NCBI RefSeq assembly: GCF_003096355.1
Contig: NZ_QEKI01000006.1
Span: 186,001 to 250,000 of the forward strand
Source: Pontibacter virosus
Lineage (GTDB): Bacteria > Bacteroidota > Bacteroidia > Cytophagales > Hymenobacteraceae
Direction: 5' to 3'
Length of the DNA stretch: 64,000 nt
Shown here one piece after another: positions 1 to 64,000 of the stretch (position 1 is its first letter; each line of letters starts with the position of its first letter). The position numbers were made by a program, and so were the translations under genes. The notes beneath the pieces are model-generated. The model did not search any database and was not told where the DNA came from. It worked only from the letters and a program-made list of their open reading frames with translations.

Positions 1-1
1 G

Positions 2-349
2 CTGTACGCAGGTGGCCAGGTGGAGGAAGTGGAGAACCTGGCAGACGAAGACATCGTGACGAAGGAACGGATACGCGGTAAGTTGCAGGAGTTGTATTCC
101 GCCTTAGGTATAGGCAATATCCTGATGGAATTACCCGAAAACTTCACCTCATACGATGTTGGTCATCATTTAGGGCTCAACACGGAACAGGAATATACCT
201 TATTGCAGTGCAACAGTGAGGCCCTGCGACAGGAGATGATCCTGCAGCATCTCCTCCAGGTACTACCCATTGTAGCCGAAACCGAGAAGCTTAAGGAGCG
301 CGTCAAACTCAATGGCCATTTCAAAAATCTCACGCCACCCAACTTCTGA
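2..349 (+). CDS. LON peptidase substrate-binding domain protein, C-terminal part
   Basis: The reading frame is already open at the window edge (residues L-Y-A-G-G-Q precede the GTG at 20), so this is the 3' part of a longer gene. The visible 115 residues are mostly helical and end in LKERVKLNGHFKNL, an ending I recognise from stand-alone LonSB-domain proteins of Bacteroidota (PF02190), which have the substrate-recognition domain of Lon without ATPase or protease. The molecular role of these proteins is unknown. The stop codon overlaps the ATG of the next gene by one base, so the two are probably co-transcribed and translationally coupled. Family assignment rests on the C-terminal half only. 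Confidence 0.75.
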   Translation: MYAGGQVEEVENLADEDIVTKERIRGKLQELYSALGIGNILMELPENFTSYDVGHHLGLNTEQEYTLLQCNSEALRQEMILQHLLQVLPIVAETEKLKERVKLNGHFKNLTPPNF

Positions 350-1578
350 TGCTGCTATACTTTCTCATTATATCTACTGTTTTGTTTTTGGTGTTTGGGC
401 TGTTCAGCTATTGGCAGGAACTCAAGTACCGTAACAAACCATTTTACAGACTCTCCGATGTAGGCTGGCGCAAGTGCTTTCCCAAACCGGAGGCGAAGCT
501 GGTACACAGCATTGCCTTTATGGGTGATGTGGGCTATGTGGCCATCGACGGCACAGATCCCGTTATGCGGCTATTGGAAGAGTGGCAGCAGAATACAGGT
601 CCGGATGGCAGCGTCCTGTTCCTGGGGGATAACCTATACCCGGTGGGGCTTCCTGCCGAAACGCACCGCCACTACCCTGCCGCCAAAGAGCGTCTGGATT
701 TTCTGTTGGGACAAATGGGCGCTTACGAAGGACGAAAGATTTTTCTCAGTGGCAACCACGACTGGAACAAAGGGCGCAAAAAAGGGCTGGAGTATGTGCT
801 GCGCCAGGAAAAACATGTGGTCGATACGCTGCAGGATGAAAGCAGTTACCTGCCCCGCCACGGTTGTCCGGGACCGGAGACCATACAATTGGCAGACGGA
901 CTGCTGCTGGTGATTATTAACACGCAATGGTGGGTGCAACGCGGCGAAAAACCCATGGGTACTGCGCAGGGTTGCCCTTATGATAACATTGAAGAGTTTT
1001 TTGTGCGCCTGAACCAGATCTTGCGCCGTAACCGACACCAACGCATCGTAGTAGCAGCGCATCACCCGCTCTACAGCAATGCCCTACACGGCGGTAAGTT
1101 TACGATCAAGCAGCACATTTTCCCACTCACTGCAGCACACAAGCGTATTTATGTCCCCCTGCCCATTTTCGGTTCGCTTTACCCTTTTTATCGCAAGTTG
1201 TTTGGTGCTTATGAGGATATGTCGCATCGAAAATACCGTAAGATGCGCAAGCGCCTGTTACGCATCTTCCACCAATACAGCAATATCGTGTACGTTGCGG
1301 GGCACGACCATAACCTGCAGCACTTCGAGGTGCGGGACAATCATTACATTGTGAGCGGGTCGGGCAGCAAAACCTCATTTGTCAAAAAAGGCGGCAAAGC
1401 CACCTTTACGCTGGAACAACGAGGCTTCTTTGTGCTCAACTACTATGATACAGGTGAGGTATGGATAGAAGCCCTTGCCGTTACGGAGGGTGAGGATGTT
1501 TCATTGCCCGGAAATGTCGTGTTCAGAAAAGAACTCCGCACCATTATGCAACCAAAGGAACTGACACAGCAGGTATAA
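349..1578 (+). CDS. Membrane-anchored calcineurin-like metallophosphoesterase
   Basis: The 409-residue protein starts with one hydrophobic segment (about residues 2-21), which probably anchors it in the inner membrane. The metallophosphoesterase blocks follow in order: GDVGY (weak first block, about 58), GDNLYPVG (about 94), GNHDWNKG (about 136), the histidine of AAHHPLY (about 238) and GHDHNLQ (about 318). These residues hold a dinuclear metal centre in the PF00149 family. The GDNLYP variant is typical of a Bacteroidota subgroup whose substrate is not known. The ATG overlaps the stop of the upstream LonSB gene. The gene runs convergently into the lipid kinase, with only 6 bp between the stops. 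The enzyme class is secure; the substrate is not. Confidence 0.85.
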   Translation: MLLYFLIISTVLFLVFGLFSYWQELKYRNKPFYRLSDVGWRKCFPKPEAKLVHSIAFMGDVGYVAIDGTDPVMRLLEEWQQNTGPDGSVLFLGDNLYPVGLPAETHRHYPAAKERLDFLLGQMGAYEGRKIFLSGNHDWNKGRKKGLEYVLRQEKHVVDTLQDESSYLPRHGCPGPETIQLADGLLLVIINTQWWVQRGEKPMGTAQGCPYDNIEEFFVRLNQILRRNRHQRIVVAAHHPLYSNALHGGKFTIKQHIFPLTAAHKRIYVPLPIFGSLYPFYRKLFGAYEDMSHRKYRKMRKRLLRIFHQYSNIVYVAGHDHNLQHFEVRDNHYIVSGSGSKTSFVKKGGKATFTLEQRGFFVLNYYDTGEVWIEALAVTEGEDVSLPGNVVFRKELRTIMQPKELTQQV

Positions 1579-1584
1579 CCTGGT

Positions 1585-2490
1585 CTATGCTTCTTCCGGT
1601 ATAGGCAGAATGACTTTCAGGCTTTTGGGGTGCATCGTCACTTTTATCTCCTCTCCCAACTCCACCGGCTCCCCGTCAATGTGCACCACTTCCTTGTCCA
1701 CGTTGTAGACGGTAGCCCGGCGGCAACTAATGCGTCGGGTATAGATGGAGCCATCGATATTATCTGTGTACATCCGGTACAGCAAAACAGGTGCGGCAGC
1801 TTTTGGGAAAGGCTCGATCAGGCATATCTCAAAACGGCCGTCGTTTAGGATTCCACTGGGGTTAATGGCGGCATTACTCCCAAAGGCATTCGCATTGGCG
1901 ATGGTCACCATAAATGCCTCTCCTTCAAAATTCTCCGTGTCGGTCTCTATGCGATAGAATTTCGGCTCGTAGTTCATATACTCCTGCAGGGCTATCCAGG
2001 CATAGGCGCCCGGGCCACGCTTTTCGCCTTCGCAAAAGCGCTTCACCACCAGCGCATTAAATCCCAGATCGCTGAGATGGATAGAAGGCTGTCCATTCAG
2101 GTCAATGGTATCGATGTTGCGCACCACATGTTCATGGATCAGCTGCAGGGCCTCTTCAGTATCCTGGGGTATGCCCAGGTCTTTTGAAAGTCCGTTACCG
2201 GAGCCCAGTGGAATAATTCCTAAGGGTATGTGCGTGTCAATCAGCAGGGCACCAACCAGACTGACGGTACCATCCCCTCCTACTGCAAATACAGCGTCAA
2301 AGGCATTCTCCTTCATACGCCGCTTTATCTCATCTACATCACTCTCCCCCGTTGTGCGGTATAGGACACAGTTCAGTTGATGATCGGCACAAATTGTTTT
2401 TATTTCATCCTCCAGTTCTTCTTTGTCTATATCACCCGCTATCGGGTTGATGACGAACAACAGGTTATGGAGTTTTTTTTGATGTTGCAT
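1585..2490 (-). CDS. YegS/DgkB-like diacylglycerol or lipid kinase
   Basis: This 301-residue protein has the signatures of the diacylglycerol-kinase catalytic domain (PF00781): FVINPIAG near the N-terminus, the nucleotide-binding GGDGTV at about 71 and the PLGSGNGLSKDLG loop at about 96. The C-terminal half is the beta-rich YegS-type domain, with HIDGEP near the end. Such soluble kinases phosphorylate diacylglycerol or related lipids at the inner face of the membrane using ATP. The length is normal for the family. It is transcribed towards the phosphoesterase, and its start lies about 40 bp from the stop of the M48 peptidase gene on the same strand, so the two may form an operon. The exact lipid substrate cannot be told from sequence. 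Confidence 0.9.
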   Translation of the reverse strand: MQHQKKLHNLLFVINPIAGDIDKEELEDEIKTICADHQLNCVLYRTTGESDVDEIKRRMKENAFDAVFAVGGDGTVSLVGALLIDTHIPLGIIPLGSGNGLSKDLGIPQDTEEALQLIHEHVVRNIDTIDLNGQPSIHLSDLGFNALVVKRFCEGEKRGPGAYAWIALQEYMNYEPKFYRIETDTENFEGEAFMVTIANANAFGSNAAINPSGILNDGRFEICLIEPFPKAAAPVLLYRMYTDNIDGSIYTRRISCRRATVYNVDKEVVHIDGEPVELGEEIKVTMHPKSLKVILPIPEEA

Positions 2491-2528
2491 ACGCGTGTCG
2501 TGGTGTCAGTTTTATTTAGGTCACGTAC

Positions 2529-3338
2529 TTATTCTACCAGGCCGGCAGGCAGACCGTTTGGATATTCCTGCTGGATGGCACGCTCAATTTCAGCGATCCT
2601 GTTGCCGGGGTTAGGATGTGTTTGAGCAAACTCTGGACCACTAGCCCCACCGCTGGCCTCCTCTAATATGCGCATCACCTCAATCATGGCCCTGGGGTCA
2701 TAGCCAGCCTCGCCTGTAAGGCGCACCGCCAACCTGTCCGACTCCAATTCGTCTTCCCGGCCGTATCGCATGTTCATCAACTTGCCGATCATGGCGGCAG
2801 CCACAGCACCGGTTTGTGAAGCTGGATTATCCGGATCATAGGTAGCAATGGCTGCAGCACCCGTGAGGCCCTGTGTGAGCTTTGCTTTGGCTAACTGCTG
2901 GGCAGAGTGCCGCCCAACTACATGCCCTATCTCGTGGCCCAACACACCGGCCAGTTGCGCTTCGGTACTTAGCCGGCGGAGTAGACCCGCTGTAATAAAG
3001 ATCTGCCCGCCAGGCAAGGCAAATGCATTTACGGTCTTTTCATCGGCCAATAAATGAAAGTCAAATTTGTACGGCGTTTCGCTTACGCGGGTATTTTGTA
3101 CCAACCGCTGTCCTATTGCGTTTACCTCTGCTCTCGCCTGTTCGTCCGGGTGAAGTCCACCATACTGGGAGGCCATCTTGGGTGCTGTCTGTAACCCAAG
3201 AGCGATCTCCTGTTCTACGGTCATATCCACGTGCTGCACCTGGCCGGTAAATTCGTTTTCCTGCCTGTTGCACCAGTAAGTGACCAGCGATACCACCGCA
3301 ATCAGAATAGCGACGATAAATTTCATGATTGCTTTCAT
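2529..3338 (-). CDS. M48 family zinc metallopeptidase
   Basis: The 269-residue protein starts with an N-terminal hydrophobic segment (signal peptide or anchor, about residues 5-22, with a cysteine at 23 that could be a lipobox). The peptidase domain has the zinc motif HEIGHVVGRHS at about 136, a preceding ALPGGQIFITAG strand and the downstream glutamate region DELESDRLAVRL, which gives the third zinc ligand. This is the arrangement of M48B/BepA-LoiP-like periplasmic proteases involved in envelope quality control. The C-terminal THPNPGNRIAEIE is also family-typical. It is the upstream gene of a possible two-gene unit with the lipid kinase. Physiological substrates are unknown. Confidence 0.92.
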   Translation of the reverse strand: MKAIMKFIVAILIAVVSLVTYWCNRQENEFTGQVQHVDMTVEQEIALGLQTAPKMASQYGGLHPDEQARAEVNAIGQRLVQNTRVSETPYKFDFHLLADEKTVNAFALPGGQIFITAGLLRRLSTEAQLAGVLGHEIGHVVGRHSAQQLAKAKLTQGLTGAAAIATYDPDNPASQTGAVAAAMIGKLMNMRYGREDELESDRLAVRLTGEAGYDPRAMIEVMRILEEASGGASGPEFAQTHPNPGNRIAEIERAIQQEYPNGLPAGLVE

Positions 3339-3595
3339 TTTACTCGATATCTATTTTTCCTCATTATTAGGTTATGCTCTTCAGTTTACTGTAGCATAAA
3401 TGCATTAGTATACGCCAGATGTGCTGCATCAGCGTATACTTTTAATGCTCTAAAAAGTATACGAAAGTGGCAGGAAATAATAGAACTGGCAGGAGGGCTA
3501 TACCTTAAGAATTCATAAATAGCTACCCTATTTTATATGAATTTCGTAATACACTAAAATCGCTGCAAAAGCAGCTTCAATTAAAACAGAATATT

Positions 3596-3793
3596 ATGAA
3601 TATGAAAAGAACATTCGGTGCCATTCTGACCATATTAGGTATAGTCGGCATCATCTGGGGGGCTTATGCTTTTGTTATGGGAGGCGACGGCGCCGCTGTT
3701 GGCAAGTATACAGCCGCCGTTCCTTTTATTGTAGGCCTGATCTTTTTCTTTGCAGGCATCAATCTGGTGAAAACCACAAAGGACCAGACCTAA
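3596..3793 (+). CDS. Small two-helix membrane protein
   Basis: The predicted product has 65 residues and two hydrophobic segments (about 6-27 and 41-59) joined by a short glycine-rich loop (MGGDGAAVGKY). There are two possible starts, ATG at 3596 and ATG at 3602, and the peptide differs by only two residues. I do not recognise a named function. Similar small membrane proteins are common in Bacteroidota and are often stress-induced (general knowledge, not shown here). The gene is followed 15 bp later by a strong hairpin shared with the convergent YkuD-like gene, which supports it being a real short transcription unit. Confidence 0.65.
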   Translation: MNMKRTFGAILTILGIVGIIWGAYAFVMGGDGAAVGKYTAAVPFIVGLIFFFAGINLVKTTKDQT

Positions 3794-3808
3794 CAGTAAA
3801 ACTCCTTA

Positions 3809-3853
3809 AAAACAGAAAAGCCACACCGGGGACCGATGTGGCTTTTCTGTTTT
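3809..3853. terminator. Bidirectional intrinsic terminator
   Basis: Two 17-bp perfect inverted arms (3809-3825 and 3837-3853) are separated by an 11-nt loop. The left arm begins with an A-run and the right arm ends with a T-run, so the hairpin can end transcripts from both the small membrane protein gene and the convergent YkuD-type gene. Confidence 0.9.
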
Positions 3854-3865
3854 ATATTTAGCTAA

Positions 3866-4681
3866 CTATGCATTCACCGGGAGTGTGTCCTGAAAAGATG
3901 CAAAGCCTTCCACCGCTCTTTCAGTGTTTAGGTAGTCAGAGGTATAGGCCTTGTCTGCGCTGTGTATATAGAGCACCGTGTTGTCCTTGATCAGTTCGAT
4001 CACGTCACCGGAAATAGCTCTTGGCACTGCCGGGCAACCCAGGCTGCGGCCCAGCCGGCCATACTGCTTCACAAAATCTTCGCTCACATAATCAGCTCCA
4101 TGCAGTACGATAGCACGCTCCATGGCTTTAGAGTTATACTGCTCGTCCATACCTGACAGGCGCAGTGAAAGTCCGTGCTTGCCATAATAGGTTTTATTGG
4201 TCAGGTAAAAGCCCATGCTGCTCATGTTAGAGTTAGGCTCGTTTGAAAATTTCTCGGCTTTAACGTTGCCTGTGTTGCGACCGTGCGCCACCAGGTTATT
4301 GTATACAACTTTATTGGCGTCCAGGTCTATGATCCACATGCGCTTCAAATTACTTGGTTTAGTAAAATCAACCACCGTCAGAATCTGCTTGTCGCTAGCT
4401 GTCAGTGCTTGCTGCTTGAAATTCTGATAACCGGTATAAGCACGCTCAAACACCCTGTAAGAAAGCCCTGCCTTTTGTAATCCTGCTCTGTTATATACTT
4501 CCTGCACATGCTCATCGAAAGCGATTTTCTTCTCAGCGAAAGACAGACTGGCAAGTGATGTAGAGGTTAAAACGGTTTCAGCTGTACGTCCCATTGGATC
4601 TGATTCGTCGTGACGCGCCCCACCTGGGGTGGCGATCAGCATGAAGCTTAGGGCAAAAGAGGTGACAATGGTTCTTATCAT
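3866..4681 (-). CDS. Murein L,D-transpeptidase catalytic domain family protein (YkuD_2)
   Basis: The 271-residue protein has a cleavable signal peptide (hydrophobic region about residues 4-20), so it acts in the periplasm. The C-terminal half contains the conserved HGADYVSEDF and GRSLGCPAVP blocks, where the His and Cys form the expected catalytic pair of the YkuD_2 family (PF13645). Relatives make or edit 3-3 crosslinks in peptidoglycan or attach proteins to it; activity in this subfamily is inferred. The length is typical. The gene ends at the shared bidirectional terminator and has about 270 bp of AT-rich upstream DNA before the divergent lipoprotein gene, so each probably has its own promoter. 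Confidence 0.88.
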   Translation of the reverse strand: MIRTIVTSFALSFMLIATPGGARHDESDPMGRTAETVLTSTSLASLSFAEKKIAFDEHVQEVYNRAGLQKAGLSYRVFERAYTGYQNFKQQALTASDKQILTVVDFTKPSNLKRMWIIDLDANKVVYNNLVAHGRNTGNVKAEKFSNEPNSNMSSMGFYLTNKTYYGKHGLSLRLSGMDEQYNSKAMERAIVLHGADYVSEDFVKQYGRLGRSLGCPAVPRAISGDVIELIKDNTVLYIHSADKAYTSDYLNTERAVEGFASFQDTLPVNA

Positions 4682-4949
4682 AGGTTAGTGTTTTCTATCG
4701 GGTTTTACGCAATTACTGTACTAACAGGGAAAAACACAACAATTGTTCCCTTGCGCAATGATTATGTCCAATTGGCAGGCCTTTTACTTACCATGTGTCC
4801 TTGTGTATATGCTAAACGTGTGTATACCTGTAACTTAGTATAAAAGGGCAGTATATTTTTTATCTTTTATATTTATCGGTTTTATAAATTAGGGCATTTA
4901 CTTGTATGCCAAAATCGGAAACTGCAATTTTGAGGCAAGAGAATAGCAC

Positions 4950-5339
4950 ATGAAAACGTACATCCTTTATACCCTACTACTTATTATGTTTGTGGGCTGC
5001 GCTGACCCTGCCCGCATTTCTGGCTTTGACAGCGAAAAGTGGCAACAAGACAAAAAGGGTTGTAAGGGCCATCGAAGCACTATGGTGCAAGACTTTGATG
5101 CTATACGCCGCGACCTGTACGGTCGACCGGAAGCAGAGGTGAAGGACATACTCGGCAAACCCGATGCGGAGCAACTGATGCGCCGGGGGCAGCGTGTGTT
5201 TATCTACTACCTGGAGCCCGGTTCGCATTGTAATGAACGAAATAAGCTCTCTGAGGCAAACCGGGCTGAGGTTCGCTTCAATGCACTAAGCAAAGTGAGT
5301 GAGATCACCTACCTGCGTCCACTCCCTACTTCCAAATAA
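4950..5339 (+). CDS. Small lipoprotein, possible SmpA/BamE-like fold
   Basis: The 129-residue product starts with a lipoprotein signal: a hydrophobic stretch to about residue 16, then the lipobox VGC at 15-17, so it should be lipidated and membrane-attached. The mature part contains EAEVKDILGKPDAEQLMRRG followed by a short beta-rich stretch (FIYYLEPG), which resembles the helix-helix-sheet arrangement of SmpA/OmlA/BamE-like domains where a VxxxLGxP motif is typical. I call this a fold resemblance, not a BamE assignment. The gene is monocistronic: divergent from the YkuD-type gene and closed by a terminator 4 bp after its stop. Confidence 0.7.
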   Translation: MKTYILYTLLLIMFVGCADPARISGFDSEKWQQDKKGCKGHRSTMVQDFDAIRRDLYGRPEAEVKDILGKPDAEQLMRRGQRVFIYYLEPGSHCNERNKLSEANRAEVRFNALSKVSEITYLRPLPTSK

Positions 5340-5342
5340 ACC

Positions 5343-5371
5343 AAAAAGCCCGCCAAATGGCGGGCTTTTTT
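5343..5371. terminator. Intrinsic terminator
   Basis: A 12-bp perfect stem (5343-5354 with 5359-5370) closes a 4-nt loop. There is a T-run on the right and an A-run on the left, so it can serve the lipoprotein gene and the convergent downstream gene. Confidence 0.92.
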
Positions 5372-5389
5372 ATGGTCATCCTTTTTGTC

Positions 5390-5788
5390 TTATTCTTCCT
5401 CTTTGCCGGTTAGTAAGTTTATGTGCTGGCGGCCTTCTAACTCCAGAAAGTGTTTCAGCTGCTTTTCATCCAGTATGCCAGCCATTACTTTATCGTGCTT
5501 TACCTGTATTTCTCTGTAGGCACGCTGCAATTGAAGCGGATCATCCTGTTTTGACTCCGCCTCAGACATAAGCTGGTATCGTTCTTCGTGAAGCAGTTCA
5601 ATCTGCATGAGCTGCTCTTCGCTCAGATTCAATTCGCGTTTCATTTCCAGAATAGCCATCTGGGGGCCACTCAGACTGATAGCAAGTACTTTTTTATCAA
5701 GCTCGTCGTCTGTCTCTTTTAGCCGCTGAGCTTGCGTTGTACTTATGGTTAATCCAAGTATGATCAATAAAGGTATAATTCTTTTCAT
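5390..5788 (-). CDS. Secreted helical protein, Spy/CpxP-like length and character
   Basis: The 132-residue protein has a signal peptide ending at TTQA-QR (about residue 20). The rest is charged and almost wholly helical (LNLSEEQLMQIELLHEERYQLM, EKQLKHFLELEG), with the pattern of LTxEQ-type periplasmic proteins such as Spy/CpxP, in which a long helical hairpin binds unfolded proteins or metals. The LSEEQ and LDEKQ repeats are the visible evidence; no catalytic motif is present. It is a single-gene unit sharing the terminator at 5343-5371. The function remains hypothetical. Confidence 0.7.
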   Translation of the reverse strand: MKRIIPLLIILGLTISTTQAQRLKETDDELDKKVLAISLSGPQMAILEMKRELNLSEEQLMQIELLHEERYQLMSEAESKQDDPLQLQRAYREIQVKHDKVMAGILDEKQLKHFLELEGRQHINLLTGKEEE

Positions 5789-6102
5789 GGTATTCGGGTA
5801 TTAAGCCATCACCTGGCTGCTGTAACGTTATATAGTGTTATGAACGGAATTATATTCTTTTAGTTCTGCCAAAAAAGAGACATTTTTTAGATTTTTCTAA
5901 TAGCGCGGAATGTCTTATGATACCCGTAAATAGTAACTATTCAAAAATTTATTTAATTAAAAAAACAACTTGTATTCAAAAGAAGCTATATCGTAACTAA
6001 GCCTCCTTAGAACAGTATACAAAAAAAACGCTCAAAATAGTATTTTTAACAGTGGCTCCCGGTTTCGCAGTTGCGGCTCCCTCCATACAAAGTGAAAAAA
6101 TC
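5789..6102. other. AT-rich intergenic region
   Basis: These 314 bp lie between the divergent genes at 5390-5788 and 6103-6333 and must hold both promoters. I see long A and T runs but no clear TAnnTTTG box and no RNA-like structure. Confidence 0.5.
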
Positions 6103-6333
6103 ATGAAAACTAAATATTATAATCCCAGTTCGCTCGAAGTTAACTTCGCCAAGGCTTTTCAGGATCTGGCGCAGCAGCTCGAAGACAGGCTTGATGCAGG
6201 TAAGGTTGTCAATATCACGCCGATACATGATGCAGACAACCCAATGGTTATTTATAAACTTAAAGATGAGGAAGGCGATTTGCATGAAGTAGTTGTACAA
6301 ATCATACAGCGGCCAGATAACCTGGTTAACTGA
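6103..6333 (+). CDS. Conserved-looking small soluble protein of unknown function
   Basis: The chosen ATG at 6103 gives a 76-residue, charged, soluble protein with an amphipathic first half (FAKAFQDLAQQLEDRL) and a beta-rich second half (VIYKLKDEEGDLHEVVVQIIQRP). A GTG 51 bp upstream in frame would add 17 residues of non-typical composition (APGFAVAAPS), so I reject it. No signal peptide or known motif is visible. It is followed by a strong terminator shared with the convergent DUF4199 gene, which marks it as a real transcription unit. Confidence 0.65.
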   Translation: MKTKYYNPSSLEVNFAKAFQDLAQQLEDRLDAGKVVNITPIHDADNPMVIYKLKDEEGDLHEVVVQIIQRPDNLVN

Positions 6334-6349
6334 TCTGGCAGTAAAATCC

Positions 6350-6395
6350 AAAAAACAGAGGCGGCCTGGTAGATTCCAGGCCGCCTCTGTTTTTT
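6350..6395. terminator. Bidirectional intrinsic terminator
   Basis: Perfect 20-bp arms (6350-6369 and 6376-6395) enclose a 6-nt loop, with an A-run on the left and a T-run on the right. It separates the small gene at 6103 from the convergent DUF4199 gene. Confidence 0.93.
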
Positions 6396-6419
6396 GTCTT
6401 AAGCAGGATCAAAATTCGA

Positions 6420-6878
6420 TCAAGGACTTCCGGGAACTTTGTGGTCACGCCGCTTGAACCATTGCATGGCAATGAACGAAACCATGAAGCCCGATATCAC
6501 ACCCTCCAGCATCAATACCATAAAAATAACGATACCAGGCGTGATGGCCATTCTGTCACCGAAGAACTGCTCCCCGGCAAGTACTTCTAGCAGCCCGTCA
6601 TCAAAGGCTTTGATATACACCACCATAAAAACGGCGAATAGCACGGTTGCCAGGGCCGAAGTAATAATGCCTGTTCCCAGTCCCTCGAAATAGCCTATAT
6701 CGCCTTGCCGCATCTTCTTTAATCCCCGTATGGACAGGGTGACCCCGATTGCCATAATCAGGCCGTTGAGAAAACGTAACTCAATGATCTGCTCCAGGCC
6801 GATGAGTTTCATGAGCAAAAAGTAAGCGATCAATGCAAATGCCGTGAACAGGCCGTACTTGAGGCCAATTTTTTCCAT
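6420..6878 (-). CDS. DUF4199 domain membrane protein (copy 1)
   Basis: The 152-residue integral membrane protein has four hydrophobic segments (about 9-25, 35-52, 68-92 and 112-138) and ends in the family-typical FIAMQWFKRRDHKVP. Family members occur widely in Bacteroidota and have no known function. The 156-residue paralogue starts about 60 bp upstream on the same strand with the same topology and the same FVAMQWFKRADHTVP ending, so the pair arose by tandem duplication and is probably co-transcribed. Family membership is clear; role is unknown. Confidence 0.85.
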   Translation of the reverse strand: MEKIGLKYGLFTAFALIAYFLLMKLIGLEQIIELRFLNGLIMAIGVTLSIRGLKKMRQGDIGYFEGLGTGIITSALATVLFAVFMVVYIKAFDDGLLEVLAGEQFFGDRMAITPGIVIFMVLMLEGVISGFMVSFIAMQWFKRRDHKVPGSP

Positions 6879-6941
6879 GGTGGGATGCTTCGGGTGTTGT
6901 TGACTTTGTTAAATTATACGCTGCTTTATTGTACGCTGCAA

Positions 6942-7412
6942 TCAGATACGCTCCGGTACAGTATGATCGGCCCGCTTAAACCACTGCATAGCCACAAAGG
7001 CGATGATAAAGCCCGGGATGGTACCATAAATAATGGTCAGCACGAAAAGCGATAGTACCGATAAACTAACCGGGAACAGAGAACTGGTTTGCAGGTTGGC
7101 CAGGTATGCCGTGTCAAGAACGGTTACATATAGAACCAGGAAAAGCGCCAGAATAGTAGAAGAAACCACACCAGTGGTAGCACCAATCGCCAGGCCCTGG
7201 AAGTAGTTGAGGCTACCACCCTTCGCTTTCTTGAACTGCGAGATAGCGACCGTTATACCTACGATCAGGAAGAGCGCACTCAGGAACGAAAGCTCCACCC
7301 TGTCCTGTAAGTTCAGCAAACGCATAATCAGGAAAAAAAGCACGTGCGCTATACCTACGAAAATACCATATTTCAGCGATACCTTTTGATATGTGATTTT
7401 TGAAAGTGCCAT
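6942..7412 (-). CDS. DUF4199 domain membrane protein (copy 2)
   Basis: This 156-residue paralogue of the neighbouring DUF4199 protein has the same four-segment topology and the conserved C-terminal MQWFKRADHTVP. The N-terminal parts (KYGIFVGIAHVLFFLIMRLLNL and KYGLFTAFALIAYFLLMKLIGL) align well between the two, while the loop between segments 3 and 4 differs. It is the first gene of the likely two-gene operon. The 333 bp upstream hold its promoter region and that of the divergent ABC-F gene. Function unknown. Confidence 0.85.
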   Translation of the reverse strand: MALSKITYQKVSLKYGIFVGIAHVLFFLIMRLLNLQDRVELSFLSALFLIVGITVAISQFKKAKGGSLNYFQGLAIGATTGVVSSTILALFLVLYVTVLDTAYLANLQTSSLFPVSLSVLSLFVLTIIYGTIPGFIIAFVAMQWFKRADHTVPERI

Positions 7413-9371
<1,959 letters not shown>

Positions 9372-9407
9372 CGTATATACCAGCGACAACCTGTAAAAAA
9401 GCAAGAT

Positions 9408-10094
9408 ATGCCGCTACGCTATCGCTACAAAATACTGGTACTGTCCCTGTGCTGCCTGTTGGGTGGCACAGCGGCCATGGCCCAAATTGAACCTGACACG
9501 GTGCGCCGCAAACGCGAACTGCCCACAGGTCCTACTGTGGAACCACAGCAACAACGACAACCCCGCGTTACGCAACCCCAGCCGCAGTCAGAAGTGATTC
9601 GCCCGCAAGTGGTACGCCCTGGTGAGGAAGCCCCACAAGCGCTGATCGACCGTATGTTCTGGGGTGGTAGCTTTGGCCTGCAATTCGGCACCTTTACCAA
9701 CGTGTCGCTTCTACCTGTAATTGGCTATCGGGCTACCGAAACGTTTTGGCTAGGTATAGGTGGTGTGTACCACTACAGAAGGTTCAGAGGTGAGAGCATG
9801 CACAATTACGGCGGCCGCATCTTCGCGCAGCAACAGATTTTTGAAAATTTCTTGATCCATGGTGAGTTCGAGCAGCTGAGCGTGGAGCTTCCTTTAATGA
9901 ACTACAACACCGGTGTATACGAATTCAGCAGGCGCTTTATAGGTATACCTATGGCTGGGCTGGGCTACAGACAGCGAATTGGCGAACGTGGTGCTGCAGA
10001 CATTCTGTTGCTTTACAACTTTAATGACTCTAATGCCTCCCCCTACTCAAATCCAGTCATCAGAGCGGGCTTTAGCTTTCCATTCAGAAAGTAG
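9408..10094 (+). CDS. Secreted protein, probable outer-membrane beta-barrel
   Basis: The 228-residue protein starts with a signal peptide (hydrophobic about 8-24, cleavage near AMA-QI). A Pro/Gln/Arg-rich linker follows (about 30-72). The C-terminal 150 residues alternate short aromatic and glycine-rich strands (GSFGLQFGTF, FWLGIGGVYHYRRF, GGRIFAQQQIF) and end in PVIRAGFSFPFRK, a pattern of small porin-like outer-membrane barrels. No enzyme motif is seen. It lies 36 bp after the ABC-F gene, so it may be co-transcribed, and it is followed by a terminator. I do not recognise a named family. Confidence 0.7.
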   Translation: MPLRYRYKILVLSLCCLLGGTAAMAQIEPDTVRRKRELPTGPTVEPQQQRQPRVTQPQPQSEVIRPQVVRPGEEAPQALIDRMFWGGSFGLQFGTFTNVSLLPVIGYRATETFWLGIGGVYHYRRFRGESMHNYGGRIFAQQQIFENFLIHGEFEQLSVELPLMNYNTGVYEFSRRFIGIPMAGLGYRQRIGERGAADILLLYNFNDSNASPYSNPVIRAGFSFPFRK

Positions 10095-10119
10095 GCTGAA
10101 GCGCAAAGGTATAAACAAA

Positions 10120-10149
10120 AAAAGGCTGCAAATCTCTTTGCAGCCTTTT
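10120..10149. terminator. Intrinsic terminator
   Basis: A 13-bp stem (10120-10132 with 10137-10149) has a 4-nt loop, an A-run to the left and a T-run in the right arm. It closes the barrel-protein gene and can also serve the convergent mini-protein gene. Confidence 0.88.
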
Positions 10150-10169
10150 CTATTTTCAAAGTAATGATA

Positions 10170-10319
10170 TTAGCCCCGTATGAGTCGTAAAAGAACTACG
10201 ATCACGGCGATCACCAATAAGATGTGAATCAATCCACCAACAGCATCAGGGAATCCTAAGAATCCGATCAGCCAAAAGATTACTAGCACAACGGCTATGA
10301 TATACAATAAATTTCCCAT
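10170..10319 (-). CDS. Lmo0937-like mini membrane protein (copy 1)
   Basis: The 49-residue protein consists of two hydrophobic segments (NLLYIIAVVLVIFWLIGFLG and IHILLVIAVIVVLLRL) split by FPDAVGG. This is the architecture of the small Lmo0937 family of membrane proteins, which are often stress-induced. I start it at the ATG whose product begins MGNLLY, although the frame stays open another 25 codons upstream, because the tandem paralogue begins at the same MGNLLY. It is the downstream member of a tandem pair and ends near the terminator at 10120-10149. The biological role is unknown. Confidence 0.8.
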   Translation of the reverse strand: MGNLLYIIAVVLVIFWLIGFLGFPDAVGGLIHILLVIAVIVVLLRLIRG

Positions 10320-10386
10320 AGTTTTAAATATTTTAATTTCGAAAATAAAGTCTGATATCCTATCTAACGTAGTTCCGCTATATAGG

Positions 10387-10539
10387 TTAAGCACTTCTTA
10401 TTAGTCGCAGCAACACTGCGATAACAGCTAGTACTAATAGTACGTGGATAATCCCACCTACGGCATCAGGAAACCCAAGGAATCCGATCAGCCAAAAGAT
10501 CACTAGCACGACGGCTATGATATACAGTAAATTTCCCAT
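10387..10539 (-). CDS. Lmo0937-like mini membrane protein (copy 2)
   Basis: Reading the minus strand from the ATG at 10539 gives a 50-residue protein starting MGNLLYIIAVVLVIFWLIGF and ending LLRLIRSA. It differs from the copy at 10170-10319 at only a few positions in the second helix (I/L and V/I exchanges) and at the last two residues. The near-identity at DNA level shows a recent tandem duplication. The gene is easily missed because of its size. It lies upstream of copy 1 by 67 bp, probably on the same transcript. Function is unknown beyond two membrane segments. Confidence 0.8.
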   Translation of the reverse strand: MGNLLYIIAVVLVIFWLIGFLGFPDAVGGIIHVLLVLAVIAVLLRLIRSA

Positions 10540-10973
10540 AGTTGTTTAGTTTTATTTCTCCTTTTCAATGCGTTGAAAGCAAAACCGTCTGTCTGGCTTT
10601 CAAAACAGATCAACTGACCTGCTTTGCATTTTTTTGTTTTAAGCTTTTTACGAGCCCTATACTTTAAAGGATTTATATAATCGCATTTTTTTGTATACTT
10701 TACTATAATATTGTAAAAGTCAGGTATAAGAGCAATCGTAAAACAGGCCCTTATTTATTTGATTTACAGCCTGAACGCAACTTATCTCACAATTAGAATT
10801 GGCTAATATAATTTTGTATAGAATATTAACTATACCTAGTACCACTCAGGGGATGCCCTGTATCAAAAGGGCTTACAAAATTAAAGTATTCCAAGAGAAA
10901 AGTTTTTAAAACCGATGTTTGCCTGATTTCTGTTAGCTTTGTAATGGATTTTTAACTACACGCATATAGCTCT
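10540..10973. other. Long intergenic region with promoter for the dehydrogenase gene
   Basis: These 434 bp separate the mini-protein pair from the dehydrogenase gene and are AT-rich. TAGCTTTG at 10934-10941 matches the TAnnTTTG -7 box and lies 32 bp before the ATG at 10974. A convincing -33 partner is not visible. I see no other gene or stable RNA. Confidence 0.5.
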
Positions 10974-11879
10974 ATGAAAAAAATAGCAGTCATTGGTTCG
11001 GGCACTATGGGCAACGGTATTGCCCACGTTTTTGCCCAAAATGGTTTCTCTGTTTCCTTGGTTGACATTTCAGAAGAAGCGCTGAATAAGGCACTCGCCA
11101 CTATTACTAAAAACCTCGACCGCATCATGGCCAAAGGCAACCTGACGGAAGAGCAGAAAGGCCAGACGCTGGATCGCATCACCACTTATACCGATATGAA
11201 GCAGGGTGTGCAGGAAGCGGACCTGATCGTGGAGGCGGCCACCGAAAATGTGGATTTGAAACTGAAAATATTCAAGGATCTGGATGCCTTTGCCAAACCA
11301 GAGGCCATACTGGCGAGCAATACCTCCTCTATCTCTATTACCAAAATCGCTTCGGTGACCAACCGTCCTGACAAGGTAATCGGCATGCACTTCATGAACC
11401 CGGTGCCGGTAATGAAACTGGTTGAGATCATTCGCGGCTACTCAACATCCGACGAAGTGACCAGCCAGGTAATGGACATGTCGCTTCAACTTGGCAAAGT
11501 GCCGACCGAATGTAACGACTACCCGGGCTTTGTGGCTAACCGCATTTTGATGCCGATGATCAACGAGGCTATTTACTCCTTATATGAAGGCGTGGCCGGC
11601 GTAGAAGAGATCGACACGATCATGAAGCTCGGTATGGCGCACCCGATGGGGCCGCTGCAACTCGCCGACTTCATTGGCCTGGACGTTTGCCTTTCAATCC
11701 TGAACGTGCTGCACGAAGGCTTTGGCAATCCGAAATACGCCCCATGCCCACTGTTGGTGAACATGGTACAGGCCGGTCATAAAGGAGTGAAGTCAGGACA
11801 GGGATTCTATACCTGGATACCAGGCTCGAAAGAACTTGTCGTGGCGGATCGATTCAAGAAAAAGTATTTTGCGCAATAA
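10974..11879 (+). CDS. 3-hydroxybutyryl-CoA dehydrogenase
   Basis: The 301-residue NAD-dependent enzyme has the Rossmann motif GSGTMGNGIA at residues 8-17 with aspartate D31 at the end of the second strand (SLVDIS), which favours NAD(H). The catalytic region MHFMNPVPVMKLVE with its histidine at about 141, the YPGFVANR helix and the HPMGPLQLADFIGLD block are all present. The length fits the short, single-function enzymes (Hbd/PaaH) that interconvert 3-hydroxybutyryl-CoA and acetoacetyl-CoA in fatty acid, butanoate or phenylacetate metabolism. The next gene starts 3 bp after the stop, so the two are co-transcribed. Confidence 0.93.
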   Translation: MKKIAVIGSGTMGNGIAHVFAQNGFSVSLVDISEEALNKALATITKNLDRIMAKGNLTEEQKGQTLDRITTYTDMKQGVQEADLIVEAATENVDLKLKIFKDLDAFAKPEAILASNTSSISITKIASVTNRPDKVIGMHFMNPVPVMKLVEIIRGYSTSDEVTSQVMDMSLQLGKVPTECNDYPGFVANRILMPMINEAIYSLYEGVAGVEEIDTIMKLGMAHPMGPLQLADFIGLDVCLSILNVLHEGFGNPKYAPCPLLVNMVQAGHKGVKSGQGFYTWIPGSKELVVADRFKKKYFAQ

Positions 11880-11881
11880 GG

Positions 11882-12271
11882 ATGGCACAGACCTTTAATG
11901 TTGTAGGCTGGTTCGAGATACCGGTGACTGATATGCCACGGGCCATTCGTTTTTATGAATCCGTGCTGGGCTATACCTTGCACTACCAGCCGATGGGCGA
12001 GGAAGAGATGGCCTGGTTTCCCTGGTCAAATGAAGGCCCCGGCGCTCCTGGTGCTTTGGTGAAGAGCGAAAAGCACTACACTCCTTCGGCTGAAGGCACA
12101 TTGGTGTACTTCTCCTCTCCTTCCGGCGATCTGGCCAACGAACTCGCGAAGGTAGAAAAGGCAGGCGGAAAACTGCTGCAGGACAAAACCCTCATAGCAG
12201 AGGAAATCGGTTTTATGGCACTGTTACTGGACACTGAAGGCAACCGGGTTGCTTTGCACTCCAGAGGCTAG
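11882..12271 (+). CDS. VOC family (glyoxalase-fold) protein
   Basis: The 129-residue protein has two halves of the vicinal-oxygen-chelate fold. It opens with VGWFEIPVTDMPRAIRFYESVLGY and continues to a C-terminal LLLDTEGNRVALHS, the typical first and last strands of this superfamily. The substrate is not predictable: members include glyoxalases, dioxygenases and antibiotic-binding proteins. Its start is 3 bp after the dehydrogenase stop, so it is probably co-expressed with that gene. A strong terminator follows. Confidence 0.85.
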   Translation: MAQTFNVVGWFEIPVTDMPRAIRFYESVLGYTLHYQPMGEEEMAWFPWSNEGPGAPGALVKSEKHYTPSAEGTLVYFSSPSGDLANELAKVEKAGGKLLQDKTLIAEEIGFMALLLDTEGNRVALHSRG

Positions 12272-12306
12272 GCTATACCTTGAGATTAGCTTATACCTTA
12301 AAAAAG

Positions 12307-12338
12307 AAATCCCCCTGTCCAACCGGCAGGGGGATTTT
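12307..12338. terminator. Intrinsic terminator
   Basis: An 11-bp stem (12307-12317 with 12327-12337) is joined by a short loop, with an A-run before and a short T-run inside the right arm. It separates the VOC gene from convergent dapD. Confidence 0.85.
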
Positions 12339-12364
12339 CAGTTAAATAAAGGGAAGTATAAAAA

Positions 12365-13177
12365 TTAGACCGCTACTGCATTTTCTCGGAGCGCATCGTT
12401 GAGCGAAGTCTTCAGGTCGGTGCTTTCCTTGCGCTGGCCGATGATGAGGGCACATGGCACCTGGAATTCACCTGCCGGGAATTTCTTGGTATAGGAACCA
12501 GGTATAACCACGGCACGCGGCGGCACATAGCCTCTGTACTCTTTCGGCTCGCTACCCGTCACGTCAATGATCTTGGAACTGCCCGTGATCGTTACGCCTG
12601 CACCAATCACCGCTTCCTTGCCAATGCGGCAACCTTCTACCAGAATGCTGCGCGATCCGATAAAGGCACCATCCTCAATAATGGTAGGGGCTGCCTGCAC
12701 TGGCTCCAGCACGCCACCCAGACCAACGCCGCCGCTCAGGTGCACGTGCTTGCCCACCTGTGCACAGCTGCCTACAGTCGCCCAGGTATCCACCATCGTG
12801 CCCTCGTCTACGTAAGCGCCGATGTTCACGTAAGAGGGCATCATGATCACACCTTTGGCGAGGTAAGCACCATAGCGCGCCACAGCATGCGGTACTACGC
12901 GCACACCCAACTGTGCATAGTTCGTTTTGAGCGCAATCTTGTCATGAAACTCAAACGGACCCACCTCAATCGTCTTCATCGCCTGGATCGGGAAGTACAT
13001 AAGCACCGCCTTCTTCACCCACTGGTTTACCTGCCAATCATCCCCAACGGGTTCTGCCACGCGCAAACGGCCTTTGTCCAACTCTTCTATCACGGCACGA
13101 ACCGCTTCTATTGTGTTATGTTCTTTCAGCAAGTCACGGTTTTCCCAGGCCTGCTCTATTATTTGCTGTAATGCCAT
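12365..13177 (-). CDS. dapD: 2,3,4,5-tetrahydropyridine-2,6-dicarboxylate N-succinyltransferase
   Basis: The 270-residue enzyme of the succinylase branch of lysine and diaminopimelate synthesis transfers succinyl from succinyl-CoA to tetrahydrodipicolinate in the cytoplasm. The left-handed beta-helix is visible as hexapeptide repeats (GAYVDEGTMVDTWATVGSCAQVGKHVHLSGGVGLGGVLEP), with conserved GAFIGSRSILVEGCRIG and GAGVTITGSSKIIDV. The N-terminal helical domain is complete, and the length matches the family. It is transcribed alone, divergent from the glycosyltransferase gene with about 50 bp between starts. Diaminopimelate also feeds peptidoglycan. Confidence 0.96.
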   Translation of the reverse strand: MALQQIIEQAWENRDLLKEHNTIEAVRAVIEELDKGRLRVAEPVGDDWQVNQWVKKAVLMYFPIQAMKTIEVGPFEFHDKIALKTNYAQLGVRVVPHAVARYGAYLAKGVIMMPSYVNIGAYVDEGTMVDTWATVGSCAQVGKHVHLSGGVGLGGVLEPVQAAPTIIEDGAFIGSRSILVEGCRIGKEAVIGAGVTITGSSKIIDVTGSEPKEYRGYVPPRAVVIPGSYTKKFPAGEFQVPCALIIGQRKESTDLKTSLNDALRENAVAV

Positions 13178-13228
13178 GCTATTTTTCGTTTTTAGAGAAT
13201 CAATGCGTAAAAGTATTAAATTTAGGCG

Positions 13229-14377
13229 ATGTCTGAAAAGAGAATCCTGCTGGCCTCGCTGCTAAAGCCCATAAATGACACCCGGCTCTACGAAAAGCTG
13301 GGTCTGTCACTTAGCAAAATTTCAGGAGTGAGCATCCACATAACAGGCTATGAAGCGCCTATACCTGCCGAAGCGCCTGCCAACATGCATTTCCACCCTA
13401 TCTTCCGGTTCAGCAGGCTCAGTGCCGGACGCATAGCCGCTCAGCGTGCTCATTACCGTCTACTGCAACACATTCAACCACATATGGTTATTGTGAGCAC
13501 ACACGAACTGCTGCTGCCTACCCTGCTATACAAAGCCAGGTATAGCAACGTCCGGATAGTATACGACATTCAGGAAAACTATAGCCTTAACCTGCGCGCG
13601 CAGCACAACTACAGCTGGCCGCTCAAACACCTGCTGGCGCTGAGCATTCGCACCATTGAAAAGATGACAGCCGGTAGTATCGATCACTTTCTTTTGGCCG
13701 AGCGCAGCTATGCCGAAGAACTACCTTTTTTGGGCGATCGCTATACCTTTATAGAGAACAAGTACAAAGCCCATCAGGAACTGTCAGCCCTTGCTACGCC
13801 TGTTAGCTTACCAACTACGGGTACGCTCCGCCTGCTCTACAGCGGCACTATTGCAGAAGAATACGGTGTCTGGGAAGCAATTGAATCGGCAAAACAGCTG
13901 CAGGCTATTCGGCCTGCGTCAAAACTTACTATTATCGGGTACTGTGCCAACAGCGATACCTTGGCAAAGCTCCGACAGGCTTGCCTGGCGCTCCCTTTCG
14001 TAGAACTGATCGGTGGCGATAAGCTGGTGCCGCACCGGGATATATTGCAGCAAATAGAGAAAAGCCACATTGGACTGTTGCCTTACCGACCCAATGCCAG
14101 CACCTTTCGCTGCATCCCGACGAAGCTCTATGAGTACATGGCACATGGGCTGCCAATCATGATCCAGGAAAACCCGCTGTGGCAAGGCATAGTTGCGGGA
14201 AACGATGCCGGACGTGCCGTTGACTTTAGACGAATTAACATAGAAACCCTTTACCATGAGTTGAGTACCACCAACTTCTACAAACATGGTATACCTAATG
14301 CTATTTATTGGGAAAGCGAAGAAGAAAAACTGCTGCAGATCATCATACCGTTGCTTTCTCAAGTACAGGAAAAGTAA
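13229..14377 (+). CDS. Glycosyltransferase (GT4-like, GT-B fold)
   Basis: The 382-residue protein has an N-terminal acceptor domain (KRILLASLLKPINDTRLYEKLG, a common opening in Bacteroidota glycosyltransferases) and a C-terminal donor-binding domain. The latter shows LRLLYSGTIAEEYG, SKLTIIGYC and IGLLPYRPNASTFRCIPTKLYEYMAHGLPIM, and the tyrosine-glutamate stretch KLYEYMA is the usual nucleotide-sugar binding site. It probably adds a sugar to a cell-surface polysaccharide or lipid carrier, but donor and acceptor are unknown. No membrane segments are obvious. It stands alone between dapD and fabH. Confidence 0.85.
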   Translation: MSEKRILLASLLKPINDTRLYEKLGLSLSKISGVSIHITGYEAPIPAEAPANMHFHPIFRFSRLSAGRIAAQRAHYRLLQHIQPHMVIVSTHELLLPTLLYKARYSNVRIVYDIQENYSLNLRAQHNYSWPLKHLLALSIRTIEKMTAGSIDHFLLAERSYAEELPFLGDRYTFIENKYKAHQELSALATPVSLPTTGTLRLLYSGTIAEEYGVWEAIESAKQLQAIRPASKLTIIGYCANSDTLAKLRQACLALPFVELIGGDKLVPHRDILQQIEKSHIGLLPYRPNASTFRCIPTKLYEYMAHGLPIMIQENPLWQGIVAGNDAGRAVDFRRINIETLYHELSTTNFYKHGIPNAIYWESEEEKLLQIIIPLLSQVQEK

Positions 14378-14386
14378 AAAATTATT

Positions 14387-14425
14387 TTTAGACGAATCTA
14401 AATTTAGACAGAATCAGTATATTTG
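14387..14425 (+). promoter_or_regulatory. fabH promoter with a TTTAGA palindrome
   Basis: TATATTTG at 14418-14425 is a good TAnnTTTG -7 box, 19 bp before the fabH ATG. Upstream lies the perfect palindrome TTTAGACGAATCTAAA (14387-14402), followed at once by a third TTTAGAC half (14403-14409). These cover the -33 region, so a repressor or activator could act there. The TTTAG-N6-CTAAA shape resembles operators of DtxR-type metal regulators (inference only). Confidence 0.55.
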
Positions 14426-14444
14426 TAAAGCTAAACCTTATATT

Positions 14445-15443
14445 ATGCGAAACTCAAAGATAGCTGGCGTTGGCCATTACGTACCTGAAAAGGTAGTCAC
14501 CAATTTTGACCTGGAGAAAATCATGGAAACCTCAGATGAATGGATCCGGGAGCGAACAGGTATACAGGAGCGTCGCTATTTCCAGGAAGGTGTAGACACG
14601 ACTTCCAATATGGGAGCCAAAGCCTCTATGAAAGCGCTGGAAATGGCCGGTTTGAAACCAGAGGATGTGGACATGATCGTGTTCGCCACGCTCAGCCCGG
14701 ACTATGTGTTTCCAGGTTCCGGTGTGTTGATGCAGCGCGAAATGGGCCTGAAAGAAATTCCTGCGCTGGACGTGCGCAACCAGTGCTCCGGCTTCGTGTA
14801 TGCCCTATCAGTGGCTGACCAGTTCATCAAAACCGGTATGTACGACAATATCCTGGTGGTAGGCTCAGAGATCCACTCCAATGGCCTGGACTTCTCAACT
14901 CGTGGCCGAAACGTGTCAGTGATATTTGGCGACGGCGCTGGTGCGGTGGTGCTCACCCCTTCTGAAAGCACTGAACGTGGCATTCTATCCACGCACCTGC
15001 ACGCCGATGGCGAGTTTGCCGAAGAACTGGCCGTGATCGACCCGGGCAGTACCAAAAAGGACCGCCTGACTCACGAGATGATCGACGAAGGCACCGTTTA
15101 CCCTTACATGAACGGTAACCAGGTGTTCAAGCATGCCGTGACGCGCTTCCCGGAAGTGATTGAAGAAGCACTTAATAAGAATGGCTATAAATCAACTGAT
15201 GTTGACATGCTTATACCGCATCAGGCCAACCTTCGCATTACCTCTTACATTCAGCAGAAGATGGGTCTGCCAGTTGAAAAAGTGATGAGCAACATCCACA
15301 AGTATGGCAACACCACGGCTGCTTCCGTACCAATCGCGCTGAGTGAGGCCGTGCAGGAAGGACGCATCAAAGAGGGTGACCTGGTATGTATGGCAGCCTT
15401 CGGCTCCGGCTTCACCTGGGCCTCTGCCCTCATCCGTTGGTAA
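14445..15443 (+). CDS. fabH: 3-oxoacyl-ACP synthase III (FabH-type)
   Basis: I place the start at the ATG at 14445 (MRNSKIAGVGHYVPEKVV), 19 bp after the -7 box, not further upstream where the frame also happens to be open. This gives 332 residues. The catalytic triad is visible: Cys in RNQCSGFVYAL (about 113), His in IPHQANLRI (about 250) and Asn in YGNTTAASVP (about 287). The ETSDEWIRERTGI motif is typical. The enzyme condenses an acyl-CoA with malonyl-ACP to start fatty-acid synthesis. The gene is isolated from a fab operon, so a paralogue for a special primer is possible. Confidence 0.92.
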   Translation: MRNSKIAGVGHYVPEKVVTNFDLEKIMETSDEWIRERTGIQERRYFQEGVDTTSNMGAKASMKALEMAGLKPEDVDMIVFATLSPDYVFPGSGVLMQREMGLKEIPALDVRNQCSGFVYALSVADQFIKTGMYDNILVVGSEIHSNGLDFSTRGRNVSVIFGDGAGAVVLTPSESTERGILSTHLHADGEFAEELAVIDPGSTKKDRLTHEMIDEGTVYPYMNGNQVFKHAVTRFPEVIEEALNKNGYKSTDVDMLIPHQANLRITSYIQQKMGLPVEKVMSNIHKYGNTTAASVPIALSEAVQEGRIKEGDLVCMAAFGSGFTWASALIRW

Positions 15444-15469
15444 ATTTTTAGTTAAGCGATTGTGTTAGG

Positions 15470-15653
15470 GAATTGTTAAATTGTTAATTGTTTTATCGAG
15501 CGATATAATTTTTGAAAGTAGAAGGTAAGAAAAGGTAGATGTAAAGCTGTAGGGCCAGGTCGCGACCTGGCCGAATCGTGCACAGATAATCATGCGGAGA
15601 GCCCTCTCCGAATCGTGCACCAAACAATTTAACCCTCAACAATTTAACAATTC
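15470..15653. repeat. MITE-like intergenic element, copy A
   Basis: This 184-bp element has perfect 14-bp terminal inverted repeats (GAATTGTTAAATTG at 15470-15483 and its complement at 15640-15653). Inside are a 20-bp palindrome centred on TCGCGA (15553-15572) followed by GAATCGTGCAC, then a second small palindrome (15596-15609) again followed by GAATCGTGCAC (15610-15620). About 90 bp of the left part resemble copy B at 18090. The element sits between fabH and the dtxR-type gene. Confidence 0.75.
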
Positions 15654-15695
15654 ACTAACTCACTCAATCACTCATTCACTCAATCTTTTAACCGC

Positions 15696-16352
15696 GTGCA
15701 CAGCTTTACTGAAGAGAACTACATCAAGGCTATTTACAAGCTATCGGATGGCGGCACCCGCGAGGTGAACACCAATGCGATAGCCGATGCGCTGGATACC
15801 AAGGCGGCCTCCGTGACGGATATGCTGCGCAAGCTGAGCGCCAAAGGTATAGCCGACTATGTCAAATATCGGGGCGTGACCCTAACAGAGCGCGGCGAGC
15901 GGGTAGCTTTGCAGATCATTCGCAAACACAGGTTGTGGGAGGTATTCCTGGTGGAGAAGCTGAAATTCAACTGGGACGAAGTGCATGAGATGGCCGAGGA
16001 ACTGGAGCACATCAACTCTGATCTGCTTATCCGGCGGCTAGACGAATTCCTTGGCTATCCAAAGTTTGACCCCCACGGCGACCCGATTCCGACGGAAAAC
16101 GGCGAGATGAACACCAAACAGCAGCGCCTGCTGGCAGAACTGGAAGTGAACAGTTCAGGCACGGTGGTAGGCGTTAACGACTCCCAGCCGCTCTTCCTGC
16201 AGTATCTGGACAAGATGGGAATATTCCTGGGCGCTAAGATTAAAGTAATAGACAAGATCCCGTACGACAACTCATTGGAGATCAATTTGGAAAACAAGAA
16301 GAACATGGTTGTATCCAGTGAAGTGGCACGTAATATTTTCCTGTCCGCTTAG
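15696..16352 (+). CDS. DtxR/MntR-family metal-dependent transcriptional regulator
   Basis: The 218-residue protein starts at a GTG. The N-terminal winged helix (about 1-65, TEENYIKAIYKL to GERVALQIIRKHRLWEVFL) is followed by a dimerisation and metal-binding domain with VHEMAEELEHINSDLLIRRLDEFLGYPKFDPHGDPIP. This holds the His, Glu and Asp ligands of the DtxR family. An SH3-like FeoA domain ends the protein (about 145-218). With Mn2+ or Fe2+ bound, such proteins repress uptake systems, and the gene is directly followed, after one base, by the binding-protein gene of a metal ABC transporter, so it most likely controls that transporter. Confidence 0.92.
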   Translation: MHSFTEENYIKAIYKLSDGGTREVNTNAIADALDTKAASVTDMLRKLSAKGIADYVKYRGVTLTERGERVALQIIRKHRLWEVFLVEKLKFNWDEVHEMAEELEHINSDLLIRRLDEFLGYPKFDPHGDPIPTENGEMNTKQQRLLAELEVNSSGTVVGVNDSQPLFLQYLDKMGIFLGAKIKVIDKIPYDNSLEINLENKKNMVVSSEVARNIFLSA

Positions 16353-16353
16353 T

Positions 16354-17286
16354 ATGAAAGCAACTGCTTTTTATCTGTGCCTATTGCTGGCCATGCTGCT
16401 AGGAACAGCCTGTACGCAGGTAGACTCCCGAGGCGAAGTGCCGGCCGGAGAGCGGATGCGCATTGTAACCACGACAGGTATACTGAAAGATGCTGTTGTG
16501 AACATTGTGGGTGACGCGGCCGATGTAGAAGCGATTATGGGCAGCGGTGTGGATCCGCACCTTTACAAGGCGACCCAGGGTGACCTGAACAAGCTGACGG
16601 AAGCAGATGTGATCATTTACAACGGCCTGCGCCTGGAGGGCAAAATGGGCGAAGTGCTGGAAAAGCTGAGCCGCTATAAAACTGTGCTGCCGGCTACAGC
16701 AGGTATACCGCAAACGCATCTGTTAAGCTCTGCCGATTATGCTGACAGCCACGACCCGCACGTGTGGTTTGATGTTTCACTCTGGATGGAGGTAGTCGGG
16801 CACCTGAGCAGCGAACTACAAAAAAAAGACCCGCAGAACGCCAAGGTATACCAGGAGCAAACGACAGTGTATTTGCGCGAACTATCAGCACTGCACAACG
16901 AAACCAAGTCGGCCATCGCATCCATACCTGAGCAGCAGCGCATCCTGATCACAGCGCACGATGCCTTCGGCTACTACGGTAAGGCTTATGGCATAGCGGT
17001 GCGCGGACTACAGGGCATCTCCACCCTATCCGAGTTCGGACTGCAGGATGTGTCTTCGCTCGTTAAGTATATTGTAAGCAACAAGATCAAAGCAGTATTT
17101 GTCGAATCTTCGGTATCACCTAAAGCCATAGAGGCGGTGGTGCAGGGCTGTAGCAAACGAGGCCATACGGTATTGATAGGCGGCACACTCTACTCCGATG
17201 CCATGGGCGAAGAAGGAACACCGGAAGGCACCTACGTTGGCATGGTACGCCACAACACAAGCACGATTGTAACTTCCTTAAAATAA
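16354..17286 (+). CDS. Metal ABC transporter substrate-binding lipoprotein (Mn/Zn/Fe type)
   Basis: I place the start at ATG 16354, one base after the regulator stop, because the product then begins with a lipoprotein signal (lipobox LLGTAC, cysteine about 20). The ligands of cluster A-I binding proteins are all present: His in GVDPHLY, His in DPHVWFD, Glu in FVESSVSPK and Asp in YSDAMGE. The His-His-Glu-Asp set is usual for Mn2+ or Fe2+ binding proteins, though Zn2+ cannot be excluded. There is no His-rich loop, which argues mildly against a ZnuA-type zinc protein. It feeds the ATPase and permeases encoded downstream. Confidence 0.92.
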   Translation: MKATAFYLCLLLAMLLGTACTQVDSRGEVPAGERMRIVTTTGILKDAVVNIVGDAADVEAIMGSGVDPHLYKATQGDLNKLTEADVIIYNGLRLEGKMGEVLEKLSRYKTVLPATAGIPQTHLLSSADYADSHDPHVWFDVSLWMEVVGHLSSELQKKDPQNAKVYQEQTTVYLRELSALHNETKSAIASIPEQQRILITAHDAFGYYGKAYGIAVRGLQGISTLSEFGLQDVSSLVKYIVSNKIKAVFVESSVSPKAIEAVVQGCSKRGHTVLIGGTLYSDAMGEEGTPEGTYVGMVRHNTSTIVTSLK

Positions 17287-17298
17287 GAAGGCTAACAT

Positions 17299-18090
17299 AT
17301 GATACTTCAAGTAGATAATCCAGTAGTAGAAGTACACGACCTGACAGTAAGTTACGACCGCAAACCCGTGCTGTGGGGCATCGACCTCACCCTGCCAGCC
17401 GGTGCGCTGGTGGGTGTGATCGGCCCGAACGGGGCAGGCAAATCTACCCTGATCAAGGCGATGATGAACCTGCTGCCGGTGAGCAGCGGCTACGTGCGCA
17501 TTTTCGATCAGCCCCTAAAGCAGGTATACAGCCGCATCAGCTATGTGCCCCAACGCGAGTCAGTGGACTGGGATTTTCCGGCCTCCGTATTTGATGTGGT
17601 GCTTATGGGCAGGTATGGCCAGTTGGGCTTGTTTAAGCGTCCACGCAAAGCAGACCAGGATGCTGCCATGGAAGCCCTTGAGAAAGTAGGAATGCAAAGC
17701 TTTGCCAACCGACAGATTTCCCAGCTTTCCGGCGGACAGCAGCAGCGGGTTTTTCTGGCGCGGGCACTGGCTCAGAATGCCGACGTCTACTTTATGGATG
17801 AGCCTTTCGCAGGCGTCGACATTGCCACCGAAACCGCCATCATCCAGTTGCTTCGCCTGATGCGTGACGAGGGCAAGACCGTGATCGTGGTGCACCACGA
17901 CCTACAGTCCGCCTCCGAGTACTTCGATTGGGTGGTGCTGCTGAACATGCGCCTGGTAGCCTCCGGCCCTACCGAACAGGTTCTGAACCAGGAACTACTG
18001 GAGCAGACCTACGGCGGCAAGCTAACTCTACTCAGCAAAGTGGGTGACCTCCTCCGCAAACAGGAATTCCCGGCGAGGGAGAAAAGCTAA
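17299..18090 (+). CDS. Metal ABC transporter ATP-binding protein
   Basis: The 263-residue ATPase has Walker A GPNGAGKST (about 42), the Q-loop in YVPQRESVDWDFP, signature LSGGQQQRV (about 144), Walker B VYFMDEPFAGVD and the switch histidine in VIVVHHDL. The PQRESVDWDFP block is typical of Mn/Zn/Fe transporter ATPases (MntB/TroB/ZnuC type). It follows the binding-protein gene after 12 bp. The gap to the first permease gene is filled by a MITE-like element, which may affect expression of the distal genes. Confidence 0.93.
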   Translation: MILQVDNPVVEVHDLTVSYDRKPVLWGIDLTLPAGALVGVIGPNGAGKSTLIKAMMNLLPVSSGYVRIFDQPLKQVYSRISYVPQRESVDWDFPASVFDVVLMGRYGQLGLFKRPRKADQDAAMEALEKVGMQSFANRQISQLSGGQQQRVFLARALAQNADVYFMDEPFAGVDIATETAIIQLLRLMRDEGKTVIVVHHDLQSASEYFDWVVLLNMRLVASGPTEQVLNQELLEQTYGGKLTLLSKVGDLLRKQEFPAREKS

Positions 18091-18254
18091 ATTGTTAAAT
18101 TGTTGAAGGTTAAATTGTTAATTGTTTTTATCGAGCGATGCGATCTTACAAAAGTAAAAAGTATAAAAAGGTAGATGTGTATCCCGTAGGATGGGATCGC
18201 GACCTGGCCAATTATACCCCAAATAAAATCAACCATTTAACAGTTTAACAATTC
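18090..18254. repeat. MITE-like intergenic element, copy B
   Basis: This relative of copy A starts right at the end of the ATPase stop codon with the same ATTGTTAAATTG end and finishes with the complementary end (18241-18254, one mismatch). It shares the ATCGAGCGAT and AAAAGGTAGATGT blocks with copy A. The central TCGCGA palindrome is degenerate (18189-18209), and GAATCGTGCAC is missing. Confidence 0.7.
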
Positions 18255-18296
18255 AGCCATCAACCATATAACCATCAACAATTAGCAATTAAACAC

Positions 18297-19580
18297 ATGC
18301 AGGACTTCCTAGAGTTTTTCTCGTTTACGGATGCCAACATTCGGTACGTGACGCTGGGCTCGGTGCTCTTGGCTGCGAGTTCGGCGGTGGTGGGCTGTTT
18401 TACGCTGCTGCGCAAGCGGGCGCTGGTAGGTGATGCGGTGGCACATGCCGTACTGCCGGGTGTCTGTCTTGCTTTCATCCTGTCAGGCACCAAAAATCCG
18501 TTCATCCTGCTGATCGGTGCTTTTGTAACAGGCTGGCTTTCCCTGGTAGTGATCGACTACATTACCTCCCGCTCCCGCATCAAAGAAGACACAGCCATTG
18601 GATTAGTGCTTTCCGTTTTTTTCGGAATCGGAATTCTTCTTCTCACCGCTATTCAGCAGACAGGTAACGCCGCCCAGAGCGGACTCGACAAGTTTTTGTT
18701 CGGCAGTGCGGCATCCCTTATCGGAGAAGATCTGATCGCATTTGGGGTGGTTGCCGTGCTACTCCTGGTTGCCGTAGTGCTGTTTTACAAAGAACTCACG
18801 CTGCTCTGTTTCGATCAGGCCTATGCCCGTACCATCGGTTTTCCGGTCCGGGGACTAGAGTTGCTGCTCACCACCCTCACAGTGTTTGCTGTTGTGGTAG
18901 GTATACAGGCTGTAGGAGTTGTGCTGATGGCCGCCATGCTGATCACGCCAGCTGCAGCGGCCCGCTTCTGGACGGAAGACTTGAAGGTGATGCTGGTGCT
19001 CGCTGCTCTGATAGGCGCTTTCTCAGGTATAGCAGGCGCATTTGTTTCCTACACCGCCCCTTCCATGCCGACCGGACCCTGGATCGTGCTGATCGTGTCG
19101 ATGATCGCGATCCTGTCTTTTGCCCTGGCTCCCGGTCGTGGTTGGGTGGCCCGCATCCTGCGGCAGCGGCGCAACAAAACACGCATCCTGGAGGAAAACC
19201 TGCTCAAGTTGCTTTACCAGCTTGGCGAACTCCGGCAGGACTACGGCAGCGCCCGCAGTCTGGATGAATTGCTCGAGCGGCGCAACATACCGAAACAAGA
19301 AGCCCTAAGTGGATTGCAGAAGTTAAAGAGACAAGGCTACCTCCAGAAGGAAAATCAGCGCTGGCTGCTGACTCCGGAAGGTGAGAAACGCGGCCGTCGA
19401 GTAGTGCGCCTCCACCGCCTCTGGGAGCTATACCTGACACAATACCTGCACCTGGCCTCCGACCACGTGCACGAAGACGCCGAAACGATCGAGCACATCA
19501 TTACTCCGGAACTGGAACAGCGCCTCATCGAGGAACTTAATTACCCCGACCTCGACCCGCATAGCGCCAGGATACCTTAA
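18297..19580 (+). CDS. Metal ABC transporter permease fused to a DtxR-like domain
   Basis: The first about 280 of 427 residues are an ABC-3 family permease with seven to nine hydrophobic segments and the conserved LRKRALVGDAVAHAVLPGV and GVVLMAAMLITPAAAARFW blocks. After a basic linker (RQRRNKTRILEENLL) the last about 140 residues form a second module: a winged helix (LDELLERRNIPKQEALSGLQKLKRQGYL) followed by RLHRLWELYLTQYLHLASDHVHEDAETIEHIITPELEQRL. This is homologous to the metal-binding half of the DtxR protein encoded just upstream. The module ends at LDPHSARIP without the FeoA domain. A cytosolic metal-sensing gate on the channel is an attractive inference. The usual partner binding protein and ATPase precede it. 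Confidence 0.9.
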   Translation: MQDFLEFFSFTDANIRYVTLGSVLLAASSAVVGCFTLLRKRALVGDAVAHAVLPGVCLAFILSGTKNPFILLIGAFVTGWLSLVVIDYITSRSRIKEDTAIGLVLSVFFGIGILLLTAIQQTGNAAQSGLDKFLFGSAASLIGEDLIAFGVVAVLLLVAVVLFYKELTLLCFDQAYARTIGFPVRGLELLLTTLTVFAVVVGIQAVGVVLMAAMLITPAAAARFWTEDLKVMLVLAALIGAFSGIAGAFVSYTAPSMPTGPWIVLIVSMIAILSFALAPGRGWVARILRQRRNKTRILEENLLKLLYQLGELRQDYGSARSLDELLERRNIPKQEALSGLQKLKRQGYLQKENQRWLLTPEGEKRGRRVVRLHRLWELYLTQYLHLASDHVHEDAETIEHIITPELEQRLIEELNYPDLDPHSARIP

Positions 19581-19592
19581 GTGAGTGAGTGA

Positions 19593-19892
19593 TGGAGTGG
19601 TTGAGTGATTTTGAGAGTTAGCAATAGGAAGTTAAGAAGTAAAATGTAGCGACGTGATACTGTAACGGCGAGTTGAAGTTGCAGATAGTTTTTAGCTAGG
19701 TATAAAACATAACAACTTATAGGGACAAGTCGCGACCTGTCCGAATCGTGCACAACTTATTTGTTTGAATCAGGATTTGCAGGATTAAAGAGGGCCCCTA
19801 CCCCCACGGATTTACAAGATTATTAGAAACAATTGTTCATAAAATCAATCCTGAAAATTTTAAAATCATAAAAAAATCGTTCAACCACTCCA
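19593..19892. repeat. MITE-like intergenic element, copy C
   Basis: About 300 bp between the two permease genes are bounded by inverted ends TGGAGTGGTTGA (19593-19604) and its complement (19881-19892). Inside are a 20-bp near-palindrome centred on TCGCGA (19723-19742) and the same GAATCGTGCAC tail (19743-19753) as copy A. The flanks contain GTGAGTGAGT-type runs that mirror the TCACTCAATC runs right of copy A. Confidence 0.65.
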
Positions 19893-19917
19893 CCACTAAA
19901 TCACTAAATCAAAAAGC

Positions 19918-20796
19918 ATGAACGCATTCTGGATCATATTGACGGGTAGTTTGGTAGCGACGTGCTGCAGTCTGTTGGGTTGTTTCCTGATACTGCGGCG
20001 TATGGCCATGGTGGGCGATGCTATTTCCCATGCGGTGTTACCGGGTATCGTGGTCGCGTTTATGTTCACGGGCTCCCGCGATACAGTGCCGATGCTGATA
20101 GGGGCCGGACTACTGGGTGTACTCACCACTTTTCTGATCGAGTTCTTTCACCGCTTTGCACGTGTACAGGCCGATGCAGCTATCGGTGTCACGTTTACCT
20201 GGCTCTTTGCCATTGGCATCATCCTTATTTCCGTATTTGCAGGACAGGTGGATCTGGACCAGGACTGCGTGCTGTACGGCGAAATTGCCTATGTGCCGCT
20301 CGACCTCATCATCATCGATGGCGGCCTGAGCATGGGTCCGCGCACTGTCTGGATGCTGGCGGTAGTGACCCTGCTGATCGGCGCTTTCATAGTGCTGGGG
20401 TATAAGGAGCTTTTCCTGACTACCTTTGATCCGGCCTTCGCGGCTGCCATCGGCATCTCCACTACCCTTTGGTATTACCTATTGATGGGCGCGGTGTCGC
20501 TCACAACGGTAGCTTCCTTTGAGTCAGTTGGGGCGATTCTTGTGGTGGCTTTCCTGGTTGCCCCTCCTGCCACGGCATACCTGCTAACCGACGATTTTAA
20601 GACGATGCTAGGAATATCAGTAGCCTTGGGCATCATTGCCTCTTTTGCAGGTTACTACCTGGCGGTATGGCTCGATGGATCCATCGCCGGGGCTATCGCT
20701 ACCGTGACAGGTATAGAGTTCCTGATGGCTTTCCTTTTCTCGCCAACGCATGGCAGATTGCGCAGACAGAAACGTGTGCAGACAGTAGGACACTAA
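19918..20796 (+). CDS. Metal ABC transporter permease, second subunit
   Basis: The 292-residue permease of the same ABC-3 family has no C-terminal DtxR-like module. The conserved LRRMAMVGDAISHAVLPGIV block (about 30) and SVGAILVVAFLVAPPATAYLL (about 200) are clear, with eight or more hydrophobic segments. Manganese and iron systems of this type often have two different permeases forming a heterodimer with one ATPase. Gene order here (regulator, binding protein, ATPase, permease-DtxR, permease) supports one transporter. Elements B and C inside the unit could place internal promoters or attenuate transcription. Confidence 0.92.
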   Translation: MNAFWIILTGSLVATCCSLLGCFLILRRMAMVGDAISHAVLPGIVVAFMFTGSRDTVPMLIGAGLLGVLTTFLIEFFHRFARVQADAAIGVTFTWLFAIGIILISVFAGQVDLDQDCVLYGEIAYVPLDLIIIDGGLSMGPRTVWMLAVVTLLIGAFIVLGYKELFLTTFDPAFAAAIGISTTLWYYLLMGAVSLTTVASFESVGAILVVAFLVAPPATAYLLTDDFKTMLGISVALGIIASFAGYYLAVWLDGSIAGAIATVTGIEFLMAFLFSPTHGRLRRQKRVQTVGH

Positions 20797-20870
20797 ACTG
20801 AATACTATACCCTTAAGATGAATATATCCAAAGTAGTGCTTTAAGCGTTTTGATTCAAAGAAAATCCACC

Positions 20871-21413
20871 ATGCTAAAGAAAACTTTCCTGCTGCCTTTG
20901 CTCATTTTAATGCTGTTGGCTTCCAGCTATACCTGGCATAAGAGTACACCAGTTGATAAGCCAAGCCAGAAAGGAGCCAAAATCAACTGGATTAGCATAG
21001 AAGAAGCTGCAGAGAAGATCAAAAAGCAACCCCGTAAAGTAGTCATTGATGTGTACACCGACTGGTGCGGCTGGTGCAAAAAGATGGACAAATCTACTTT
21101 TAGCGACCCTGCTGTGGTGGCCTATATTAATAAAAACTACTATGCCGTGAAGCTTGATGCTGAGGGCAAGACCCCGATCACGCTAAACGGCCATACCTAT
21201 ACCTTCAAAGAACAGTACCGGGCACACGAACTGGCGGTGGCGTTGCTACAGGGACAGATGAGCTATCCGACCACCGTTTACCTGGATGAGAAATTCAACA
21301 TGCTCACGCCCGTTCCCGGCTATATCGATGCTTCTACCTTCCGCCAGATTCTAACCTATTTCGGGGACAATCACCACAAGTCTAAAACCTGGGAAGAATA
21401 TACCAAAAAGTAG
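20871..21413 (+). CDS. Secreted thioredoxin-fold protein
   Basis: From the ATG at 20871 the product has 180 residues, beginning with a signal peptide or anchor (LLPLLILMLLASSYTWH). An earlier in-frame ATT/ATG-like start would only add unlikely residues. The thioredoxin domain has the active site DWCGWCKKMDK (WCGWC, about 65), a cis-proline region MSYPTTVYLDEKFNM and the extended-loop insert typical of DUF255-like or SoxW-like proteins. A periplasmic disulfide reductase role is likely; the partner is unknown. It sits alone between the transporter and mnmE. Confidence 0.85.
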   Translation: MLKKTFLLPLLILMLLASSYTWHKSTPVDKPSQKGAKINWISIEEAAEKIKKQPRKVVIDVYTDWCGWCKKMDKSTFSDPAVVAYINKNYYAVKLDAEGKTPITLNGHTYTFKEQYRAHELAVALLQGQMSYPTTVYLDEKFNMLTPVPGYIDASTFRQILTYFGDNHHKSKTWEEYTKK

Positions 21414-21425
21414 GATTGGCAAATG

Positions 21426-21460
21426 TTTGGTGCAGAATGCCTTATAAATCCGTAATTTTG
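21426..21460 (+). promoter_or_regulatory. mnmE promoter
   Basis: TTTG at 21426-21429 and TAATTTTG at 21453-21460 form a Bacteroidota-type promoter with a 23-nt spacer, 24 bp before the TTG start of mnmE. Box and spacing are the same as at the ABC-F gene. Confidence 0.72.
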
Positions 21461-21483
21461 AGCTTTAAAACACCTGCTATACC

Positions 21484-22863
21484 TTGATTCATCAGTTTTT
21501 ACATACCGATACCATTGCCGCTGTCGCCACGGCGCCCGGTATAGGCGCTATTGCGGTTATCCGGCTCTCGGGACCAGGGGCCATTACAATCACCAATTCT
21601 GTTTTCAAAGGCAAAGACCTGACGGAGCAGGCCAGCCATACCATCCATTTCGGCACGATCCGCGAGGGCAATAAGATCATCGATGAAGTGCTGGTTTCGC
21701 TGTTTGTGGCGCCTCACTCCTATACCAAAGAGAATGTGGTGGAAATCTCCTGCCACGGCTCTGACTTTATTGTGCAGCAGATCATGCAGCTGCTCCTGAA
21801 GAAAGGCGCTCGTCTAGCCAACGCCGGCGAGTTTACAAAGCGTGCCTTCCTCAACGGACAGTTTGACCTGGCACAGGCTGAGGCAGTGGCCGACCTGATC
21901 GCTTCCGATTCTGCCCTTTCGCATGAAGTAGCCATGAAACAGATGCGCGGTGGTTTTTCACAGGAGATCAAACGATTAAGGGCCGAACTGGTGCATTTCG
22001 CTTCGATGATCGAGCTGGAGTTGGACTTTGGCGAAGAAGATGTGGAGTTTGCCGACCGTGACCAATTGCGCACCCTGATCCTGAATATACAGCAGATCAT
22101 ACGCGAGCTGCTCAAATCATTTGAGCTGGGCAATGTGATCAAGAACGGCGTTCCGACTGTGATCGTGGGCAAGCCCAATGCGGGCAAGTCTACCCTGCTC
22201 AACAAACTGCTCAACGATGAGAAAGCCATCGTATCGGATGTACCGGGTACGACCCGCGACTTCATCGAAGATGAGATCAACATTGGGGGTGTCACATTTC
22301 GTTTCATCGATACGGCCGGTCTCCGCGAAACCACGGATAAGGTAGAAGCAATTGGTGTAGAACGTACTCATCAGAAACTGAGTCAGTCTTCGCTTATTAT
22401 TTATTTGTTCGATGTGACCGACACGACGCCGGCAGAACTACAGTCTGAACTGGAAGTGCTCAACCCTAAAAAACTGCCATTCCTGCCTGTCGCCAACAAA
22501 ATAGACCGGGCCACACCTGAGAAGCTAGCCGAATTTGCAGGTATAGAGGGGTTGGTGAAGATCTCCGCTGCGGAGGGCGCACACCTGGAAGACCTGAAAC
22601 AGGCGTTGGTAGACAAAGTGAACTTGGGCAAACTCAACACACAGCAGCAGACCATCGTGACCAACCTGCGCCACGTCGACAGCCTAAACAAAACCTACGA
22701 GGCCTTGGATGATGTGCTCAACGGCATTGGTCTGGGTATGAGCGGCGACTTGGTGGCAGCCGATATACGCCGGGCACTTTACAGCCTGGGTATGATCACG
22801 GGTGAGATCACAAATGATGATTTGCTGGATAATATTTTTACAAAGTTCTGCATCGGCAAGTAG
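21484..22863 (+). CDS. mnmE: tRNA uridine-5-carboxymethylaminomethyl modification GTPase
   Basis: The 459-residue protein has the MnmE order: N-terminal formyl-tetrahydrofolate-binding domain (TDTIAAVATAPGIGAIAVIRLSG), a helical domain with an inserted G domain (P-loop VGKPNAGKSTLLN about 223, switch DVPGTTRDFIED, DTAGLRET, NKID) and the C-terminal catalytic FCIGK. With MnmG it modifies U34 of several tRNAs. The start appears to be TTG at 21484: the reading frame is closed just upstream, no ATG lies near, and the family N-terminus begins only six residues later. A good promoter lies 24 bp upstream and a terminator follows. It is the last clearly core gene before the mobile island. Confidence 0.96.
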   Translation: MIHQFLHTDTIAAVATAPGIGAIAVIRLSGPGAITITNSVFKGKDLTEQASHTIHFGTIREGNKIIDEVLVSLFVAPHSYTKENVVEISCHGSDFIVQQIMQLLLKKGARLANAGEFTKRAFLNGQFDLAQAEAVADLIASDSALSHEVAMKQMRGGFSQEIKRLRAELVHFASMIELELDFGEEDVEFADRDQLRTLILNIQQIIRELLKSFELGNVIKNGVPTVIVGKPNAGKSTLLNKLLNDEKAIVSDVPGTTRDFIEDEINIGGVTFRFIDTAGLRETTDKVEAIGVERTHQKLSQSSLIIYLFDVTDTTPAELQSELEVLNPKKLPFLPVANKIDRATPEKLAEFAGIEGLVKISAAEGAHLEDLKQALVDKVNLGKLNTQQQTIVTNLRHVDSLNKTYEALDDVLNGIGLGMSGDLVAADIRRALYSLGMITGEITNDDLLDNIFTKFCIGK

Positions 22864-22895
22864 ATTCTCAAAATAAGTCAATATCAAAATAAAGC

Positions 22896-22930
22896 AAAAG
22901 CCTGATTATGATTGATAATCAGGCTTTTTT
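22896..22930 (+). terminator. Intrinsic terminator of mnmE
   Basis: A 13-bp stem (22896-22908 with 22916-22928) with a 7-nt loop is followed by a T-run. It lies 33 bp after the mnmE stop and marks the left edge of the accessory island. Confidence 0.9.
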
Positions 22931-23101
22931 GCGTCTATACCTGTTTGTTAATCAAAATTGATATTCTTAAATTTATAGTACTGTTGTACCTCGTTCGTAC
23001 CCAAATTACAGTATTTGTACCCCACTACTGAAATCGGGGGAGATTATTTGACTTATTTAACACTAATGATACTTAAATAACTCTAACTGCCCTTATCAGC
23101 C

Positions 23102-23668
23102 ATGAGTTCTAACATCAGAATACAGCGTATTTGCCAGCAATGCGGACAGGAGTTCACCGCCAGAACGACCGTCACCCAATACTGCGGCGACAACTGTGCC
23201 AAGCGCGCTTATAAAGCCAGGAAGAAGGCCGGCAAAGTGGAGGCCAGCAACAGGGAAACAGAGCGCATCCGGAATAAGCCATTGGAGGACATCAAGGCAA
23301 AGGAGTTTCTGACCATCCGTGATACGGCCCTCCTGATCAACTGCAGCAGGCAAACGGTTTATAACCTGATCAAGGGCAATATCCTTCCCGCCGCTCAGCT
23401 GTCTGCCCGCAAAACCATCATCAAGCGGGCTGACATTGACAAACTGTTCCAGCTTACACCTCTGGCCCAAACGGCGGGGCAGCTCGCGCCACCCGCTTTC
23501 AACCCTGCCGAATGCTATACCCTGACACAGGTTCAGCAACAGTACAGAATCTCTGAAAAGGCGCTGTATGACCTGATCATACGGCACAACATACCGAAGT
23601 ACCGGCAGGGCATTTATGCCTATGTCCCCAAAAAACCGATTGATGTACTCCTGGGCCCTATTTTATGA
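23102..23668 (+). CDS. Zinc-finger plus helix-turn-helix DNA-binding protein
   Basis: The 188-residue protein starts with a small zinc-binding motif (CQQCGQEF and YCGDNCAKRAY, four cysteines). Two copies of an excisionase-like helix-turn-helix follow (FLTIRDTALLINCSRQTVYNLIKGNIL about 63 and YTLTQVQQQYRISEKALYDLIIRHNIP about 138). Each resembles the MerR/AlpA-type HTH_17 domain. It lies 22 bp upstream of an integrase gene and is probably its recombination directionality partner or regulator. Such pairs are common at the end of Bacteroidota integrative elements. Family naming is by pattern only. Confidence 0.8.
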   Translation: MSSNIRIQRICQQCGQEFTARTTVTQYCGDNCAKRAYKARKKAGKVEASNRETERIRNKPLEDIKAKEFLTIRDTALLINCSRQTVYNLIKGNILPAAQLSARKTIIKRADIDKLFQLTPLAQTAGQLAPPAFNPAECYTLTQVQQQYRISEKALYDLIIRHNIPKYRQGIYAYVPKKPIDVLLGPIL

Positions 23669-23690
23669 TTTAAACCAAATTCCCGCTATC

Positions 23691-24815
23691 ATGACAAAAG
23701 TAGCCTTACGACGCAAGCCGATCTCTAAAGAAAGGCTCTCGCTTTACCTCGACTTTTACCCCCCTATTCCCCACCCCGATACGGGCAAGCTGACCCGACG
23801 GGAGTTCTTGGGGCTTTTCCTGTTTGAAAAGCCCAAAACGCAGCTGGAGAAGCACCACAACAAAGAAACGCAGGCCCTTGCTACTAATATTTGTGCGCAA
23901 CGGCAGCTGGCGATACAAAATCTGAACTTTGGATTCCTCGCCAAAGAAAAGCAAAAAATCACGCTGCTCGATTATTACAGGAAAGAGGCTGCCAGACACA
24001 ATGGCTCTAACGGACAGGTGTGGCAAAGTTCACTGCTTTACATGCAGGACTTCTTCTCTGAAGGGCAGAAATTATTTGAGCTGACCGTCGCCGACTGTAA
24101 CGCCTACAAAGACTTTCTGCTCCACGCCAAAAGCCAGCGTTGCAAAAGGAAAGCGAAGATCTCCCGCAACACGGCGGTCTCCTATTTCATTAAGTTTAAA
24201 TCGACTCTTAAAAAGGCCTACAGAGAGGATCTTCTCAAATCAGACCTGAACACAAAAGTGTCCGCCATCGAGCCAGCTGAGACAAAACGGGAATTTCTCA
24301 CCCTGGAGGAGCTGCAGGCGCTGTACGGAACGGACTGCCCCCTGCCTGTCCTGAAGAAAGCAGCCATTTTCTCCGCCTTAACAGGCCTTCGCTTTTCAGA
24401 TATCAAAAAGCTCACCTGGCGTGAAGTGCAACACAGCCAGGCAGAAGGCTACTACCTGCAGTTCAGGCAGCAAAAAACCCAGGGAGTGGAGCTGCTTCCC
24501 ATTTCTGAAGAAGCCCTACAGCTATTAGGAGAGCGCGGATTGCCTGACACCCTGGTTTTTGATGGGCTGGAATATTCTGCCCAAAACAACAACCTTTTGC
24601 GCGATTGGGTTAAGACTGCCGGCATCACCAAATACATCACCTTCCACTGTTTCAGGCACACCTATGCCACCCTTCAACTTTCCCACGGAACCGACATCTA
24701 CACCGTGTCCAAGCTCCTCGGGCACCGGGAGCTGAAAACGACGCAGATCTATGCGAAGGTGATCGACCGATCCAAGCGGGAGGCGGCTAATCGTATTACA
24801 CTGAAGATAACATGA
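23691..24815 (+). CDS. Tyrosine-type site-specific integrase
   Basis: I use the ATG at 23691 (MTKVALRRKPISKERLSLYL), giving 374 residues of the Bacteroidota integrase type with an arm-binding domain, a core-binding SAM-like domain (about 95-190) and a catalytic domain. The catalytic arginine is in ALTGLRFSDI (about 233), HxxR in HCFRHTYATL, the second His in LLGHRELKTT and the nucleophile Tyr in TTQIYAKV. All are present, so it looks active. It lies directly after the zinc/HTH gene and near the mnmE terminator, which would fit integration there, but I could not find the matching attachment sites. Confidence 0.93.
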   Translation: MTKVALRRKPISKERLSLYLDFYPPIPHPDTGKLTRREFLGLFLFEKPKTQLEKHHNKETQALATNICAQRQLAIQNLNFGFLAKEKQKITLLDYYRKEAARHNGSNGQVWQSSLLYMQDFFSEGQKLFELTVADCNAYKDFLLHAKSQRCKRKAKISRNTAVSYFIKFKSTLKKAYREDLLKSDLNTKVSAIEPAETKREFLTLEELQALYGTDCPLPVLKKAAIFSALTGLRFSDIKKLTWREVQHSQAEGYYLQFRQQKTQGVELLPISEEALQLLGERGLPDTLVFDGLEYSAQNNNLLRDWVKTAGITKYITFHCFRHTYATLQLSHGTDIYTVSKLLGHRELKTTQIYAKVIDRSKREAANRITLKIT

Positions 24816-24908
24816 TTACCGACTGCTACTTAAAGACTTACACGAAATAAATAACACAGTCAATCCTATCAATTTTGTGCTTCATCCCTCATTATAAAGA
24901 AAACAGAT

Positions 24909-25247
24909 ATGGAAAATTTAACTTTTGAAAAACTCCCTCAGGCCGTCAGTGAACTGCATAACAAGCTAAGCCGCATAGAGCAACTCCTTCTGGAGAGGCA
25001 GGGCCCGGAAAAGGAGGAGGAAATGTTCACCGTCGCGCAGGCTGCAGCGTTTCTCAAGATTTCCGTGGGCACGGTTTACCTCAAAGTCAGTAGCAGGGAA
25101 ATCCCGGTCAACAAAAGGGGGAAACGCCTTTATTTTTACAAGTCTGAGTTGGAGGAGTGGGTAAAAGGGGGCAGAAAGAAAACGGTGTCAGAGTTACAGC
25201 AGGAAGCACAGCAGTATGCCGGAAAGGGCACCAGGCACAGGCGGTAA
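24909..25247 (+). CDS. Excisionase-like helix-turn-helix protein
   Basis: The 112-residue protein has an N-terminal helix (FEKLPQAVSELHNKLSRIEQLLLE), then the HTH_17 domain (MFTVAQAAAFLKISVGTVYLKVSSREIPVNKRGKRLYFYKSELEEW) and a basic tail. This exact layout is widespread in Bacteroidota mobile elements, where the proteins act as excisionases or regulators. It lies 94 bp after the integrase. No partner gene overlaps it. The 390 bp that follow hold no convincing gene. Confidence 0.85.
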   Translation: MENLTFEKLPQAVSELHNKLSRIEQLLLERQGPEKEEEMFTVAQAAAFLKISVGTVYLKVSSREIPVNKRGKRLYFYKSELEEWVKGGRKKTVSELQQEAQQYAGKGTRHRR

Positions 25248-25573
25248 AGCAACAGGTCGGGCAGTCCCAAATTAAAGTTAAAGTATTGTCAGTAGCATCC
25301 AGTGATCCATTGCTCGAGCAGCATCCATTTTTGACGGGCAAAAGGACAAAAGTGAAAGGATCGATCCAGCATACTTAGGGTAACCTTTACTATGTTTCAT
25401 GGACAGCTTGCTTGTATAAACAATGAGTAAAGCGTGCAGTCCTCTCGCAAAAACGCGTCAGGTGCATATAGGCCAAATCGACTGTCTGCCACTGCATAGC
25501 CCCCTTTAGTATTATAGCTTCCCTGCTCCAGTATGCTATACCTTACCAGGAACAGGCCTTCTATGATTCCTCA
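25248..25573. other. Intergenic stretch before the hip operators
   Basis: I see no supported gene here. The frames are short and lack recognisable motifs. The region separates the excisionase-like gene from the hipB operators. Confidence 0.4.
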
Positions 25574-25638
25574 CCATTATACCTGATCAGGTATAATGGA
25601 TTCTAACTAAATTATCTTTATACCCGATAAGGTATAAA
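25574..25638 (+). promoter_or_regulatory. Two HipB-type operators upstream of the hip locus
   Basis: A perfect 26-bp palindrome (25574-25599) and an imperfect 22-bp one (25617-25638) both have the form TATACC-N6-GGTATA. Their centres are 41 bp apart, close to four helical turns, and the second ends 2 bp before the hipB ATG. This fits cooperative autorepression by a dimeric Cro-like antitoxin, as known for E. coli hipBA (different sequence and spacer). Confidence 0.75.
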
Positions 25639-25640
25639 GC

Positions 25641-25853
25641 ATGTCACTAAACGAATTTGTAAAGGAGCGGCGGAAGGCAGCCGGGCTCACCCAGCCTGAG
25701 CTGGCAGCAAAGGCCGGCGTGGGTCTCCGTTTCGTACGCGACCTGGAGCAGGGGAAGGAGAGCCTGCGCCTGGACAAGGTGAACCAGGTGCTGCAGCTCT
25801 TTGGCTATCAGGGCGGCGCGTTGCCCATCAACCGAAACGAATTGCTCCCATGA
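25641..25853 (+). CDS. HipB-like antitoxin, XRE helix-turn-helix
   Basis: The 70-residue protein is a compact Cro/CI-type helix-turn-helix (FVKERRKAAGLTQPELAAKAGVGLRFVRDLEQGKESLRLDKVNQVLQLFGY) of the Y4mF/HipB family. The FVRDLEQGK recognition helix is typical. It is the first gene of a toxin-antitoxin operon: its stop overlaps the ATG of the HipA-N-like gene by 4 bp. It should bind the two palindromes directly upstream and repress the operon. Confidence 0.88.
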   Translation: MSLNEFVKERRKAAGLTQPELAAKAGVGLRFVRDLEQGKESLRLDKVNQVLQLFGYQGGALPINRNELLP

Positions 25854-26182
25854 GAAAGGCAGAAGTCAAATACCAGGATAAAACAGCCGGCTGGCTCACA
25901 CAGGATGAGGCCGGGTATCATTTCAGCTATGACGCGGCCTACCTCCGCTCAAAAAACCCGGAGCCCATCAGCCTGACCCTTCCCCTGCGGGAGAAGCCTT
26001 ACACCGACCGGGTGCTGTTCCCTTTCTTCGACGGGCTGATACCGGAGGGCTGGCTGCTGGACATAGCCGAAAAGAACTGGAAACTGAACCCCAGGGACCG
26101 GATGGGGCTGCTGCTGGCCTGTTGCAAGGACTGCATCGGCGCTGTAAGCATTCACCCTGTGACAAAGGAGGATAATTCATGA
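25850..26182 (+). CDS. HipA N-terminal-domain protein (HipS-like)
   Basis: The 110-residue protein corresponds only to the N-terminal subdomain of HipA (KAEVKYQDKTAGWLTQDEAGYHFSYDAAYL to PFFDGLIPEGWLLDIAEKNWKLNPRDRMGLL). Stand-alone proteins of this kind occur in three-gene HipB-HipS-HipT systems, where HipS acts with or as the antitoxin. Overlaps of 4 bp on both sides indicate tight translational coupling. The gene itself seems intact, although the kinase gene after it is broken. Confidence 0.85.
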   Translation: MRKAEVKYQDKTAGWLTQDEAGYHFSYDAAYLRSKNPEPISLTLPLREKPYTDRVLFPFFDGLIPEGWLLDIAEKNWKLNPRDRMGLLLACCKDCIGAVSIHPVTKEDNS

Positions 26183-26361
26183 ACAGATGCCTATACTGTT
26201 ACCAGCCCTTACCGGGAGGCGAAGTAGATTTCCATCAGAGGTGTAGCAAAAAACTCTTTGATCAGGCTACCCCTCCCTTCCTGCCCTACACCGAAGAACA
26301 GATGGAGGAGCTGGCAAGGCAGACAATACGGAGCCAGATCGCGGTGACCGGCGTGCAGCCC
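26179..26361 (+). pseudogene. Truncated HipA/HipT kinase (N-terminal fragment)
   Basis: The first about 60 residues match the start of HipA-family kinase subunits: CLYCYQPLPGGEVDFHQRCSKKLF and the ending IAVTGVQP, which in intact proteins continues as KLSL with the ATP-binding part. Here homology stops at 26361. The frame runs on to 26598 through unrelated codons (PQANRGVYTSYCLGHGG and onward) that are the antisense of an antiporter gene. All kinase catalytic residues are therefore missing. The toxin is dead, which may leave HipB and HipS as relics or regulators. Confidence 0.8.
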
Positions 26362-26654
26362 CAGGCTAACCGTGGCGTCTACACCTCATACTGCCTTGGA
26401 CACGGTGGCAATCGCACCGGCCAAGAGGTAGATCAGGCACATGGTCACGATCCTAGCGTCGCCGCAACCGCGAATCAGCGCTTCTACCTTGGCGTTGACA
26501 GGCCCTTTGAGGATCAGGAAGGCAGCGACAATGCCGACCACCACGGCAACCGGCGAAGACAGGGCGTAAAAATCCTGCAGCCAGATACCCGCCCCTAAAA
26601 AAGTAAGTACAAATATCAAAAGGGGACCAAAGCGATTCCCCCGCCCTTTTGCAT
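26355..26654 (-). pseudogene. Na+/H+ antiporter (NhaC-like) N-terminal fragment, frameshifted
   Basis: On the minus strand, LTFLGAGIWLQDFYALSSPVAVVVGIVAAFLIL and CGDARIVTMCLIYLLAGAIATVSKAV match the start of Bacteroidota NhaC-family antiporters. The frame is broken twice. The start ATG at 26654 (MQKGGGIALVPF) is shifted against the rest near 26615, and a TGA stands where glycine is expected after VSKAV, beyond which GVDATVSLGL still matches the family. The fragment ends at the hipT junction, where CCCCAG could belong to either gene. The rest of the transporter is absent. Confidence 0.65.
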
Positions 26655-27005
26655 TCTATTCATGCGTTCTAAAATAGAAATAACAGTTTTTTAACTCCTG
26701 CTGGGGGAAGCCAATGGCGACACCTGTCCCATTGGAAAACACTGCCCGCTGGCAGCACATGCCCCCTTAGCACTCTATTAAATCCCATTCCCCGAATCTC
26801 TTCAAAGCTAAGATCCAACGTCACATGATTTGCCGCAAAGGTAGCCTTGCGGTCCGGACACGGGAGCAAGGTAGTGCCAACAAAATGGGTATCCACCTGC
26901 GGCGGACCCTCCGCATTTTCCCGGCCTCCACCTTGCCCTTAGTCCGGCGCCGAAGGCAGCGGGGGCACCATAATCAATTTCCTCACACTTAAAAGATCAA
27001 CGATT
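26655..27005. other. Intergenic stretch before radC-like gene
   Basis: About 350 bp without a supported gene. The second half is GC-rich, and short frames on either strand show no known motif. It may contain remnants of the element that brought the antiporter fragment. Confidence 0.35.
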
Positions 27006-27476
27006 ATGGAAAAGCACATCAACACCTCCGCCTTCACCAGAGCAGCCGAAATCAAGCTCACCTACCGCAACAAAATCGCACCCGCAGAAAGACCGCAGGT
27101 CACCTCCTCCACCGACTGTTACCAGGTGCTCAAACAAAGTTGGGACCCAGGTAAGCTCGAGTTTGTAGAGCAGTTCAAGGTATTGCTCCTAAGCAGGGCC
27201 AACCGGGTGCTGGGCATCTACGAGGTCTCCACCGGGGGCGTCTCGGGCACCGTGGCAGACCCCAAGCTTATCTTTGCAGCCGCCCTCAAAGCCTGCGCCT
27301 CGGGCATCATCCTCTCCCACAACCACCCCTCGGGCAACCTCAAGCCCAGCGCGGCGGACCTGCAGCTCACCAAAAAGATGAAGGCAGGCGGGGAGCTGCT
27401 CGACATCGCCGTCCTCGACCACATCATCCTCACCAGCGAGGGCTATTACTCCCTGGCAGACGAGGGGCTCATGTAG
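27006..27476 (+). CDS. RadC-like JAB-domain protein
   Basis: The 156-residue protein consists mainly of the JAB/MPN metalloprotease-like domain with the JAMM motif visible as SHNHPSGNLKPSAADLQLTKKM (His-x-His, then Asp) and a glutamate near the domain start (GIYEVSTGG). It lacks the N-terminal HhH region of chromosomal RadC, which is usual for the copies carried on plasmids, phages and conjugative elements in Bacteroidota. Its function there is unknown. It is followed by a hairpin and by an ArdC-like gene, a typical mobile-element pair. Confidence 0.9.
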   Translation: MEKHINTSAFTRAAEIKLTYRNKIAPAERPQVTSSTDCYQVLKQSWDPGKLEFVEQFKVLLLSRANRVLGIYEVSTGGVSGTVADPKLIFAAALKACASGIILSHNHPSGNLKPSAADLQLTKKMKAGGELLDIAVLDHIILTSEGYYSLADEGLM

Positions 27477-27489
27477 CCCCTCTTTCTTT

Positions 27490-27515
27490 GGCAGGAGCCG
27501 GGAACGGCTCCTGCC
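27490..27515 (+). terminator. Hairpin after the radC-like gene
   Basis: A perfect 11-bp GC-rich stem (27490-27500 with 27505-27515) carries a GGAA tetraloop, 13 bp after the stop. It has no T-run, so it may be a terminator or an mRNA-stabilising hairpin. Confidence 0.6.
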
Positions 27516-27552
27516 CCCTTCCATTCTATCTCATCAATTAAAATCTAATCCT

Positions 27553-28497
27553 ATGAACGCCTATCAGAAATTCAACCACCTGGCCGAACAGGTGACCAAT
27601 GAAATCATTGCTGAACTACAGAAGGGAAAAGTCATCTGGCAAAAGCCCTGGAGCTCATACGGACTTCCCAAGAACTACGCCTCCGGCCGCCCCTACGAGG
27701 GCTTCAACGCCTTTTACCTCCACCACGTCACGGAGAAAAACAACTACACGGCGCCATACTTTCTCACGTTTAGGCAGGCCCAAGAGATGGGCGGCCGCGT
27801 CCGGAAGGGTCAGAAAGGCAATCCCATCGTCTACTGGAAGATCTATGAGGCGAAAGAGCAGGAGCAGCCAGCAGATCAGGATGTGGCCCGTAAAGAGAAG
27901 AACAGCAAAAAATTTGTCCCCTTCCTCTGGACCGTGTTCAACATCGACCAGGTGGAGGGCGTGGACTTCCACCTCCCCGAAAAGCTCAGGCGATCCGGCC
28001 AGCAGCTCATCGAGGCCTGCCAGCGCGTGGTGGACGGCTTCCCCTCCCCGCGCCCACGGATCCTGCACGGCGGCTCGCAGGCCTGGTATGCCCCGGGCAC
28101 GGACACGGTGCAGGTACCGGAGCCTAAACGCTTCCTCTCCCCCGAGGCCTTCCACGCCACCCTCTACCACGAGCTGATCCACGCCACCGGCCACCACGCT
28201 CGTCTCAACCGCTTCAACCGGGATGAAACGCCGGCCCGCTTCGGGGACGAGGCCTACAGCAAAGAGGAGCTCATCGCCGAGATGGGCGCCAGCTTCCTCT
28301 GCGCCCACACCGGCATCCGGAAGGCAGTCTTCCAGAACTCGGTAGCCTACCTGCAGGGCTGGATCAGCCGGTTCCGGGAGGACAAGACGATGCTCATCTA
28401 CGCCGGCACCCGGGCTTTCAAAGCGGCCGGTTATATTCTCAGCCTCCAGGCCAAAGCCGATGAAGAAGCGCTTCCTGCAGAGCAAGCGGCTGCGTAA
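27553..28497 (+). CDS. ArdC-like antirestriction protein (ssDNA-binding plus zincin domain)
   Basis: The 314-residue protein has an N-terminal ArdC domain (about 1-135, IIAELQKGKVIWQKPWSSYGLPKNYASGRPYEGFN and the FNIDQVEGV motif) and a C-terminal metallopeptidase-like domain with HELIHATGHHARLNR (about 210, HExxH) and the downstream EELIAEMGASFL glutamate. ArdC proteins bind single-stranded DNA and protect incoming plasmid DNA from restriction. The zincin part is a polyvalent-protein module frequent in conjugative elements. Local GC is clearly higher than in the surrounding core genes. It follows the radC-like gene and precedes a strong hairpin. Confidence 0.88.
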   Translation: MNAYQKFNHLAEQVTNEIIAELQKGKVIWQKPWSSYGLPKNYASGRPYEGFNAFYLHHVTEKNNYTAPYFLTFRQAQEMGGRVRKGQKGNPIVYWKIYEAKEQEQPADQDVARKEKNSKKFVPFLWTVFNIDQVEGVDFHLPEKLRRSGQQLIEACQRVVDGFPSPRPRILHGGSQAWYAPGTDTVQVPEPKRFLSPEAFHATLYHELIHATGHHARLNRFNRDETPARFGDEAYSKEELIAEMGASFLCAHTGIRKAVFQNSVAYLQGWISRFREDKTMLIYAGTRAFKAAGYILSLQAKADEEALPAEQAAA

Positions 28498-28500
28498 GCA

Positions 28501-28538
28501 GCGCGAAGGGCTGTCAATTCAATGGTAGCCCTTCGCGC
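28501..28538 (+). terminator. Hairpin after the ardC-like gene
   Basis: A perfect 12-bp stem (28501-28512 with 28527-28538) with a 14-nt loop starts 3 bp after the stop codon. It lacks a T-run but is very stable. Confidence 0.6.
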
Positions 28539-28614
28539 CCGCTCCAATCAAGGGCTGATACCCCGGGGGAAGCAGGAGTCAATACTAAATCCACAGGCCA
28601 CCCGTTCCGGCATA

Positions 28615-29466
28615 TTACCTGGTAGGCCCCGTGTCCACACGTGCCTCGAGCACGGCTTCAATCTGGTCAGGAAGCGCGGAAAGCAGATCATAACCCGTCT
28701 CCCGCTCAATGGCATCGACCGTAGTGCGGTAGGTGCCCCAGTCCGCCAGCACCTGGTTCGTGTTGGGCGTGTTGACGGCGATAATCCTGGTATTGGCAGT
28801 GATACGCTGCAGGTCGTCCTCCCCTTCCTCGAGCACTACCAGCACTTTCCAGATCATGGCGGGCACGGCAACCCGGCCCTTGTCGATGGTCGTAGCCGCT
28901 CCGTTGCTGCCCGTGCCGCCTATACCGTAACTGCCCATGATCACGTACACCTCCATCCCCTGCCGAACCAGGTCCCGGGTGTAGTCCTCCAGGCTGGCCC
29001 AAGTAACGCGGTTGTGGTTTGGAGCCTGTGGGATCATGTTAGTCATCAGGAAAGTGGCCGAATTGTCTTCCACCGTTCTGGTGCGGTCGGCCGATGGGAT
29101 GTTGTGCCCCCGGTCGAAGCCCGAGCCAGTGTAGGCCGAGGGCCCGACCCGGTACCAGCCCGCGGGCAGCGTCGCGTCCGCACGGAAATCATCCTGTCGC
29201 AGGGCGTTTCCCACCCAGTGCCGGCTCACGTGCCAGCTCACCCAATTGGGCGTGCCCCGCTCCCGGTTATATGAGAACACGTACTGGTCTTTGACCATCA
29301 GGAAATTGGCGGGGTCCGTCCCGTCGGCTGTGGCCTGGCTCGGGTTACCCAGCGCCACATGCGCGCTTATTGGGGTGTAGATGGGCTGTTGCGGGATTAC
29401 CTCCGTCTCCTTACACCCAGCAAGGACTAAAACAGCAGCTAAAACAAGATAGAAACGGTTCCTCAT
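28615..29466 (-). CDS. DNA/RNA non-specific endonuclease, lipoprotein
   Basis: The product (283 residues from ATG 29466, or 287 from an ATG 12 bp earlier) begins with a lipoprotein signal (LVLAAVLVLAGC). The catalytic core of the beta-beta-alpha-metal NUC1 family is present: FDRGHNIPSADRT (DRGH, catalytic His), then FLMTNMIPQAPNHNRVTWASLEDYTR with the metal-binding Asn. Such nucleases degrade DNA and RNA outside the cytoplasm and may serve nutrition or defence. The gene is convergent with the ardC-like gene and divergent from the SRAP gene. Confidence 0.9.
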   Translation of the reverse strand: MRNRFYLVLAAVLVLAGCKETEVIPQQPIYTPISAHVALGNPSQATADGTDPANFLMVKDQYVFSYNRERGTPNWVSWHVSRHWVGNALRQDDFRADATLPAGWYRVGPSAYTGSGFDRGHNIPSADRTRTVEDNSATFLMTNMIPQAPNHNRVTWASLEDYTRDLVRQGMEVYVIMGSYGIGGTGSNGAATTIDKGRVAVPAMIWKVLVVLEEGEDDLQRITANTRIIAVNTPNTNQVLADWGTYRTTVDAIERETGYDLLSALPDQIEAVLEARVDTGPTR

Positions 29467-29627
29467 AAGCATATGCATCAGACAAAAAAGGCATGATCTG
29501 TCCTACGGCAAAACAGGTGCGGCGACAATTATTGCCCTCAAATTAATTGTTAGGCTGGCAGGATGAAAGCGTTTATACGTAAAGTGGAAGAGTAAAATAG
29601 GAAGTGGAACCCATAAGCATCAACACC

Positions 29628-30287
29628 ATGTGCGGAAGATATTCTGTCCTACCCAAAGCCAAGGGCAAATCACGCGCCGCCAAACTCCTGGCCAAAGCAT
29701 TGAAAGAGGCGTACTACAATGCGGCACCTTCCCAGGAGTTGCCCGTGATCACCAACTACCAGCCGGCTACCGTGCAGTTCTTTTCATGGGGCTTGCAGCC
29801 TTTCTGGTCAAAGGACGCCAGAGCCGTGAAACGCTCCATCAATGCCCGCGCGGAGACGATCACTGAAAAACCCTCCTTCCGCCACCTGCTCACCTCCAAG
29901 CGCTGCCTGGTGCCGGCCGACGGTTTCTTTGAATGGCAGCTCACCCGGCAAGGCAAAGTACCTTATCGTTTCCTCCTGAAAAACGAGGAGCTATTCTCCT
30001 TTGCCGGTCTGTGGGATGAGTGGGTGGATCAGCACACCGGGGAGGTGCTGCACACTTTTACCATCATTACCACGGAAGCCAATGAAGTGGTCAAACCCAT
30101 TCATGACCGCATGCCGGTCATCCTCTCCCCCGAAGCCGAGGGGCTGTGGCTGGACACACACGGAACGCAGGAGGAACTGTTAGCACTGCTGAAGCCTTTC
30201 GAAGGGGCTCAGATGAAGACATACCCGGTCTCTACGCTCGTCAACTCTCCCACCAACAATACGCCGGAGGTTATCAACTCGCTTTAA
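29628..30287 (+). CDS. SRAP (HMCES/YedK) family protein, abasic-site DNA-protein crosslinker
   Basis: The start is the ATG at 29628 because the family needs Cys at position 2 after Met removal (MCGRYSV). The 219-residue protein keeps Asn in YNAAPSQELPVI, RAET in SINARAETITEKPSF, and the glutamate and histidine regions PADGFFEWQ and PIHDRMPVIL. YedK/HMCES proteins link covalently to abasic sites in single-stranded DNA through Cys2 and protect them. Copies in mobile regions are common. It stands alone with about 490 bp of empty DNA behind it. Confidence 0.92.
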   Translation: MCGRYSVLPKAKGKSRAAKLLAKALKEAYYNAAPSQELPVITNYQPATVQFFSWGLQPFWSKDARAVKRSINARAETITEKPSFRHLLTSKRCLVPADGFFEWQLTRQGKVPYRFLLKNEELFSFAGLWDEWVDQHTGEVLHTFTIITTEANEVVKPIHDRMPVILSPEAEGLWLDTHGTQEELLALLKPFEGAQMKTYPVSTLVNSPTNNTPEVINSL

Positions 30288-30774
30288 GGCAAGTTCATAC
30301 TCTAGGACTTATCCCAAAATAGGCAACCCTTCACAGGAAGAACTTGCAGCGTGTCCGCCTAAAGCGAAACCAGAAAATACCAGGTCTTTCCTTCCTACGT
30401 GCTGTACGGTCACAAATTGGACTGTGTGATGCAAACACGCTCCCTGTTCACCTCACAGGTGAAAGTCTACGCTTTCGACGAGCGCCTCCTGGATCTGGAC
30501 GACTTTAATCCGTCATGCTGTACTCCTAGGCTTGGGAAAACAAGCTCACAGCCACGCATTGGATGGGGGGCCCGCTTTACTTGTACGTGGCCCCACCAAG
30601 GATTTGGCAAAGGTACCTAACAAGCTGGTCGGGAAATCCAGTCAGGCAAAGGGGCCCGGTAAATCATGCTCATATCCAGCCGGAGAAGCAGTGCTATAGG
30701 AGGACAAAAACACGCATCCGAACAGGGACAAGTCAGGAATCGGGTAAGGCCAGATCCATGTAAAACGATGGTTG
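30288..30774. other. Gene-poor stretch
   Basis: These 487 bp after the SRAP gene contain only short frames on both strands without known motifs. No tRNA, repeat or clear promoter is visible. Confidence 0.4.
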
Positions 30775-31965
30775 TTAGGCCGTCATCTCCTGTTCAGCTA
30801 AGTGCGTTTCCGCCTCTTTTATCAGGTCATCAATCAGGTGCGTACCCGGATCTGCTAGTTTTGACTTCCTGAACTGTTGCAAGGCATCTCTGTACGCTTG
30901 CCTGTCCAGGTGGTAGATGCCCAGGTTCCGATACCCGTACGCGTGATCTGCCTCCAGCTCAAAGGAGCGCCTGATGTCCTGAAGACCTTCCCCCTCCCGG
31001 CCACACTTCAGCTTTGCCAGCCCCCGGTTACTGTAGGCGTTAGCAAAAGAAACATCCACTTCGATCACCTTGTCGAACAGCACAACCGCTTCCTGGTAGC
31101 GTCCGAGCAAATGAAGAGTATAAGCCATGTTATGCAGCGTGTATTTATTCGTGGGATCAAGCTGAAGTGATTGTTCAAAATAAGGCAACCCTTCCTCGTG
31201 CATCCCCAATTGGGAACAGACCAGGCCCGCATTTCCATAGTCGTTGGAATTCAGTTTGTAGCAGGCGCTGAACCGCTCGATGAGTTCCCGAGCCGCTTCG
31301 TAGTGACCTAGCTGCAGGCAGCACGAAACAGCCGCCCGATACGCTTGCTCATCCTGCAGTCCCTCTTGCAGCATGCCCGTAAAAAGCCTTGCCGCTGCTG
31401 CATAGGCTCCTTGATTATAAGCGTCTACCGCCCTATCATACGCTTTGGGCAAACGCCTGCCAAGCAAGAGTTGCTTCAGCCTGTAGCCATCGTTATAGGC
31501 AACGCTTCCATCATAAAGCAATATGGGCGTGCTGCTTGGCACCAGGTTCACCACCAAGTCCAGTAAAGCGCAGCCCAGAAAGACCAGGCAAATCAGTTTG
31601 ACAGCGCCGTGCAGCTCCAATGCGAAAGTAAGGTAGCATGCCGTCAGGGCAATTAAAGTAGAAGCAAGCGGCCCAGCCAGCACAATCAGCAGCTGTCTGG
31701 TGACAGAGAGATCCCGGGCAGAGATAACACAGAGACCGGATTGCCAGGAAAAGAAGTTATACCTGAACCAGATTTCCAACAGACCGGCATTCATCCGAAG
31801 CCCCTTCCGTTGATCCCCATAGGACCCTACATACACCGTCACTTTCTGCCTGGTGAGCAGCAGGGCCGTCAGCGCATGTCCCAGCTCATGTAAAAGTGCC
31901 GTGAATGGTCTGACCAGCAGGACCAGCGCAGCCAGCAACAGGGTTACAATGGTAGCAATACTCAT
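30775..31965 (-). CDS. M50-like membrane peptidase fused to TPR repeats
   Basis: The 396-residue protein has an N-terminal membrane part with HELGHALTAL (HExxH, about 27) inside a hydrophobic segment, and further segments at about 85-120 and 125-145 (LLIVLAGPLASTLIALTACYL). This is the layout of site-2-protease-like M50 proteins. From about 170 on, several tetratricopeptide repeats follow (for example NKYTLHNMAYTLHLLGRYQEAVVLFDKVIEV and AYGYRNLGIYHLDRQAYRDALQQF). A second metal-binding region is not obvious (LLDLVVNLVP gives a possible Asp). The TPR part probably binds a partner protein on the cytoplasmic side. No neighbour suggests the partner. Confidence 0.8.
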   Translation of the reverse strand: MSIATIVTLLLAALVLLVRPFTALLHELGHALTALLLTRQKVTVYVGSYGDQRKGLRMNAGLLEIWFRYNFFSWQSGLCVISARDLSVTRQLLIVLAGPLASTLIALTACYLTFALELHGAVKLICLVFLGCALLDLVVNLVPSSTPILLYDGSVAYNDGYRLKQLLLGRRLPKAYDRAVDAYNQGAYAAAARLFTGMLQEGLQDEQAYRAAVSCCLQLGHYEAARELIERFSACYKLNSNDYGNAGLVCSQLGMHEEGLPYFEQSLQLDPTNKYTLHNMAYTLHLLGRYQEAVVLFDKVIEVDVSFANAYSNRGLAKLKCGREGEGLQDIRRSFELEADHAYGYRNLGIYHLDRQAYRDALQQFRKSKLADPGTHLIDDLIKEAETHLAEQEMTA

Positions 31966-31993
31966 TAGCTTCGTGTTTGTTTTATGTAAGCTC

Positions 31994-32230
31994 TCATGCG
32001 CTTAGGATACCGCATCCCCGATACCTGCCAGAAATTCGCCGATCACTTCCAGCGCCCCCAAAGTCCAGCCATGAGGCGTCTATGTCAAGGCCCGGAATGG
32101 CAAGCCAGGTGCCGTCTCCCTCTATGACCAGCCCATGCAGCATCACGGATTTCATGTCAGCGTAAGGGCATACCTCCCCGGTGTGCTGGTGAAAGGCATC
32201 AAAATCAGGTCGTCCGGAAAAAACGCTCAT
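31994..32230 (-). CDS. Hypothetical short protein, weakly supported
   Basis: A 78-residue frame lies just upstream of the M50-TPR gene on the same strand. It contains MLHGLVIEGDGTWLAIPGLDIDASWLDFGG, which looks like coding sequence, but the C-terminal part is Arg/Gly-rich and may be out of frame. The next short frame (32253-32387) lies 22 bp upstream. I do not recognise the family. It may be a remnant. Confidence 0.35.
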   Translation of the reverse strand: MSVFSGRPDFDAFHQHTGEVCPYADMKSVMLHGLVIEGDGTWLAIPGLDIDASWLDFGGAGSDRRISGRYRGCGILSA

Positions 32231-32252
32231 GCCCCAACATGAGCAACCACGC

Positions 32253-32387
32253 TCATAGCCAATGGACTTGCTTCACCTCTTCAGGCTTGTAGTACACTTT
32301 CTTCCCATGCTCTTTGACAAGTATAGTTCTTAACTCCTTGGCATAGGCCTTCTTGTTTCCCGGCTCTAGCTGACAGGCTGGCGTCAT
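32253..32387 (-). CDS. Possible 44-residue basic protein
   Basis: From ATG 32387 the minus strand encodes 44 residues rich in Lys (LEPGNKKAYAKELRTILVKE, then HGKKVYYKPEEVKQVHWL). The composition is that of a small folded or nucleic-acid-binding protein rather than random sequence, but there is no ribosome-binding evidence and no family I know. It precedes the 78-residue frame. Confidence 0.3.
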   Translation of the reverse strand: MTPACQLEPGNKKAYAKELRTILVKEHGKKVYYKPEEVKQVHWL

Positions 32388-33776
32388 ACCCTTCCTACGC
32401 TTCAAAATGAGCGTCTTCTGCAATACCTAGTTTGTTACCAGGAATTAGGTTACCAGAAGAATAGTTTGTTGAATTAAATAAAACGGCTGCAAATTCATCA
32501 TAATTTGACAGGCATCACCCTGGCCCGAAGTGATAACCCCGGTTCGCACAAAGGCGGTCAGGGAAGCAGGAAGGGTCCGGCGGACTGTTTGTCCAGCGGA
32601 TGTGCGATGCAAACCACCGCAGCATCCGGATGCTGCTTCAGCACCCAAAGGTGCCGGCCTCTCTTTTTATCAATCCGGCCAAAGACCCACCTGGGCGCTA
32701 CGCTCCGCGGCACCGCATGACAGACTTGTTCCTCCGGCGCTTTGGTTTGCGGGAATAGACTTAGCTGCATTTCGTTCATTCGCATGATCTGTTGAAAAGC
32801 TTACAGGCCACTAGGTATTGGCCCGGTGAAGCATGGTAGCGAAGCCACCACACCGGGTAACCCCCTCCCTCAAATATAGTCCAACTCCTATATAATACCT
32901 AGAACGATATGCTTATTTTTCTGACGATTTCAGCCTCAGCGCCGCGGTGAAAATCCACCATGGCGCAGGCAGACAACCTGATAGTCTTCCCTTAAAACAC
33001 CTTTCATCCGCCAGCATACAAGCCTCCGCTAGCAGTGAGCCGCAAAGCGGATTAGCTTCATCAGGGGGTAAGGCAGCACAGCAGCCTGTCAGCTGCCTGT
33101 CCAGTGCGTCGAACAAGATTTTTTACCTTCCTGCGAGCAGCCCCGCAGGCTCTCCCGAAAGCGTGCCAAATCATATACAAAGGCTTTGATGCCATCAGCC
33201 GTCATAGCGGGAAAGTAGCGTTCAAATCCTTTTTTTGACGTATGCCGCATTCATTTACTGCTCGAACTGCCCGCCGATCAGAATGGAACAGTCGGGTTTG
33301 CGCAGGAAGACGGCTTCGCTGAGCGGTGAGAAGCCCCCATTGGCCAATGCCGCTTTCATCGTGGTCAGGTCCCAGATAATACCTGCCTGGCTGGTGCTTG
33401 TCGGTCCAGGAGGAAATGCTCTCGTAAAATCAACGTTATCTCCAGGATCTGTTTTCGGCCGTCAGGCGGTACCTCGCTGGTACGCGCCTTCCTGACCGGA
33501 GCATCCAAGAAAGAGGTCATGAGGGATAGTGTTCTCTCACAGGTATCCAATGTATACAGCCTTTCAAATACTACAAAGACAGGACAACTGCTTGAGGAGT
33601 TGTTAGAGGCTTTCTAATACTCAAAACGGTGCATTCTGCCCTCTATAAAACCAGTAGACCGTATTTCAAGAATAACTAAATCCTGTGTCGCATCGGTGGG
33701 CCTGGATAGAGATAAACCCTAAACCACTTCATAAAGTAGGCGTTGGCCGGAGTCCATACCTGCTCCAAAAGCTAAG
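32388..33776. other. Region of decayed coding sequence
   Basis: No intact gene is visible in 1.39 kb. On the minus strand, blocks that look like protein appear in alternating frames. One lies near 33365-33550 (PPDGRKQILEITLILREHFLL), another near 33286-33400 (MKAALANGGFSPLSEAVFLRKPDCSILIGGQFEQ), another near 33125-33240 (KGFERYFPAMTADGIKAFVYDLARF) and another near 32913-33116. They may be one or two genes broken by frameshifts. I cannot name the families. Confidence 0.45.
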
Positions 33777-35519
33777 CTATATCAAATCTCCCTGCTCCAG
33801 CCACTCCAGCCCTTCGGGCAACTCCCGGTTGTTGAACTCCAGGTGAATGACGCGGCGGTGCTTGTTGTTCTCTGTTTTAGAAGAGGCGTGCAGGGTCAGC
33901 GGTTTAAGCAGATGTACCCCGCCCTGCTTTACTTTGCAGCAGGCGCTGTCGGTGGTGTCTCTGATCTCAGCGATCTCCTGGTCCGACAGAATGCCCAGGT
34001 GCGTACGCGGGATCACCTTCAGCGCCCCATTTTGCTCGTCGGTATCATCCAGGTGGATGCGCAAGGTATAGGCGCTCTGCAGGTACTCCAACGGTGGACG
34101 CACGCTCACCAAACCGGCCTTGTTGGTCCAGCCGCTGAAACCTTCGGTTTCTTTCTTTTCCTGTACATTGATCGGCAAGTCCTGGTGCCAGGTCACATAC
34201 CAGTTTGATTTGGGCGGCTTATCAAAATAAATAGCTTTGGTCAGAAAGTAATCTGGTCCGAATCCTTCCTTGATTAAGGTACAGAGGTTACTATTAAAAA
34301 GCAGCTGCTTCAGGTTCGGAACCTCCTGCAACAGGCAACGGATGGCAAACAGGTCTTCGCTCCTGCTGAACTTTTCTTCATCGGCCGTTGCCTTGGCAAT
34401 CATGGAGCACATCCGGCTCACTTCCTTGCTGGTGTATAGGTTCTCCAGCACGGCATAGCCTCTGCGCTTCAACTTCATCATGCTGTGCGCCAATTCCGAC
34501 AGATTCAGTTCCTTGTCGTACTGCTCCGACCCATGGCGCATGCGCTCGTAAATACGGCGTTTGAGTTTATGCGGCTTGAGCACTTTCACACAGTCCCCGA
34601 AGCCAAGAATCTCCCGCTCCAGTTCGAAGTTAAGCTGTACCTGCAGCTGAATGATAATGCCATTAGCCGTTTTCTCCAGCAGTTTCTGTGAGTGATGGAT
34701 CGGTTTGGTCATGACATAGGGGGCGTTCTCCCGATTTACAAACAACTCCACTTCCTCCGGCCCCTCGTTCGGATTCACCGACACCCCCACCACATGTTCA
34801 AAGTATGCTGCCAGGTTCAGCCCCTCGTTTTCCAGGTAGGGTTCATGCGACTCCCCTACTTCCATGATGCGGTCCAGCGCCAGCAGCAGCACTGGTTGAC
34901 TACGCTTCTTGATGCCCAGCACAAACCAGCGGTTGCGGTACTCCTTCAGGAAATACGGGTGGAAGGTAAAGACCTGCGCTTCCCGCGCCTTGAAGGACTG
35001 GTAGGTCAGCTTTACCGGCCGCTTCTGAATGATAGCCTGGTAGAGTATATCGATGTGCTCCAACCCTTTCAGGTGCTCGTTCTTCTCCAGGTCAATCACG
35101 GGTGCTTGTTTGGTTTTGGCCGTGTGTATGCGGTCCTCCAGGCGCTGCACCATCCCGTTGAGCTCCTGGAAATGCGTAAAACCCTTGAACTGCCGCAGGA
35201 TGCCCGCCACCTCCGTCAGCTTGCCCAGATCCTGCTCAGTGAGCGGAATATTGGTAATGGAGTACTCCGGATCCTCGTAGGTGTAGTACTTCTTATCGGT
35301 AATGATAATGGGCGCATTGTAGCCCAGTTTATCCGAGCGCATCAGTTGCAGATCCATCTGCACCGTGCGACGACTTACGCCCTTGTCTATACCTTCGAAT
35401 TCGTAGAGTGCCTCGGAGCAGGCGTCAATCAGGTCTTCCAGCGTCCACTTTCTATACCTGTTGCGCAGGCAGTTGTCGATGGTGCGGTAACGGATGAGGG
35501 CATTGCGGTTGGCGGGCAT
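33777..35519 (-). CDS. WYL-domain regulator fused to a phytanoyl-CoA dioxygenase-like domain
   Basis: I start at the ATG at 35519 (MPANRNALIRYRTIDNCLRN), giving 580 residues. The upstream extension would run through the operator region. An N-terminal winged helix (about 1-75, RTVQMDLQLMRSDKL) is followed by a WYL domain (about 140-225: PVKLTYQSFKAREAQVFTFHPYFLKEYRNRWFVLG) and a WCX-like C-terminal extension. From about 340 a second module follows (YAVLENLYTSKEVSRM), with the Fe(II)/2-oxoglutarate motif WHQD (HxD), the distal His in PLTLHASSKT and Arg in RRVIHLEF. All dioxygenase ligands seem intact. WYL domains sense nucleic-acid or nucleotide ligands. The gene is divergent from the RNA-repair genes and probably controls them. 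Confidence 0.9.
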   Translation of the reverse strand: MPANRNALIRYRTIDNCLRNRYRKWTLEDLIDACSEALYEFEGIDKGVSRRTVQMDLQLMRSDKLGYNAPIIITDKKYYTYEDPEYSITNIPLTEQDLGKLTEVAGILRQFKGFTHFQELNGMVQRLEDRIHTAKTKQAPVIDLEKNEHLKGLEHIDILYQAIIQKRPVKLTYQSFKAREAQVFTFHPYFLKEYRNRWFVLGIKKRSQPVLLLALDRIMEVGESHEPYLENEGLNLAAYFEHVVGVSVNPNEGPEEVELFVNRENAPYVMTKPIHHSQKLLEKTANGIIIQLQVQLNFELEREILGFGDCVKVLKPHKLKRRIYERMRHGSEQYDKELNLSELAHSMMKLKRRGYAVLENLYTSKEVSRMCSMIAKATADEEKFSRSEDLFAIRCLLQEVPNLKQLLFNSNLCTLIKEGFGPDYFLTKAIYFDKPPKSNWYVTWHQDLPINVQEKKETEGFSGWTNKAGLVSVRPPLEYLQSAYTLRIHLDDTDEQNGALKVIPRTHLGILSDQEIAEIRDTTDSACCKVKQGGVHLLKPLTLHASSKTENNKHRRVIHLEFNNRELPEGLEWLEQGDLI

Positions 35520-35560
35520 GGGCAAGTATATTTTTGTGAAATATAGAAAATAATATCTCC

Positions 35561-35596
35561 TGCGCAAAAACACTGCGCAGTGCCTCTCTACCTTTG
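35561..35596 (+). promoter_or_regulatory. Operator and promoter of the RlaP pair (site 1)
   Basis: TGCGCA (35561-35566), seven bases, then TGCGCA (35574-35579) form a symmetric operator. Nine bases further is TACCTTTG (35589-35596), a perfect TAnnTTTG -7 box, 20 bp before the ATG. The operator takes the place of the -33 box, which suggests an activator site. The same operator recurs at 37435 and 42877. It also lies upstream of the divergent WYL-PhyH gene. Confidence 0.85.
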
Positions 35597-35616
35597 GCAC
35601 ATAAACAACAAAGGTC

Positions 35617-36378
35617 ATGCAAGAACTGATACTACAAAAGCTAAGGGAGATAGAACAACAGTACGAGGTGCAGATCCTTTTCGCCTCAGAAACCGGCAGT
35701 CGGGCCTGGGGCTTCCCCTCCCCCGACAGCGACTACGACGTGCGCTTCATCTACCGCCATACCCGCGACTGGTACCTGAGCATAGACGAGCAGCGCGACA
35801 CCAACGAGTACCTGAGCGGCGACCTTGACCTGGTGGGCTGGGACATCCGCAAGAGCCTGCGCCTCTTGCGCAAAACCAATGCGGCGATGTTCGAGCGCCT
35901 GCAATCGCCGATCGTATACCTGCAGCAGACCGATTTCAGGGAACAGCTGCTGGCGCTGGCACCAGCTTACTTCTCCTGCCGCGCCGGACTGCACCACTAC
36001 CTGAGCATGGCCAACAACTACTACAAAGCCTGCGAGGCCGAAGACCAGGTGAAGCTGAAGAGCTACTTCTACCTGCTGCGCACCACCCTCTGCAGTCGCT
36101 GGATCGTGGAGCGTCAAGGTATACCGCCGCTGCAATTCCGGGAGCTGCTGCCCTTGGTAGAAGACCAGGCGATGCGCGACAAGATAGAAACGCTGCTCGT
36201 GCTAAAGGCGCAGGTAGATGAGTCCTTCCGTCACCCAAAGGAAACAGAGTTGGAGCTATACCTGAAAGGCATCCTCGACTACTGCGACTCCCAGGCAAAA
36301 GATCTTGAGAAACACCAGGGCGAGACGGAGCCGCTGAACGAATTATTCAGAAAAACGATAGCATACCCATGGCACTAA
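35617..36378 (+). CDS. RlaP-type nucleotidyltransferase (PF10127), short form
   Basis: The 253-residue protein has the polymerase-beta-like nucleotidyltransferase core at its N-terminus: ASETGSRAWGFPSPDSDYDVRFIY, with GS and the metal-binding DxD (SDYDVRF), and a third acidic residue in GDLDLVGWDI. A helical second half follows. The family is called RNA-ligase-associated protein because its genes neighbour RtcB and other RNA ligases; the reaction is unknown, plausibly adding nucleotides to RNA ends. It is the first gene after operator site 1 and overlaps the second RlaP gene by 10 bp. Confidence 0.88.
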   Translation: MQELILQKLREIEQQYEVQILFASETGSRAWGFPSPDSDYDVRFIYRHTRDWYLSIDEQRDTNEYLSGDLDLVGWDIRKSLRLLRKTNAAMFERLQSPIVYLQQTDFREQLLALAPAYFSCRAGLHHYLSMANNYYKACEAEDQVKLKSYFYLLRTTLCSRWIVERQGIPPLQFRELLPLVEDQAMRDKIETLLVLKAQVDESFRHPKETELELYLKGILDYCDSQAKDLEKHQGETEPLNELFRKTIAYPWH

Positions 36379-37433
36379 CCATAGACGATCTGAAGCGAAA
36401 GAACCTGCTGCTGTTTGAGTGCATCAGCGGCAGCAGGGCCTATGGCCTGAGCACCCCTACCTCTGACACCGACATCCGCGGCGTGTTTGTGCTGCCGGAA
36501 CAGGACTACTTTGGTTTGAACTACGTGGAGCAGCTAAGCAACGAGTCGAATGACATTGTGTACTATGAGCTGCGGCGCTTTGTGGAGCTGCTTTCCAAAA
36601 ACAACCCGAACATGCTCGAGCTGCTGGCCATGCCCGAAGACTGCATCCTGTACAAGCACCCACTCCATGACAAATTCCAGGCTGAGGATTTCCTCTCGAA
36701 GCTGTGCAAGACCACCTTCGCCGGCTATGCGCTCACGCAGGTAAAGAAAGCCCGGGGGCTGAAGAAGAAAATCGTGAACCCGGTGGAGCCAGAGCGCCGT
36801 TCGGTGCTGGACTTCTGTTATGTAGCGCAGGGACAGGGCTCGGTGCCGGTGCAGGAATTCCTCGAGCAGCAGGGCCTGCGGCAGGAGGACTGCGGCCTGG
36901 CCCGCATCCCGCACATGCCCGACCTGTACGCGCTCTTCCACGAACCAAATACCCGACTTAAAGGCATTGTGCAAAGCGAAAAGGCAAACGACGTGTCGCT
37001 GAGCTCTATACCCAAAGGGCTGCAGTCGCTGGCCGTGATGAGCTTCAACAAGAACGCCTACTCCACCTACTGCAAAGAGTACAAGGAGTATTGGGAGTGG
37101 GTGGAAAAGCGCAACCAGGCTCGCTACGAGAACACGCTCTCGCACGGCAAGAACTACGACGCCAAAAACCTGATGCACACTTTCCGCCTGCTCGACATGG
37201 CCGAGGAGATCGCCACGCAGAAGCAAATCATCGTGCGGCGCCCCAACCGCGAGTTCCTGCTCCAGATCAAGGCCGGCGCTTTTGAGTATGCCGAGCTACT
37301 AGCGATAGCCGAGGAGCGGATTGCTAAAATGGATGCGCTGTATGAGGCGTCGGATCTGCCGGAGGAGCCGGATGTGGAGCGGTTAAATAAGGTGCTGGTG
37401 GAGGTGCGAAAAGATTTTTACAAAATAATTTAA
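36369..37433 (+). CDS. RlaP-type nucleotidyltransferase (PF10127), long form
   Basis: The 354-residue protein has the same core (ECISGSRAYGLSTPTSDTDIRGVFVLP: GS and DxD) and the third acidic position in IVYYELRRFVELL. It has a longer C-terminal region with HTFRLLDMAEEIATQKQIIVRRPNREFLLQIKAGAF, which matches other long RlaP proteins. It overlaps the short form by 10 bp, so the two are translated from one mRNA and may work as a pair. The stop lies at operator site 2, the promoter of rtcB. Substrate and reaction are not known. Confidence 0.88.
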   Translation: MALTIDDLKRKNLLLFECISGSRAYGLSTPTSDTDIRGVFVLPEQDYFGLNYVEQLSNESNDIVYYELRRFVELLSKNNPNMLELLAMPEDCILYKHPLHDKFQAEDFLSKLCKTTFAGYALTQVKKARGLKKKIVNPVEPERRSVLDFCYVAQGQGSVPVQEFLEQQGLRQEDCGLARIPHMPDLYALFHEPNTRLKGIVQSEKANDVSLSSIPKGLQSLAVMSFNKNAYSTYCKEYKEYWEWVEKRNQARYENTLSHGKNYDAKNLMHTFRLLDMAEEIATQKQIIVRRPNREFLLQIKAGAFEYAELLAIAEERIAKMDALYEASDLPEEPDVERLNKVLVEVRKDFYKII

Positions 37434-37434
37434 G

Positions 37435-37470
37435 TGCGCAAAAAGACTGCGCAGCTGGTCAATTCCTTTG
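37435..37470 (+). promoter_or_regulatory. Operator and promoter of rtcB (site 2)
   Basis: TGCGCA (37435-37440), seven bases, TGCGCA (37448-37453), nine bases, then TTCCTTTG (37463-37470). Only the first two positions of the -7 box deviate (TT for TA). The layout is identical to sites 1 and 3. The ATG lies 24 bp downstream. Confidence 0.83.
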
Positions 37471-37493
37471 TATCATCACAAAGAAATAAAACT

Positions 37494-38912
37494 ATGAACA
37501 CACTGACACTTACAGGGAAAGACCTGCTTGAAATCGGCTTTAAACCAGGAAAAGCAATCGGCATTGCCATCTCCATCATGGAAGAAACCCATCCTGAAAC
37601 TTCCAAAGAAAAGCAGCTACTGCTTCTGGCTAAAGTGCTTGCCTCGCCCTCCGATTACCAGGAAGATGAGGTTCTGGCTCCGCTTGCAGAAGCATTGCTC
37701 CCGCCAAAGCAGGAAGAAATCATTTCCCTTATGCCTGAGGCAAAGGAGTACACCATTTATGGGGCAGCCGGAATCGAAGCGGGTGTTCTGAGCCAGATGG
37801 ATACTGCTATGCGCCTGCCTGTTTCTGTAGGAGGAGCCTTGATGCCGGATGCGCACCAGGGCTATGGACTTCCGATCGGTGGCGTGCTGGCTACGAAAGA
37901 TGCAGTGATTCCCTATGCGGTAGGGGTTGACATCGGCTGCCGTATGAGCATGAGCCTTTACGCCATCGACGCGGATATTCTGACCAAGCAATCGGAGCAG
38001 CTAAAGCGCATGTTGCTCGACAACACGCGTTTCGGAACGGCTACTTTTAAAAACCCGAAAGACCACGCCATCATGGAGCGTCCAGAGTTCGCTGCTATAC
38101 CTGTCGTGAAGAGCCTGAAAGACCGTGCCTATAGCCAGCTTGGCTCTTCAGGTGGTGGTAACCACTTCGTGGAGTTTGGCGTGGTGGAGCTGCATGATGC
38201 GCAGAACGAATTCGGGTTGCCAACTGGTCACTACCTGGCGGCCCTCTCCCACTCCGGCTCCCGCGGTATAGGTGCCAGCATTGCCGGCCACTATACCAAA
38301 TTGGCGATGCAAAATTGCCGCCTGCCACAGGAGGCACGGCACCTGGCCTGGCTGGACCTGAACACAGCCGAAGGACAAGAGTATTGGTTGGCGATGAACC
38401 TGGCGGGCGACTATGCCTCGGCCTGTCATCACCAGATACATGAGCGATTAGCAACAGCTTTAGGTGAGCAGCCGCTGGCGGTCGTAGAGAACCACCACAA
38501 CTTTGCCTGGAAAGAAAAAGACGCGGCTGGAAACGAGGTGATCGTGCACCGCAAGGGCGCCACACCAGCAGGTCAGGGCGTGCTGGGTATTATTCCAGGC
38601 TCTATGGCTACACCAGGTTTTATTGTGCGTGGTAAGGGTGAAGCAAGCTCCCTGAACTCTGCTTCACACGGAGCAGGCCGGGTGATGTCCCGAACCAAAG
38701 CCAAACAGACGCTCTCGCTGCCACAGGTACAGTTATACCTGCAAGAGGCCGGCGTGGAAGTGATCGGATCAGGCCTGGACGAAGCACCTATGGTCTACAA
38801 GGACATCCGCCAGGTGATGCAGTCACAGCAGGATCTTGTGGAAGTAGTAGGAACTTTTAATCCGAGGATTGTACGGATGTGTGGAGATGAGATGTATATG
38901 GAGAAGGATTAA
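37494..38912 (+). CDS. rtcB: RNA-splicing ligase RtcB
   Basis: The start is ATG 37494, downstream of the promoter; the in-frame GTG at 37434 would lie inside the operator. The 472-residue enzyme has the RtcB metal and GMP-binding residues: MPDAHQGYGLPIGGV, VGVDIGCRM with the metal-binding Cys, GGGNHFVEFG, LSHSGSRGIG, NHHNFAWKE and SASHGAGRVMSRTKA with the guanylylated His. It joins 2',3'-cyclic phosphate or 3'-phosphate ends to 5'-OH ends in RNA using GTP and Mn2+. Context with RlaP, Ro60, Hen1 and Pnkp supports repair of damaged tRNA or other RNA. A strong terminator follows. Confidence 0.96.
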   Translation: MNTLTLTGKDLLEIGFKPGKAIGIAISIMEETHPETSKEKQLLLLAKVLASPSDYQEDEVLAPLAEALLPPKQEEIISLMPEAKEYTIYGAAGIEAGVLSQMDTAMRLPVSVGGALMPDAHQGYGLPIGGVLATKDAVIPYAVGVDIGCRMSMSLYAIDADILTKQSEQLKRMLLDNTRFGTATFKNPKDHAIMERPEFAAIPVVKSLKDRAYSQLGSSGGGNHFVEFGVVELHDAQNEFGLPTGHYLAALSHSGSRGIGASIAGHYTKLAMQNCRLPQEARHLAWLDLNTAEGQEYWLAMNLAGDYASACHHQIHERLATALGEQPLAVVENHHNFAWKEKDAAGNEVIVHRKGATPAGQGVLGIIPGSMATPGFIVRGKGEASSLNSASHGAGRVMSRTKAKQTLSLPQVQLYLQEAGVEVIGSGLDEAPMVYKDIRQVMQSQQDLVEVVGTFNPRIVRMCGDEMYMEKD

Positions 38913-38928
38913 ATTTAAGTCTTTGTTT

Positions 38929-38981
38929 TACACATTAAAAAGCTCCTGCCTTAGGTTAAGGCAGGAGCTTTTTAATGTGTA
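38929..38981. terminator. Strong bidirectional terminator
   Basis: A perfect 25-bp inverted repeat (38929-38953 and 38957-38981) has a 3-nt loop, with internal A- and T-runs. It ends rtcB and can also stop transcripts from the convergent YobI-like gene. Confidence 0.93.
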
Positions 38982-39081
38982 AATAATTTCAATATTTATT
39001 GGTTCCTTAAAGGACATAAATTTCATTTAAAGTACCTGGATCCCCCTAGCACTACACAATGTATTGTTCAATAATATATTA

Positions 39082-42000
39082 TTAATATTTAGCAAATACC
39101 CTTATTTTATTTTTCTTCTCAATGAGTTCGAATCGAATTATCATATCTCTTCCTTGAAGCTTTGTAAATAGTGTTCTATTATATGGAACATTGTCCAACA
39201 AAGGTTTATGCTGCTTCATAAATATTCTTGTATAATCACCTCCGATTTCTTCGATCAAAATTTGAATTTGATTATCATCTAAATTGTCAAAATGTAAAGT
39301 AAGAAGCGCTATACGTTTTTGAACAGAAGTATTAGCCTTGAACATAGCATTTAGCACTTCAAACTTTAATGAGATGAATTCATCTACTGGCAAAAGGTTA
39401 CAGACTGTACTAGCTATCAAAGGGTTTTCAACAATAGTACTATCATCAAAATTTTTGATGATAGATAACTTATTTGACAAGCTCATTCTATTTGATATTA
39501 AAACCTGATTCCAGTCCTTAGCATCTAAAGAAAACTCACCCATCCTTTCTAAAAAGTCGTCTTGGTAATTCTCGATTAGTTTAATATGCAGATCTTTTCC
39601 TTTTGATTTCAGACCATCGAAATTATCACATGAGAGTGTTAAGAATTTCTGCGCAATCATAACCTCAATATGCGCAATGCTCAATTGGTTATATTTTACA
39701 CGACTATACACATAAGGAATACTCTTTATCAGAAAAGAAAATGCATCTAGACTCAATTCATTGTTGTGTATTATTTTTAAAGAAAAATCTTTAATGTATT
39801 CAAGTTCTTTTTTAGTCTCATTATTTAACTTACTCCTAGATAGAACAGAATAATTTTGCTCAGAATTTAGGAATGTGATCAATGGTTCATCAAATTCATC
39901 GGCTTCTAAGTTCTCTAAATAGTCAAAAATGTTTTGCCAAGTTGGTTTAAGCTTGTTCTCAATAAGAAGAACTCGCCTAATTTCATTCTCATTGACTTCC
40001 TGTATAGAACCAATCATTGCCGTTTGGCTAATTAATAGTTTAGATCTAACTTCAATACTACAATCCTCTCTGTTTAAAATGGAAAGAATTGTAGTTTCAT
40101 CCTCCAATACATTATCATTAATTTTTAGCAATACATTTTTAATATACTCTTCAAGATTATTAGATAAATATATTGTAAGGTTATCTAGCCCTGAATTTAA
40201 AAGAGTTGTATAGTGTGCTTTATTTAATTCCACAATGTTTGTAGAAATCCTATAGTGTTTTACTAATACAGAGATGTTATGATCATTAATTATGTAGAGA
40301 TTGTTTTTATAAATATGATCAAATAATGTCTCAATTGAGCTATTAGGCAAATCAAGCTTTTCAAATAAAACCTTATTCTCCGTAATAAAAACTCGGATAG
40401 TATCTGTCTTCTTAAGGGCAGAACAGAAAGCCATAAAATCCTCCATCTGCTTCAGAAACCCTAACAAAGATTCAATTCCATCGAATTTGCTTATTGATTC
40501 TTTATCTCCGAAATCAAAAATCAGGATAAGTAGACTCCTTATTTCTTCTTCAGGTAATCCAGATTTGGAATATAAGTACTGCCACAATGTAGGCTTATAA
40601 ATGCACAGAGCCTTTATAAAAAGGCCGAGCCCATCTGAATTACGTTTTACAAATCCAAAAATAAATTGAAACTGCTTTTCCCCATCAACGGCAAGCCCTT
40701 TAAAGAAATTATCATACTTGCCCCAATACCTTTCCTTGTTCACAATCAAGCATTCAGCTAGATCATAATTCAATATTTCTTCCCTTTTAAAGTATTTATC
40801 AGGCAATCTTTTGAGCAGCGTATCACTTTCGGTTAATGGATATTCAAAGTCTAAATTAATGCCACTTTTTACTTTTCTCTCAAATACAAAGTCATCTTTA
40901 GTTAAACTTATTTCATGGAAAAGTGAGATATAATCATCATAATGCTCATCAATATAACCATTAAGCAAGAGGTTACGAATGAGATAATTCTCCTTAAACT
41001 CCGCTAAATATTTTTCTATTTCAACTAGTTCAAAAATTTCCTTTATGCTAAAAGACTCAATCTCAGATATTTTATTTTTTAATTTTTCCTTTTCTCCTTT
41101 TAGAATATTGATTTGATTATTTGCCCTTGCCACCAAAAGATTTTCCCTTTGACTATAGCTAAGTTTAGAAACTTCATTTTCAATAAATGAAAATCTGACA
41201 TCACTTTCTCTAGTATAAGAATCATTACACCTGTAATATTCGATTTTATTGGAGTTTTTAATTGATTCGAAATTTTCGTCTGTTAGAGCCTCAATAGTGG
41301 ATACCCGCTTATAGCCGATGGAGAAACTTTGAAAATTATTAATTTTCGAGACCAGTCTATTGATATATACCGCTCTAAGTTCCTCAATAGGTTTCTCCTG
41401 TTCGGATTCTAGCAAAGCAATGTGCTCATCAATATCCTTGATTTCAGAGGTGATTTCATTTACTAAGTCTTGTGAATATAAACCTTTCCCAGAGAGAAAT
41501 TTATAAAGCTTTCCTTTTCGCTTTCCTAATTCTCCAAAATCATCTGGATACATATTTTTATATACAATAATTGCGAAAAGATTATCCTGCACTAAATCTT
41601 TACTCAAGTTTTCTCTGTAAATCAAAAATTCATGAAAAATATTGATGAGTAACCTCATGTCTATATCATCAATAAAAGTTACTACATCAGAAGTAAAATC
41701 AGGAGAAAGAACACCTTCAAGATTTGCTTCGCTAATCAGTTTTGCCAACTGATCACCTGCGTTCGATGGATTAATGAAAGGAATAACAGGAATTATAAAT
41801 TCAAAAAACTTAACTCTTTCATTCTTGTCAGAGAACATCTCATCTTTGATGGCATAGATGAATTTTACTTTGCGTTTGATCAGATTCGAGTTATTAATTA
41901 AGTTATTGATTTCTCTAAGTTTAGTAAAGATGTCAGTGCTTTCAAACCTGTCAACATCTTCAATAACTATTACATTAAAATCTGTTCTTTCAAAAAAATA

Positions 42001-42738
42001 CAGTATCTCCTCTAAATGCTGGTTAAAGACAGATTTATCAATTGCCTCGCCAAGTTCAAATTCTCCCTTAATATTAAACTTGTTGATTTTAGAATTGCTA
42101 AAAGCTCTGTAAACGTTTTTAATAAAAAACCCAATACCCAGAAAAAAGAGAAGTGTTGATATAAAGGCCACCCAATCTAATTGATAATTAAAATACCATA
42201 CCTCTGGATTGAGTTTATCTATTTTATTGAACTTGAATAAAAATAAAACACTTAAGGCCCAAGCAATTATAAAAAATGTTAGGGCTATCAATTTACCTGT
42301 AGTAATATTAACTATTCTCTTAAATCTTGAATCTGGAACAACAGAGGGTTCTACATGATAAAATATTTGTTGCAGAATACTTATTTCCAATTTTCTTTCT
42401 AGAGCTTCATCAGCTTTATTATCTTTAAATGAAGCGAGGGAGACATTAAGGTATTTATAGTTAGGGTATAAGTGCTGGAAAGTTTTAAGTATTGTGCTCT
42501 TCCCACTTCCATAGCTGCCAGTTAAAGCGATATTATTAACATCTTTTGCATCAATAGCTTGTTTTAAACTATCGATATATGGCTTAATCTTTTTAAGGTC
42601 GTTCTGATCTGTTAAAATTCTCGGAGCTAGTGTATTTATAGTAGTGTTGGTTTCATGCTGGTTAATCTGGTTTCTGTTTTCAAGGTGATTAATAAGCTTT
42701 TTTAATTTTCCTATTGTCAATTCTGTAAAAGAATACAT
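39082..42738 (-). CDS. YobI-like large P-loop ATPase with membrane segments
   Basis: The 1218-residue protein has Walker A GSYGSGKSTILK (about 74), two hydrophobic segments (about 152-172 and 193-212) between Walker A and the Walker B-like VIVIEDVDRFES (about 255), and a following helix ELREINNLIN. This is the KAP/YobI-type layout (YobI-ATPase, PF20693). The C-terminal 700 residues are helical with no motif I know, and probably recognise a partner or signal. Base composition is far more AT-rich than the GC-rich genes on both sides, and the AGGTATA heptamer common in those genes is missing. It looks like a recent insertion, possibly a defence protein, into the RNA-repair cluster. Confidence 0.85.
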   Translation of the reverse strand: MYSFTELTIGKLKKLINHLENRNQINQHETNTTINTLAPRILTDQNDLKKIKPYIDSLKQAIDAKDVNNIALTGSYGSGKSTILKTFQHLYPNYKYLNVSLASFKDNKADEALERKLEISILQQIFYHVEPSVVPDSRFKRIVNITTGKLIALTFFIIAWALSVLFLFKFNKIDKLNPEVWYFNYQLDWVAFISTLLFFLGIGFFIKNVYRAFSNSKINKFNIKGEFELGEAIDKSVFNQHLEEILYFFERTDFNVIVIEDVDRFESTDIFTKLREINNLINNSNLIKRKVKFIYAIKDEMFSDKNERVKFFEFIIPVIPFINPSNAGDQLAKLISEANLEGVLSPDFTSDVVTFIDDIDMRLLINIFHEFLIYRENLSKDLVQDNLFAIIVYKNMYPDDFGELGKRKGKLYKFLSGKGLYSQDLVNEITSEIKDIDEHIALLESEQEKPIEELRAVYINRLVSKINNFQSFSIGYKRVSTIEALTDENFESIKNSNKIEYYRCNDSYTRESDVRFSFIENEVSKLSYSQRENLLVARANNQINILKGEKEKLKNKISEIESFSIKEIFELVEIEKYLAEFKENYLIRNLLLNGYIDEHYDDYISLFHEISLTKDDFVFERKVKSGINLDFEYPLTESDTLLKRLPDKYFKREEILNYDLAECLIVNKERYWGKYDNFFKGLAVDGEKQFQFIFGFVKRNSDGLGLFIKALCIYKPTLWQYLYSKSGLPEEEIRSLLILIFDFGDKESISKFDGIESLLGFLKQMEDFMAFCSALKKTDTIRVFITENKVLFEKLDLPNSSIETLFDHIYKNNLYIINDHNISVLVKHYRISTNIVELNKAHYTTLLNSGLDNLTIYLSNNLEEYIKNVLLKINDNVLEDETTILSILNREDCSIEVRSKLLISQTAMIGSIQEVNENEIRRVLLIENKLKPTWQNIFDYLENLEADEFDEPLITFLNSEQNYSVLSRSKLNNETKKELEYIKDFSLKIIHNNELSLDAFSFLIKSIPYVYSRVKYNQLSIAHIEVMIAQKFLTLSCDNFDGLKSKGKDLHIKLIENYQDDFLERMGEFSLDAKDWNQVLISNRMSLSNKLSIIKNFDDSTIVENPLIASTVCNLLPVDEFISLKFEVLNAMFKANTSVQKRIALLTLHFDNLDDNQIQILIEEIGGDYTRIFMKQHKPLLDNVPYNRTLFTKLQGRDMIIRFELIEKKNKIRVFAKY

Positions 42739-42876
42739 TCGTTTTGATATTATAGCTTAACTGATTTATATATAGATTGATAAAATATTCTGAAGTTATA
42801 TTACCAATTTAATATATTAATCTTTCACTTCATTGATTAGGTTAAAATTTTCAAAAAAATTAAATTTAATCCCTCC

Positions 42877-42912
42877 TGCGCAAAAAGACTGCGCACTAGT
42901 CCCTGAACTTTG
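42877..42912 (+). promoter_or_regulatory. Operator and promoter of the Ro60 gene (site 3)
   Basis: TGCGCA (42877-42882), seven bases (AAAAGAC, identical to site 2), TGCGCA (42890-42895), nine bases, then GAACTTTG (42905-42912) as the -7 region. The ATG lies 23 bp further. The spacing is the same as in sites 1 and 2. Confidence 0.83.
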
Positions 42913-42935
42913 GTCTATCATTAAAGCAAAAGGCC

Positions 42936-44453
42936 ATGAAGTTCAACTTTCTCACACGCAAAAAGCACCAGACCGCAAACCACGAAGGAGCGCTGGCCTG
43001 GAAGATAGGACCAGCCGCCGATCTGTATGCAGCCGTTGTTACGGCCTCGCTGAGCGACACCTTCTACGAGAGCGGAAACCAGCGTCCGGCGCGCATCCGG
43101 GAGCTGATCGCGCAGAACGCCCCGGTGTTTGTGGCGAAGCTGGCCGTGTACGCCCGCACCCACATGCACCTGCGCAGCGTGCCGCTCGTGCTGGTAGTGG
43201 AGCTGGCCAAAGTGCACGCCGGCGACGACCTGGTGAGCCGCACCGTGGCCCGCGTGGTGCAGCGTGCCGATGAGATCACCGAGCTCCTGGCCTACTACAG
43301 CCTGAGCAACGGGCGCAGCGGCACTAAAAAGCTGGGCCACCTCTCCAAGCAGCTGCAGAAAGGGCTGGCCGTGGCCTTCAACCGCTTCGACGAGTACCAG
43401 TTTGCCAAGTATAACCGGGCCACCGAGGTGAAGCTGCGCGACGCGCTGTTCCTGGTGCACCCCAAATCCAAAGACGACACGCAGCGGGCGCTCTTCGACA
43501 AGATCGCCGCCGACACGCTGGCTATACCTTATACCTGGGAGACGGAGCTCTCGGAACTAGGGCAGCGGCCATTTGAGAACGCCGAGGCCAAAGCCGCCGC
43601 GGTGCGGGCAAAGTGGGAAGAGTTGATCGACAGCGGCCGGCTGGGCTACATGGCCCTGCTGCGCAACCTGCGCAACATCCTGCAGGCAGAGGTATCGGCG
43701 GCGCACATGTTGCGGGTATGCGCTACCCTCTCCGATGCCCGCGCCGTGCAGCAGGCCAAACAGCTGCCCTTCCGCTTCCTGGCCGCTTACCGCGAGCTGC
43801 TGCCCCTCACCTCCGGCTATACCGCCATGGTGCTGGGGGCGCTGGAGCAGGCCGTGCAGGCGAGCGTACAAAACATGCAGGGCTTCAGCGAGGAGGTGCG
43901 CGTGGTGGTGGCCTGCGACGTGTCGGGCTCCATGCAGCGCCCGATCTCCAACCGCAGCAAGATCCTCAGCTACGACATCGGGCTGATGCTGGGCATGCTG
44001 CTGCAGCTCCGTTGCCGCAACGTGGTGACAGGTATGTTCGGCGACCGCTGGAAGGTGATCAACCTGCCACAGCGCCGGGTGCTATCGAACGTGCAGGAGT
44101 TCTACCGCCGCGAGGGCGAAGTGGGCTACTCCACCAACGGCTACCTGGTGATCCGCGACCTGATCAATCGCCGCGTGCAGGCCGACAAGGTGATGCTCTT
44201 TACCGACTGCCAGCTCTGGGACAACACCGGCTACAACCACAGCCTGACCGAGGAGTGGAAGAAGTACAAAGCCATTGCGCCCAATGCCAGGCTATACCTC
44301 TTCGACCTGGCCGGCTACGGCAGCTCGCCTCTCAACCTGGTGCGGGACGATGTGTTCCTAATCGCCGGCTGGAGCGACAAGGTGTTCGATGTGCTGGAGG
44401 CCATTGAAAAGGGCGGAGATGCCCTGGCAGTCATTGAGGAAATGGAACTATAA
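42936..44453 (+). CDS. rsr: TROVE-domain Ro60 protein (Rsr-like)
   Basis: The 505-residue protein has an N-terminal HEAT-like TROVE domain (about 1-330; KHQTANHEGALAWKIGPAADLYAAVVTASLSDTFYE and AVYARTHMHLRSVPLVLVVELA) and a C-terminal von Willebrand A domain with an intact MIDAS motif DVSGSMQ (about 328) and TDCQLWD. Ro60 is a ring that binds Y RNAs on its outside and the ends of misfolded RNAs in its hole. In bacteria it works with exonucleases such as PNPase. The gene is driven by operator site 3, and its stop is followed within 7 bp by the first of five Y RNA genes, which strongly supports the call. Confidence 0.95.
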   Translation: MKFNFLTRKKHQTANHEGALAWKIGPAADLYAAVVTASLSDTFYESGNQRPARIRELIAQNAPVFVAKLAVYARTHMHLRSVPLVLVVELAKVHAGDDLVSRTVARVVQRADEITELLAYYSLSNGRSGTKKLGHLSKQLQKGLAVAFNRFDEYQFAKYNRATEVKLRDALFLVHPKSKDDTQRALFDKIAADTLAIPYTWETELSELGQRPFENAEAKAAAVRAKWEELIDSGRLGYMALLRNLRNILQAEVSAAHMLRVCATLSDARAVQQAKQLPFRFLAAYRELLPLTSGYTAMVLGALEQAVQASVQNMQGFSEEVRVVVACDVSGSMQRPISNRSKILSYDIGLMLGMLLQLRCRNVVTGMFGDRWKVINLPQRRVLSNVQEFYRREGEVGYSTNGYLVIRDLINRRVQADKVMLFTDCQLWDNTGYNHSLTEEWKKYKAIAPNARLYLFDLAGYGSSPLNLVRDDVFLIAGWSDKVFDVLEAIEKGGDALAVIEEMEL

Positions 44454-44459
44454 AACAAG

Positions 44460-44575
44460 AACAGGAGGTGCCGTAAGTGCGTGATACTTCGGTGAAGTCT
44501 AATATGACGAGCAGGTTCGAACCCTGCACGCTGCCTACAGCGTTACCACGTGCTGCCTTTCGCCCTCCTGTTTCT
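44460..44575 (+). ncRNA. Y RNA, unit 1 (T arm present, D arm not evident)
   Basis: The outer stem pairs 44460-44468 with 44564-44572. The constant block GTGCCGTA is followed by an 8-bp helix (44476-44483 with 44547-44554, two G-U pairs), then ATACTTCG. The 3' helix strand is followed by GCCTTTCGCCC. Inside are a tRNA-like T arm (44511-44527, loop TTCGAAC) and a 6-bp acceptor-like hairpin (44528-44543). I find no clear D arm. It begins 7 bp after the Ro60 stop, so it could be processed from the same transcript. Confidence 0.85.
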
Positions 44576-44587
44576 TTCATAAGATTT

Positions 44588-44730
44588 GAGCGGTGCCGTA
44601 GGTCGGAGTTACTTCGATTCAGGTTCGGATGATGCAGGTTCGACTCCTGCTTTTCGCTTCTTTCACAGGAACGGAAATGGTGTAAATGGCAACACGTCAA
44701 AAAAGCACTCCGGTCGCCTGTCGCCCGCTC
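44588..44730 (+). ncRNA. Y RNA, unit 2 with permuted tRNA-like module
   Basis: The outer stem is GAGCGG (44588-44593) with CCGCTC (44725-44730). The constant GTGCCGTA is followed by an 8-bp helix (44601-44608 with 44708-44715), then TTACTTCG. The 3' block is GCCTGTCGCCC. The module in order: T arm (44634-44650), acceptor-like stem (44651-44656 with 44672-44677) and D arm GTGT-loop-ACAC (44680-44695), which resembles the D arm of Bacteroidota tRNA-Gln (GGTGTAATGGTAACAC type). The order T-acceptor-D is a circular permutation of tRNA. Confidence 0.85.
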
Positions 44731-44743
44731 ATTTTAATAATAG

Positions 44744-44881
44744 AAAAGTGGTGCCGTAGACAAGGGTTACTTCGTGGGTCGCAGGTTCGATTCCTGCCAG
44801 GGCGCGAGCGCCTTGTAGCTCAGCTGGTAGAGCAACGCCTTGCAAAAGGTTTAGGTCCTTTGTCGTCTGTCGCCCACTTTT
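44744..44881 (+). ncRNA. Y RNA, unit 3 with permuted tRNA-like module
   Basis: The outer stem is AAAAGTGG (44744-44751) with CCACTTTT (44874-44881). The constant GTGCCGTA precedes helix 44759-44766 with 44857-44864, then TTACTTCG. The 3' block is GTCTGTCGCCC. The module: T arm 44781-44797, acceptor-like hairpin 44799-44814 closed by a CGAG tetraloop, and a classical D arm with GCTC (44818-44821) and GAGC (44830-44833) around AGCTGGTA. A further hairpin-like stretch follows before the Ro helix closes. Confidence 0.88.
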
Positions 44882-44889
44882 ATAAAAAA

Positions 44890-44955
44890 TAGAGTGCCGT
44901 AAAATGGAGATACTTCGCCTGTAACGCAAAAGACTCCATTTGCCCATCGCCTCTA
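44890..44955 (+). ncRNA. Y RNA, unit 4, minimal form without tRNA-like module
   Basis: A 66-nt unit. The outer stem is TAGAG (44890-44894) with CTCTA (44951-44955). Then come GTGCCGTA, the perfect 8-bp helix AAATGGAG (44902-44909) with CTCCATTT (44934-44941), ATACTTCG after the 5' strand and GCCCATCGCCT after the 3' strand. The loop contains neither T nor D arm. It has all the Ro-binding features of its neighbours but no effector module. Confidence 0.82.
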
Positions 44956-44963
44956 TACCTACT

Positions 44964-45093
44964 GCAGGTGCCGTAGGCAAGCGTTACTTCGACTGTTAAC
45001 CGGCAGGTCGCGGGTTCGACTCCCGCCATTCCTTTGGGAATGTAGCTCAGTGGTAGAGCAGCATGTCGCTTGCTGCCTGTCGCCCTGCTTTTT
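44964..45093 (+). ncRNA. Y RNA, unit 5 with permuted tRNA-like module
   Basis: The outer stem is GCAGG (44964-44968) with CCTGC (45084-45088), followed by a T-run that can terminate transcription. The constant GTGCCGTA precedes helix 44976-44983 with 45067-45074, then TTACTTCG. The 3' block is GCCTGTCGCCC. The module: T arm 45010-45026 (loop TTCGACT), acceptor-like hairpin 45027-45042 (6 bp, loop TTTG), D arm with GCTC (45045-45048) and GAGC (45056-45059). This is the clearest copy of the permuted tRNA-like fold. Confidence 0.9.
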
Positions 45094-45189
45094 GTATCTG
45101 AGGCCACCTTTGGCACGTAAGCCGAAGGGTTTTCAGGGATAAAACCTTATATTCATTTCAGCATACCGCTATAGCCGAAAACAAATCAG

Positions 45190-46566
45190 ATGATCTTAGA
45201 AATCACCACCACCCACTCCCCGGCCACAGACCTGGGCTACCTGCTGCACAAGCACCCGGATAAGGTACAGTCTGTAGAGCTGGCGGCGGGGAAAGCGCAT
45301 GTCTTTTACCCCGAGGCCACTGCCGAACGCTGCACCGCCTGCCTTATGCTCGACATCAACCCGGTAGACCTGGTGCGGGTGCGCAAAGGCAATTATGCAC
45401 TGCAGGACCAGTACGTGAACGACCGCCCCTATACCAGCAACTCCTTTTTAAGTTCGGCCATCTCCAAAGCCTTTGGCTCGGCGCTCAACGGCAGGTGCAA
45501 CCCTAGGCCGGAGCTGCCCCAGACGCCCATGCCCTTCACGCTGCGGCTGAGTTCGCTGCGTGTGGATGCGGAGTTGGAAGCCGTGGAGCGGCTCTTTGTG
45601 CCGCTGGGCTATGAATTGGAGGTGCAGACCATTCCGTTGGACACCGCTTTCCCCGGCTGGGGCCTGAGCAAGTACATCAACCTGACGCTGCACAAGACCT
45701 GCACGCTGCAGGAGCTGCTCTCCCATGTCTATGTGCTAATACCAGTACTCGACAACAGCCGTCACAGCTACGTCTCGCAGCACGACATCGAGATACTGAT
45801 GCAGAAAGGCGAAGGCTGGCTGGAGCAGCACCCGGAGCGCGACTGGATCACCCGCCGCTTCCTGCGCAACCTGCGCACCTATGCCAACGAGGCCATTCTG
45901 CGCCTGGCTGGCGAAGAGGCCTTGCCGCTAACTGATTACCGGTCGCCGCTACAGGAGAGCCTGCACCAGCAGCGCCTCCGCCGTGCCTTTGAGCGACTGA
46001 AAGAGAGCGGTGCGCAACGTGTGCTGGATCTGGGCTGCGGCTCGGGCAAACTGCTGCAGCTCCTGCTCCGCGAAGGGCAGTTTAAGAAGATCACAGGTAT
46101 GGACGTGTCGTTTTCAGAACTGCAGCTGGCCAAGGAAAACCTGCACCTGAACGAGGCCTCCCCTGCCCTGCGCGAGCGGCTCTCGCTTTTCCAGGGGTCG
46201 GTGACATACCTCGACGAGCGGCTGAAGGGCTACGACGCCGTGGCCCTGGTGGAGGTGATCGAGCACCTGGACGAGGAAAGGCTGCCGGCCATGGAGCGTG
46301 TCGTCTTTGGCTACGCTGCCCCGGATACGGTGGTACTCTCCACCCCCAATGCTGAATACAACGTCATTTATGAAAAGCTGGACGCAGAGGCCTTCCGACA
46401 CGAGGATCACCGTTTTGAGTGGACGCGGGAGCAGTTCAGCAATTGGTGCGACCACATCTGCCGCAGCTTTGGTTACGAGGTCAGCCTGGAGCCGGTGGGC
46501 CAGGAAGAGCCAGGAGTTGGAGCACCCTCCCAACTGGCGGTATTTAAAAAGACGAAACAAGCATGA
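45190..46566 (+). CDS. hen1: 3'-terminal RNA ribose 2'-O-methyltransferase Hen1
   Basis: The 458-residue protein has the bacterial Hen1 N-terminal domain (about 1-245, opening MILEITTTHSPATDLGYLLHKHPDK) and a C-terminal methyltransferase. The latter has the SAM loop VLDLGCGSGKLL (about 277) and the metal site with Glu-x-x-Glu-His in ALVEVIEHLDEERL, followed by His in FRHEDHRFEW. It methylates the 2'-OH at the 3' end of broken RNA before Pnkp seals it, so the site cannot be cut again. The ATG of pnkp overlaps its stop by 4 bp. CACCTTTG at 45105-45112 resembles the -7 box of site 1, but no operator precedes it, so hen1 may also be read through from the Ro60/Y RNA transcript. Confidence 0.95.
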   Translation: MILEITTTHSPATDLGYLLHKHPDKVQSVELAAGKAHVFYPEATAERCTACLMLDINPVDLVRVRKGNYALQDQYVNDRPYTSNSFLSSAISKAFGSALNGRCNPRPELPQTPMPFTLRLSSLRVDAELEAVERLFVPLGYELEVQTIPLDTAFPGWGLSKYINLTLHKTCTLQELLSHVYVLIPVLDNSRHSYVSQHDIEILMQKGEGWLEQHPERDWITRRFLRNLRTYANEAILRLAGEEALPLTDYRSPLQESLHQQRLRRAFERLKESGAQRVLDLGCGSGKLLQLLLREGQFKKITGMDVSFSELQLAKENLHLNEASPALRERLSLFQGSVTYLDERLKGYDAVALVEVIEHLDEERLPAMERVVFGYAAPDTVVLSTPNAEYNVIYEKLDAEAFRHEDHRFEWTREQFSNWCDHICRSFGYEVSLEPVGQEEPGVGAPSQLAVFKKTKQA

Positions 46567-49106
46567 AAGAAATAAAACTACCCGAAATAGCCCTGGTCCT
46601 GCTGGTGGGGCCGAGCAGCGCCGGCAAGAGCACCTTCGCCAGAAAACACTTTTTAGGCACCGAAGTGATCTCCTCCGACTATTGCCGCGCCCTGGTATCG
46701 GATGATGAGAACGATCTGAGCGCCACCGGAGACGCTTTTGAAGTGCTGAACTTTCTGGCCGCCAAGCGCCTGAAGCGGGGCAAGCTGACGGTGATCGACG
46801 CGCTCAACCTGCACAAGGACGACCGCGCCAAACTCGTCAAGCTGGCCAAGGACAACTACGCCCTGGCAGCCGCCATTGTGCTTGACACGCCTATACGCAA
46901 GCTGCTGGAAAGGCACGATGGGCGCACTGACCGCAACTTCGGGCGCCAGGTGATCGAGAAGCATTACGATATGTACCGCCGCACGCTCAAGTCCATCAAG
47001 CGCGAAGGCTTTGGCTATACCTATGTGGTGGACCCGGAGGCGGAGCTGCGGATCATACGGCAGCCGCTCTGGAACAACAAAAAAGAAGAGACCGGCCCCT
47101 TCGACATCATCGGCGACGTGCACGGCTGTTTCGACGAGCTGCAGGAGCTCCTGACAAAGCTTGGCTATAACTTAAGTAAAGGTGCAGACGGACGCTACCA
47201 GGTACAGGCCCCTGCCGGCCGTAAGGCCATTTTCCTGGGTGACCTGACAGACCGCGGACCCAAGTCGCCGGAGGTGCTGCGCCTGGTGATGGACATGGTG
47301 CGAAGTGGCAGTGCCCTCTGCATCCGCGGCAACCATGACGACAAGCTGCTGCGCTACCTGCAAGGCAAGAACGTGAGCCTGGCGCACGGGCTGGAGAAAT
47401 CGGTGCAGCAATTAACCGACACTTCTGATGATTTCAAACATGAAGTCAGCGCCTTCCTGGACGGACTTATCGCGCACTATGTGCTCGATGAGGGGAAACT
47501 GGTGGTGGCGCATGCCGGCCTGCCGGAAGAAATGCACGGACGGGCCGCCGCTGCGGTGCGCGCCTTCTGCCTCTACGGCGAAACGACCGGCGAGGTGGAT
47601 GCGTTCGGGCTGCCGGTGCGCCACGACTGGGCCAAGGGCTACCGCGGAAAAGCTACTGTGGTCTACGGCCATACCCCGGTGCCGGGCATCGACTGGCTCA
47701 ACAACACGCTCAACATCGACACCGGCTGCGTGTTCGGCGGCAGTCTGACGGCACTGCGCTATCCGGAGCGGGAGACCGTTTCCGTGGACAGCCAAGCAGT
47801 ATACAGCGAACCCATCAGACCGGTTATACCTGAAACGACAACAACAGCGCCACAACCAGAGGACGACATGCTCGACATTAGCCTGGTGCGGGAGAAGTAC
47901 ATCGTGGAGACAGGTATTGGCAAGCGCGTGATTGTGCGGGAGGAGAACGCGGTGGCGGCGCTGGAGGTCATGAGTCGCTTTGCCGTAGACCCCAAGTGGC
48001 TGGTCTACCTGCCGCCGACTATGTCGCCGCCTGAAACCAGCGGGTTGCCCGAGTATTTGGAGCACCCGCTGGAGGTCTTCAGCTACTACCGCAAGAACGG
48101 TGTGCGGCACCTGATCTGTGAAGAAAAGCACATGGGCTCCCGCGCCATCGCCATCGTCTGCAAAGATCCGGAAGTGGCCGTGAAGCGTTTCGGCATGCAG
48201 CACGCGGCGCCGGGCATTATCTACACCCGCACGGGACGCCGCTTCTTTTCGGATATGGCGACAGAAACAGCTTTCCTGGAGGTGCTACAAAAAGCACTCA
48301 CGGCGGCGGATTTCTGGGACAGCTTCGGCACCGATTGGGTGTGCCTGGATGGGGAGCTGCTGCCCTGGTCTTCCAAGGCAAAGGATCTGGTCGTAAACCA
48401 GTACGCAGCAGTCGGGGCTTCTGCCTCCAACAGCCTGGCCCGGGCTGGCGAAGTGCTGCAGCAGGCCCTGGCGCGAGGTCTGGAGGTGGATGAGATGCTG
48501 GAAATTGTCACGCAGCGGGCACAGGCCATTGATCAGTACATCACCTCCTACCGACACTATACCAGCGAAACGGAAGGAATCGAAGGGATGTCCTTTGCGC
48601 CTTTCCATATCCTGGCCTCAGAGGGGAAAGTGCACGCGGACCAGCCGCATACCTGGCACATGGAGCAGATCAGCCATATCTGCCGCCAGGACGAGCTCTT
48701 CCTGCTCCTGACCAGCCACCTGCTGGTGGACCTGGAGGATGCCGAGAGCGTCAATACCGCCGTGAACTGGTGGACGGAGCTGACAGCAGCCGGTGGCGAA
48801 GGCATGGTGGTCAAGCCGCTGGACTTTGTGCCGACATTCAAAGATAGGCTGATACAGCCGGCCATGAAGTGCCGCGGCAGCGAGTATTTGCGCATTGTCT
48901 ACGGCCCGGAGTATGACCTAAGCGGTAACCTGGAGCGGCTCAAGCAGCGCCACGTCAAGGCCAAGCGGGAGCTGGCCCTGCAGGAATTTGCGCTGGGTGT
49001 GGAAGCACTGGAGCGCTTTGTAAGGCATGAGCCATTGCGCAGGGTGCACGAGTGTGTGTTCGGCGTGCTGGCGCTGGAGAGCGAATCAGTAGATCCGAGG
49101 CTATAG
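46563..49106 (+). CDS. pnkp: Polynucleotide kinase-phosphatase and ligase Pnkp
   Basis: The 847-residue, three-domain RNA-repair enzyme has an N-terminal kinase with P-loop GPSSAGKSTF (about 16), a central calcineurin-type phosphatase with GDVHGCFDEL (about 183), GDLTDRGPKS, RGNHDDKLL, AHAGLPEEM and YGHTP, and a C-terminal adenylyltransferase (ligase) with nucleotidyl lysine motif EEKHMGSRA (about 523) and the motif V-like MVVKPLDF. It heals ends (5' phosphorylation, 3' and 2',3'-cyclic phosphate removal) and joins RNA with Hen1. The 4-bp overlap with hen1 fits the known Pnkp-Hen1 complex. The cell thus encodes two independent sealing routes side by side (RtcB and Pnkp). Confidence 0.96.
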   Translation: MKEIKLPEIALVLLVGPSSAGKSTFARKHFLGTEVISSDYCRALVSDDENDLSATGDAFEVLNFLAAKRLKRGKLTVIDALNLHKDDRAKLVKLAKDNYALAAAIVLDTPIRKLLERHDGRTDRNFGRQVIEKHYDMYRRTLKSIKREGFGYTYVVDPEAELRIIRQPLWNNKKEETGPFDIIGDVHGCFDELQELLTKLGYNLSKGADGRYQVQAPAGRKAIFLGDLTDRGPKSPEVLRLVMDMVRSGSALCIRGNHDDKLLRYLQGKNVSLAHGLEKSVQQLTDTSDDFKHEVSAFLDGLIAHYVLDEGKLVVAHAGLPEEMHGRAAAAVRAFCLYGETTGEVDAFGLPVRHDWAKGYRGKATVVYGHTPVPGIDWLNNTLNIDTGCVFGGSLTALRYPERETVSVDSQAVYSEPIRPVIPETTTTAPQPEDDMLDISLVREKYIVETGIGKRVIVREENAVAALEVMSRFAVDPKWLVYLPPTMSPPETSGLPEYLEHPLEVFSYYRKNGVRHLICEEKHMGSRAIAIVCKDPEVAVKRFGMQHAAPGIIYTRTGRRFFSDMATETAFLEVLQKALTAADFWDSFGTDWVCLDGELLPWSSKAKDLVVNQYAAVGASASNSLARAGEVLQQALARGLEVDEMLEIVTQRAQAIDQYITSYRHYTSETEGIEGMSFAPFHILASEGKVHADQPHTWHMEQISHICRQDELFLLLTSHLLVDLEDAESVNTAVNWWTELTAAGGEGMVVKPLDFVPTFKDRLIQPAMKCRGSEYLRIVYGPEYDLSGNLERLKQRHVKAKRELALQEFALGVEALERFVRHEPLRRVHECVFGVLALESESVDPRL

Positions 49107-49133
49107 CTAAAAGACTCGAATGGATAGAAGTTT

Positions 49134-49187
49134 AAAGACGGTTTACTGTAACGTAAAACTTTGCGGCTACAATAAACCGTCTTTTTT
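49134..49187 (+). terminator. Terminator after pnkp
   Basis: A 12-bp stem (49134-49145 with 49173-49184) with a 27-nt loop is followed by a T-run. It ends the Ro60/Y RNA/hen1/pnkp block. Confidence 0.8.
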
Positions 49188-49424
49188 ATTTACCTCCTAA
49201 TCAGGTGTGAATACATTCGTTAACTACCAGAATCATAAAGTACCGCGTCAATTAAGTCAGGTTAATAAAGGCCAAGGCGTGGACAATAAGTTTTCTACTT
49301 CACACGGTGAAGACTTTGCAGCATAATACTATCTTTAGCTTACTAAACAGAGATCGACCATCTAAGTAATTTACACTCATTTTTAAAGGGTTGATTTCCT
49401 ATCCTCTATTGTTACGATTGCATT
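49188..49424. other. Intergenic region before the SWIM gene
   Basis: The rest of the gap between pnkp and the SWIM gene is AT-rich and contains no TGCGCA operator, so the SWIM gene does not seem to belong to the same regulon. No clear promoter box is visible. Confidence 0.4.
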
Positions 49425-50765
49425 ATGTCAGATACTATTGTTTACCAGTACAAGCAACCCTCCTTGCTCAACAAGGCAAATGGCCTTGACGAACTGTTCC
49501 TAGCCCAGTACAGTGAGGTTCAGAAAAAGGATGTCGACTGCTTTTTTTGGGGAAAGCTTACAAATCCCTACATCACCGCACGCTGCCTGATCACCCTTTC
49601 CAATGTGGTACAGTCCAGTTTTAACCTCTCCCCCTTCCAGTTAGCCTTGCTAAAAGACCCAATCGTAACAGCGGGTAACAGCAAGATCCGGTTTGAAGGC
49701 TTCTCTCACTGTGCCGGCGTATACGCCCGTGTTGATGTAGGGCCGGATGGCCATGACGGAGAGTTTCTGGCCAATGGCACAACCAATGTGGACTTCAATC
49801 AGCCCATGCTCTCGGCATTGAGCAGCATTGGCAAAAGCGATAAGGTGATGCTCTCAGTAGGCAAAAAAGAAGTCGCCCTGCTCAAAGATGAGCGTAAGGT
49901 AGTGGAACGCAAGGTACCGCTCCCAACCAAATGGATCAAGGGGCTCACCACCGTGCAACTCTACCTGGCCGAGGCTGAAAAAGCCTATACCTTTAACCGC
50001 TTACAGGCTTTACAGCTTTTCAAGAGCATCCCGAATGGCAAACCTAAGACAGATTACTACCTGACTGTGCGTGGCAATAAGCCTGCTTTCTCCCCGGTGA
50101 AATCAACTGCCGCTATCTGCATTGGAGGTATACACCGCTTGCGTTTGCTGGAGCCTCTTTTGCCTTTAGCAGACGAGCTCCGGGTTTTCCCACACCCCAC
50201 TATGCAATCTACCACCTGGCAGCTATACTTTGGCAATGTGCGTTTCAGTCTTTCTCTTTCCCGTGATGCGTGGCGTGGCTTTTCAGGTGAAGGAGCCGCC
50301 TTAGAGGCATTGATTGCGGACGTTCCGGAGGAATGGATAGACCTGGTAGATAAATACAGTTATGCCAACCAGGAGTTCAACCCAACCCTGCTTGCCATAC
50401 AGGAAGGATTGGACCTGCGGAAGATGGAAAACATCACAGGAAGGCTCTCTGCGATGGGCTTATTGGGCTTTGACCTGGATGAGAACCACTTCTTTTACAG
50501 AAGCCTTCCTTTCAAGCTAAACCGTATCCTGAACCTGAATCCGCGCATGAAAGACGCTGAAAAGCTTTTGTCCGAAGGGAAGGTGGAGTTGGTGCTTCAG
50601 ACCGATATAAAGGTAGAAGCCCGAGTAGAAGGCAGCGGTGTTAACCACGTGGTGCTGCTGGAAGGAGAGAAAGAGCGCTGTACTTGTACCTGGTACAGTA
50701 AACATCAGGGAGAAAGAGGTCCTTGCAAACATATATTGTCTGTAAAAAAGAAACTGGCCTGTTAA
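49425..50765 (+). CDS. SWIM zinc-finger protein
   Basis: The 446-residue protein ends with the SWIM motif CTCTWYSKHQGERGPCKH (CxC, then CxH; about 423-440), a zinc-binding module for DNA or protein interactions. The first 400 residues are a mixed-fold domain typical of a Bacteroidota SWIM family (LFLAQYSEVQKKDVDCFFWGKLTNPYITARCL), in which this N-terminal part has no assigned function. The next gene (DUF6493 type) begins 17 bp downstream and is probably co-translated. The two-gene pair recurs in Bacteroidota (from memory of the families, not testable here). Confidence 0.85.
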   Translation: MSDTIVYQYKQPSLLNKANGLDELFLAQYSEVQKKDVDCFFWGKLTNPYITARCLITLSNVVQSSFNLSPFQLALLKDPIVTAGNSKIRFEGFSHCAGVYARVDVGPDGHDGEFLANGTTNVDFNQPMLSALSSIGKSDKVMLSVGKKEVALLKDERKVVERKVPLPTKWIKGLTTVQLYLAEAEKAYTFNRLQALQLFKSIPNGKPKTDYYLTVRGNKPAFSPVKSTAAICIGGIHRLRLLEPLLPLADELRVFPHPTMQSTTWQLYFGNVRFSLSLSRDAWRGFSGEGAALEALIADVPEEWIDLVDKYSYANQEFNPTLLAIQEGLDLRKMENITGRLSAMGLLGFDLDENHFFYRSLPFKLNRILNLNPRMKDAEKLLSEGKVELVLQTDIKVEARVEGSGVNHVVLLEGEKERCTCTWYSKHQGERGPCKHILSVKKKLAC

Positions 50766-50782
50766 AAGACCACCACAAGAAT

Positions 50783-53749
50783 ATGAAAGAGCAGCTTACC
50801 CACCTCATTGAAAACGAGCGTGAAGAGGACCTGATTCCATTTCTGAGATCATTGGACCCCAAGCAGAGGAAAAGCCTTGTCCCACATGTAAAGAAATTGA
50901 ATAAAGAATACCTGGAGTATAAGTCAGTCACCCTAGATAATAAGACCACTTTTACGAGTATTGCCACAACGTCCCAACGACAAATGCTCGGGATCGCCTC
51001 CTTTGTGCTCTTTAACCTGTCCGAGTTTGAGCGATCATGGGCCGCCTCGCAAGTGTTGGAGAAAGAGACATTGGCCAGGATCAGCCACTGGTATTGCCCG
51101 CCCTGGTTCAGTGATTTCATAAACAAATACGGTGAGGCTGAGTACACGCCCTATTTTATAAGCTATGAATGGGTCATGGAGCTGACCGAGCAGGGTTACC
51201 TGGTTCCTGCCAAAAACCTGCTGGCAAAGCTTCTCCCTCAGGCAATATTTGAGAGGAACGGTAACGAATGGAGCTATAGGCCTGAGAACCTCCTTCTCCG
51301 GGAGGTAACGCTCCGAGAGCATATATGGTATTTATTTGAAATGGAGTCAGGCATTAACTGGAGTGACAGATACCTGAACTTCTCGAAAAACTCCGCTTCA
51401 GAGAAAACCGGTTGGATAGAAGCCTTTACAACCATGTCCAACCAAGGAAAGATAAACAGGGAACGACTCCTGAAAGAAACCCTGGCAGCTACTAACCGGA
51501 ATTTCAATAAGACATTATCCGGCTGGTTTGCTGAGCTTTTCATCAAGCTGAACCCGACAAGAGAGGAGTTGCTGGCCTTACAAAGGGATTTACTGCACGT
51601 CTTCAATTCCCCGCATAGCAAGGTGGTCAACATGTCGCTGAAATACCTTAAAACACTGGCGGCAGAGCAGGCCTTTTACCTGGATGCGTTCCTGGAAAGC
51701 GCACCCCTATTGCTGACTTCAGAGACTAAAGGGGTGGTTGCCTCGACGCTGATGATACTGGACACACTGGCCAGGAAGAACAAAGACAAAGCCAACAGCA
51801 TCAGCCAGGCGGTATGCCAGGCTTTTATACAGCCCGATGACGCCATCCAAAGCCGGGCGGCCAAGCTGGTGCAGCAGTATGGAGATCCCGCTGACGCAGC
51901 GGTGAGGGAAGCGGTGGCCACATATTACGATTCCCTCTTCGTTAATGCCAGAAACCTGTTGCAGGATTTAGTCAGCACATCAGCGATGTCGGAGACATCC
52001 CTTCCGGGGCTTTCTGAGGATGTTGTACACGAGCCAATTTTAGGTACTGAAAACCAAATAGAGTCTGTTCAGACCTTTGATGAGCTGGTCTACTTAGCAA
52101 GCCAGGCTTTTGACAATAACCAACCTTACCACTTTGATCTTCTGTCCGCGGCGCTAGTGGATCTGCAGCACGAGATCCGGGGAGAGAACATCTCAAAGCT
52201 GGAGCCGGCTTTTCAAAGGGCCTATAAACTTCTGCTCAGTGACTGGCAGAGCAACATGGGCTATCTGGAACATATGCTGGCCACCTTCTTTGTGAACTAT
52301 GCTTATATGCTGCATGAAAACTACCCGGAAGAGACGCAGTCCCTGGCCGACATGCATAATAAATACATGAAGGAGGACCAGGAAAACAAGGAGCGGGGGT
52401 CCTTTTACAACCTGCGGCTATTCAGCTTTGAAGCCTGGAAAACGCATACGGAGAATCCTGTTTATGAGCCTCACAAGCAAATCCTGCTGACCGTAAAGGA
52501 AAAGCTCAAGCAAGGAGACAGCCTGCCCTTACTGTCGACGCCCACGCATGCTCCGGGCTGGATAGCCCCCACCGTTCTGGTAAACCGTCTGGCTCGGTAT
52601 GCAGCAGCCGGTAAGAAGCCAGCTACTATGGATCTGCAGGTGGCCATTTCACGTTGTGCACTGGAGAATGCTGCTGAAGCCCTTGCTGCTGCGAAGGAGT
52701 TGCCGGGTGAATATGGCCGTCTCTTCCAGTTCCTGCTACAGCCGGACGTCTTACCCAATTCTCCTTTCGGTACACCCGCGGCCTGGACGTCCGCTGCATT
52801 ATCCAAGACACCTAAACAGCTCCACCCGACAATCTTAGCGTCTTCCAATTCACAATTACCGCTTCAATATCTGACCGGACAATTTGAATGGCAGGCGCTG
52901 CTGGAGACCTATACTTACAAGAAATACGATTATGCAACCCAGCAAGAGCTCCAGCAGCAGGATACAAGAAAAGTACTGCGGGTGCATTTCGAGCAGGCAA
53001 AGTCAAAGCAACACGAGACCGGTCTCAAAGGTAAACTGATTAAGCTGCTCCCGCTCCAGAAGAGATCATCGCCGCTGGTGTATGAGTTCTTGATCCTGAA
53101 AGTGAATCACCTGGACGCCGAGCATAACGATATCCAACGCCTGCTGATGCTCACTCCCAATAACCCGGAGCCACTGCTGGCCCAGGTTATCGGCCACTGC
53201 CTCACCTACCCTTCCTTTTGGAGTGAGGCAGACAGAAAAATGGTGTTAGCTTCCATCAGCACCCTGCAGGAACTATGGCAGCACTTTGGAACGACTGCTC
53301 ATTTGTTTGTGGCCACCTGTATGCTAAGCAGCGATAAAACCATTCGGGCTTTTGCCGCTGAGATCTGGATCAAGGGGGTAAGTGATGAAACCATCCAAAG
53401 TGAATTGATCGGTGAAATCATCGGCCTGCAGGAGCAGATTGAATTTGCCCCGCTGAAACGCTTTACTGATCTAATCATAAGCAACATGTTCCAGGTTTCG
53501 GGCAAACATAATGCGAAGCTGAAAGAACTAATCACTGCCCTGCTGCTTCAGTTGCCGGATGAACCGATCAAGCACCAGAAGAAACTGCTTGAACTTTACC
53601 TGGAGGTTGTTTCCCTGAATAAGTCAGCCGCAGACAAAGATCTCGCACCAAAGCTGGAGGCATGGAAGCATTCACCTGCTTTGCGTATAACGGTCAACAG
53701 AATCCTGCAGCTACTCCCTGTTGGCAAAAATACACTTTTGAAAGCATAG
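50783..53749 (+). CDS. DUF6493-type large helical-repeat protein
   Basis: I start at ATG 50783 (MKEQLTHLIENEREEDLIPFL), 17 bp after the SWIM stop, giving 988 residues. The frame is open further upstream inside the SWIM gene. The protein is almost entirely helical with HEAT/ARM-like repeat spacing (for example KVVNMSLKYLKTLAAEQAFYLDAFLE and SRAAKLVQQYGDPADAAVREAVATYY). There are no catalytic motifs or membrane segments. It resembles the DUF6493 family, which often lies beside SWIM proteins. A scaffold or sensor role is likely, but nothing in the sequence shows more. Confidence 0.75.
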   Translation: MKEQLTHLIENEREEDLIPFLRSLDPKQRKSLVPHVKKLNKEYLEYKSVTLDNKTTFTSIATTSQRQMLGIASFVLFNLSEFERSWAASQVLEKETLARISHWYCPPWFSDFINKYGEAEYTPYFISYEWVMELTEQGYLVPAKNLLAKLLPQAIFERNGNEWSYRPENLLLREVTLREHIWYLFEMESGINWSDRYLNFSKNSASEKTGWIEAFTTMSNQGKINRERLLKETLAATNRNFNKTLSGWFAELFIKLNPTREELLALQRDLLHVFNSPHSKVVNMSLKYLKTLAAEQAFYLDAFLESAPLLLTSETKGVVASTLMILDTLARKNKDKANSISQAVCQAFIQPDDAIQSRAAKLVQQYGDPADAAVREAVATYYDSLFVNARNLLQDLVSTSAMSETSLPGLSEDVVHEPILGTENQIESVQTFDELVYLASQAFDNNQPYHFDLLSAALVDLQHEIRGENISKLEPAFQRAYKLLLSDWQSNMGYLEHMLATFFVNYAYMLHENYPEETQSLADMHNKYMKEDQENKERGSFYNLRLFSFEAWKTHTENPVYEPHKQILLTVKEKLKQGDSLPLLSTPTHAPGWIAPTVLVNRLARYAAAGKKPATMDLQVAISRCALENAAEALAAAKELPGEYGRLFQFLLQPDVLPNSPFGTPAAWTSAALSKTPKQLHPTILASSNSQLPLQYLTGQFEWQALLETYTYKKYDYATQQELQQQDTRKVLRVHFEQAKSKQHETGLKGKLIKLLPLQKRSSPLVYEFLILKVNHLDAEHNDIQRLLMLTPNNPEPLLAQVIGHCLTYPSFWSEADRKMVLASISTLQELWQHFGTTAHLFVATCMLSSDKTIRAFAAEIWIKGVSDETIQSELIGEIIGLQEQIEFAPLKRFTDLIISNMFQVSGKHNAKLKELITALLLQLPDEPIKHQKKLLELYLEVVSLNKSAADKDLAPKLEAWKHSPALRITVNRILQLLPVGKNTLLKA

Positions 53750-53908
53750 CATCTTCTGATACACGAGATCCCGGCTTTTTGCTATGCCCGCTTAGGCGTC
53801 AATATAGTACTAGCCATGGCCGCAGGCATGGAGCAGGCGCCCAGGCAAGGCTTTGCCCCGGAAGAGAATGAAAGGCTGGTTTTAGCAGATTAGGGCTGTA
53901 AGGAACTG

Positions 53909-53940
53909 AAGTACAGCGGAGCTACCGTTCCGCTGTACTT
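53909..53940 (+). terminator. Possible terminator hairpin
   Basis: A perfect 11-bp stem (53909-53919 with 53930-53940) has a 10-nt loop and no T-run. Between 53749 and this hairpin a short frame (MAAGMEQAPRQGFAPEENER) could be a gene remnant. Confidence 0.45.
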
Positions 53941-53996
53941 ACAGGCTCCCCCGAAATCAGTTGATCCTTCTTACAGACAGGATTCAGAAGGACTTA

Positions 53997-54836
53997 TTAG
54001 CTATTCCAGTAGTTAATCTCTCTACTGAACAGCGACTTCAATTTCCTGTTCTTTTTCCCATTCTTTTTGAAAGTCACCTCGTAAGCCCGCTGCTCAATCC
54101 AGTTGCCCGTCCCGTCGTACTCGTAATCGAACTCCTTGTAGTGGATACTACCGTCATGCCATCTACTCTGTGAGGCGATGACATCCCCATGTTGATTATA
54201 CTTTGTCGTGGCTGGAAACTTGAATTGATGCGCGTTTTTAAAGCTTATCTTCAACGTATCAGAGGATAGCAGTTCGCCTCTGTTATTGATTACCTGCACG
54301 ATGGCCTGATTCTCGCTTGGCCTATATGTACCCAACTCTACTCCGATCATATTGCCTGGCGGTTCATACAGTATGAATTCGGTTGGCAGGCCTGTTGCAT
54401 CATTCGTCAGATGCACTTCCGTCACGACATTTCCTTGCTGGTTATAATAAGTGATGTTTACCAAATGCCCTAAAGCATCATAGGTGTAGATCGTGCGGAC
54501 TTTGTTTGTCGGAAACCGAACCTTCAGCTGACTCAGGTGCTTCTCCAGTATGACCCGATTGACCCTGTCGTACCGGAAAGTGGTCACCGAGGTGACCTGT
54601 TTGTGCTCGTCCAGCACTTTCAGCGATACAGGCAGCCCCAGACTATCGAACTCCGTGATGTCTTGCTTTATGTCAACGCCATCCGTGTTGTAAAATGTCC
54701 GGATTTCGGTTATCTGTCTGGGCACACCCTGGTGCACGGCGGTTTCCTCGTTCAGGTGAAGAACAGAGAACAGGCTCTGCGCCCTCAGATTCAGGGTCGC
54801 ACACAGCACAAATGATAAGGTCAGTAACGCTTTCAT
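53997..54836 (-). CDS. Secreted protein with YD/RHS-like repeats
   Basis: I choose the ATG at 54836, which gives 279 residues starting with a clear signal peptide (MKALLTLSFVLCATLNLRAQS). The longer frame upstream would put unrelated residues before it. The mature part has repeated strand-turn units such as FNTDGVDIKQDITEFDSLGLPVSLKV-type, YTYDALGHLVNITYYNQQGNVV and YNQHGDVIASQSRWHDG, close to YD/RHS-type repeats that build extracellular beta-structures. No toxin domain is visible at the C-terminus. It is probably a single gene of unknown role. Confidence 0.65.
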   Translation of the reverse strand: MKALLTLSFVLCATLNLRAQSLFSVLHLNEETAVHQGVPRQITEIRTFYNTDGVDIKQDITEFDSLGLPVSLKVLDEHKQVTSVTTFRYDRVNRVILEKHLSQLKVRFPTNKVRTIYTYDALGHLVNITYYNQQGNVVTEVHLTNDATGLPTEFILYEPPGNMIGVELGTYRPSENQAIVQVINNRGELLSSDTLKISFKNAHQFKFPATTKYNQHGDVIASQSRWHDGSIHYKEFDYEYDGTGNWIEQRAYEVTFKKNGKKNRKLKSLFSREINYWNS

Positions 54837-54986
54837 GACTGATCTCTTCCCATTCACCTGTGATCTAAAGTCTCTATGGGTGAAATAAAGCCCTCTTAGA
54901 AACCCACCTCCTGTAGATGCCATGTAATCAGCTTTTAGCATAAGTAAATTGAAGCTTACGGAGTACAAATATGTCCAGTTTTTTAA

Positions 54987-55250
54987 TTAAACAACTGGAC
55001 ATTCACCTGACACCAGGTAAAACAACCAGGTGTATCCTAGGCAGGTTAAATCGGCAACATTAGGGACAAAGTAGAAATGCTTCAGCATAAATGCATACCG
55101 CTGATAGCTGATCCGGGATTTGCTCTGATAGTTATCCTGCCTGGTGGTCTCCTCATGGCTCATGTTCACCAACTCGGAAGTGGATAGATGGAGGAACTGA
55201 TCTTTTAACCACTCCAGAATATTTAGCTCCTCAGACCGAAAAAAGAAGTG
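54987..55250 (-). pseudogene. SocA/Panacea (DUF4065)-like antitoxin remnant
   Basis: The minus strand encodes about 87 residues without a proper start: FRSEELNILEWLKDQFLHLSTSELVNMSHEETTR and ISYQRYAFMLKHF. These match the end of Panacea-domain proteins, where a helix, the STSEL/LSHEE motif and an ISYE-like strand are conserved. The N-terminal two thirds are absent and the frame is closed by TGA just upstream. No adjacent toxin is seen. It lies between the YD-like gene and the second WYL gene. Family match is from memory and moderate. Confidence 0.5.
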
Positions 55251-55275
55251 TCAAAGCGGGTGTCAGCTAAATATC

Positions 55276-56319
55276 CTAAAAATCAATGGCTTTCACCTCT
55301 TCACTATCAGGATAGTAAAACTGACAACACTCTGCCAGTATATTGGCTATTTGCTGCCTAAGAACTACAGGGCTTATTACCCTTACACCTTTCCCGAAGC
55401 TTAATATGGTGGAGATCAACTCATAGTTAATAACGACATTCAGCTTTATTCTCAATTCGTTGTTATCATCTACCAGCGTTTCCTGCGAGTTGTGAAGGTG
55501 CTGTGTTTTTACATAATTGCCGTCGTGTGGTGAGAAAGAAAGTATAACCTCTTCGACTTTCTCTCCTTCGAAGGATATTCCAATAACGTTTCTGAAATAC
55601 AGTTCAGGATTGAGGCTCGTGTAATTCTCATAGCTGACATTGTGTGCAGGCTCAAGACTAACAATCCGGTCAAGCCCGAACTTCCTTAATTGCCCGTTTT
55701 CATGTTGCACGCAAAGCAAATACCACCTATTCCGGTATTCTTTAAGTAGATAAGGGCTAACTGTACGGGAATTTGGCATGCTGTCGTCAAACTTCAAATA
55801 AGAGAGTTTGACAGCCTTTCTGTTTCTAATAGCTTCAATAAGGAAATCAAGGTGCTCGTTTCCTTTTGAGTAAGGAGCCTTTTCAAAATCAATGAAGCTA
55901 AAGCCATCACGGGTCCCCTCCTGCTTTAGGTTCTTCACTAAGGTTATTACCTTGTCAATGGTAGAGGAGAACTGACTCAACACGTCCACGTGCTTGTACT
56001 GCCCTAGTGTAGCAGCGGCCATAGCGAGTGCATTGATCTCTACCTCGTTTAAGGGAAGCTTCTCTATTGAGAAATTGGGGTCCGTATAAAAGTACCCGTC
56101 TTCTTTCTTTAAGTACTCAATAGGGGCATTGTAATTAAGCTGCGAACAGTAACGCATTTGATAAATGTCATGGTCTAGGGTTCTCCTGCTTACCCTGATG
56201 TCTTTCGCTTCACCGATCCGATCAATCAACTCACGTTTGGACCAGTACTTTTTAGTCCTACTTCTCAGGCACGCATCAATCACCTGCATGCGAACGAGCG
56301 CATTCTTATTTTGAGGCAT
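55276..56319 (-). CDS. WYL-domain transcriptional regulator
   Basis: The 347-residue protein has an N-terminal winged helix (KYWSKRELIDRIGEAKDIRVSRRTLDHDIYQM), a WYL domain (about 165-250, AVKLSYLKFDDSMPNSRTVSPYLLKEYRNRWYLLCV) and a WCX-like end. It is similar throughout to the N-terminal 340 residues of the WYL-PhyH protein at 33777 (both open with MPANRNALIRYRTIDNCLRN or MPQNKNALVRMQVIDACLRS) but lacks the dioxygenase module. It is divergent from the ubiquitin-like operon, and a 16+16 bp palindrome lies between the two starts, so it most likely controls both. Confidence 0.92.
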   Translation of the reverse strand: MPQNKNALVRMQVIDACLRSRTKKYWSKRELIDRIGEAKDIRVSRRTLDHDIYQMRYCSQLNYNAPIEYLKKEDGYFYTDPNFSIEKLPLNEVEINALAMAAATLGQYKHVDVLSQFSSTIDKVITLVKNLKQEGTRDGFSFIDFEKAPYSKGNEHLDFLIEAIRNRKAVKLSYLKFDDSMPNSRTVSPYLLKEYRNRWYLLCVQHENGQLRKFGLDRIVSLEPAHNVSYENYTSLNPELYFRNVIGISFEGEKVEEVILSFSPHDGNYVKTQHLHNSQETLVDDNNELRIKLNVVINYELISTILSFGKGVRVISPVVLRQQIANILAECCQFYYPDSEEVKAIDF

Positions 56320-56347
56320 AAAAATTTATTTTTGAGAAAGATACAAA

Positions 56348-56393
56348 AAAACAGGTGAACGCAAATAGGCTGCGTTCACCTGTTTTAGCTTTG
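56348..56393 (+). promoter_or_regulatory. Palindromic operator and promoter of the ubiquitin-like operon
   Basis: Perfect 16-bp arms (56348-56363 and 56371-56386; inner core AACGCA-N7-TGCGTT) surround seven bases. TAGCTTTG (56386-56393) is the -7 box and starts exactly nine bases after the inner TGCGTT, the same geometry as in the three RNA-repair promoters. The ATG lies 28 bp downstream. Confidence 0.85.
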
Positions 56394-56421
56394 GGTCAAC
56401 ATCAAAGAAAAAAATAACATT

Positions 56422-56703
56422 ATGAACAACACAGAGCAAAGTAAGAATGACGCTCCAGGACAGAATAAGGAGTACAACATTATTGTATCGGGAAGGCCAA
56501 GGACATTCAAGGGGAAGGAGATCTCCTTCAACGAAGTAGTTATGCTTGCCTATGGAGCAACACCTCAAAACCCCAACACAGCTTACACAGTCACTTACAA
56601 AAGAGGTGAAGGAAACAAGCCCGAGGGGTCTATGGATGCAGGAGATGTAGTGAAAGTAAAAGAAGGGATGATATTCAATGTCTCAGCAACTAATAAATCG
56701 TAG
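56422..56703 (+). CDS. Ubiquitin-like protein (multiubiquitin domain, single copy)
   Basis: The 93-residue protein has an unstructured N-terminal 17 residues and then one beta-grasp domain of the multiubiquitin family (PF14452): YNIIVSGRPRTFKGKEISFNEVVMLAYG, TAYTVTYKRGEGNKPEGSMDAGDVVKVKEGMIFNV. It ends at TNKS without an exposed Gly-Gly, so either processing or another chemistry is needed for conjugation. The ThiF-type E1 gene overlaps its last 26 bp, and DUF6527 follows. Together they form the bacterial ubiquitin-like operon type with E1. Confidence 0.88.
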   Translation: MNNTEQSKNDAPGQNKEYNIIVSGRPRTFKGKEISFNEVVMLAYGATPQNPNTAYTVTYKRGEGNKPEGSMDAGDVVKVKEGMIFNVSATNKS

Positions 56704-57853
56704 CCCCGACCTCAAACGCCTTTGGGATGAAGGCTTTGAGATGGAAGTCAAAGGTGGGTACTTACTGGTACACCATGTACCCTACCTGAATTCCTCAGGA
56801 GAAATAAAGTATGGCGTACTTGTTTCGACTTTAACCCTTGCTGGGGAAATGACATTCAAGCCGGATACGCACGTGGCCTACTTTGTAGGCGAGGCTCCCT
56901 GCCATAAGGACAGGCGTAGGATGGACCACATCATCAATTCCTCTGGTAGTTATCCGCTTATCGGCGAAGTTGTAGCAAACCACTACCTCTCCAGCAAGCC
57001 TGCTGCAGGATATGCTGACTACTACGAAAAGATGAGCACCTATGTCAATATCTTGTCAGCCCCTGCAGTTTCAGTGGACGATACAGTGACAGCCAGGACT
57101 TCTAAAGTGATTACAGTTGAAGGACCAGAGGCAACCTTCAGGTATGCCGACAGCAATTCAGCAAGAGCCAGGATAGACACGGTTTCTGCCAAGCTCAAAG
57201 GTCTGAAAGTTGCTATAGTGGGACTAGGGGGCACGGGCTCTTATATACTGGACCTTGTTGCTAAAACACCGGTTGAAGCGGTTCATCTTTTTGATGGGGA
57301 CACGTTGTTGCAGCACAATGCTTTTCGGGCTCCTGGAGCCCCGTCTGTTGAGAAGCTGTTGGAGCGCATGAAAAAGGTAGACTATTTTAGGGAGATCTAC
57401 TCAAACATGCATCTTAATATCACTGCCCATAGCCAATACATTGACGCCTCTAACGTTACGGCGCTTTCAAGCATGGACTTTGTTTTCCTTTGTCTGGACA
57501 GAGGAGAGGCGAAAGCCATGATCATCGACTATCTGTGTGAGCGGAACATTCCGTTCATTGACGTCGGCATAGGCATCCAAAGAGTGGAAGACGCACTACT
57601 GGGTGACGTAAGAGTAACAACTGGCACATCCAAGAAGAAAGACCATATAAAGAAGCGAATTCCCCTGGTCGATGAGGCAGAAAACGAATACAACACCAAT
57701 ATTCAGATAGCCGACTTGAACGCACTGAACGCAACCCTTGCCGTGATAAAATGGAAAAAGCTGTTCGGGTTTTACCAGGACTTTGAGCAGGAGCACCATT
57801 CAACTTACTCTATTAACGTAAACATGCTGTTGAGTGAAGACCGTGAGACATGA
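56678..57853 (+). CDS. ThiF-family E1-like adenylyltransferase with N-terminal DUF6791
   Basis: The 391-residue protein has an N-terminal region of about 150 residues (KRLWDEGFEMEVKGGYLLVHHVPYLN) matching DUF6791, perhaps E2-like. The ThiF/E1 adenylation domain follows: VAIVGLGGTGSYILDLVAKT (about 181, GxGGxG), VHLFDGDTLLQHNAFRAPG (ATP and acidic site) and LCLDRGEAKAMIIDYL. It should activate the C-terminus of the ubiquitin-like protein with ATP. A catalytic cysteine cannot be assigned with certainty. It overlaps its neighbours by 26 and 20 bp. A JAB-type deubiquitinase, present in some related operons, is missing here. Confidence 0.88.
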   Translation: MSQQLINRSPDLKRLWDEGFEMEVKGGYLLVHHVPYLNSSGEIKYGVLVSTLTLAGEMTFKPDTHVAYFVGEAPCHKDRRRMDHIINSSGSYPLIGEVVANHYLSSKPAAGYADYYEKMSTYVNILSAPAVSVDDTVTARTSKVITVEGPEATFRYADSNSARARIDTVSAKLKGLKVAIVGLGGTGSYILDLVAKTPVEAVHLFDGDTLLQHNAFRAPGAPSVEKLLERMKKVDYFREIYSNMHLNITAHSQYIDASNVTALSSMDFVFLCLDRGEAKAMIIDYLCERNIPFIDVGIGIQRVEDALLGDVRVTTGTSKKKDHIKKRIPLVDEAENEYNTNIQIADLNALNATLAVIKWKKLFGFYQDFEQEHHSTYSINVNMLLSEDRET

Positions 57854-58286
57854 GTTTGTAGAGTACATACCCGAGGAACTGGAAAAAGGTGTTGTTTACA
57901 TCTCTGTAGCTTACGGAATTGTAGCGCACAGCTGCTGTTGCGGCTGCGGAATGGAGGTGTCCACTCCGCTGTCACCCACAGACTGGAAGCTGACTTATGA
58001 TGGGGAGTCGATTTCCCTTTATCCCTCCATAGGTAACTGGAACTTCTCCTGTAAATCGCATTATTGGATCACAAACAACAGGATAAAGTGGGCTGGCCAA
58101 TGGAGCGCTACGAAGATAAAAGAGGGGCAACAACAAGAAAAGTATGAAAAGGCTGTTTATTATGAAAAGAAGAAAGCTAAGGCCAGTAAAGGAGAAAGAG
58201 AACTTCTAGAAGCAACAAAGGAAGAAAGCTGCACTTCCGCAAATGGCATTTGGGTAAAGATGAAAAAGTGGTTCTTTAATTTATAG
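57834..58286 (+). CDS. DUF6527 family protein with cysteine-rich site
   Basis: The 150-residue protein opens with RHEFVEYIPEELEKGVVYISVAYGIVAHSCCCGCG and has a later CKSHYWI. The Cys residues and His probably bind zinc. PTDWKLTYDGESISLYPSIGNW between them is the family hallmark. The C-terminal 50 residues are Lys/Glu-rich and look like an added tail. DUF6527 proteins sit next to multiubiquitin/ThiF genes in many bacteria; the role, perhaps ligase-like, is unknown. It is the last gene of the operon. Confidence 0.85.
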   Translation: MKTVRHEFVEYIPEELEKGVVYISVAYGIVAHSCCCGCGMEVSTPLSPTDWKLTYDGESISLYPSIGNWNFSCKSHYWITNNRIKWAGQWSATKIKEGQQQEKYEKAVYYEKKKAKASKGERELLEATKEESCTSANGIWVKMKKWFFNL

Positions 58287-58426
58287 GTACCAGTGGTAAC
58301 TAGGTTCGCCTACTTGGCAAAGCGAAAACAGCTAAGGAGGTTTGAAAAGTAGCTGTATCGTTGCCTACCCCTGTTGATTCTTTGAACAGGCCTTTGAGAG
58401 GAACCAAATTATTACAACCTGCATTT

Positions 58427-58481
58427 GTCAAGTTTTATAACGTAAAAACTTGACACTCCATCAGACAATTGCTTACCTTTG
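58427..58481 (+). promoter_or_regulatory. AbiE operator palindrome and promoter
   Basis: Inverted arms GTCAAGTTTT (58427-58436) and AAAACTTGAC (58445-58454) are separated by 8 bases. TACCTTTG (58474-58481) is a perfect -7 box. The palindrome covers the -33 to -45 region, as expected for autorepression by the AbiEi antitoxin. Confidence 0.8.
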
Positions 58482-58513
58482 CATGTGGTTACACGCTAAA
58501 GAGGAAGCAGAAC

Positions 58514-59239
58514 ATGAGTATTATGCAGCAAGTCCGGGAAAGAATTGAGCAGGCCCAGCCCGGGCAGCTGCTCACTTATGCCGACTTCCAGGTAAATGAC
58601 AGTCATTTGGAGGCCCTAGCAGCCGCGCTTAGTAGATTGGCTAAGCAGGGGGTGATTAACCGCCTGGCAAAAGGCCGCTACTATAAGCCAAAGGAAACTG
58701 TTTTCGGGAAAGTGAGACCATCCGAAAAAGAGATCATCAAGAGCCTCAGCACCTCCAAAGGCAAAGTCAAAGGGTACGAGAGCGGTATGGGGCTTTACAA
58801 CCAGCTGGGCCTGACAACGCAGGTGCCCCAGGAGGTGACGCTGATGACGCGCAAGCAGCGCCGGGTAGCCAACATTGGAAGAACCAGGATCCGCTATGTG
58901 CAGAGCCCCGCTAACTTCAGCGAGTCTGACATTGACAAGCTGCAGATTCTGGACGCATTGCGCGGATTCAAAAAGATTCCGGACCGCAACAGTAAGAATA
59001 CCATCCTCATGCTGCTGGAGTATGTCAAAAAATTAGCCGAAGGCGACACGGATCGACTCATAGAGCTGGCGCTGGACTACAACCCCGCTACCCGCGCCCT
59101 ACTGGGAGCCCTGCTGGAGCAAGTCGGTTATGCAGAGGAGGCAGACACGCTAAGGCAGTCATTGAACCCGCTGAGTAAATACAAACTAGGCATTAGCGAG
59201 AGCATATTGCCCAACAGGAAAGACTGGAATATCATATGA
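58514..59239 (+). CDS. AbiEi-type antitoxin (DUF6088)
   Basis: The start is ATG 58514 (MSIMQQVRERIEQAQPGQLL), since an in-frame codon at 58469 would lie upstream of the expected transcription start. The 241-residue protein has a winged-helix N-terminus (LSRLAKQGVINRLAKGRYYKPK, the DNA-binding wing) and the DUF6088/AbiEi C-terminal domain (GYESGMGLYNQLGLTTQVPQEVTLMTRKQRR). AbiEi represses its own promoter through inverted repeats and counters AbiEii. The stop overlaps the toxin start by 4 bp. Confidence 0.9.
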   Translation: MSIMQQVRERIEQAQPGQLLTYADFQVNDSHLEALAAALSRLAKQGVINRLAKGRYYKPKETVFGKVRPSEKEIIKSLSTSKGKVKGYESGMGLYNQLGLTTQVPQEVTLMTRKQRRVANIGRTRIRYVQSPANFSESDIDKLQILDALRGFKKIPDRNSKNTILMLLEYVKKLAEGDTDRLIELALDYNPATRALLGALLEQVGYAEEADTLRQSLNPLSKYKLGISESILPNRKDWNII

Positions 59240-60240
59240 ACCTGCACCAGAACCCGGAGGTGTTCCGGGACGCCATTACGACCACGGCAGAATTCCTGCA
59301 GATCAGGGATGTGTATGTAGAGAAAGACTACTGGGTGACGCTGGTGCTCTACCGCTTGGCCCACTCCCCCTTCGTAAAGCAGGCTATCTTCAAGGGCGGC
59401 ACCTCCCTATCCAAGGCCTACAACCTGATTGAGCGTTTTTCCGAGGACATCGACCTGGCCATCAATGCCGACGAAGGCATGACCAACAACCAGGTCATGC
59501 AGCTGATCCGTAAAATCTCAAAAGAGATCACAAAGGACATGGTGGAGGTAGATGACCCTTATCGGACCAGCAAGGGCTCCCGCTTCCGAAAAACGCTTCA
59601 CGACTATGGAGCCTCCGTACAGGGAGACTATGGTCAGGCCACCGACAAGATTCTGGTGGAAATCAACTCATTTGCCAGCCCCAACCCACACCAGCTCATG
59701 CCGATTAAGACCTACATCAGCCAGTTTATGGCTCAGCGCGGCTTGCTGGACCTGATCAGGCAATATGGACTAGCCCCATTTGAGGTGAACGTGGTCAGCC
59801 TAGAGCGTACCTTCACCGAGAAAGTGCTGGCATTGGTGCGGGCTTCCTATGCCGAGAAACCCCTAGATGAACTGGGCAGTAAGATCCGCCATGTCTACGA
59901 CCTGCACGCCATGCTAAAAGCACCTGCAGTAGCCACTTTTCTGCACAGCGAGGACTTCTTCCAAATGATAAAGGCCGTGCAGGAAGATGATGCCCGCAAC
60001 AGCGAGTTTCAAGGGGACTGGGCCGTGCAGCCGTTGGACGCCTGCCTGCTGTTTGCAGATGCAAGAGGAGTCTGGAATTCTTTGGAGACCGCCTATCAGC
60101 AGGAATTCCGTTCCCTCGTGTTTGGCACGTTGCCAAACTCGGAGGAGATAATTTCCGTCCTGGATTTGATCGCCGCACGTCTCAAAACATTTGGAGACAT
60201 AGAGAGTTGGTACACGCTTAAATCAGATCTTGAGATTTAA
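59236..60240 (+). CDS. AbiEii/AbiGii nucleotidyltransferase toxin
   Basis: The 334-residue protein shows the nucleotidyltransferase core FKGGTSLSKAYNLIERFSEDIDLAI (GS/GG plus DxD, about 55-78), the EKDYWVTLVLYRL helix before it and the Arg/Lys motif KTYISQF. The catalytic part is intact. AbiEii toxins of related systems add nucleotides to tRNA 3' ends and stop translation, and the pair protects against phage or stabilises mobile DNA. The ATG overlaps the antitoxin stop. An IS remnant lies downstream. Confidence 0.92.
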   Translation: MNLHQNPEVFRDAITTTAEFLQIRDVYVEKDYWVTLVLYRLAHSPFVKQAIFKGGTSLSKAYNLIERFSEDIDLAINADEGMTNNQVMQLIRKISKEITKDMVEVDDPYRTSKGSRFRKTLHDYGASVQGDYGQATDKILVEINSFASPNPHQLMPIKTYISQFMAQRGLLDLIRQYGLAPFEVNVVSLERTFTEKVLALVRASYAEKPLDELGSKIRHVYDLHAMLKAPAVATFLHSEDFFQMIKAVQEDDARNSEFQGDWAVQPLDACLLFADARGVWNSLETAYQQEFRSLVFGTLPNSEEIISVLDLIAARLKTFGDIESWYTLKSDLEI

Positions 60241-60405
60241 TTATGAAGATTTAAAAGCTGCGTTACAGCTACGGGTATCGGGTTGATCTTGTAATATCAC
60301 TACCATTGAAGCTGTGGGGTTGTAGGTAATTTGAAAGAGTTATCTATAAATCCACAGCTTTTTTGTCTGTATCGTAATGAAAAAGCAAAGCAGATGCATT
60401 AAACT

Positions 60406-60837
60406 AGAGCAGAATGGATCAAAGTTTACCAACAACTAGGGATCATCGACAAGGCTGCCCACCGTTGTGGCACCGCCCACTCCAACCTAGAGCGGGGAAT
60501 CAGACGTCAATCTGGGTAAGGATTGCCCGACCGCACCATGCGACCTCAACCGCCTGGCTAAGCAGAAATGGAAAATGAGGTGGTTAACCTTATCCTGGAC
60601 ATTCGAGGCACGCACCGCTACGGGAGGGTCAAGATCTGTTCTCACCTGCTACTGTTCCATTAGATTAAGACCTCCCTTCGACTGTGGTTCGGGTAATGGA
60701 AAGGGACAACACAAAGCATCTCCTGCATTACCACAAAAAAAGTTTTAAGCGCTATCACTATGCATAAGCATGTAGAAGTAGCCGAGATCTGCACCCGCTA
60801 CTTGTTGATAATGGCTGCACCATTGAAAAAGCGTTAA
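60406..60837 (+). pseudogene. IS481-like transposase remnant
   Basis: Codons in changing frames give RAEWIKVYQQLGIIDKAAHRCGTA, then MENEVVNLILDIRGTHRYGRVKICSHLLL and, further on, KKVLSAI. This is the order of the helix-turn-helix and pre-catalytic region of IS481/IS3-type transposases (WIKLYEETG, EELILELRKTRKWGARRISSHLLR in intact ones, from memory). Stops interrupt it at several points, and no DDE core is visible. It fills most of the gap between AbiE and the Wadjet genes. Confidence 0.6.
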
Positions 60838-60886
60838 ATCTTAGTCAATACAGATAAAAACATTAGTAAAGCCATATATTTTAATT

Positions 60887-60894
60887 TATATTTG
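60887..60894 (+). promoter_or_regulatory. Candidate -7 box for the Wadjet operon
   Basis: TATATTTG matches TAnnTTTG in an AT-rich stretch 124 bp upstream of jetA. I see no palindrome near it. Confidence 0.45.
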
Positions 60895-61018
60895 ATATTG
60901 GCTACTTAATGCTATATGGTACCAGCACACTGCTAGAGTGGACCATGTTATTGGGAAGCACAGGGTCATTTTAGAAGGGAAGTGTCGTGTAGTTTGCGCA
61001 AGTCTAACCTCCACTTAA

Positions 61019-62488
61019 ATGGAAACATTACTTAAATCAAAATCACTGACGGACACCTCCGTCAGCTTAAAACTGCTCAGGGCCAGGCAACTTCCCTTGA
61101 TCGTCGCTTTCTTGTTTAAAGCCTTCAAGCAAACGCAGGAGGTTACGGTTCCTTATCAGCACCTCCTCCAAAAGCTTGGGGACTATTTAGAGGAACATAA
61201 TTACAGCGAGGAGGACGAGGAGGCGCATGCTGAGCGCTTCTTTTCAGATTATGGCGATCGGGCCAAACTGTACCTGGACCGATGGATTGATGCCCACTAC
61301 CTCCGTAACATGGTGGATGAATCCACCAAAGAGCCCTATGTGCTCTTGACAAAGCACACAGAGAAGGTTTTTCAGGTATTGGAGCTTCTCAAGGAAAAGG
61401 AATTTGTCGGTACCGAGTCCAAGTTCAAGGACATCTTCCACAAGCTACGCGACCTTGTAGAGCATGCCAACCCGGATCAGGAAAAGCGCCTGGCCGAACT
61501 GGAGAAAAAGAAACTGGCCATTGAGGAGGAGATCAGAAAAATCAAGGTAGACGGCTATGTCAGCACCTATGAGGACTATCAAATCAAATCTCGCTTCGAG
61601 GAGGTCAATCGTCTTGCCAATGACTTGATGGGTGATTTCAAAGAAGTGGAGGATAACTTCAAGGAAATCACGCAAAAAATATACGAAAAGCAGCAACAAC
61701 ATGGCTTGAGCAAGGGCCAGCTGCTAGCGGATACCTTTGATGCGCTCTATGCCTTAAAGAACACAGACCAGGGAAAGAGTTTCTATGCCTTCTGGCACTT
61801 TATGCTGGATGAGGAAAGTCAGCAGGAACTTCAACAGCTGACAAAGGAAGTTTACCACATACTGGAGGACCGGGAAATCGAAACCTCCTCCAAATTTCTG
61901 AAAAAGCTAAAGCCCTTCCTCCACACGGCTGCCCGCAAAGTATTAGACAAAAACAAATTGCTGGCAGATAAGCTGTCGCGTGAGATCATGGCCAAAAACC
62001 AGTTGGAGACGCGTAAATTCCGGGAGCTGATGGCAGCCATTCGCCAGCTTGCCCTCCAACGGCTTTCCTCCACCCCAGAAAGGGACACCTACCTCGCCTT
62101 AGCGGAAAACCCACAGGTATACCTTCCCCTGGAGCGTAAGCTAAGTGACAAGCCTGTCACCAACACGCACATTGCCTCGCCGACAGAGGCAGCACTCCAA
62201 TTAGAGGACATCGAGGACTTTGCCAAGCTTTACCAGGCAGACCTGATCGACAAAGCCAAATTATTGACTAACATACACCAGCTGCTGCAAGAGCGCTCCC
62301 AGGTCTCCTTGAAAGAAGTAGTGGAGCACGCCGGTATAACCAAGGGCCTTGCCGAGCTGCTAGCGTATCTCACCCTTGTGAATAGCTCTGACAAGTTTTT
62401 CATCCATGCACATACCCGGGAAACCATTCTGTTTGACCCATTAGCAGGAAAGTACCTGGAAGTGCCTCAAGTATTATTTACCGCCTAA
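61019..62488 (+). CDS. jetA: Wadjet subunit JetA (DUF3375)
   Basis: The 489-residue protein has the DUF3375 opening (VSLKLLRARQLPLIVAFLFKAFKQTQEVTVPYQHLLQKLGDYLEE), a long coiled-coil stretch (about 150-230, EKRLAELEKKKLAIEEEIRKIK) and winged-helix-like C-terminal parts (LKEVVEHAGITKGLAELLAYL). JetA is the kleisin-like subunit of the Wadjet SMC complex that cuts small circular plasmids. The following genes jetB and jetC are adjacent, in the usual order. The gene seems complete. Confidence 0.9.
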   Translation: METLLKSKSLTDTSVSLKLLRARQLPLIVAFLFKAFKQTQEVTVPYQHLLQKLGDYLEEHNYSEEDEEAHAERFFSDYGDRAKLYLDRWIDAHYLRNMVDESTKEPYVLLTKHTEKVFQVLELLKEKEFVGTESKFKDIFHKLRDLVEHANPDQEKRLAELEKKKLAIEEEIRKIKVDGYVSTYEDYQIKSRFEEVNRLANDLMGDFKEVEDNFKEITQKIYEKQQQHGLSKGQLLADTFDALYALKNTDQGKSFYAFWHFMLDEESQQELQQLTKEVYHILEDREIETSSKFLKKLKPFLHTAARKVLDKNKLLADKLSREIMAKNQLETRKFRELMAAIRQLALQRLSSTPERDTYLALAENPQVYLPLERKLSDKPVTNTHIASPTEAALQLEDIEDFAKLYQADLIDKAKLLTNIHQLLQERSQVSLKEVVEHAGITKGLAELLAYLTLVNSSDKFFIHAHTRETILFDPLAGKYLEVPQVLFTA

Positions 62489-62491
62489 GCT

Positions 62492-63082
62492 ATGACATAC
62501 ACCAACCCCGCCGTTGCGCCCTATGCCAAAGTAGCCGCCAAGCTCTTACAAGGCCCCGTATTCGAAGACCAAGCGGATCTGTGGGAGGACCTGATCCGCT
62601 ATCAAGTAGAGATCAACCGGTATTTCGAGCAAATTGCGCTGGAGCTCATCATCGATTCCCGCGATGGCTACAGTTACTTAAAACAAATGGAGCTGGATGA
62701 TAATGGCAGCACCATCGGACTTGTCAGACGCATGCCCCTGAGCTATGAGATGAGCCTCGTCTGCGTCCTCCTGCGCGAGTGGCTCGAGGAATTTGAATTA
62801 GGAGACTTGGATGCCGCGCGCCTGTACATCACCCCCAAGCAGTTTCGGGACAGAATGGACATGTTCTTTCAGGAGAAAACCAACGAGCTCAAGTTCATCA
62901 AAGAGCTGAACAATCACCTGGAGGCCTGTGAGAAAATGGGCTTTCTGAAGCTCGTTTACAAGGAGTCCTTGGACAAGGATGACTACCGATACGAAGTACG
63001 GCGCATCCTAAAAGCCCGCATCACCAACGATGAATTGGCACATTTCAAAACACAATTAGAGGAAGATGTACAGTCTCTTTAG
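62492..63082 (+). CDS. jetB: Wadjet subunit JetB (DUF4194)
   Basis: The 196-residue protein matches DUF4194 by its helical N-terminal part and the LRR..LSYEMSLVCVLLREWLEEFE-type segment (LVRRMPLSYEMSLVCVLLRE), followed by a winged helix (LEACEKMGFLKLV). JetB is the KITE-like subunit bridging kleisin and ATPase. It starts 3 bp after jetA, and its last 17 bp overlap jetC, so translation is coupled. The length is typical. Confidence 0.9.
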   Translation: MTYTNPAVAPYAKVAAKLLQGPVFEDQADLWEDLIRYQVEINRYFEQIALELIIDSRDGYSYLKQMELDDNGSTIGLVRRMPLSYEMSLVCVLLREWLEEFELGDLDAARLYITPKQFRDRMDMFFQEKTNELKFIKELNNHLEACEKMGFLKLVYKESLDKDDYRYEVRRILKARITNDELAHFKTQLEEDVQSL

Positions 63083-64000
63083 CAACAAGCCCAGCGAGTC
63101 TGGCTACCGACTCCATCGATATGAAATTTGGAATTGGGGAACCTTCGACCGTGATGTCTACACCCTGGAGCCAGGCGGAGAGACCTCCTTGCTGATTGGA
63201 GCCAACGCTTCAGGCAAAACCACCCTGGTGGATGGTTTGCTGACACTCTTAGTCCCGGAGCGCAGAATGCGCTTTTATAACCAGACGGCCGGCGCGAAAG
63301 GAGAGCGCTCGGAAGAGAGTTATGTACTGGGCGAATACGGGGAAGCGGAGAATGCAGAAACCAAAGCAAGGGAGATTAAACGGCTTCGACAAGACAAACA
63401 ACAGGCGCAGTCTGTGCTCCTGGCTGTGTTCCAAAATGAAGCCAGCTTCGTCACGCTCGCGCAAGTGCGGTGGTTCGCTGGGGGTGAGCTCAAAAGAACT
63501 TTTATCCTGGCGCATAAGGACCTCTCCATCGTAAAGGACTTTTCTAGCCTGGACAGCAACGGGGAGTGGAAAAAAAGGCTGAAGCAGGCTTATGCCAAGC
63601 AAAGCGCCAAAGCGCTTATTCATTTGACAGACAGCCCTGGGGAGTACGGGCGCCTCATGCGCAAAACCTTTGGCATGCTGTCAGAAAAGGCACACACGCT
63701 CTTCAGTCAGACCATCGGCCTGAAGGTGCTCGGCAACCTGGATGAATTTGTGCGGATGCAGATGCTCGAGGAAAAGGATGCAGAAGGGGAATTCCAGAAA
63801 ATAAAGGACTACTTTAAGACGCTTAACGACGCGCACCTGGCCATCGTGAAGGCCCACCGGCAAATCGAGCTACTGGCTCCAATACGGGATAAGCATGTGT
63901 TACTGTCCACCTTAAAGGCAGATCAACTGCAGCAAGAAACCTATCAGTCTGCGCTCCCCCTCTGGTTTGCCCTGAAGCAAAAGCAACTGGTGGCGGATTA
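63066..64000 (+). CDS. jetC: Wadjet subunit JetC, SMC/MukB-like ATPase, N-terminal part
   Basis: The frame opens at ATG 63066 inside the end of jetB and stays open to the window edge (about 311 residues seen). It begins YRLHRYEIWNWGTFDRDVYTLEPGG, then Walker A LIGANASGKTTLVDGLLTLL (about 44), which is the start of JetC ATPases, and goes into the coiled-coil arm (EIKRLRQDKQQAQSVLLAVF, KLHKAHRQIELLAPIRDKH-like). JetC powers loop extrusion. The nuclease gene jetD should follow beyond the window. Confidence 0.9.
   Translation, partial: MYSLFSNKPSESGYRLHRYEIWNWGTFDRDVYTLEPGGETSLLIGANASGKTTLVDGLLTLLVPERRMRFYNQTAGAKGERSEESYVLGEYGEAENAETKAREIKRLRQDKQQAQSVLLAVFQNEASFVTLAQVRWFAGGELKRTFILAHKDLSIVKDFSSLDSNGEWKKRLKQAYAKQSAKALIHLTDSPGEYGRLMRKTFGMLSEKAHTLFSQTIGLKVLGNLDEFVRMQMLEEKDAEGEFQKIKDYFKTLNDAHLAIVKAHRQIELLAPIRDKHVLLSTLKADQLQQETYQSALPLWFALKQKQLVAD

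Follow-up and report, generated by a model that had tools for sequence, protein, structure and literature searches.

The window, a 64,000-nucleotide stretch of the Pontibacter virosus genome, carries on its minus strand a single open reading frame (wyl-phyH, 33777..35519) whose 580-residue product, WYL-PhyH, joins an HTH-WYL-WCX regulator to a PhyH-type Fe(II)/2-oxoglutarate (2OG) oxygenase. The protein begins MPANRNALIRYR; a longer, 613-residue reading is possible from 35618, but the homologues share the methionine of the 580-residue form as their start. Pfam searches returned WYL (PF13280, 47.5 bits; residues 154–221, 34857..35060), WCX (PF25583, 34.5 bits; residues 254–328, 34536..34760) and PhyH (PF05721, 53.1 bits, the cut-off being 22; residues 351–557, 33849..34469), all on the minus strand and all above their gathering cut-offs. 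No helix-turn-helix profile was matched at E ≤ 0.001; in the structural model, the N-terminus is predicted to form a winged HTH of three helices and two wing strands. With its WYL and WCX domains and this N-terminal winged HTH, the first half of the protein is an HTH-WYL-WCX regulator, as a preliminary description of the locus had held. The join between the halves is modeled as very short, with helices at residues 317–335 and 340–353 leading from WCX into PhyH.

Other profile libraries added little. The fusion protein was unmatched in NCBIfam. PHROGs gave one weak match, to a family of unknown function, over residues 48–221, and none to the PhyH part. The CRISPR-associated WYL models of PADLOC matched the WYL half, as they did the second WYL protein of the window. 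The latter (55276-56319, minus strand) is shorter and lacks PhyH, and the preliminary description had taken it as a sign that the oxygenase was a specific addition. The protein is there as described; however, at 39% identity to residues 1–325 of WYL-PhyH it is a distant paralogue, and the argument is therefore weak. The point is made instead by PhyH-less orthologues, considered below.

Does the C-terminal half retain what an oxygenase needs? It bears an HxD iron motif (H445-Q446-D447, 34179..34187), a distal iron-ligand histidine (H544, 33888..33890) and, 11 residues further on, an arginine (R555, 33855..33857), all on the minus strand; by analogy, we take R555 to be the 2OG-binding residue. 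An alignment (A1) of the window protein with its counterparts from 49 selected near-full-length fusion loci showed WYL, WCX and PhyH in all 50 members (E ≤ 0.001 for PhyH), with H445, D447 and R555 invariant and H544 conserved in at least 90%; two of the 50 also touched a Gig2-like profile. Across 66 fused rows, a set chosen to be near full-length and hence without the decayed proteins, H445, D447 and R555 were present in 66 and H544 in 65. In a wider set of 79 fusion-type proteins, the counts were 78 for H445, 75 for D447, 73 for H544 and 75 for R555 (the remaining four being gaps). The notion that the oxygenase is generally dead was thus rejected, the motif being kept in most fused proteins. 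A note of caution is nonetheless due, because decay is real at four loci of the wider set (L095, L097, L101 and L103) that have lost iron ligands; the PhyH part of L097 is additionally cut by a contig end. Elsewhere in that set, tyrosine replaces the distal histidine in L085, and L036 has a broken end.

The PhyH half, modeled alone, reached a mean pLDDT of 92, and this model overlaid on solved PhyH-family enzymes with Z scores of about 20–22, albeit at sequence identities of just about 15–23%. The matches included EvdMO1 (Z 21.8; 197 residues, 2.7 Å), PHYHD1 (Z 20.0) and human PHYH (Z 19.8; 210 residues, 3.1 Å). To judge from their titles, many of the top-scoring structures are of enzymes whose substrates are amino acids or natural products, and the profile of A2 found one sequence match, AviO1, among solved structures. 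Among the dioxygenase profiles in Pfam, PhyH alone matched the window protein, AlkB-type profiles being unmatched. By profile, motif and fold, therefore, the domain belongs to the PhyH family, which bears out the preliminary assignment, and its intact residues indicate an apparently working Fe(II)/2OG oxygenase.

Divergent from wyl-phyH, on the plus strand, lies an RNA-repair island. Its genes encode, in order, two RlaP nucleotidyltransferases (rlaP1, 35617..36378, Pfam PF10127, 264.5 bits; rlaP2, 36369..37433, same family, 97.1 bits), the RNA ligase RtcB (37494..38912; PF01139, 288 bits for a longer reading), a Ro60/TROVE protein (42936..44453; PF05731, 101.6 bits), a bacterial Hen1 RNA 3'-end methyltransferase (45190..46566; NCBIfam TIGR04074, 637 bits) and a Pnkp kinase-phosphatase-ligase (46563..49106; PF16542, 575 bits). 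The start of rtcB was moved from a GTG at 37434, which overlaps a repeat described below, to the ATG at 37494. Between ro60 and hen1, on the same strand, are two Y RNA-like (YrlA) genes at 44757..44869 (46.1 bits, E 2e-7) and 44989..45086 (48.6 bits, E 3.6e-8), both hits to Rfam RF02553 below its gathering score of 69. An ARAGORN search found no tRNA. In some Pontibacter, the same island holds interchangeable anti-phage genes, which would be in keeping with a connection between RNA repair and conflict with phages.

We retrieved 71 loci that match most of WYL-PhyH at 50–89% identity, nearly all of them named as Bacteroidota. The fusion occurs in named isolates of many genera; an assembly artefact confined to one genome, a possibility left open by the preliminary description, was accordingly rejected. 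The divergence from RNA-repair genes recurs as well. Upstream sequence of 2 kb or more was available for 66 fusion loci; a divergent RtcB was found at 58 of these, and at least one of RtcB, Ro60, RlaP, Hen1 and Pnkp at 60, so that the association proposed for the home locus holds widely; the flanks of the other six contained no RNA-repair gene. (This count dropped L035, whose regulator gene was uncalled, and L037, L052, L075 and L086, with less than 2 kb upstream.) Nine further loci, L095–L103, were counted as lacking an intact PhyH; seven of these had enough flank, and RNA-repair genes were present in two.

An inverted repeat, TRCGCA-N7-TGCGYA, stands ahead of the RNA-repair genes. The first copy (35560..35580, plus strand) reads CTGCGCA-N7-TGCGCAG and lies in the divergent promoter region common to wyl-phyH and rlaP1; the second (37434..37454) and third (42876..42896), upstream of rtcB and ro60 on the same strand, have an exact core and one mismatch over the 21-mer. 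Downstream of each copy is a -7-like element: TACCTTTG in the rlaP1 promoter (35589..35596), TTCCTTTG in that of rtcB (37463..37470) and GAACTTTG in that of ro60 (42905..42912), all on the plus strand. On the RNA-repair side, the repeat takes up the -33 region, a constant distance from this element. The spacing extends beyond the window: a promoter-like TTTG was found at the fixed offset from the repeat at 124 of 161 sites, as opposed to 56 of 10626 other positions downstream (sites close to the end of a locus were left out; those counted came from 91 of 101 sources). By eye, the repeat itself includes a TTTG that could be a -33 box of the wyl-phyH promoter.

A scan of the 4.9-Mb home genome gave four exact-core copies, three of them those of the island and the fourth with a spacer unlike the others, whereas a reversed-pattern control gave none. 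Among fusion loci, the exact core was present at 65 of 69, and among the loci of other orthologues at 24 of 28; within 400 bp of the regulator, it was found at 48 and 19 of them, respectively (L035 and loci with less than 100 bp upstream were left out); L025, L038 and L053 had neither the repeat nor an RNA-repair gene in the flank. By hand count over 395 Bacteroidota genomes, a strict form of the repeat occurred in 35 of the 44 genomes with the regulator vs. 4 of the 351 without it, and in 6 of the 395 when the pattern was reversed. It lay no more than 10 kb from the regulator in 32 of the 35 genomes having both; in the other three (G141, G364 and G387), it sits only away from the regulator. 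These data support a conserved association of the regulator with RNA repair at most related loci, marked by a common operator-like repeat, and this predicted site is probably where WYL-PhyH binds.

The phylum sample also contained 42 orthologues of the regulator that lack PhyH. At 17 of the 19 such loci examined for neighbors, an RNA-repair gene lay on the opposite strand inside a 20-kb stretch, and in the HTH region 84 of 90 consensus residues are common to the fused and PhyH-less forms. Because these orthologues retain both the repeat and the neighbors, PhyH is dispensable for the regulator. In a PhyH tree, the fused rows formed one clade (SH-aLRT 99), kept in several orders; in a WYL tree, fused and PhyH-less rows were intermixed, requiring six to seven changes. 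Both were quick trees in which the program flagged long branches, with decayed or short fused rows left out. They rule against a recent fusion in the home genome and favor one old fusion followed by repeated loss of PhyH.

A separate, standalone enzyme encoded elsewhere shares the conserved motif residues of the fused domain, all four being present in 39 of 39 rows. One of these rows, L163, is in fact a fusion gene whose reading frame is broken; it adjoins rtcB and is the sole carrier of the repeat among 40 control loci; at L146, the PhyH gene was not called by the gene finder. In the 38 standalone loci with the gene called, neither RNA-repair genes nor the operator-like repeat was found nearby, and the substrate of the enzyme therefore need not concern RNA. 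None of the neighbors examined names a substrate. A gene of a dicarboxylate symporter cluster (one member of which was checked against Pfam) lies within five genes of the enzyme at 7 of the 39 loci, and two loci (L105 and L109) adjoin genes that by eye resemble Fe-S assembly genes.

The distribution of the standalone enzyme bears on its relation to the regulator. Within one family, it occurred in 7 of 22 genomes with a PhyH-less regulator vs. 7 of 216 with neither form (p 5e-5, to which genome size and relatedness may contribute); regulator and oxygenase thus tend to co-occur even when separate. In 390 genomes, we found at least 19 with the fused enzyme (by open-frame length) and about 67 with the standalone one, but no genome with both. 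Chance would produce such exclusion with a p of about 0.03, uncorrected for relatedness, and we treat mutual exclusivity as suggestive only.

From these observations, we arrive at a reading that we consider rather probable, taking its two parts jointly: WYL-PhyH would be a DriD-like protein that activates an RNA-repair regulon and carries an active hydroxylase. As a dimer, it would bind TRCGCA-N7-TGCGYA, standing in for the -33 box, ahead of rlaP1-rlaP2, rtcB and ro60 in the island of these Bacteroidota. The WYL domain would bind a signal, the likeliest candidates being fragments of nucleic acid or nucleotides that arise from RNA damage, and the signal-bound protein would recruit RNA polymerase. 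The opposite direction of the promoter shared by wyl-phyH and rlaP1 could be repressed. The PhyH domain, only a few residues from the WCX dimerization domain, would be a working Fe(II)/2OG hydroxylase. Its likeliest substrate would be that signal or a metabolite linked to it, so that its activity tunes or ends the response; this role of the hydroxylase is the weakest step, and we advance it tentatively, at somewhat less than an even chance. A more specific version, in which WYL binds an RNA-derived or nucleotide signal that its own PhyH domain then hydroxylates, would amount to a self-limiting RNA-damage switch, with induction of RNA repair depending on O2, Fe(II) and 2OG and with the standalone enzyme of relatives doing the same chemistry in trans. 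It is a speculative proposal, and we would not expect it to hold in full.

The direction of regulation could be otherwise. Like the WYL repressors BrxR, which is described as binding inverted repeats (PMC9122601), and CapW, described for a defence operon (PMC10693628), WYL-PhyH might keep the divergent operon silent, with a ligand lifting the repression, and the TTTG noticed by eye inside the repeat would accord with such a site. We find a repressor unlikely, as the repeat sits in the -33 region at the fixed spacing, an arrangement that was reported for the activator DriD (PMC12340889).

The role of the oxygenase admits more latitude. It may be a passenger, that is, an ordinary small-molecule hydroxylase like the standalone one, fused for co-production only and with no part in sensing. 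The motif residues that the two have in common, the setting of the standalone gene (away from RNA repair and the repeat at the loci examined, and at some near a symporter cluster gene) and the intact context of the regulator in genomes without PhyH all suit this account; the single clade of fused domains in several orders, the very short join to the dimerization domain and the co-occurrence of the separated partners speak against it, and on balance we think it rather unlikely, if a serious contender. Were PhyH instead a sensor of co-substrate, as the preliminary description suggested, its site occupancy by O2, Fe(II) or 2OG would alter the regulator. The intact iron and 2OG residues and the short join would permit this, but the same residues are common to the free-standing enzyme, which points to a substrate that is turned over rather than to sensing alone, and we deem such a sensor improbable. 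Most doubtful, in our estimation, is that PhyH serves as an extra repair enzyme, hydroxylating or demethylating the ends of damaged RNA: three of the four home-genome repeats do precede RNA-repair genes, but the domain is PhyH rather than AlkB-type by Pfam, amino acids or natural products are (by title) the substrates of many of its top structural matches, and the standalone enzyme lies away from RNA-repair genes at the loci examined. The DriD-like activator with an active hydroxylase remains our preferred reading.

To our knowledge, the trigger and substrates of RNA repair are open questions in most bacteria. In the present case, sequence comparison in many Bacteroidota yields the regulator together with a likely operator, a promoter layout and a regulon, and the predicted DNA sites make the idea testable at the bench: the 21-bp site offers a direct route to binding and reporter assays. 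The hydroxylase and its free-standing counterpart offer a way to a metabolite through which RNA repair may be coupled to oxygen or central metabolism. A self-limiting switch, if true, would place an oxygenase that modifies the effector inside a transcription activator. What is new is the RNA-repair context, the repeat, the promoter spacing, the PhyH-less orthologues and the standalone enzyme.

How does this protein compare with known systems? Ada-AlkB fusions likewise combine a transcription factor with an Fe(II)/2OG dioxygenase in the response to nucleic-acid damage; their regulator and dioxygenase families are both different. AviO1, EvdMO1, GriE, proline hydroxylase H11, EctD and PHYH share the fold and the Fe/2OG motif, but none of the PhyH-family hydroxylases among the structural matches is a transcription regulator. 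Literature searches for the WYL domain with PhyH, and for rtcB with slipin and Bacteroidetes, found nothing; in the portions covered of the literature on WYL proteins, RNA repair, DriD and dioxygenase fusions, which did not extend to the review of Burroughs and Aravind (2016), the fusion and operator were undescribed. WYL domains joined to an enzyme are themselves known: Makarova et al. (2014) describe fusions with exoRNase, restriction endonuclease, HNH, helicase and nucleotidyltransferase domains, the words “PhyH” and “dioxygenase” being absent from the main text of that paper (PMC4012209). Another regulator divergently encoded from RtcB is RtcR, in some species alongside Ro60 and Y RNA (PMC7790460); it is described as a CARF and sigma-54 AAA+ activator of the rtcBA RNA-repair operon (PMC4012209), and a Pfam search of WYL-PhyH found neither of those domains, only WYL, WCX and PhyH.

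The nearest comparisons are with WYL activators. Mycobacterial PafBC has the wHTH-WYL-WCX build and matches WYL-PhyH structurally, its sequence matches being weak (E 0.28–0.29); it differs as a heterodimer or natural tandem fusion that, as reported, works by sigma adaptation at a -26 motif and governs a DNA-damage regulon (PMC6789036, PMC11804915). DriD, the WYL activator of the Caulobacter crescentus DNA-damage response, shares this build and was the top Foldseek match of the whole WYL-PhyH model, with 339–352 alignment columns against DriD chains of 319–329 residues, although the whole-chain overlay is loose (rmsd 13–21 Å; TM 0.28–0.30 by query length). Because a phmmer search of the window protein against PDB chains (E ≤ 1) did not list DriD, we call WYL-PhyH DriD-like rather than a DriD. 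DriD as described responds to ssDNA from DNA damage and has no PhyH domain (PMC12340889), and WYL-PhyH differs further in having RNA-repair genes as neighbors. The DNA sites are nonetheless alike: the DriD consensus, ATACGAC-N7-GTCGTAT, overlaps the -35 element and has a TACG core where the repeat has TRCG, and DriD is reported to act across a shared promoter (PMC12340889), as is proposed here for WYL-PhyH. In both, a 7-bp spacer, overlap with the -35/-33 region and a fixed distance to the -10/-7 element recur.

The open reading frame at window positions 33777-35519 (minus strand) encodes a protein of 580 amino acids. Pfam placed WYL, WCX and PhyH domains at residues 154-221, 254-328 and 351-557, respectively, each above its curated cut-off. 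Together with the retention of key residues in relatives, this bears out the preliminary description, which had proposed a WYL regulator joined to a PhyH-type domain carrying an HxD motif, a distal histidine and an arginine, and had called for a domain search of the C-terminus. The full-length AlphaFold2 model had a mean pLDDT of 85.4 and a pTM of 0.63; the PhyH half modeled alone had values of 92.0 and 0.89. When the whole model was searched with Foldseek, the top match was DriD in complex with ssDNA and target DNA (E 3.0e-13). PafBC also ranked ahead of the PhyH enzymes, AviO1 and SnoK among them. Over its whole chain, the model overlaid DriD only loosely: rmsd 13-21 Å, with TM scores of 0.28-0.30 by query length and 0.45-0.51 by target length. 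In a second structural aligner, 50 of 50 matches listed for the full model fell on the PhyH half, and that half aligned with EvdMO1 (Z 21.8), AviO1 and the proline hydroxylase H11 (both 21.4), PHYHD1 (20.0) and human PHYH (19.8). In the model, the join occupies only residues 336-339, between the last WCX helix (317-335) and the first PhyH helix (340-353).

Is the fusion an artefact of one genome? A scan of genome contigs yielded 226 relatives; 71 of the best 80 of these (L024-L094) matched most of the protein at 50-89% identity, disposing of that concern. Their genera include Pontibacter, Rufibacter, Cesiribacter, Chryseolinea, Fulvivirga, Winogradskyella, Psychroserpens and Algibacter. In an alignment of the window protein with 49 chosen near-full-length fusions, the HxD residues H445 and D447 and the predicted 2-oxoglutarate-binding R555 were invariant, and the distal H544 was at least 90% conserved. 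In a wider set of 79 that takes in decayed and broken copies, the counts were 78 (H445), 75 (D447), 75 (R555) and 73 (H544). Three loci (L095, L101, L103) lack both the HxD aspartate and the distal histidine; in L101, WYL and WCX still match Pfam and PhyH no longer does. L097 has Asn-x-Glu in place of HxD before the contig end cuts the gene, L036 has a broken end, and in L085 the distal His is Tyr. At L163:9715-11446, the fusion gene is broken so that WYL and PhyH fall in separate frames; this locus has a divergent rtcB and the operator-like repeat described below.

The regulator was also said to be divergent from RNA-repair genes, which holds in the window and well beyond it: among 66 fusion loci with 2 kb or more of upstream sequence, 60 had at least one such gene (RtcB, Ro60, RlaP, Hen1 or Pnkp), and RtcB lay upstream on the opposite strand in 58. 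Orthologues without PhyH behaved similarly, 17 of 19 loci (from 42 in the phylum sample) having an opposite-strand RNA-repair gene within the 20-kb stretch; L129 and L131 had none, and L137 was counted on weak matches (35-37 bits). The window island runs rlaP1, rlaP2, rtcB, a YobI/Tmn-like ATPase (other strand), ro60, two Y RNA-like genes, hen1 and pnkp. A survey of 100 loci (L024-L103, L124-L143; Pfam run on one member per gene cluster) found further recurring genes. An SPFH/Band_7 protein (~366 aa, e.g. L084:5388-6485) occurred in 34, always divergent from the regulator and often beside RtcB; a TPR protein in 23, divergent in 22; and an RF-1-domain protein (~236 aa) in seven, divergent in six. 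The RF-1-domain example at L090:7778-8485 is presumably PrfH-like.

Several smaller observations concern the island itself. The likely rtcB start is the ATG at 37494; the mechanically called GTG (37434) sits in the second operator-like repeat. Flavobacterial loci carry a far more divergent RtcB (L080:8502-9872; Pfam 114 bits vs. 288 for the window RtcB) at the equivalent position, accompanied by the same repeat. The Y RNA-like genes (44757-44869 and 44989-45086, between ro60 and hen1) score below Rfam gathering; similar pairs occur in L026 and L027, and none was found in L048 at E <= 0.01. Just 3' of rtcB, 38915-38991 gives several weak Rfam matches on both strands, far below gathering scores; a hairpin or terminator may lie there. 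Between rtcB and ro60, related Pontibacter carry different large genes: the Tmn-like YobI ATPase in the window (39082-42738), Dsr2 at L026:2632-6300 (1533 bits) and L029:2642-6310 (1494 bits), and a helicase at L027:3477-6287. This slot resembles a site for exchangeable anti-phage cargo within the island. Elsewhere, at 55276-60240, a second, distant WYL regulator adjoins genes for a DUF6791-ThiF protein, a DUF6088 protein and an AbiEii-type toxin, which suggests another defence-type cluster.

An inverted repeat recurs in the sequences upstream of many of the regulators. Its spacer runs from A-rich to T-rich, and its core, TRCGCA-N7-TGCGYA, is flanked by an outer C in 125 of 161 sites and an outer G in 81. 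Three window copies, ahead of rlaP1, rtcB and ro60, lie within one mismatch of CTRCGCA-N7-TGCGYAG; with up to two mismatches, shuffled windows averaged 0.87 copies and 8 of 100 reached three, so that this count alone is not decisive. A genome-wide scan discriminates better. In the 4.88-Mb home genome, the core occurs at four places, three being the window copies and the fourth having an unlike spacer; the reversed pattern gave no hits there. Among ten relatives, each of seven with the fusion had one to three sites, and three Pontibacter without any regulator match had 0, 0 and 1 (reversed control: 2, 1 and 1 hits in G040, G052 and G001). The strict form, TRCGCAAAANNNYTGCGYA, was present in 39 of 395 Bacteroidota genomes (reversed control, 6): by hand count, 35 of 44 with the regulator (2 fused and 42 without PhyH, at 286 bits or more) vs. 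4 of 351 without it (Fisher p 3e-37, not literal because the genomes are related). In 32 of the 35, a strict copy lay within 10 kb of the regulator; it was farther in G141, G364 and G387. Of 69 fusion loci, 65 contained the exact core, which lay no more than 400 bp from the regulator in 48; for 28 other orthologue loci, the figures were 24 and 19. Of 40 control loci around PhyH genes classed as standalone, only L163, the broken fusion beside rtcB, had it.

Bacteroidota promoters carry TTTG at -33 and TAnnTTTG at -7. We oriented 161 sites, from the window and 100 scanned loci, with the A-rich side leading. TTTG stood at offset +32 in 124 of them vs. 56 of 10626 other downstream positions, counts that are not independent because many loci are related; the T and A of the -7 box were less conserved (A in place in 118, TA in 21). 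Given this fixed offset and the promoter pattern, the repeat covers the -33 region on the RNA-repair side. For the 158 sites outside the window, the nearest called downstream gene was RtcB (51), Ro60 (20), RlaP1 (13), an unknown 201-aa family (11), the regulator itself (4) or others (7); a further 15 lacked annotation, and for 37 no start was called in range.

The PhyH enzyme also exists alone. A standalone subfamily of ~240 aa (L104-L123, L144-L162) has the conserved motif residues of the fused domain. At E <= 1e-20, the subfamily was found in 28 of 395 genomes. It was fused in 2 and standalone in 26, of which 21 had the PhyH-less regulator as well. Within one family of 249 genomes, the standalone enzyme occurred in 7 of 22 with the PhyH-less regulator vs. 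7 of 216 with neither form (p 5e-5); G079, a further PhyH-less-regulator genome, has a broken copy below the cut-off used. No fused genome had a standalone copy at the cut-offs used in three genome sets; the first held 2 fused genomes, the second at least 19 as judged from open-frame length, and the third 9 as well as 2 whose ends are decayed. H445, D447, R555, R394, K428, F432, K434, W440, W464, H489, D491 and N497 were 100% common to 66 fused and 39 standalone-set rows (the broken fusion L163 among the 39), which we read as one probable chemistry acting on one kind of substrate. Neighbourhoods of the standalone enzyme differ between families. The fetched stretches of the 38 loci with the gene called yielded no RNA-repair gene, and a member of one symporter cluster (Pfam on one member) lay within five genes in 7 of 39.

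Fused and PhyH-less rows intermix in a WYL-part tree, requiring six to seven changes (94 rows; a quick tree with several long branches). In a tree of the PhyH part, 66 fused rows grouped as one clade separate from 20 standalone rows (SH-aLRT 99); this tree held no third group and was rooted between the two by choice. These trees are most simply explained by one fusion followed by repeated loss, of which the decayed PhyH copies are possible intermediates.

That the regulator is tied to the RNA-repair island, that the repeat goes with the regulator and that the repeat is placed at promoters all have good support. In the mechanism we propose, the regulator would bind the repeat and activate transcription, and its WYL domain, by analogy with DriD and PafBC, may take a nucleic-acid or nucleotide signal (for those two, see PMC12340889 and PMC11804915). 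The PhyH domain would be catalytic. Our first choice is that it tunes or clears the regulator's signal, because the enzyme is closely joined to the dimerisation domain and tends to co-occur with the regulator even when separate. Nearly as likely, PhyH would be a passenger enzyme with no part in sensing.

WYL activators, PhyH enzymes and RtcB/Ro60 repair operons are already known separately, and WYL-enzyme fusions of other kinds are on record (PMC4012209). No description of the WYL-PhyH fusion, its operator or its regulon was found in the portions of main text searched. A sequence search of PDB chains listed no DriD at E <= 1, and we therefore do not class the regulator as a DriD. According to PMC12340889, the DriD site, ATACGAC-N7-GTCGTAT, overlaps the -35 element at a constant distance from -10, and DriD activates a gene pair across its promoter rather than itself. 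The repeat described here agrees with that site in spacer, core and promoter placement, and on this basis we call the regulator DriD-like and a probable activator.
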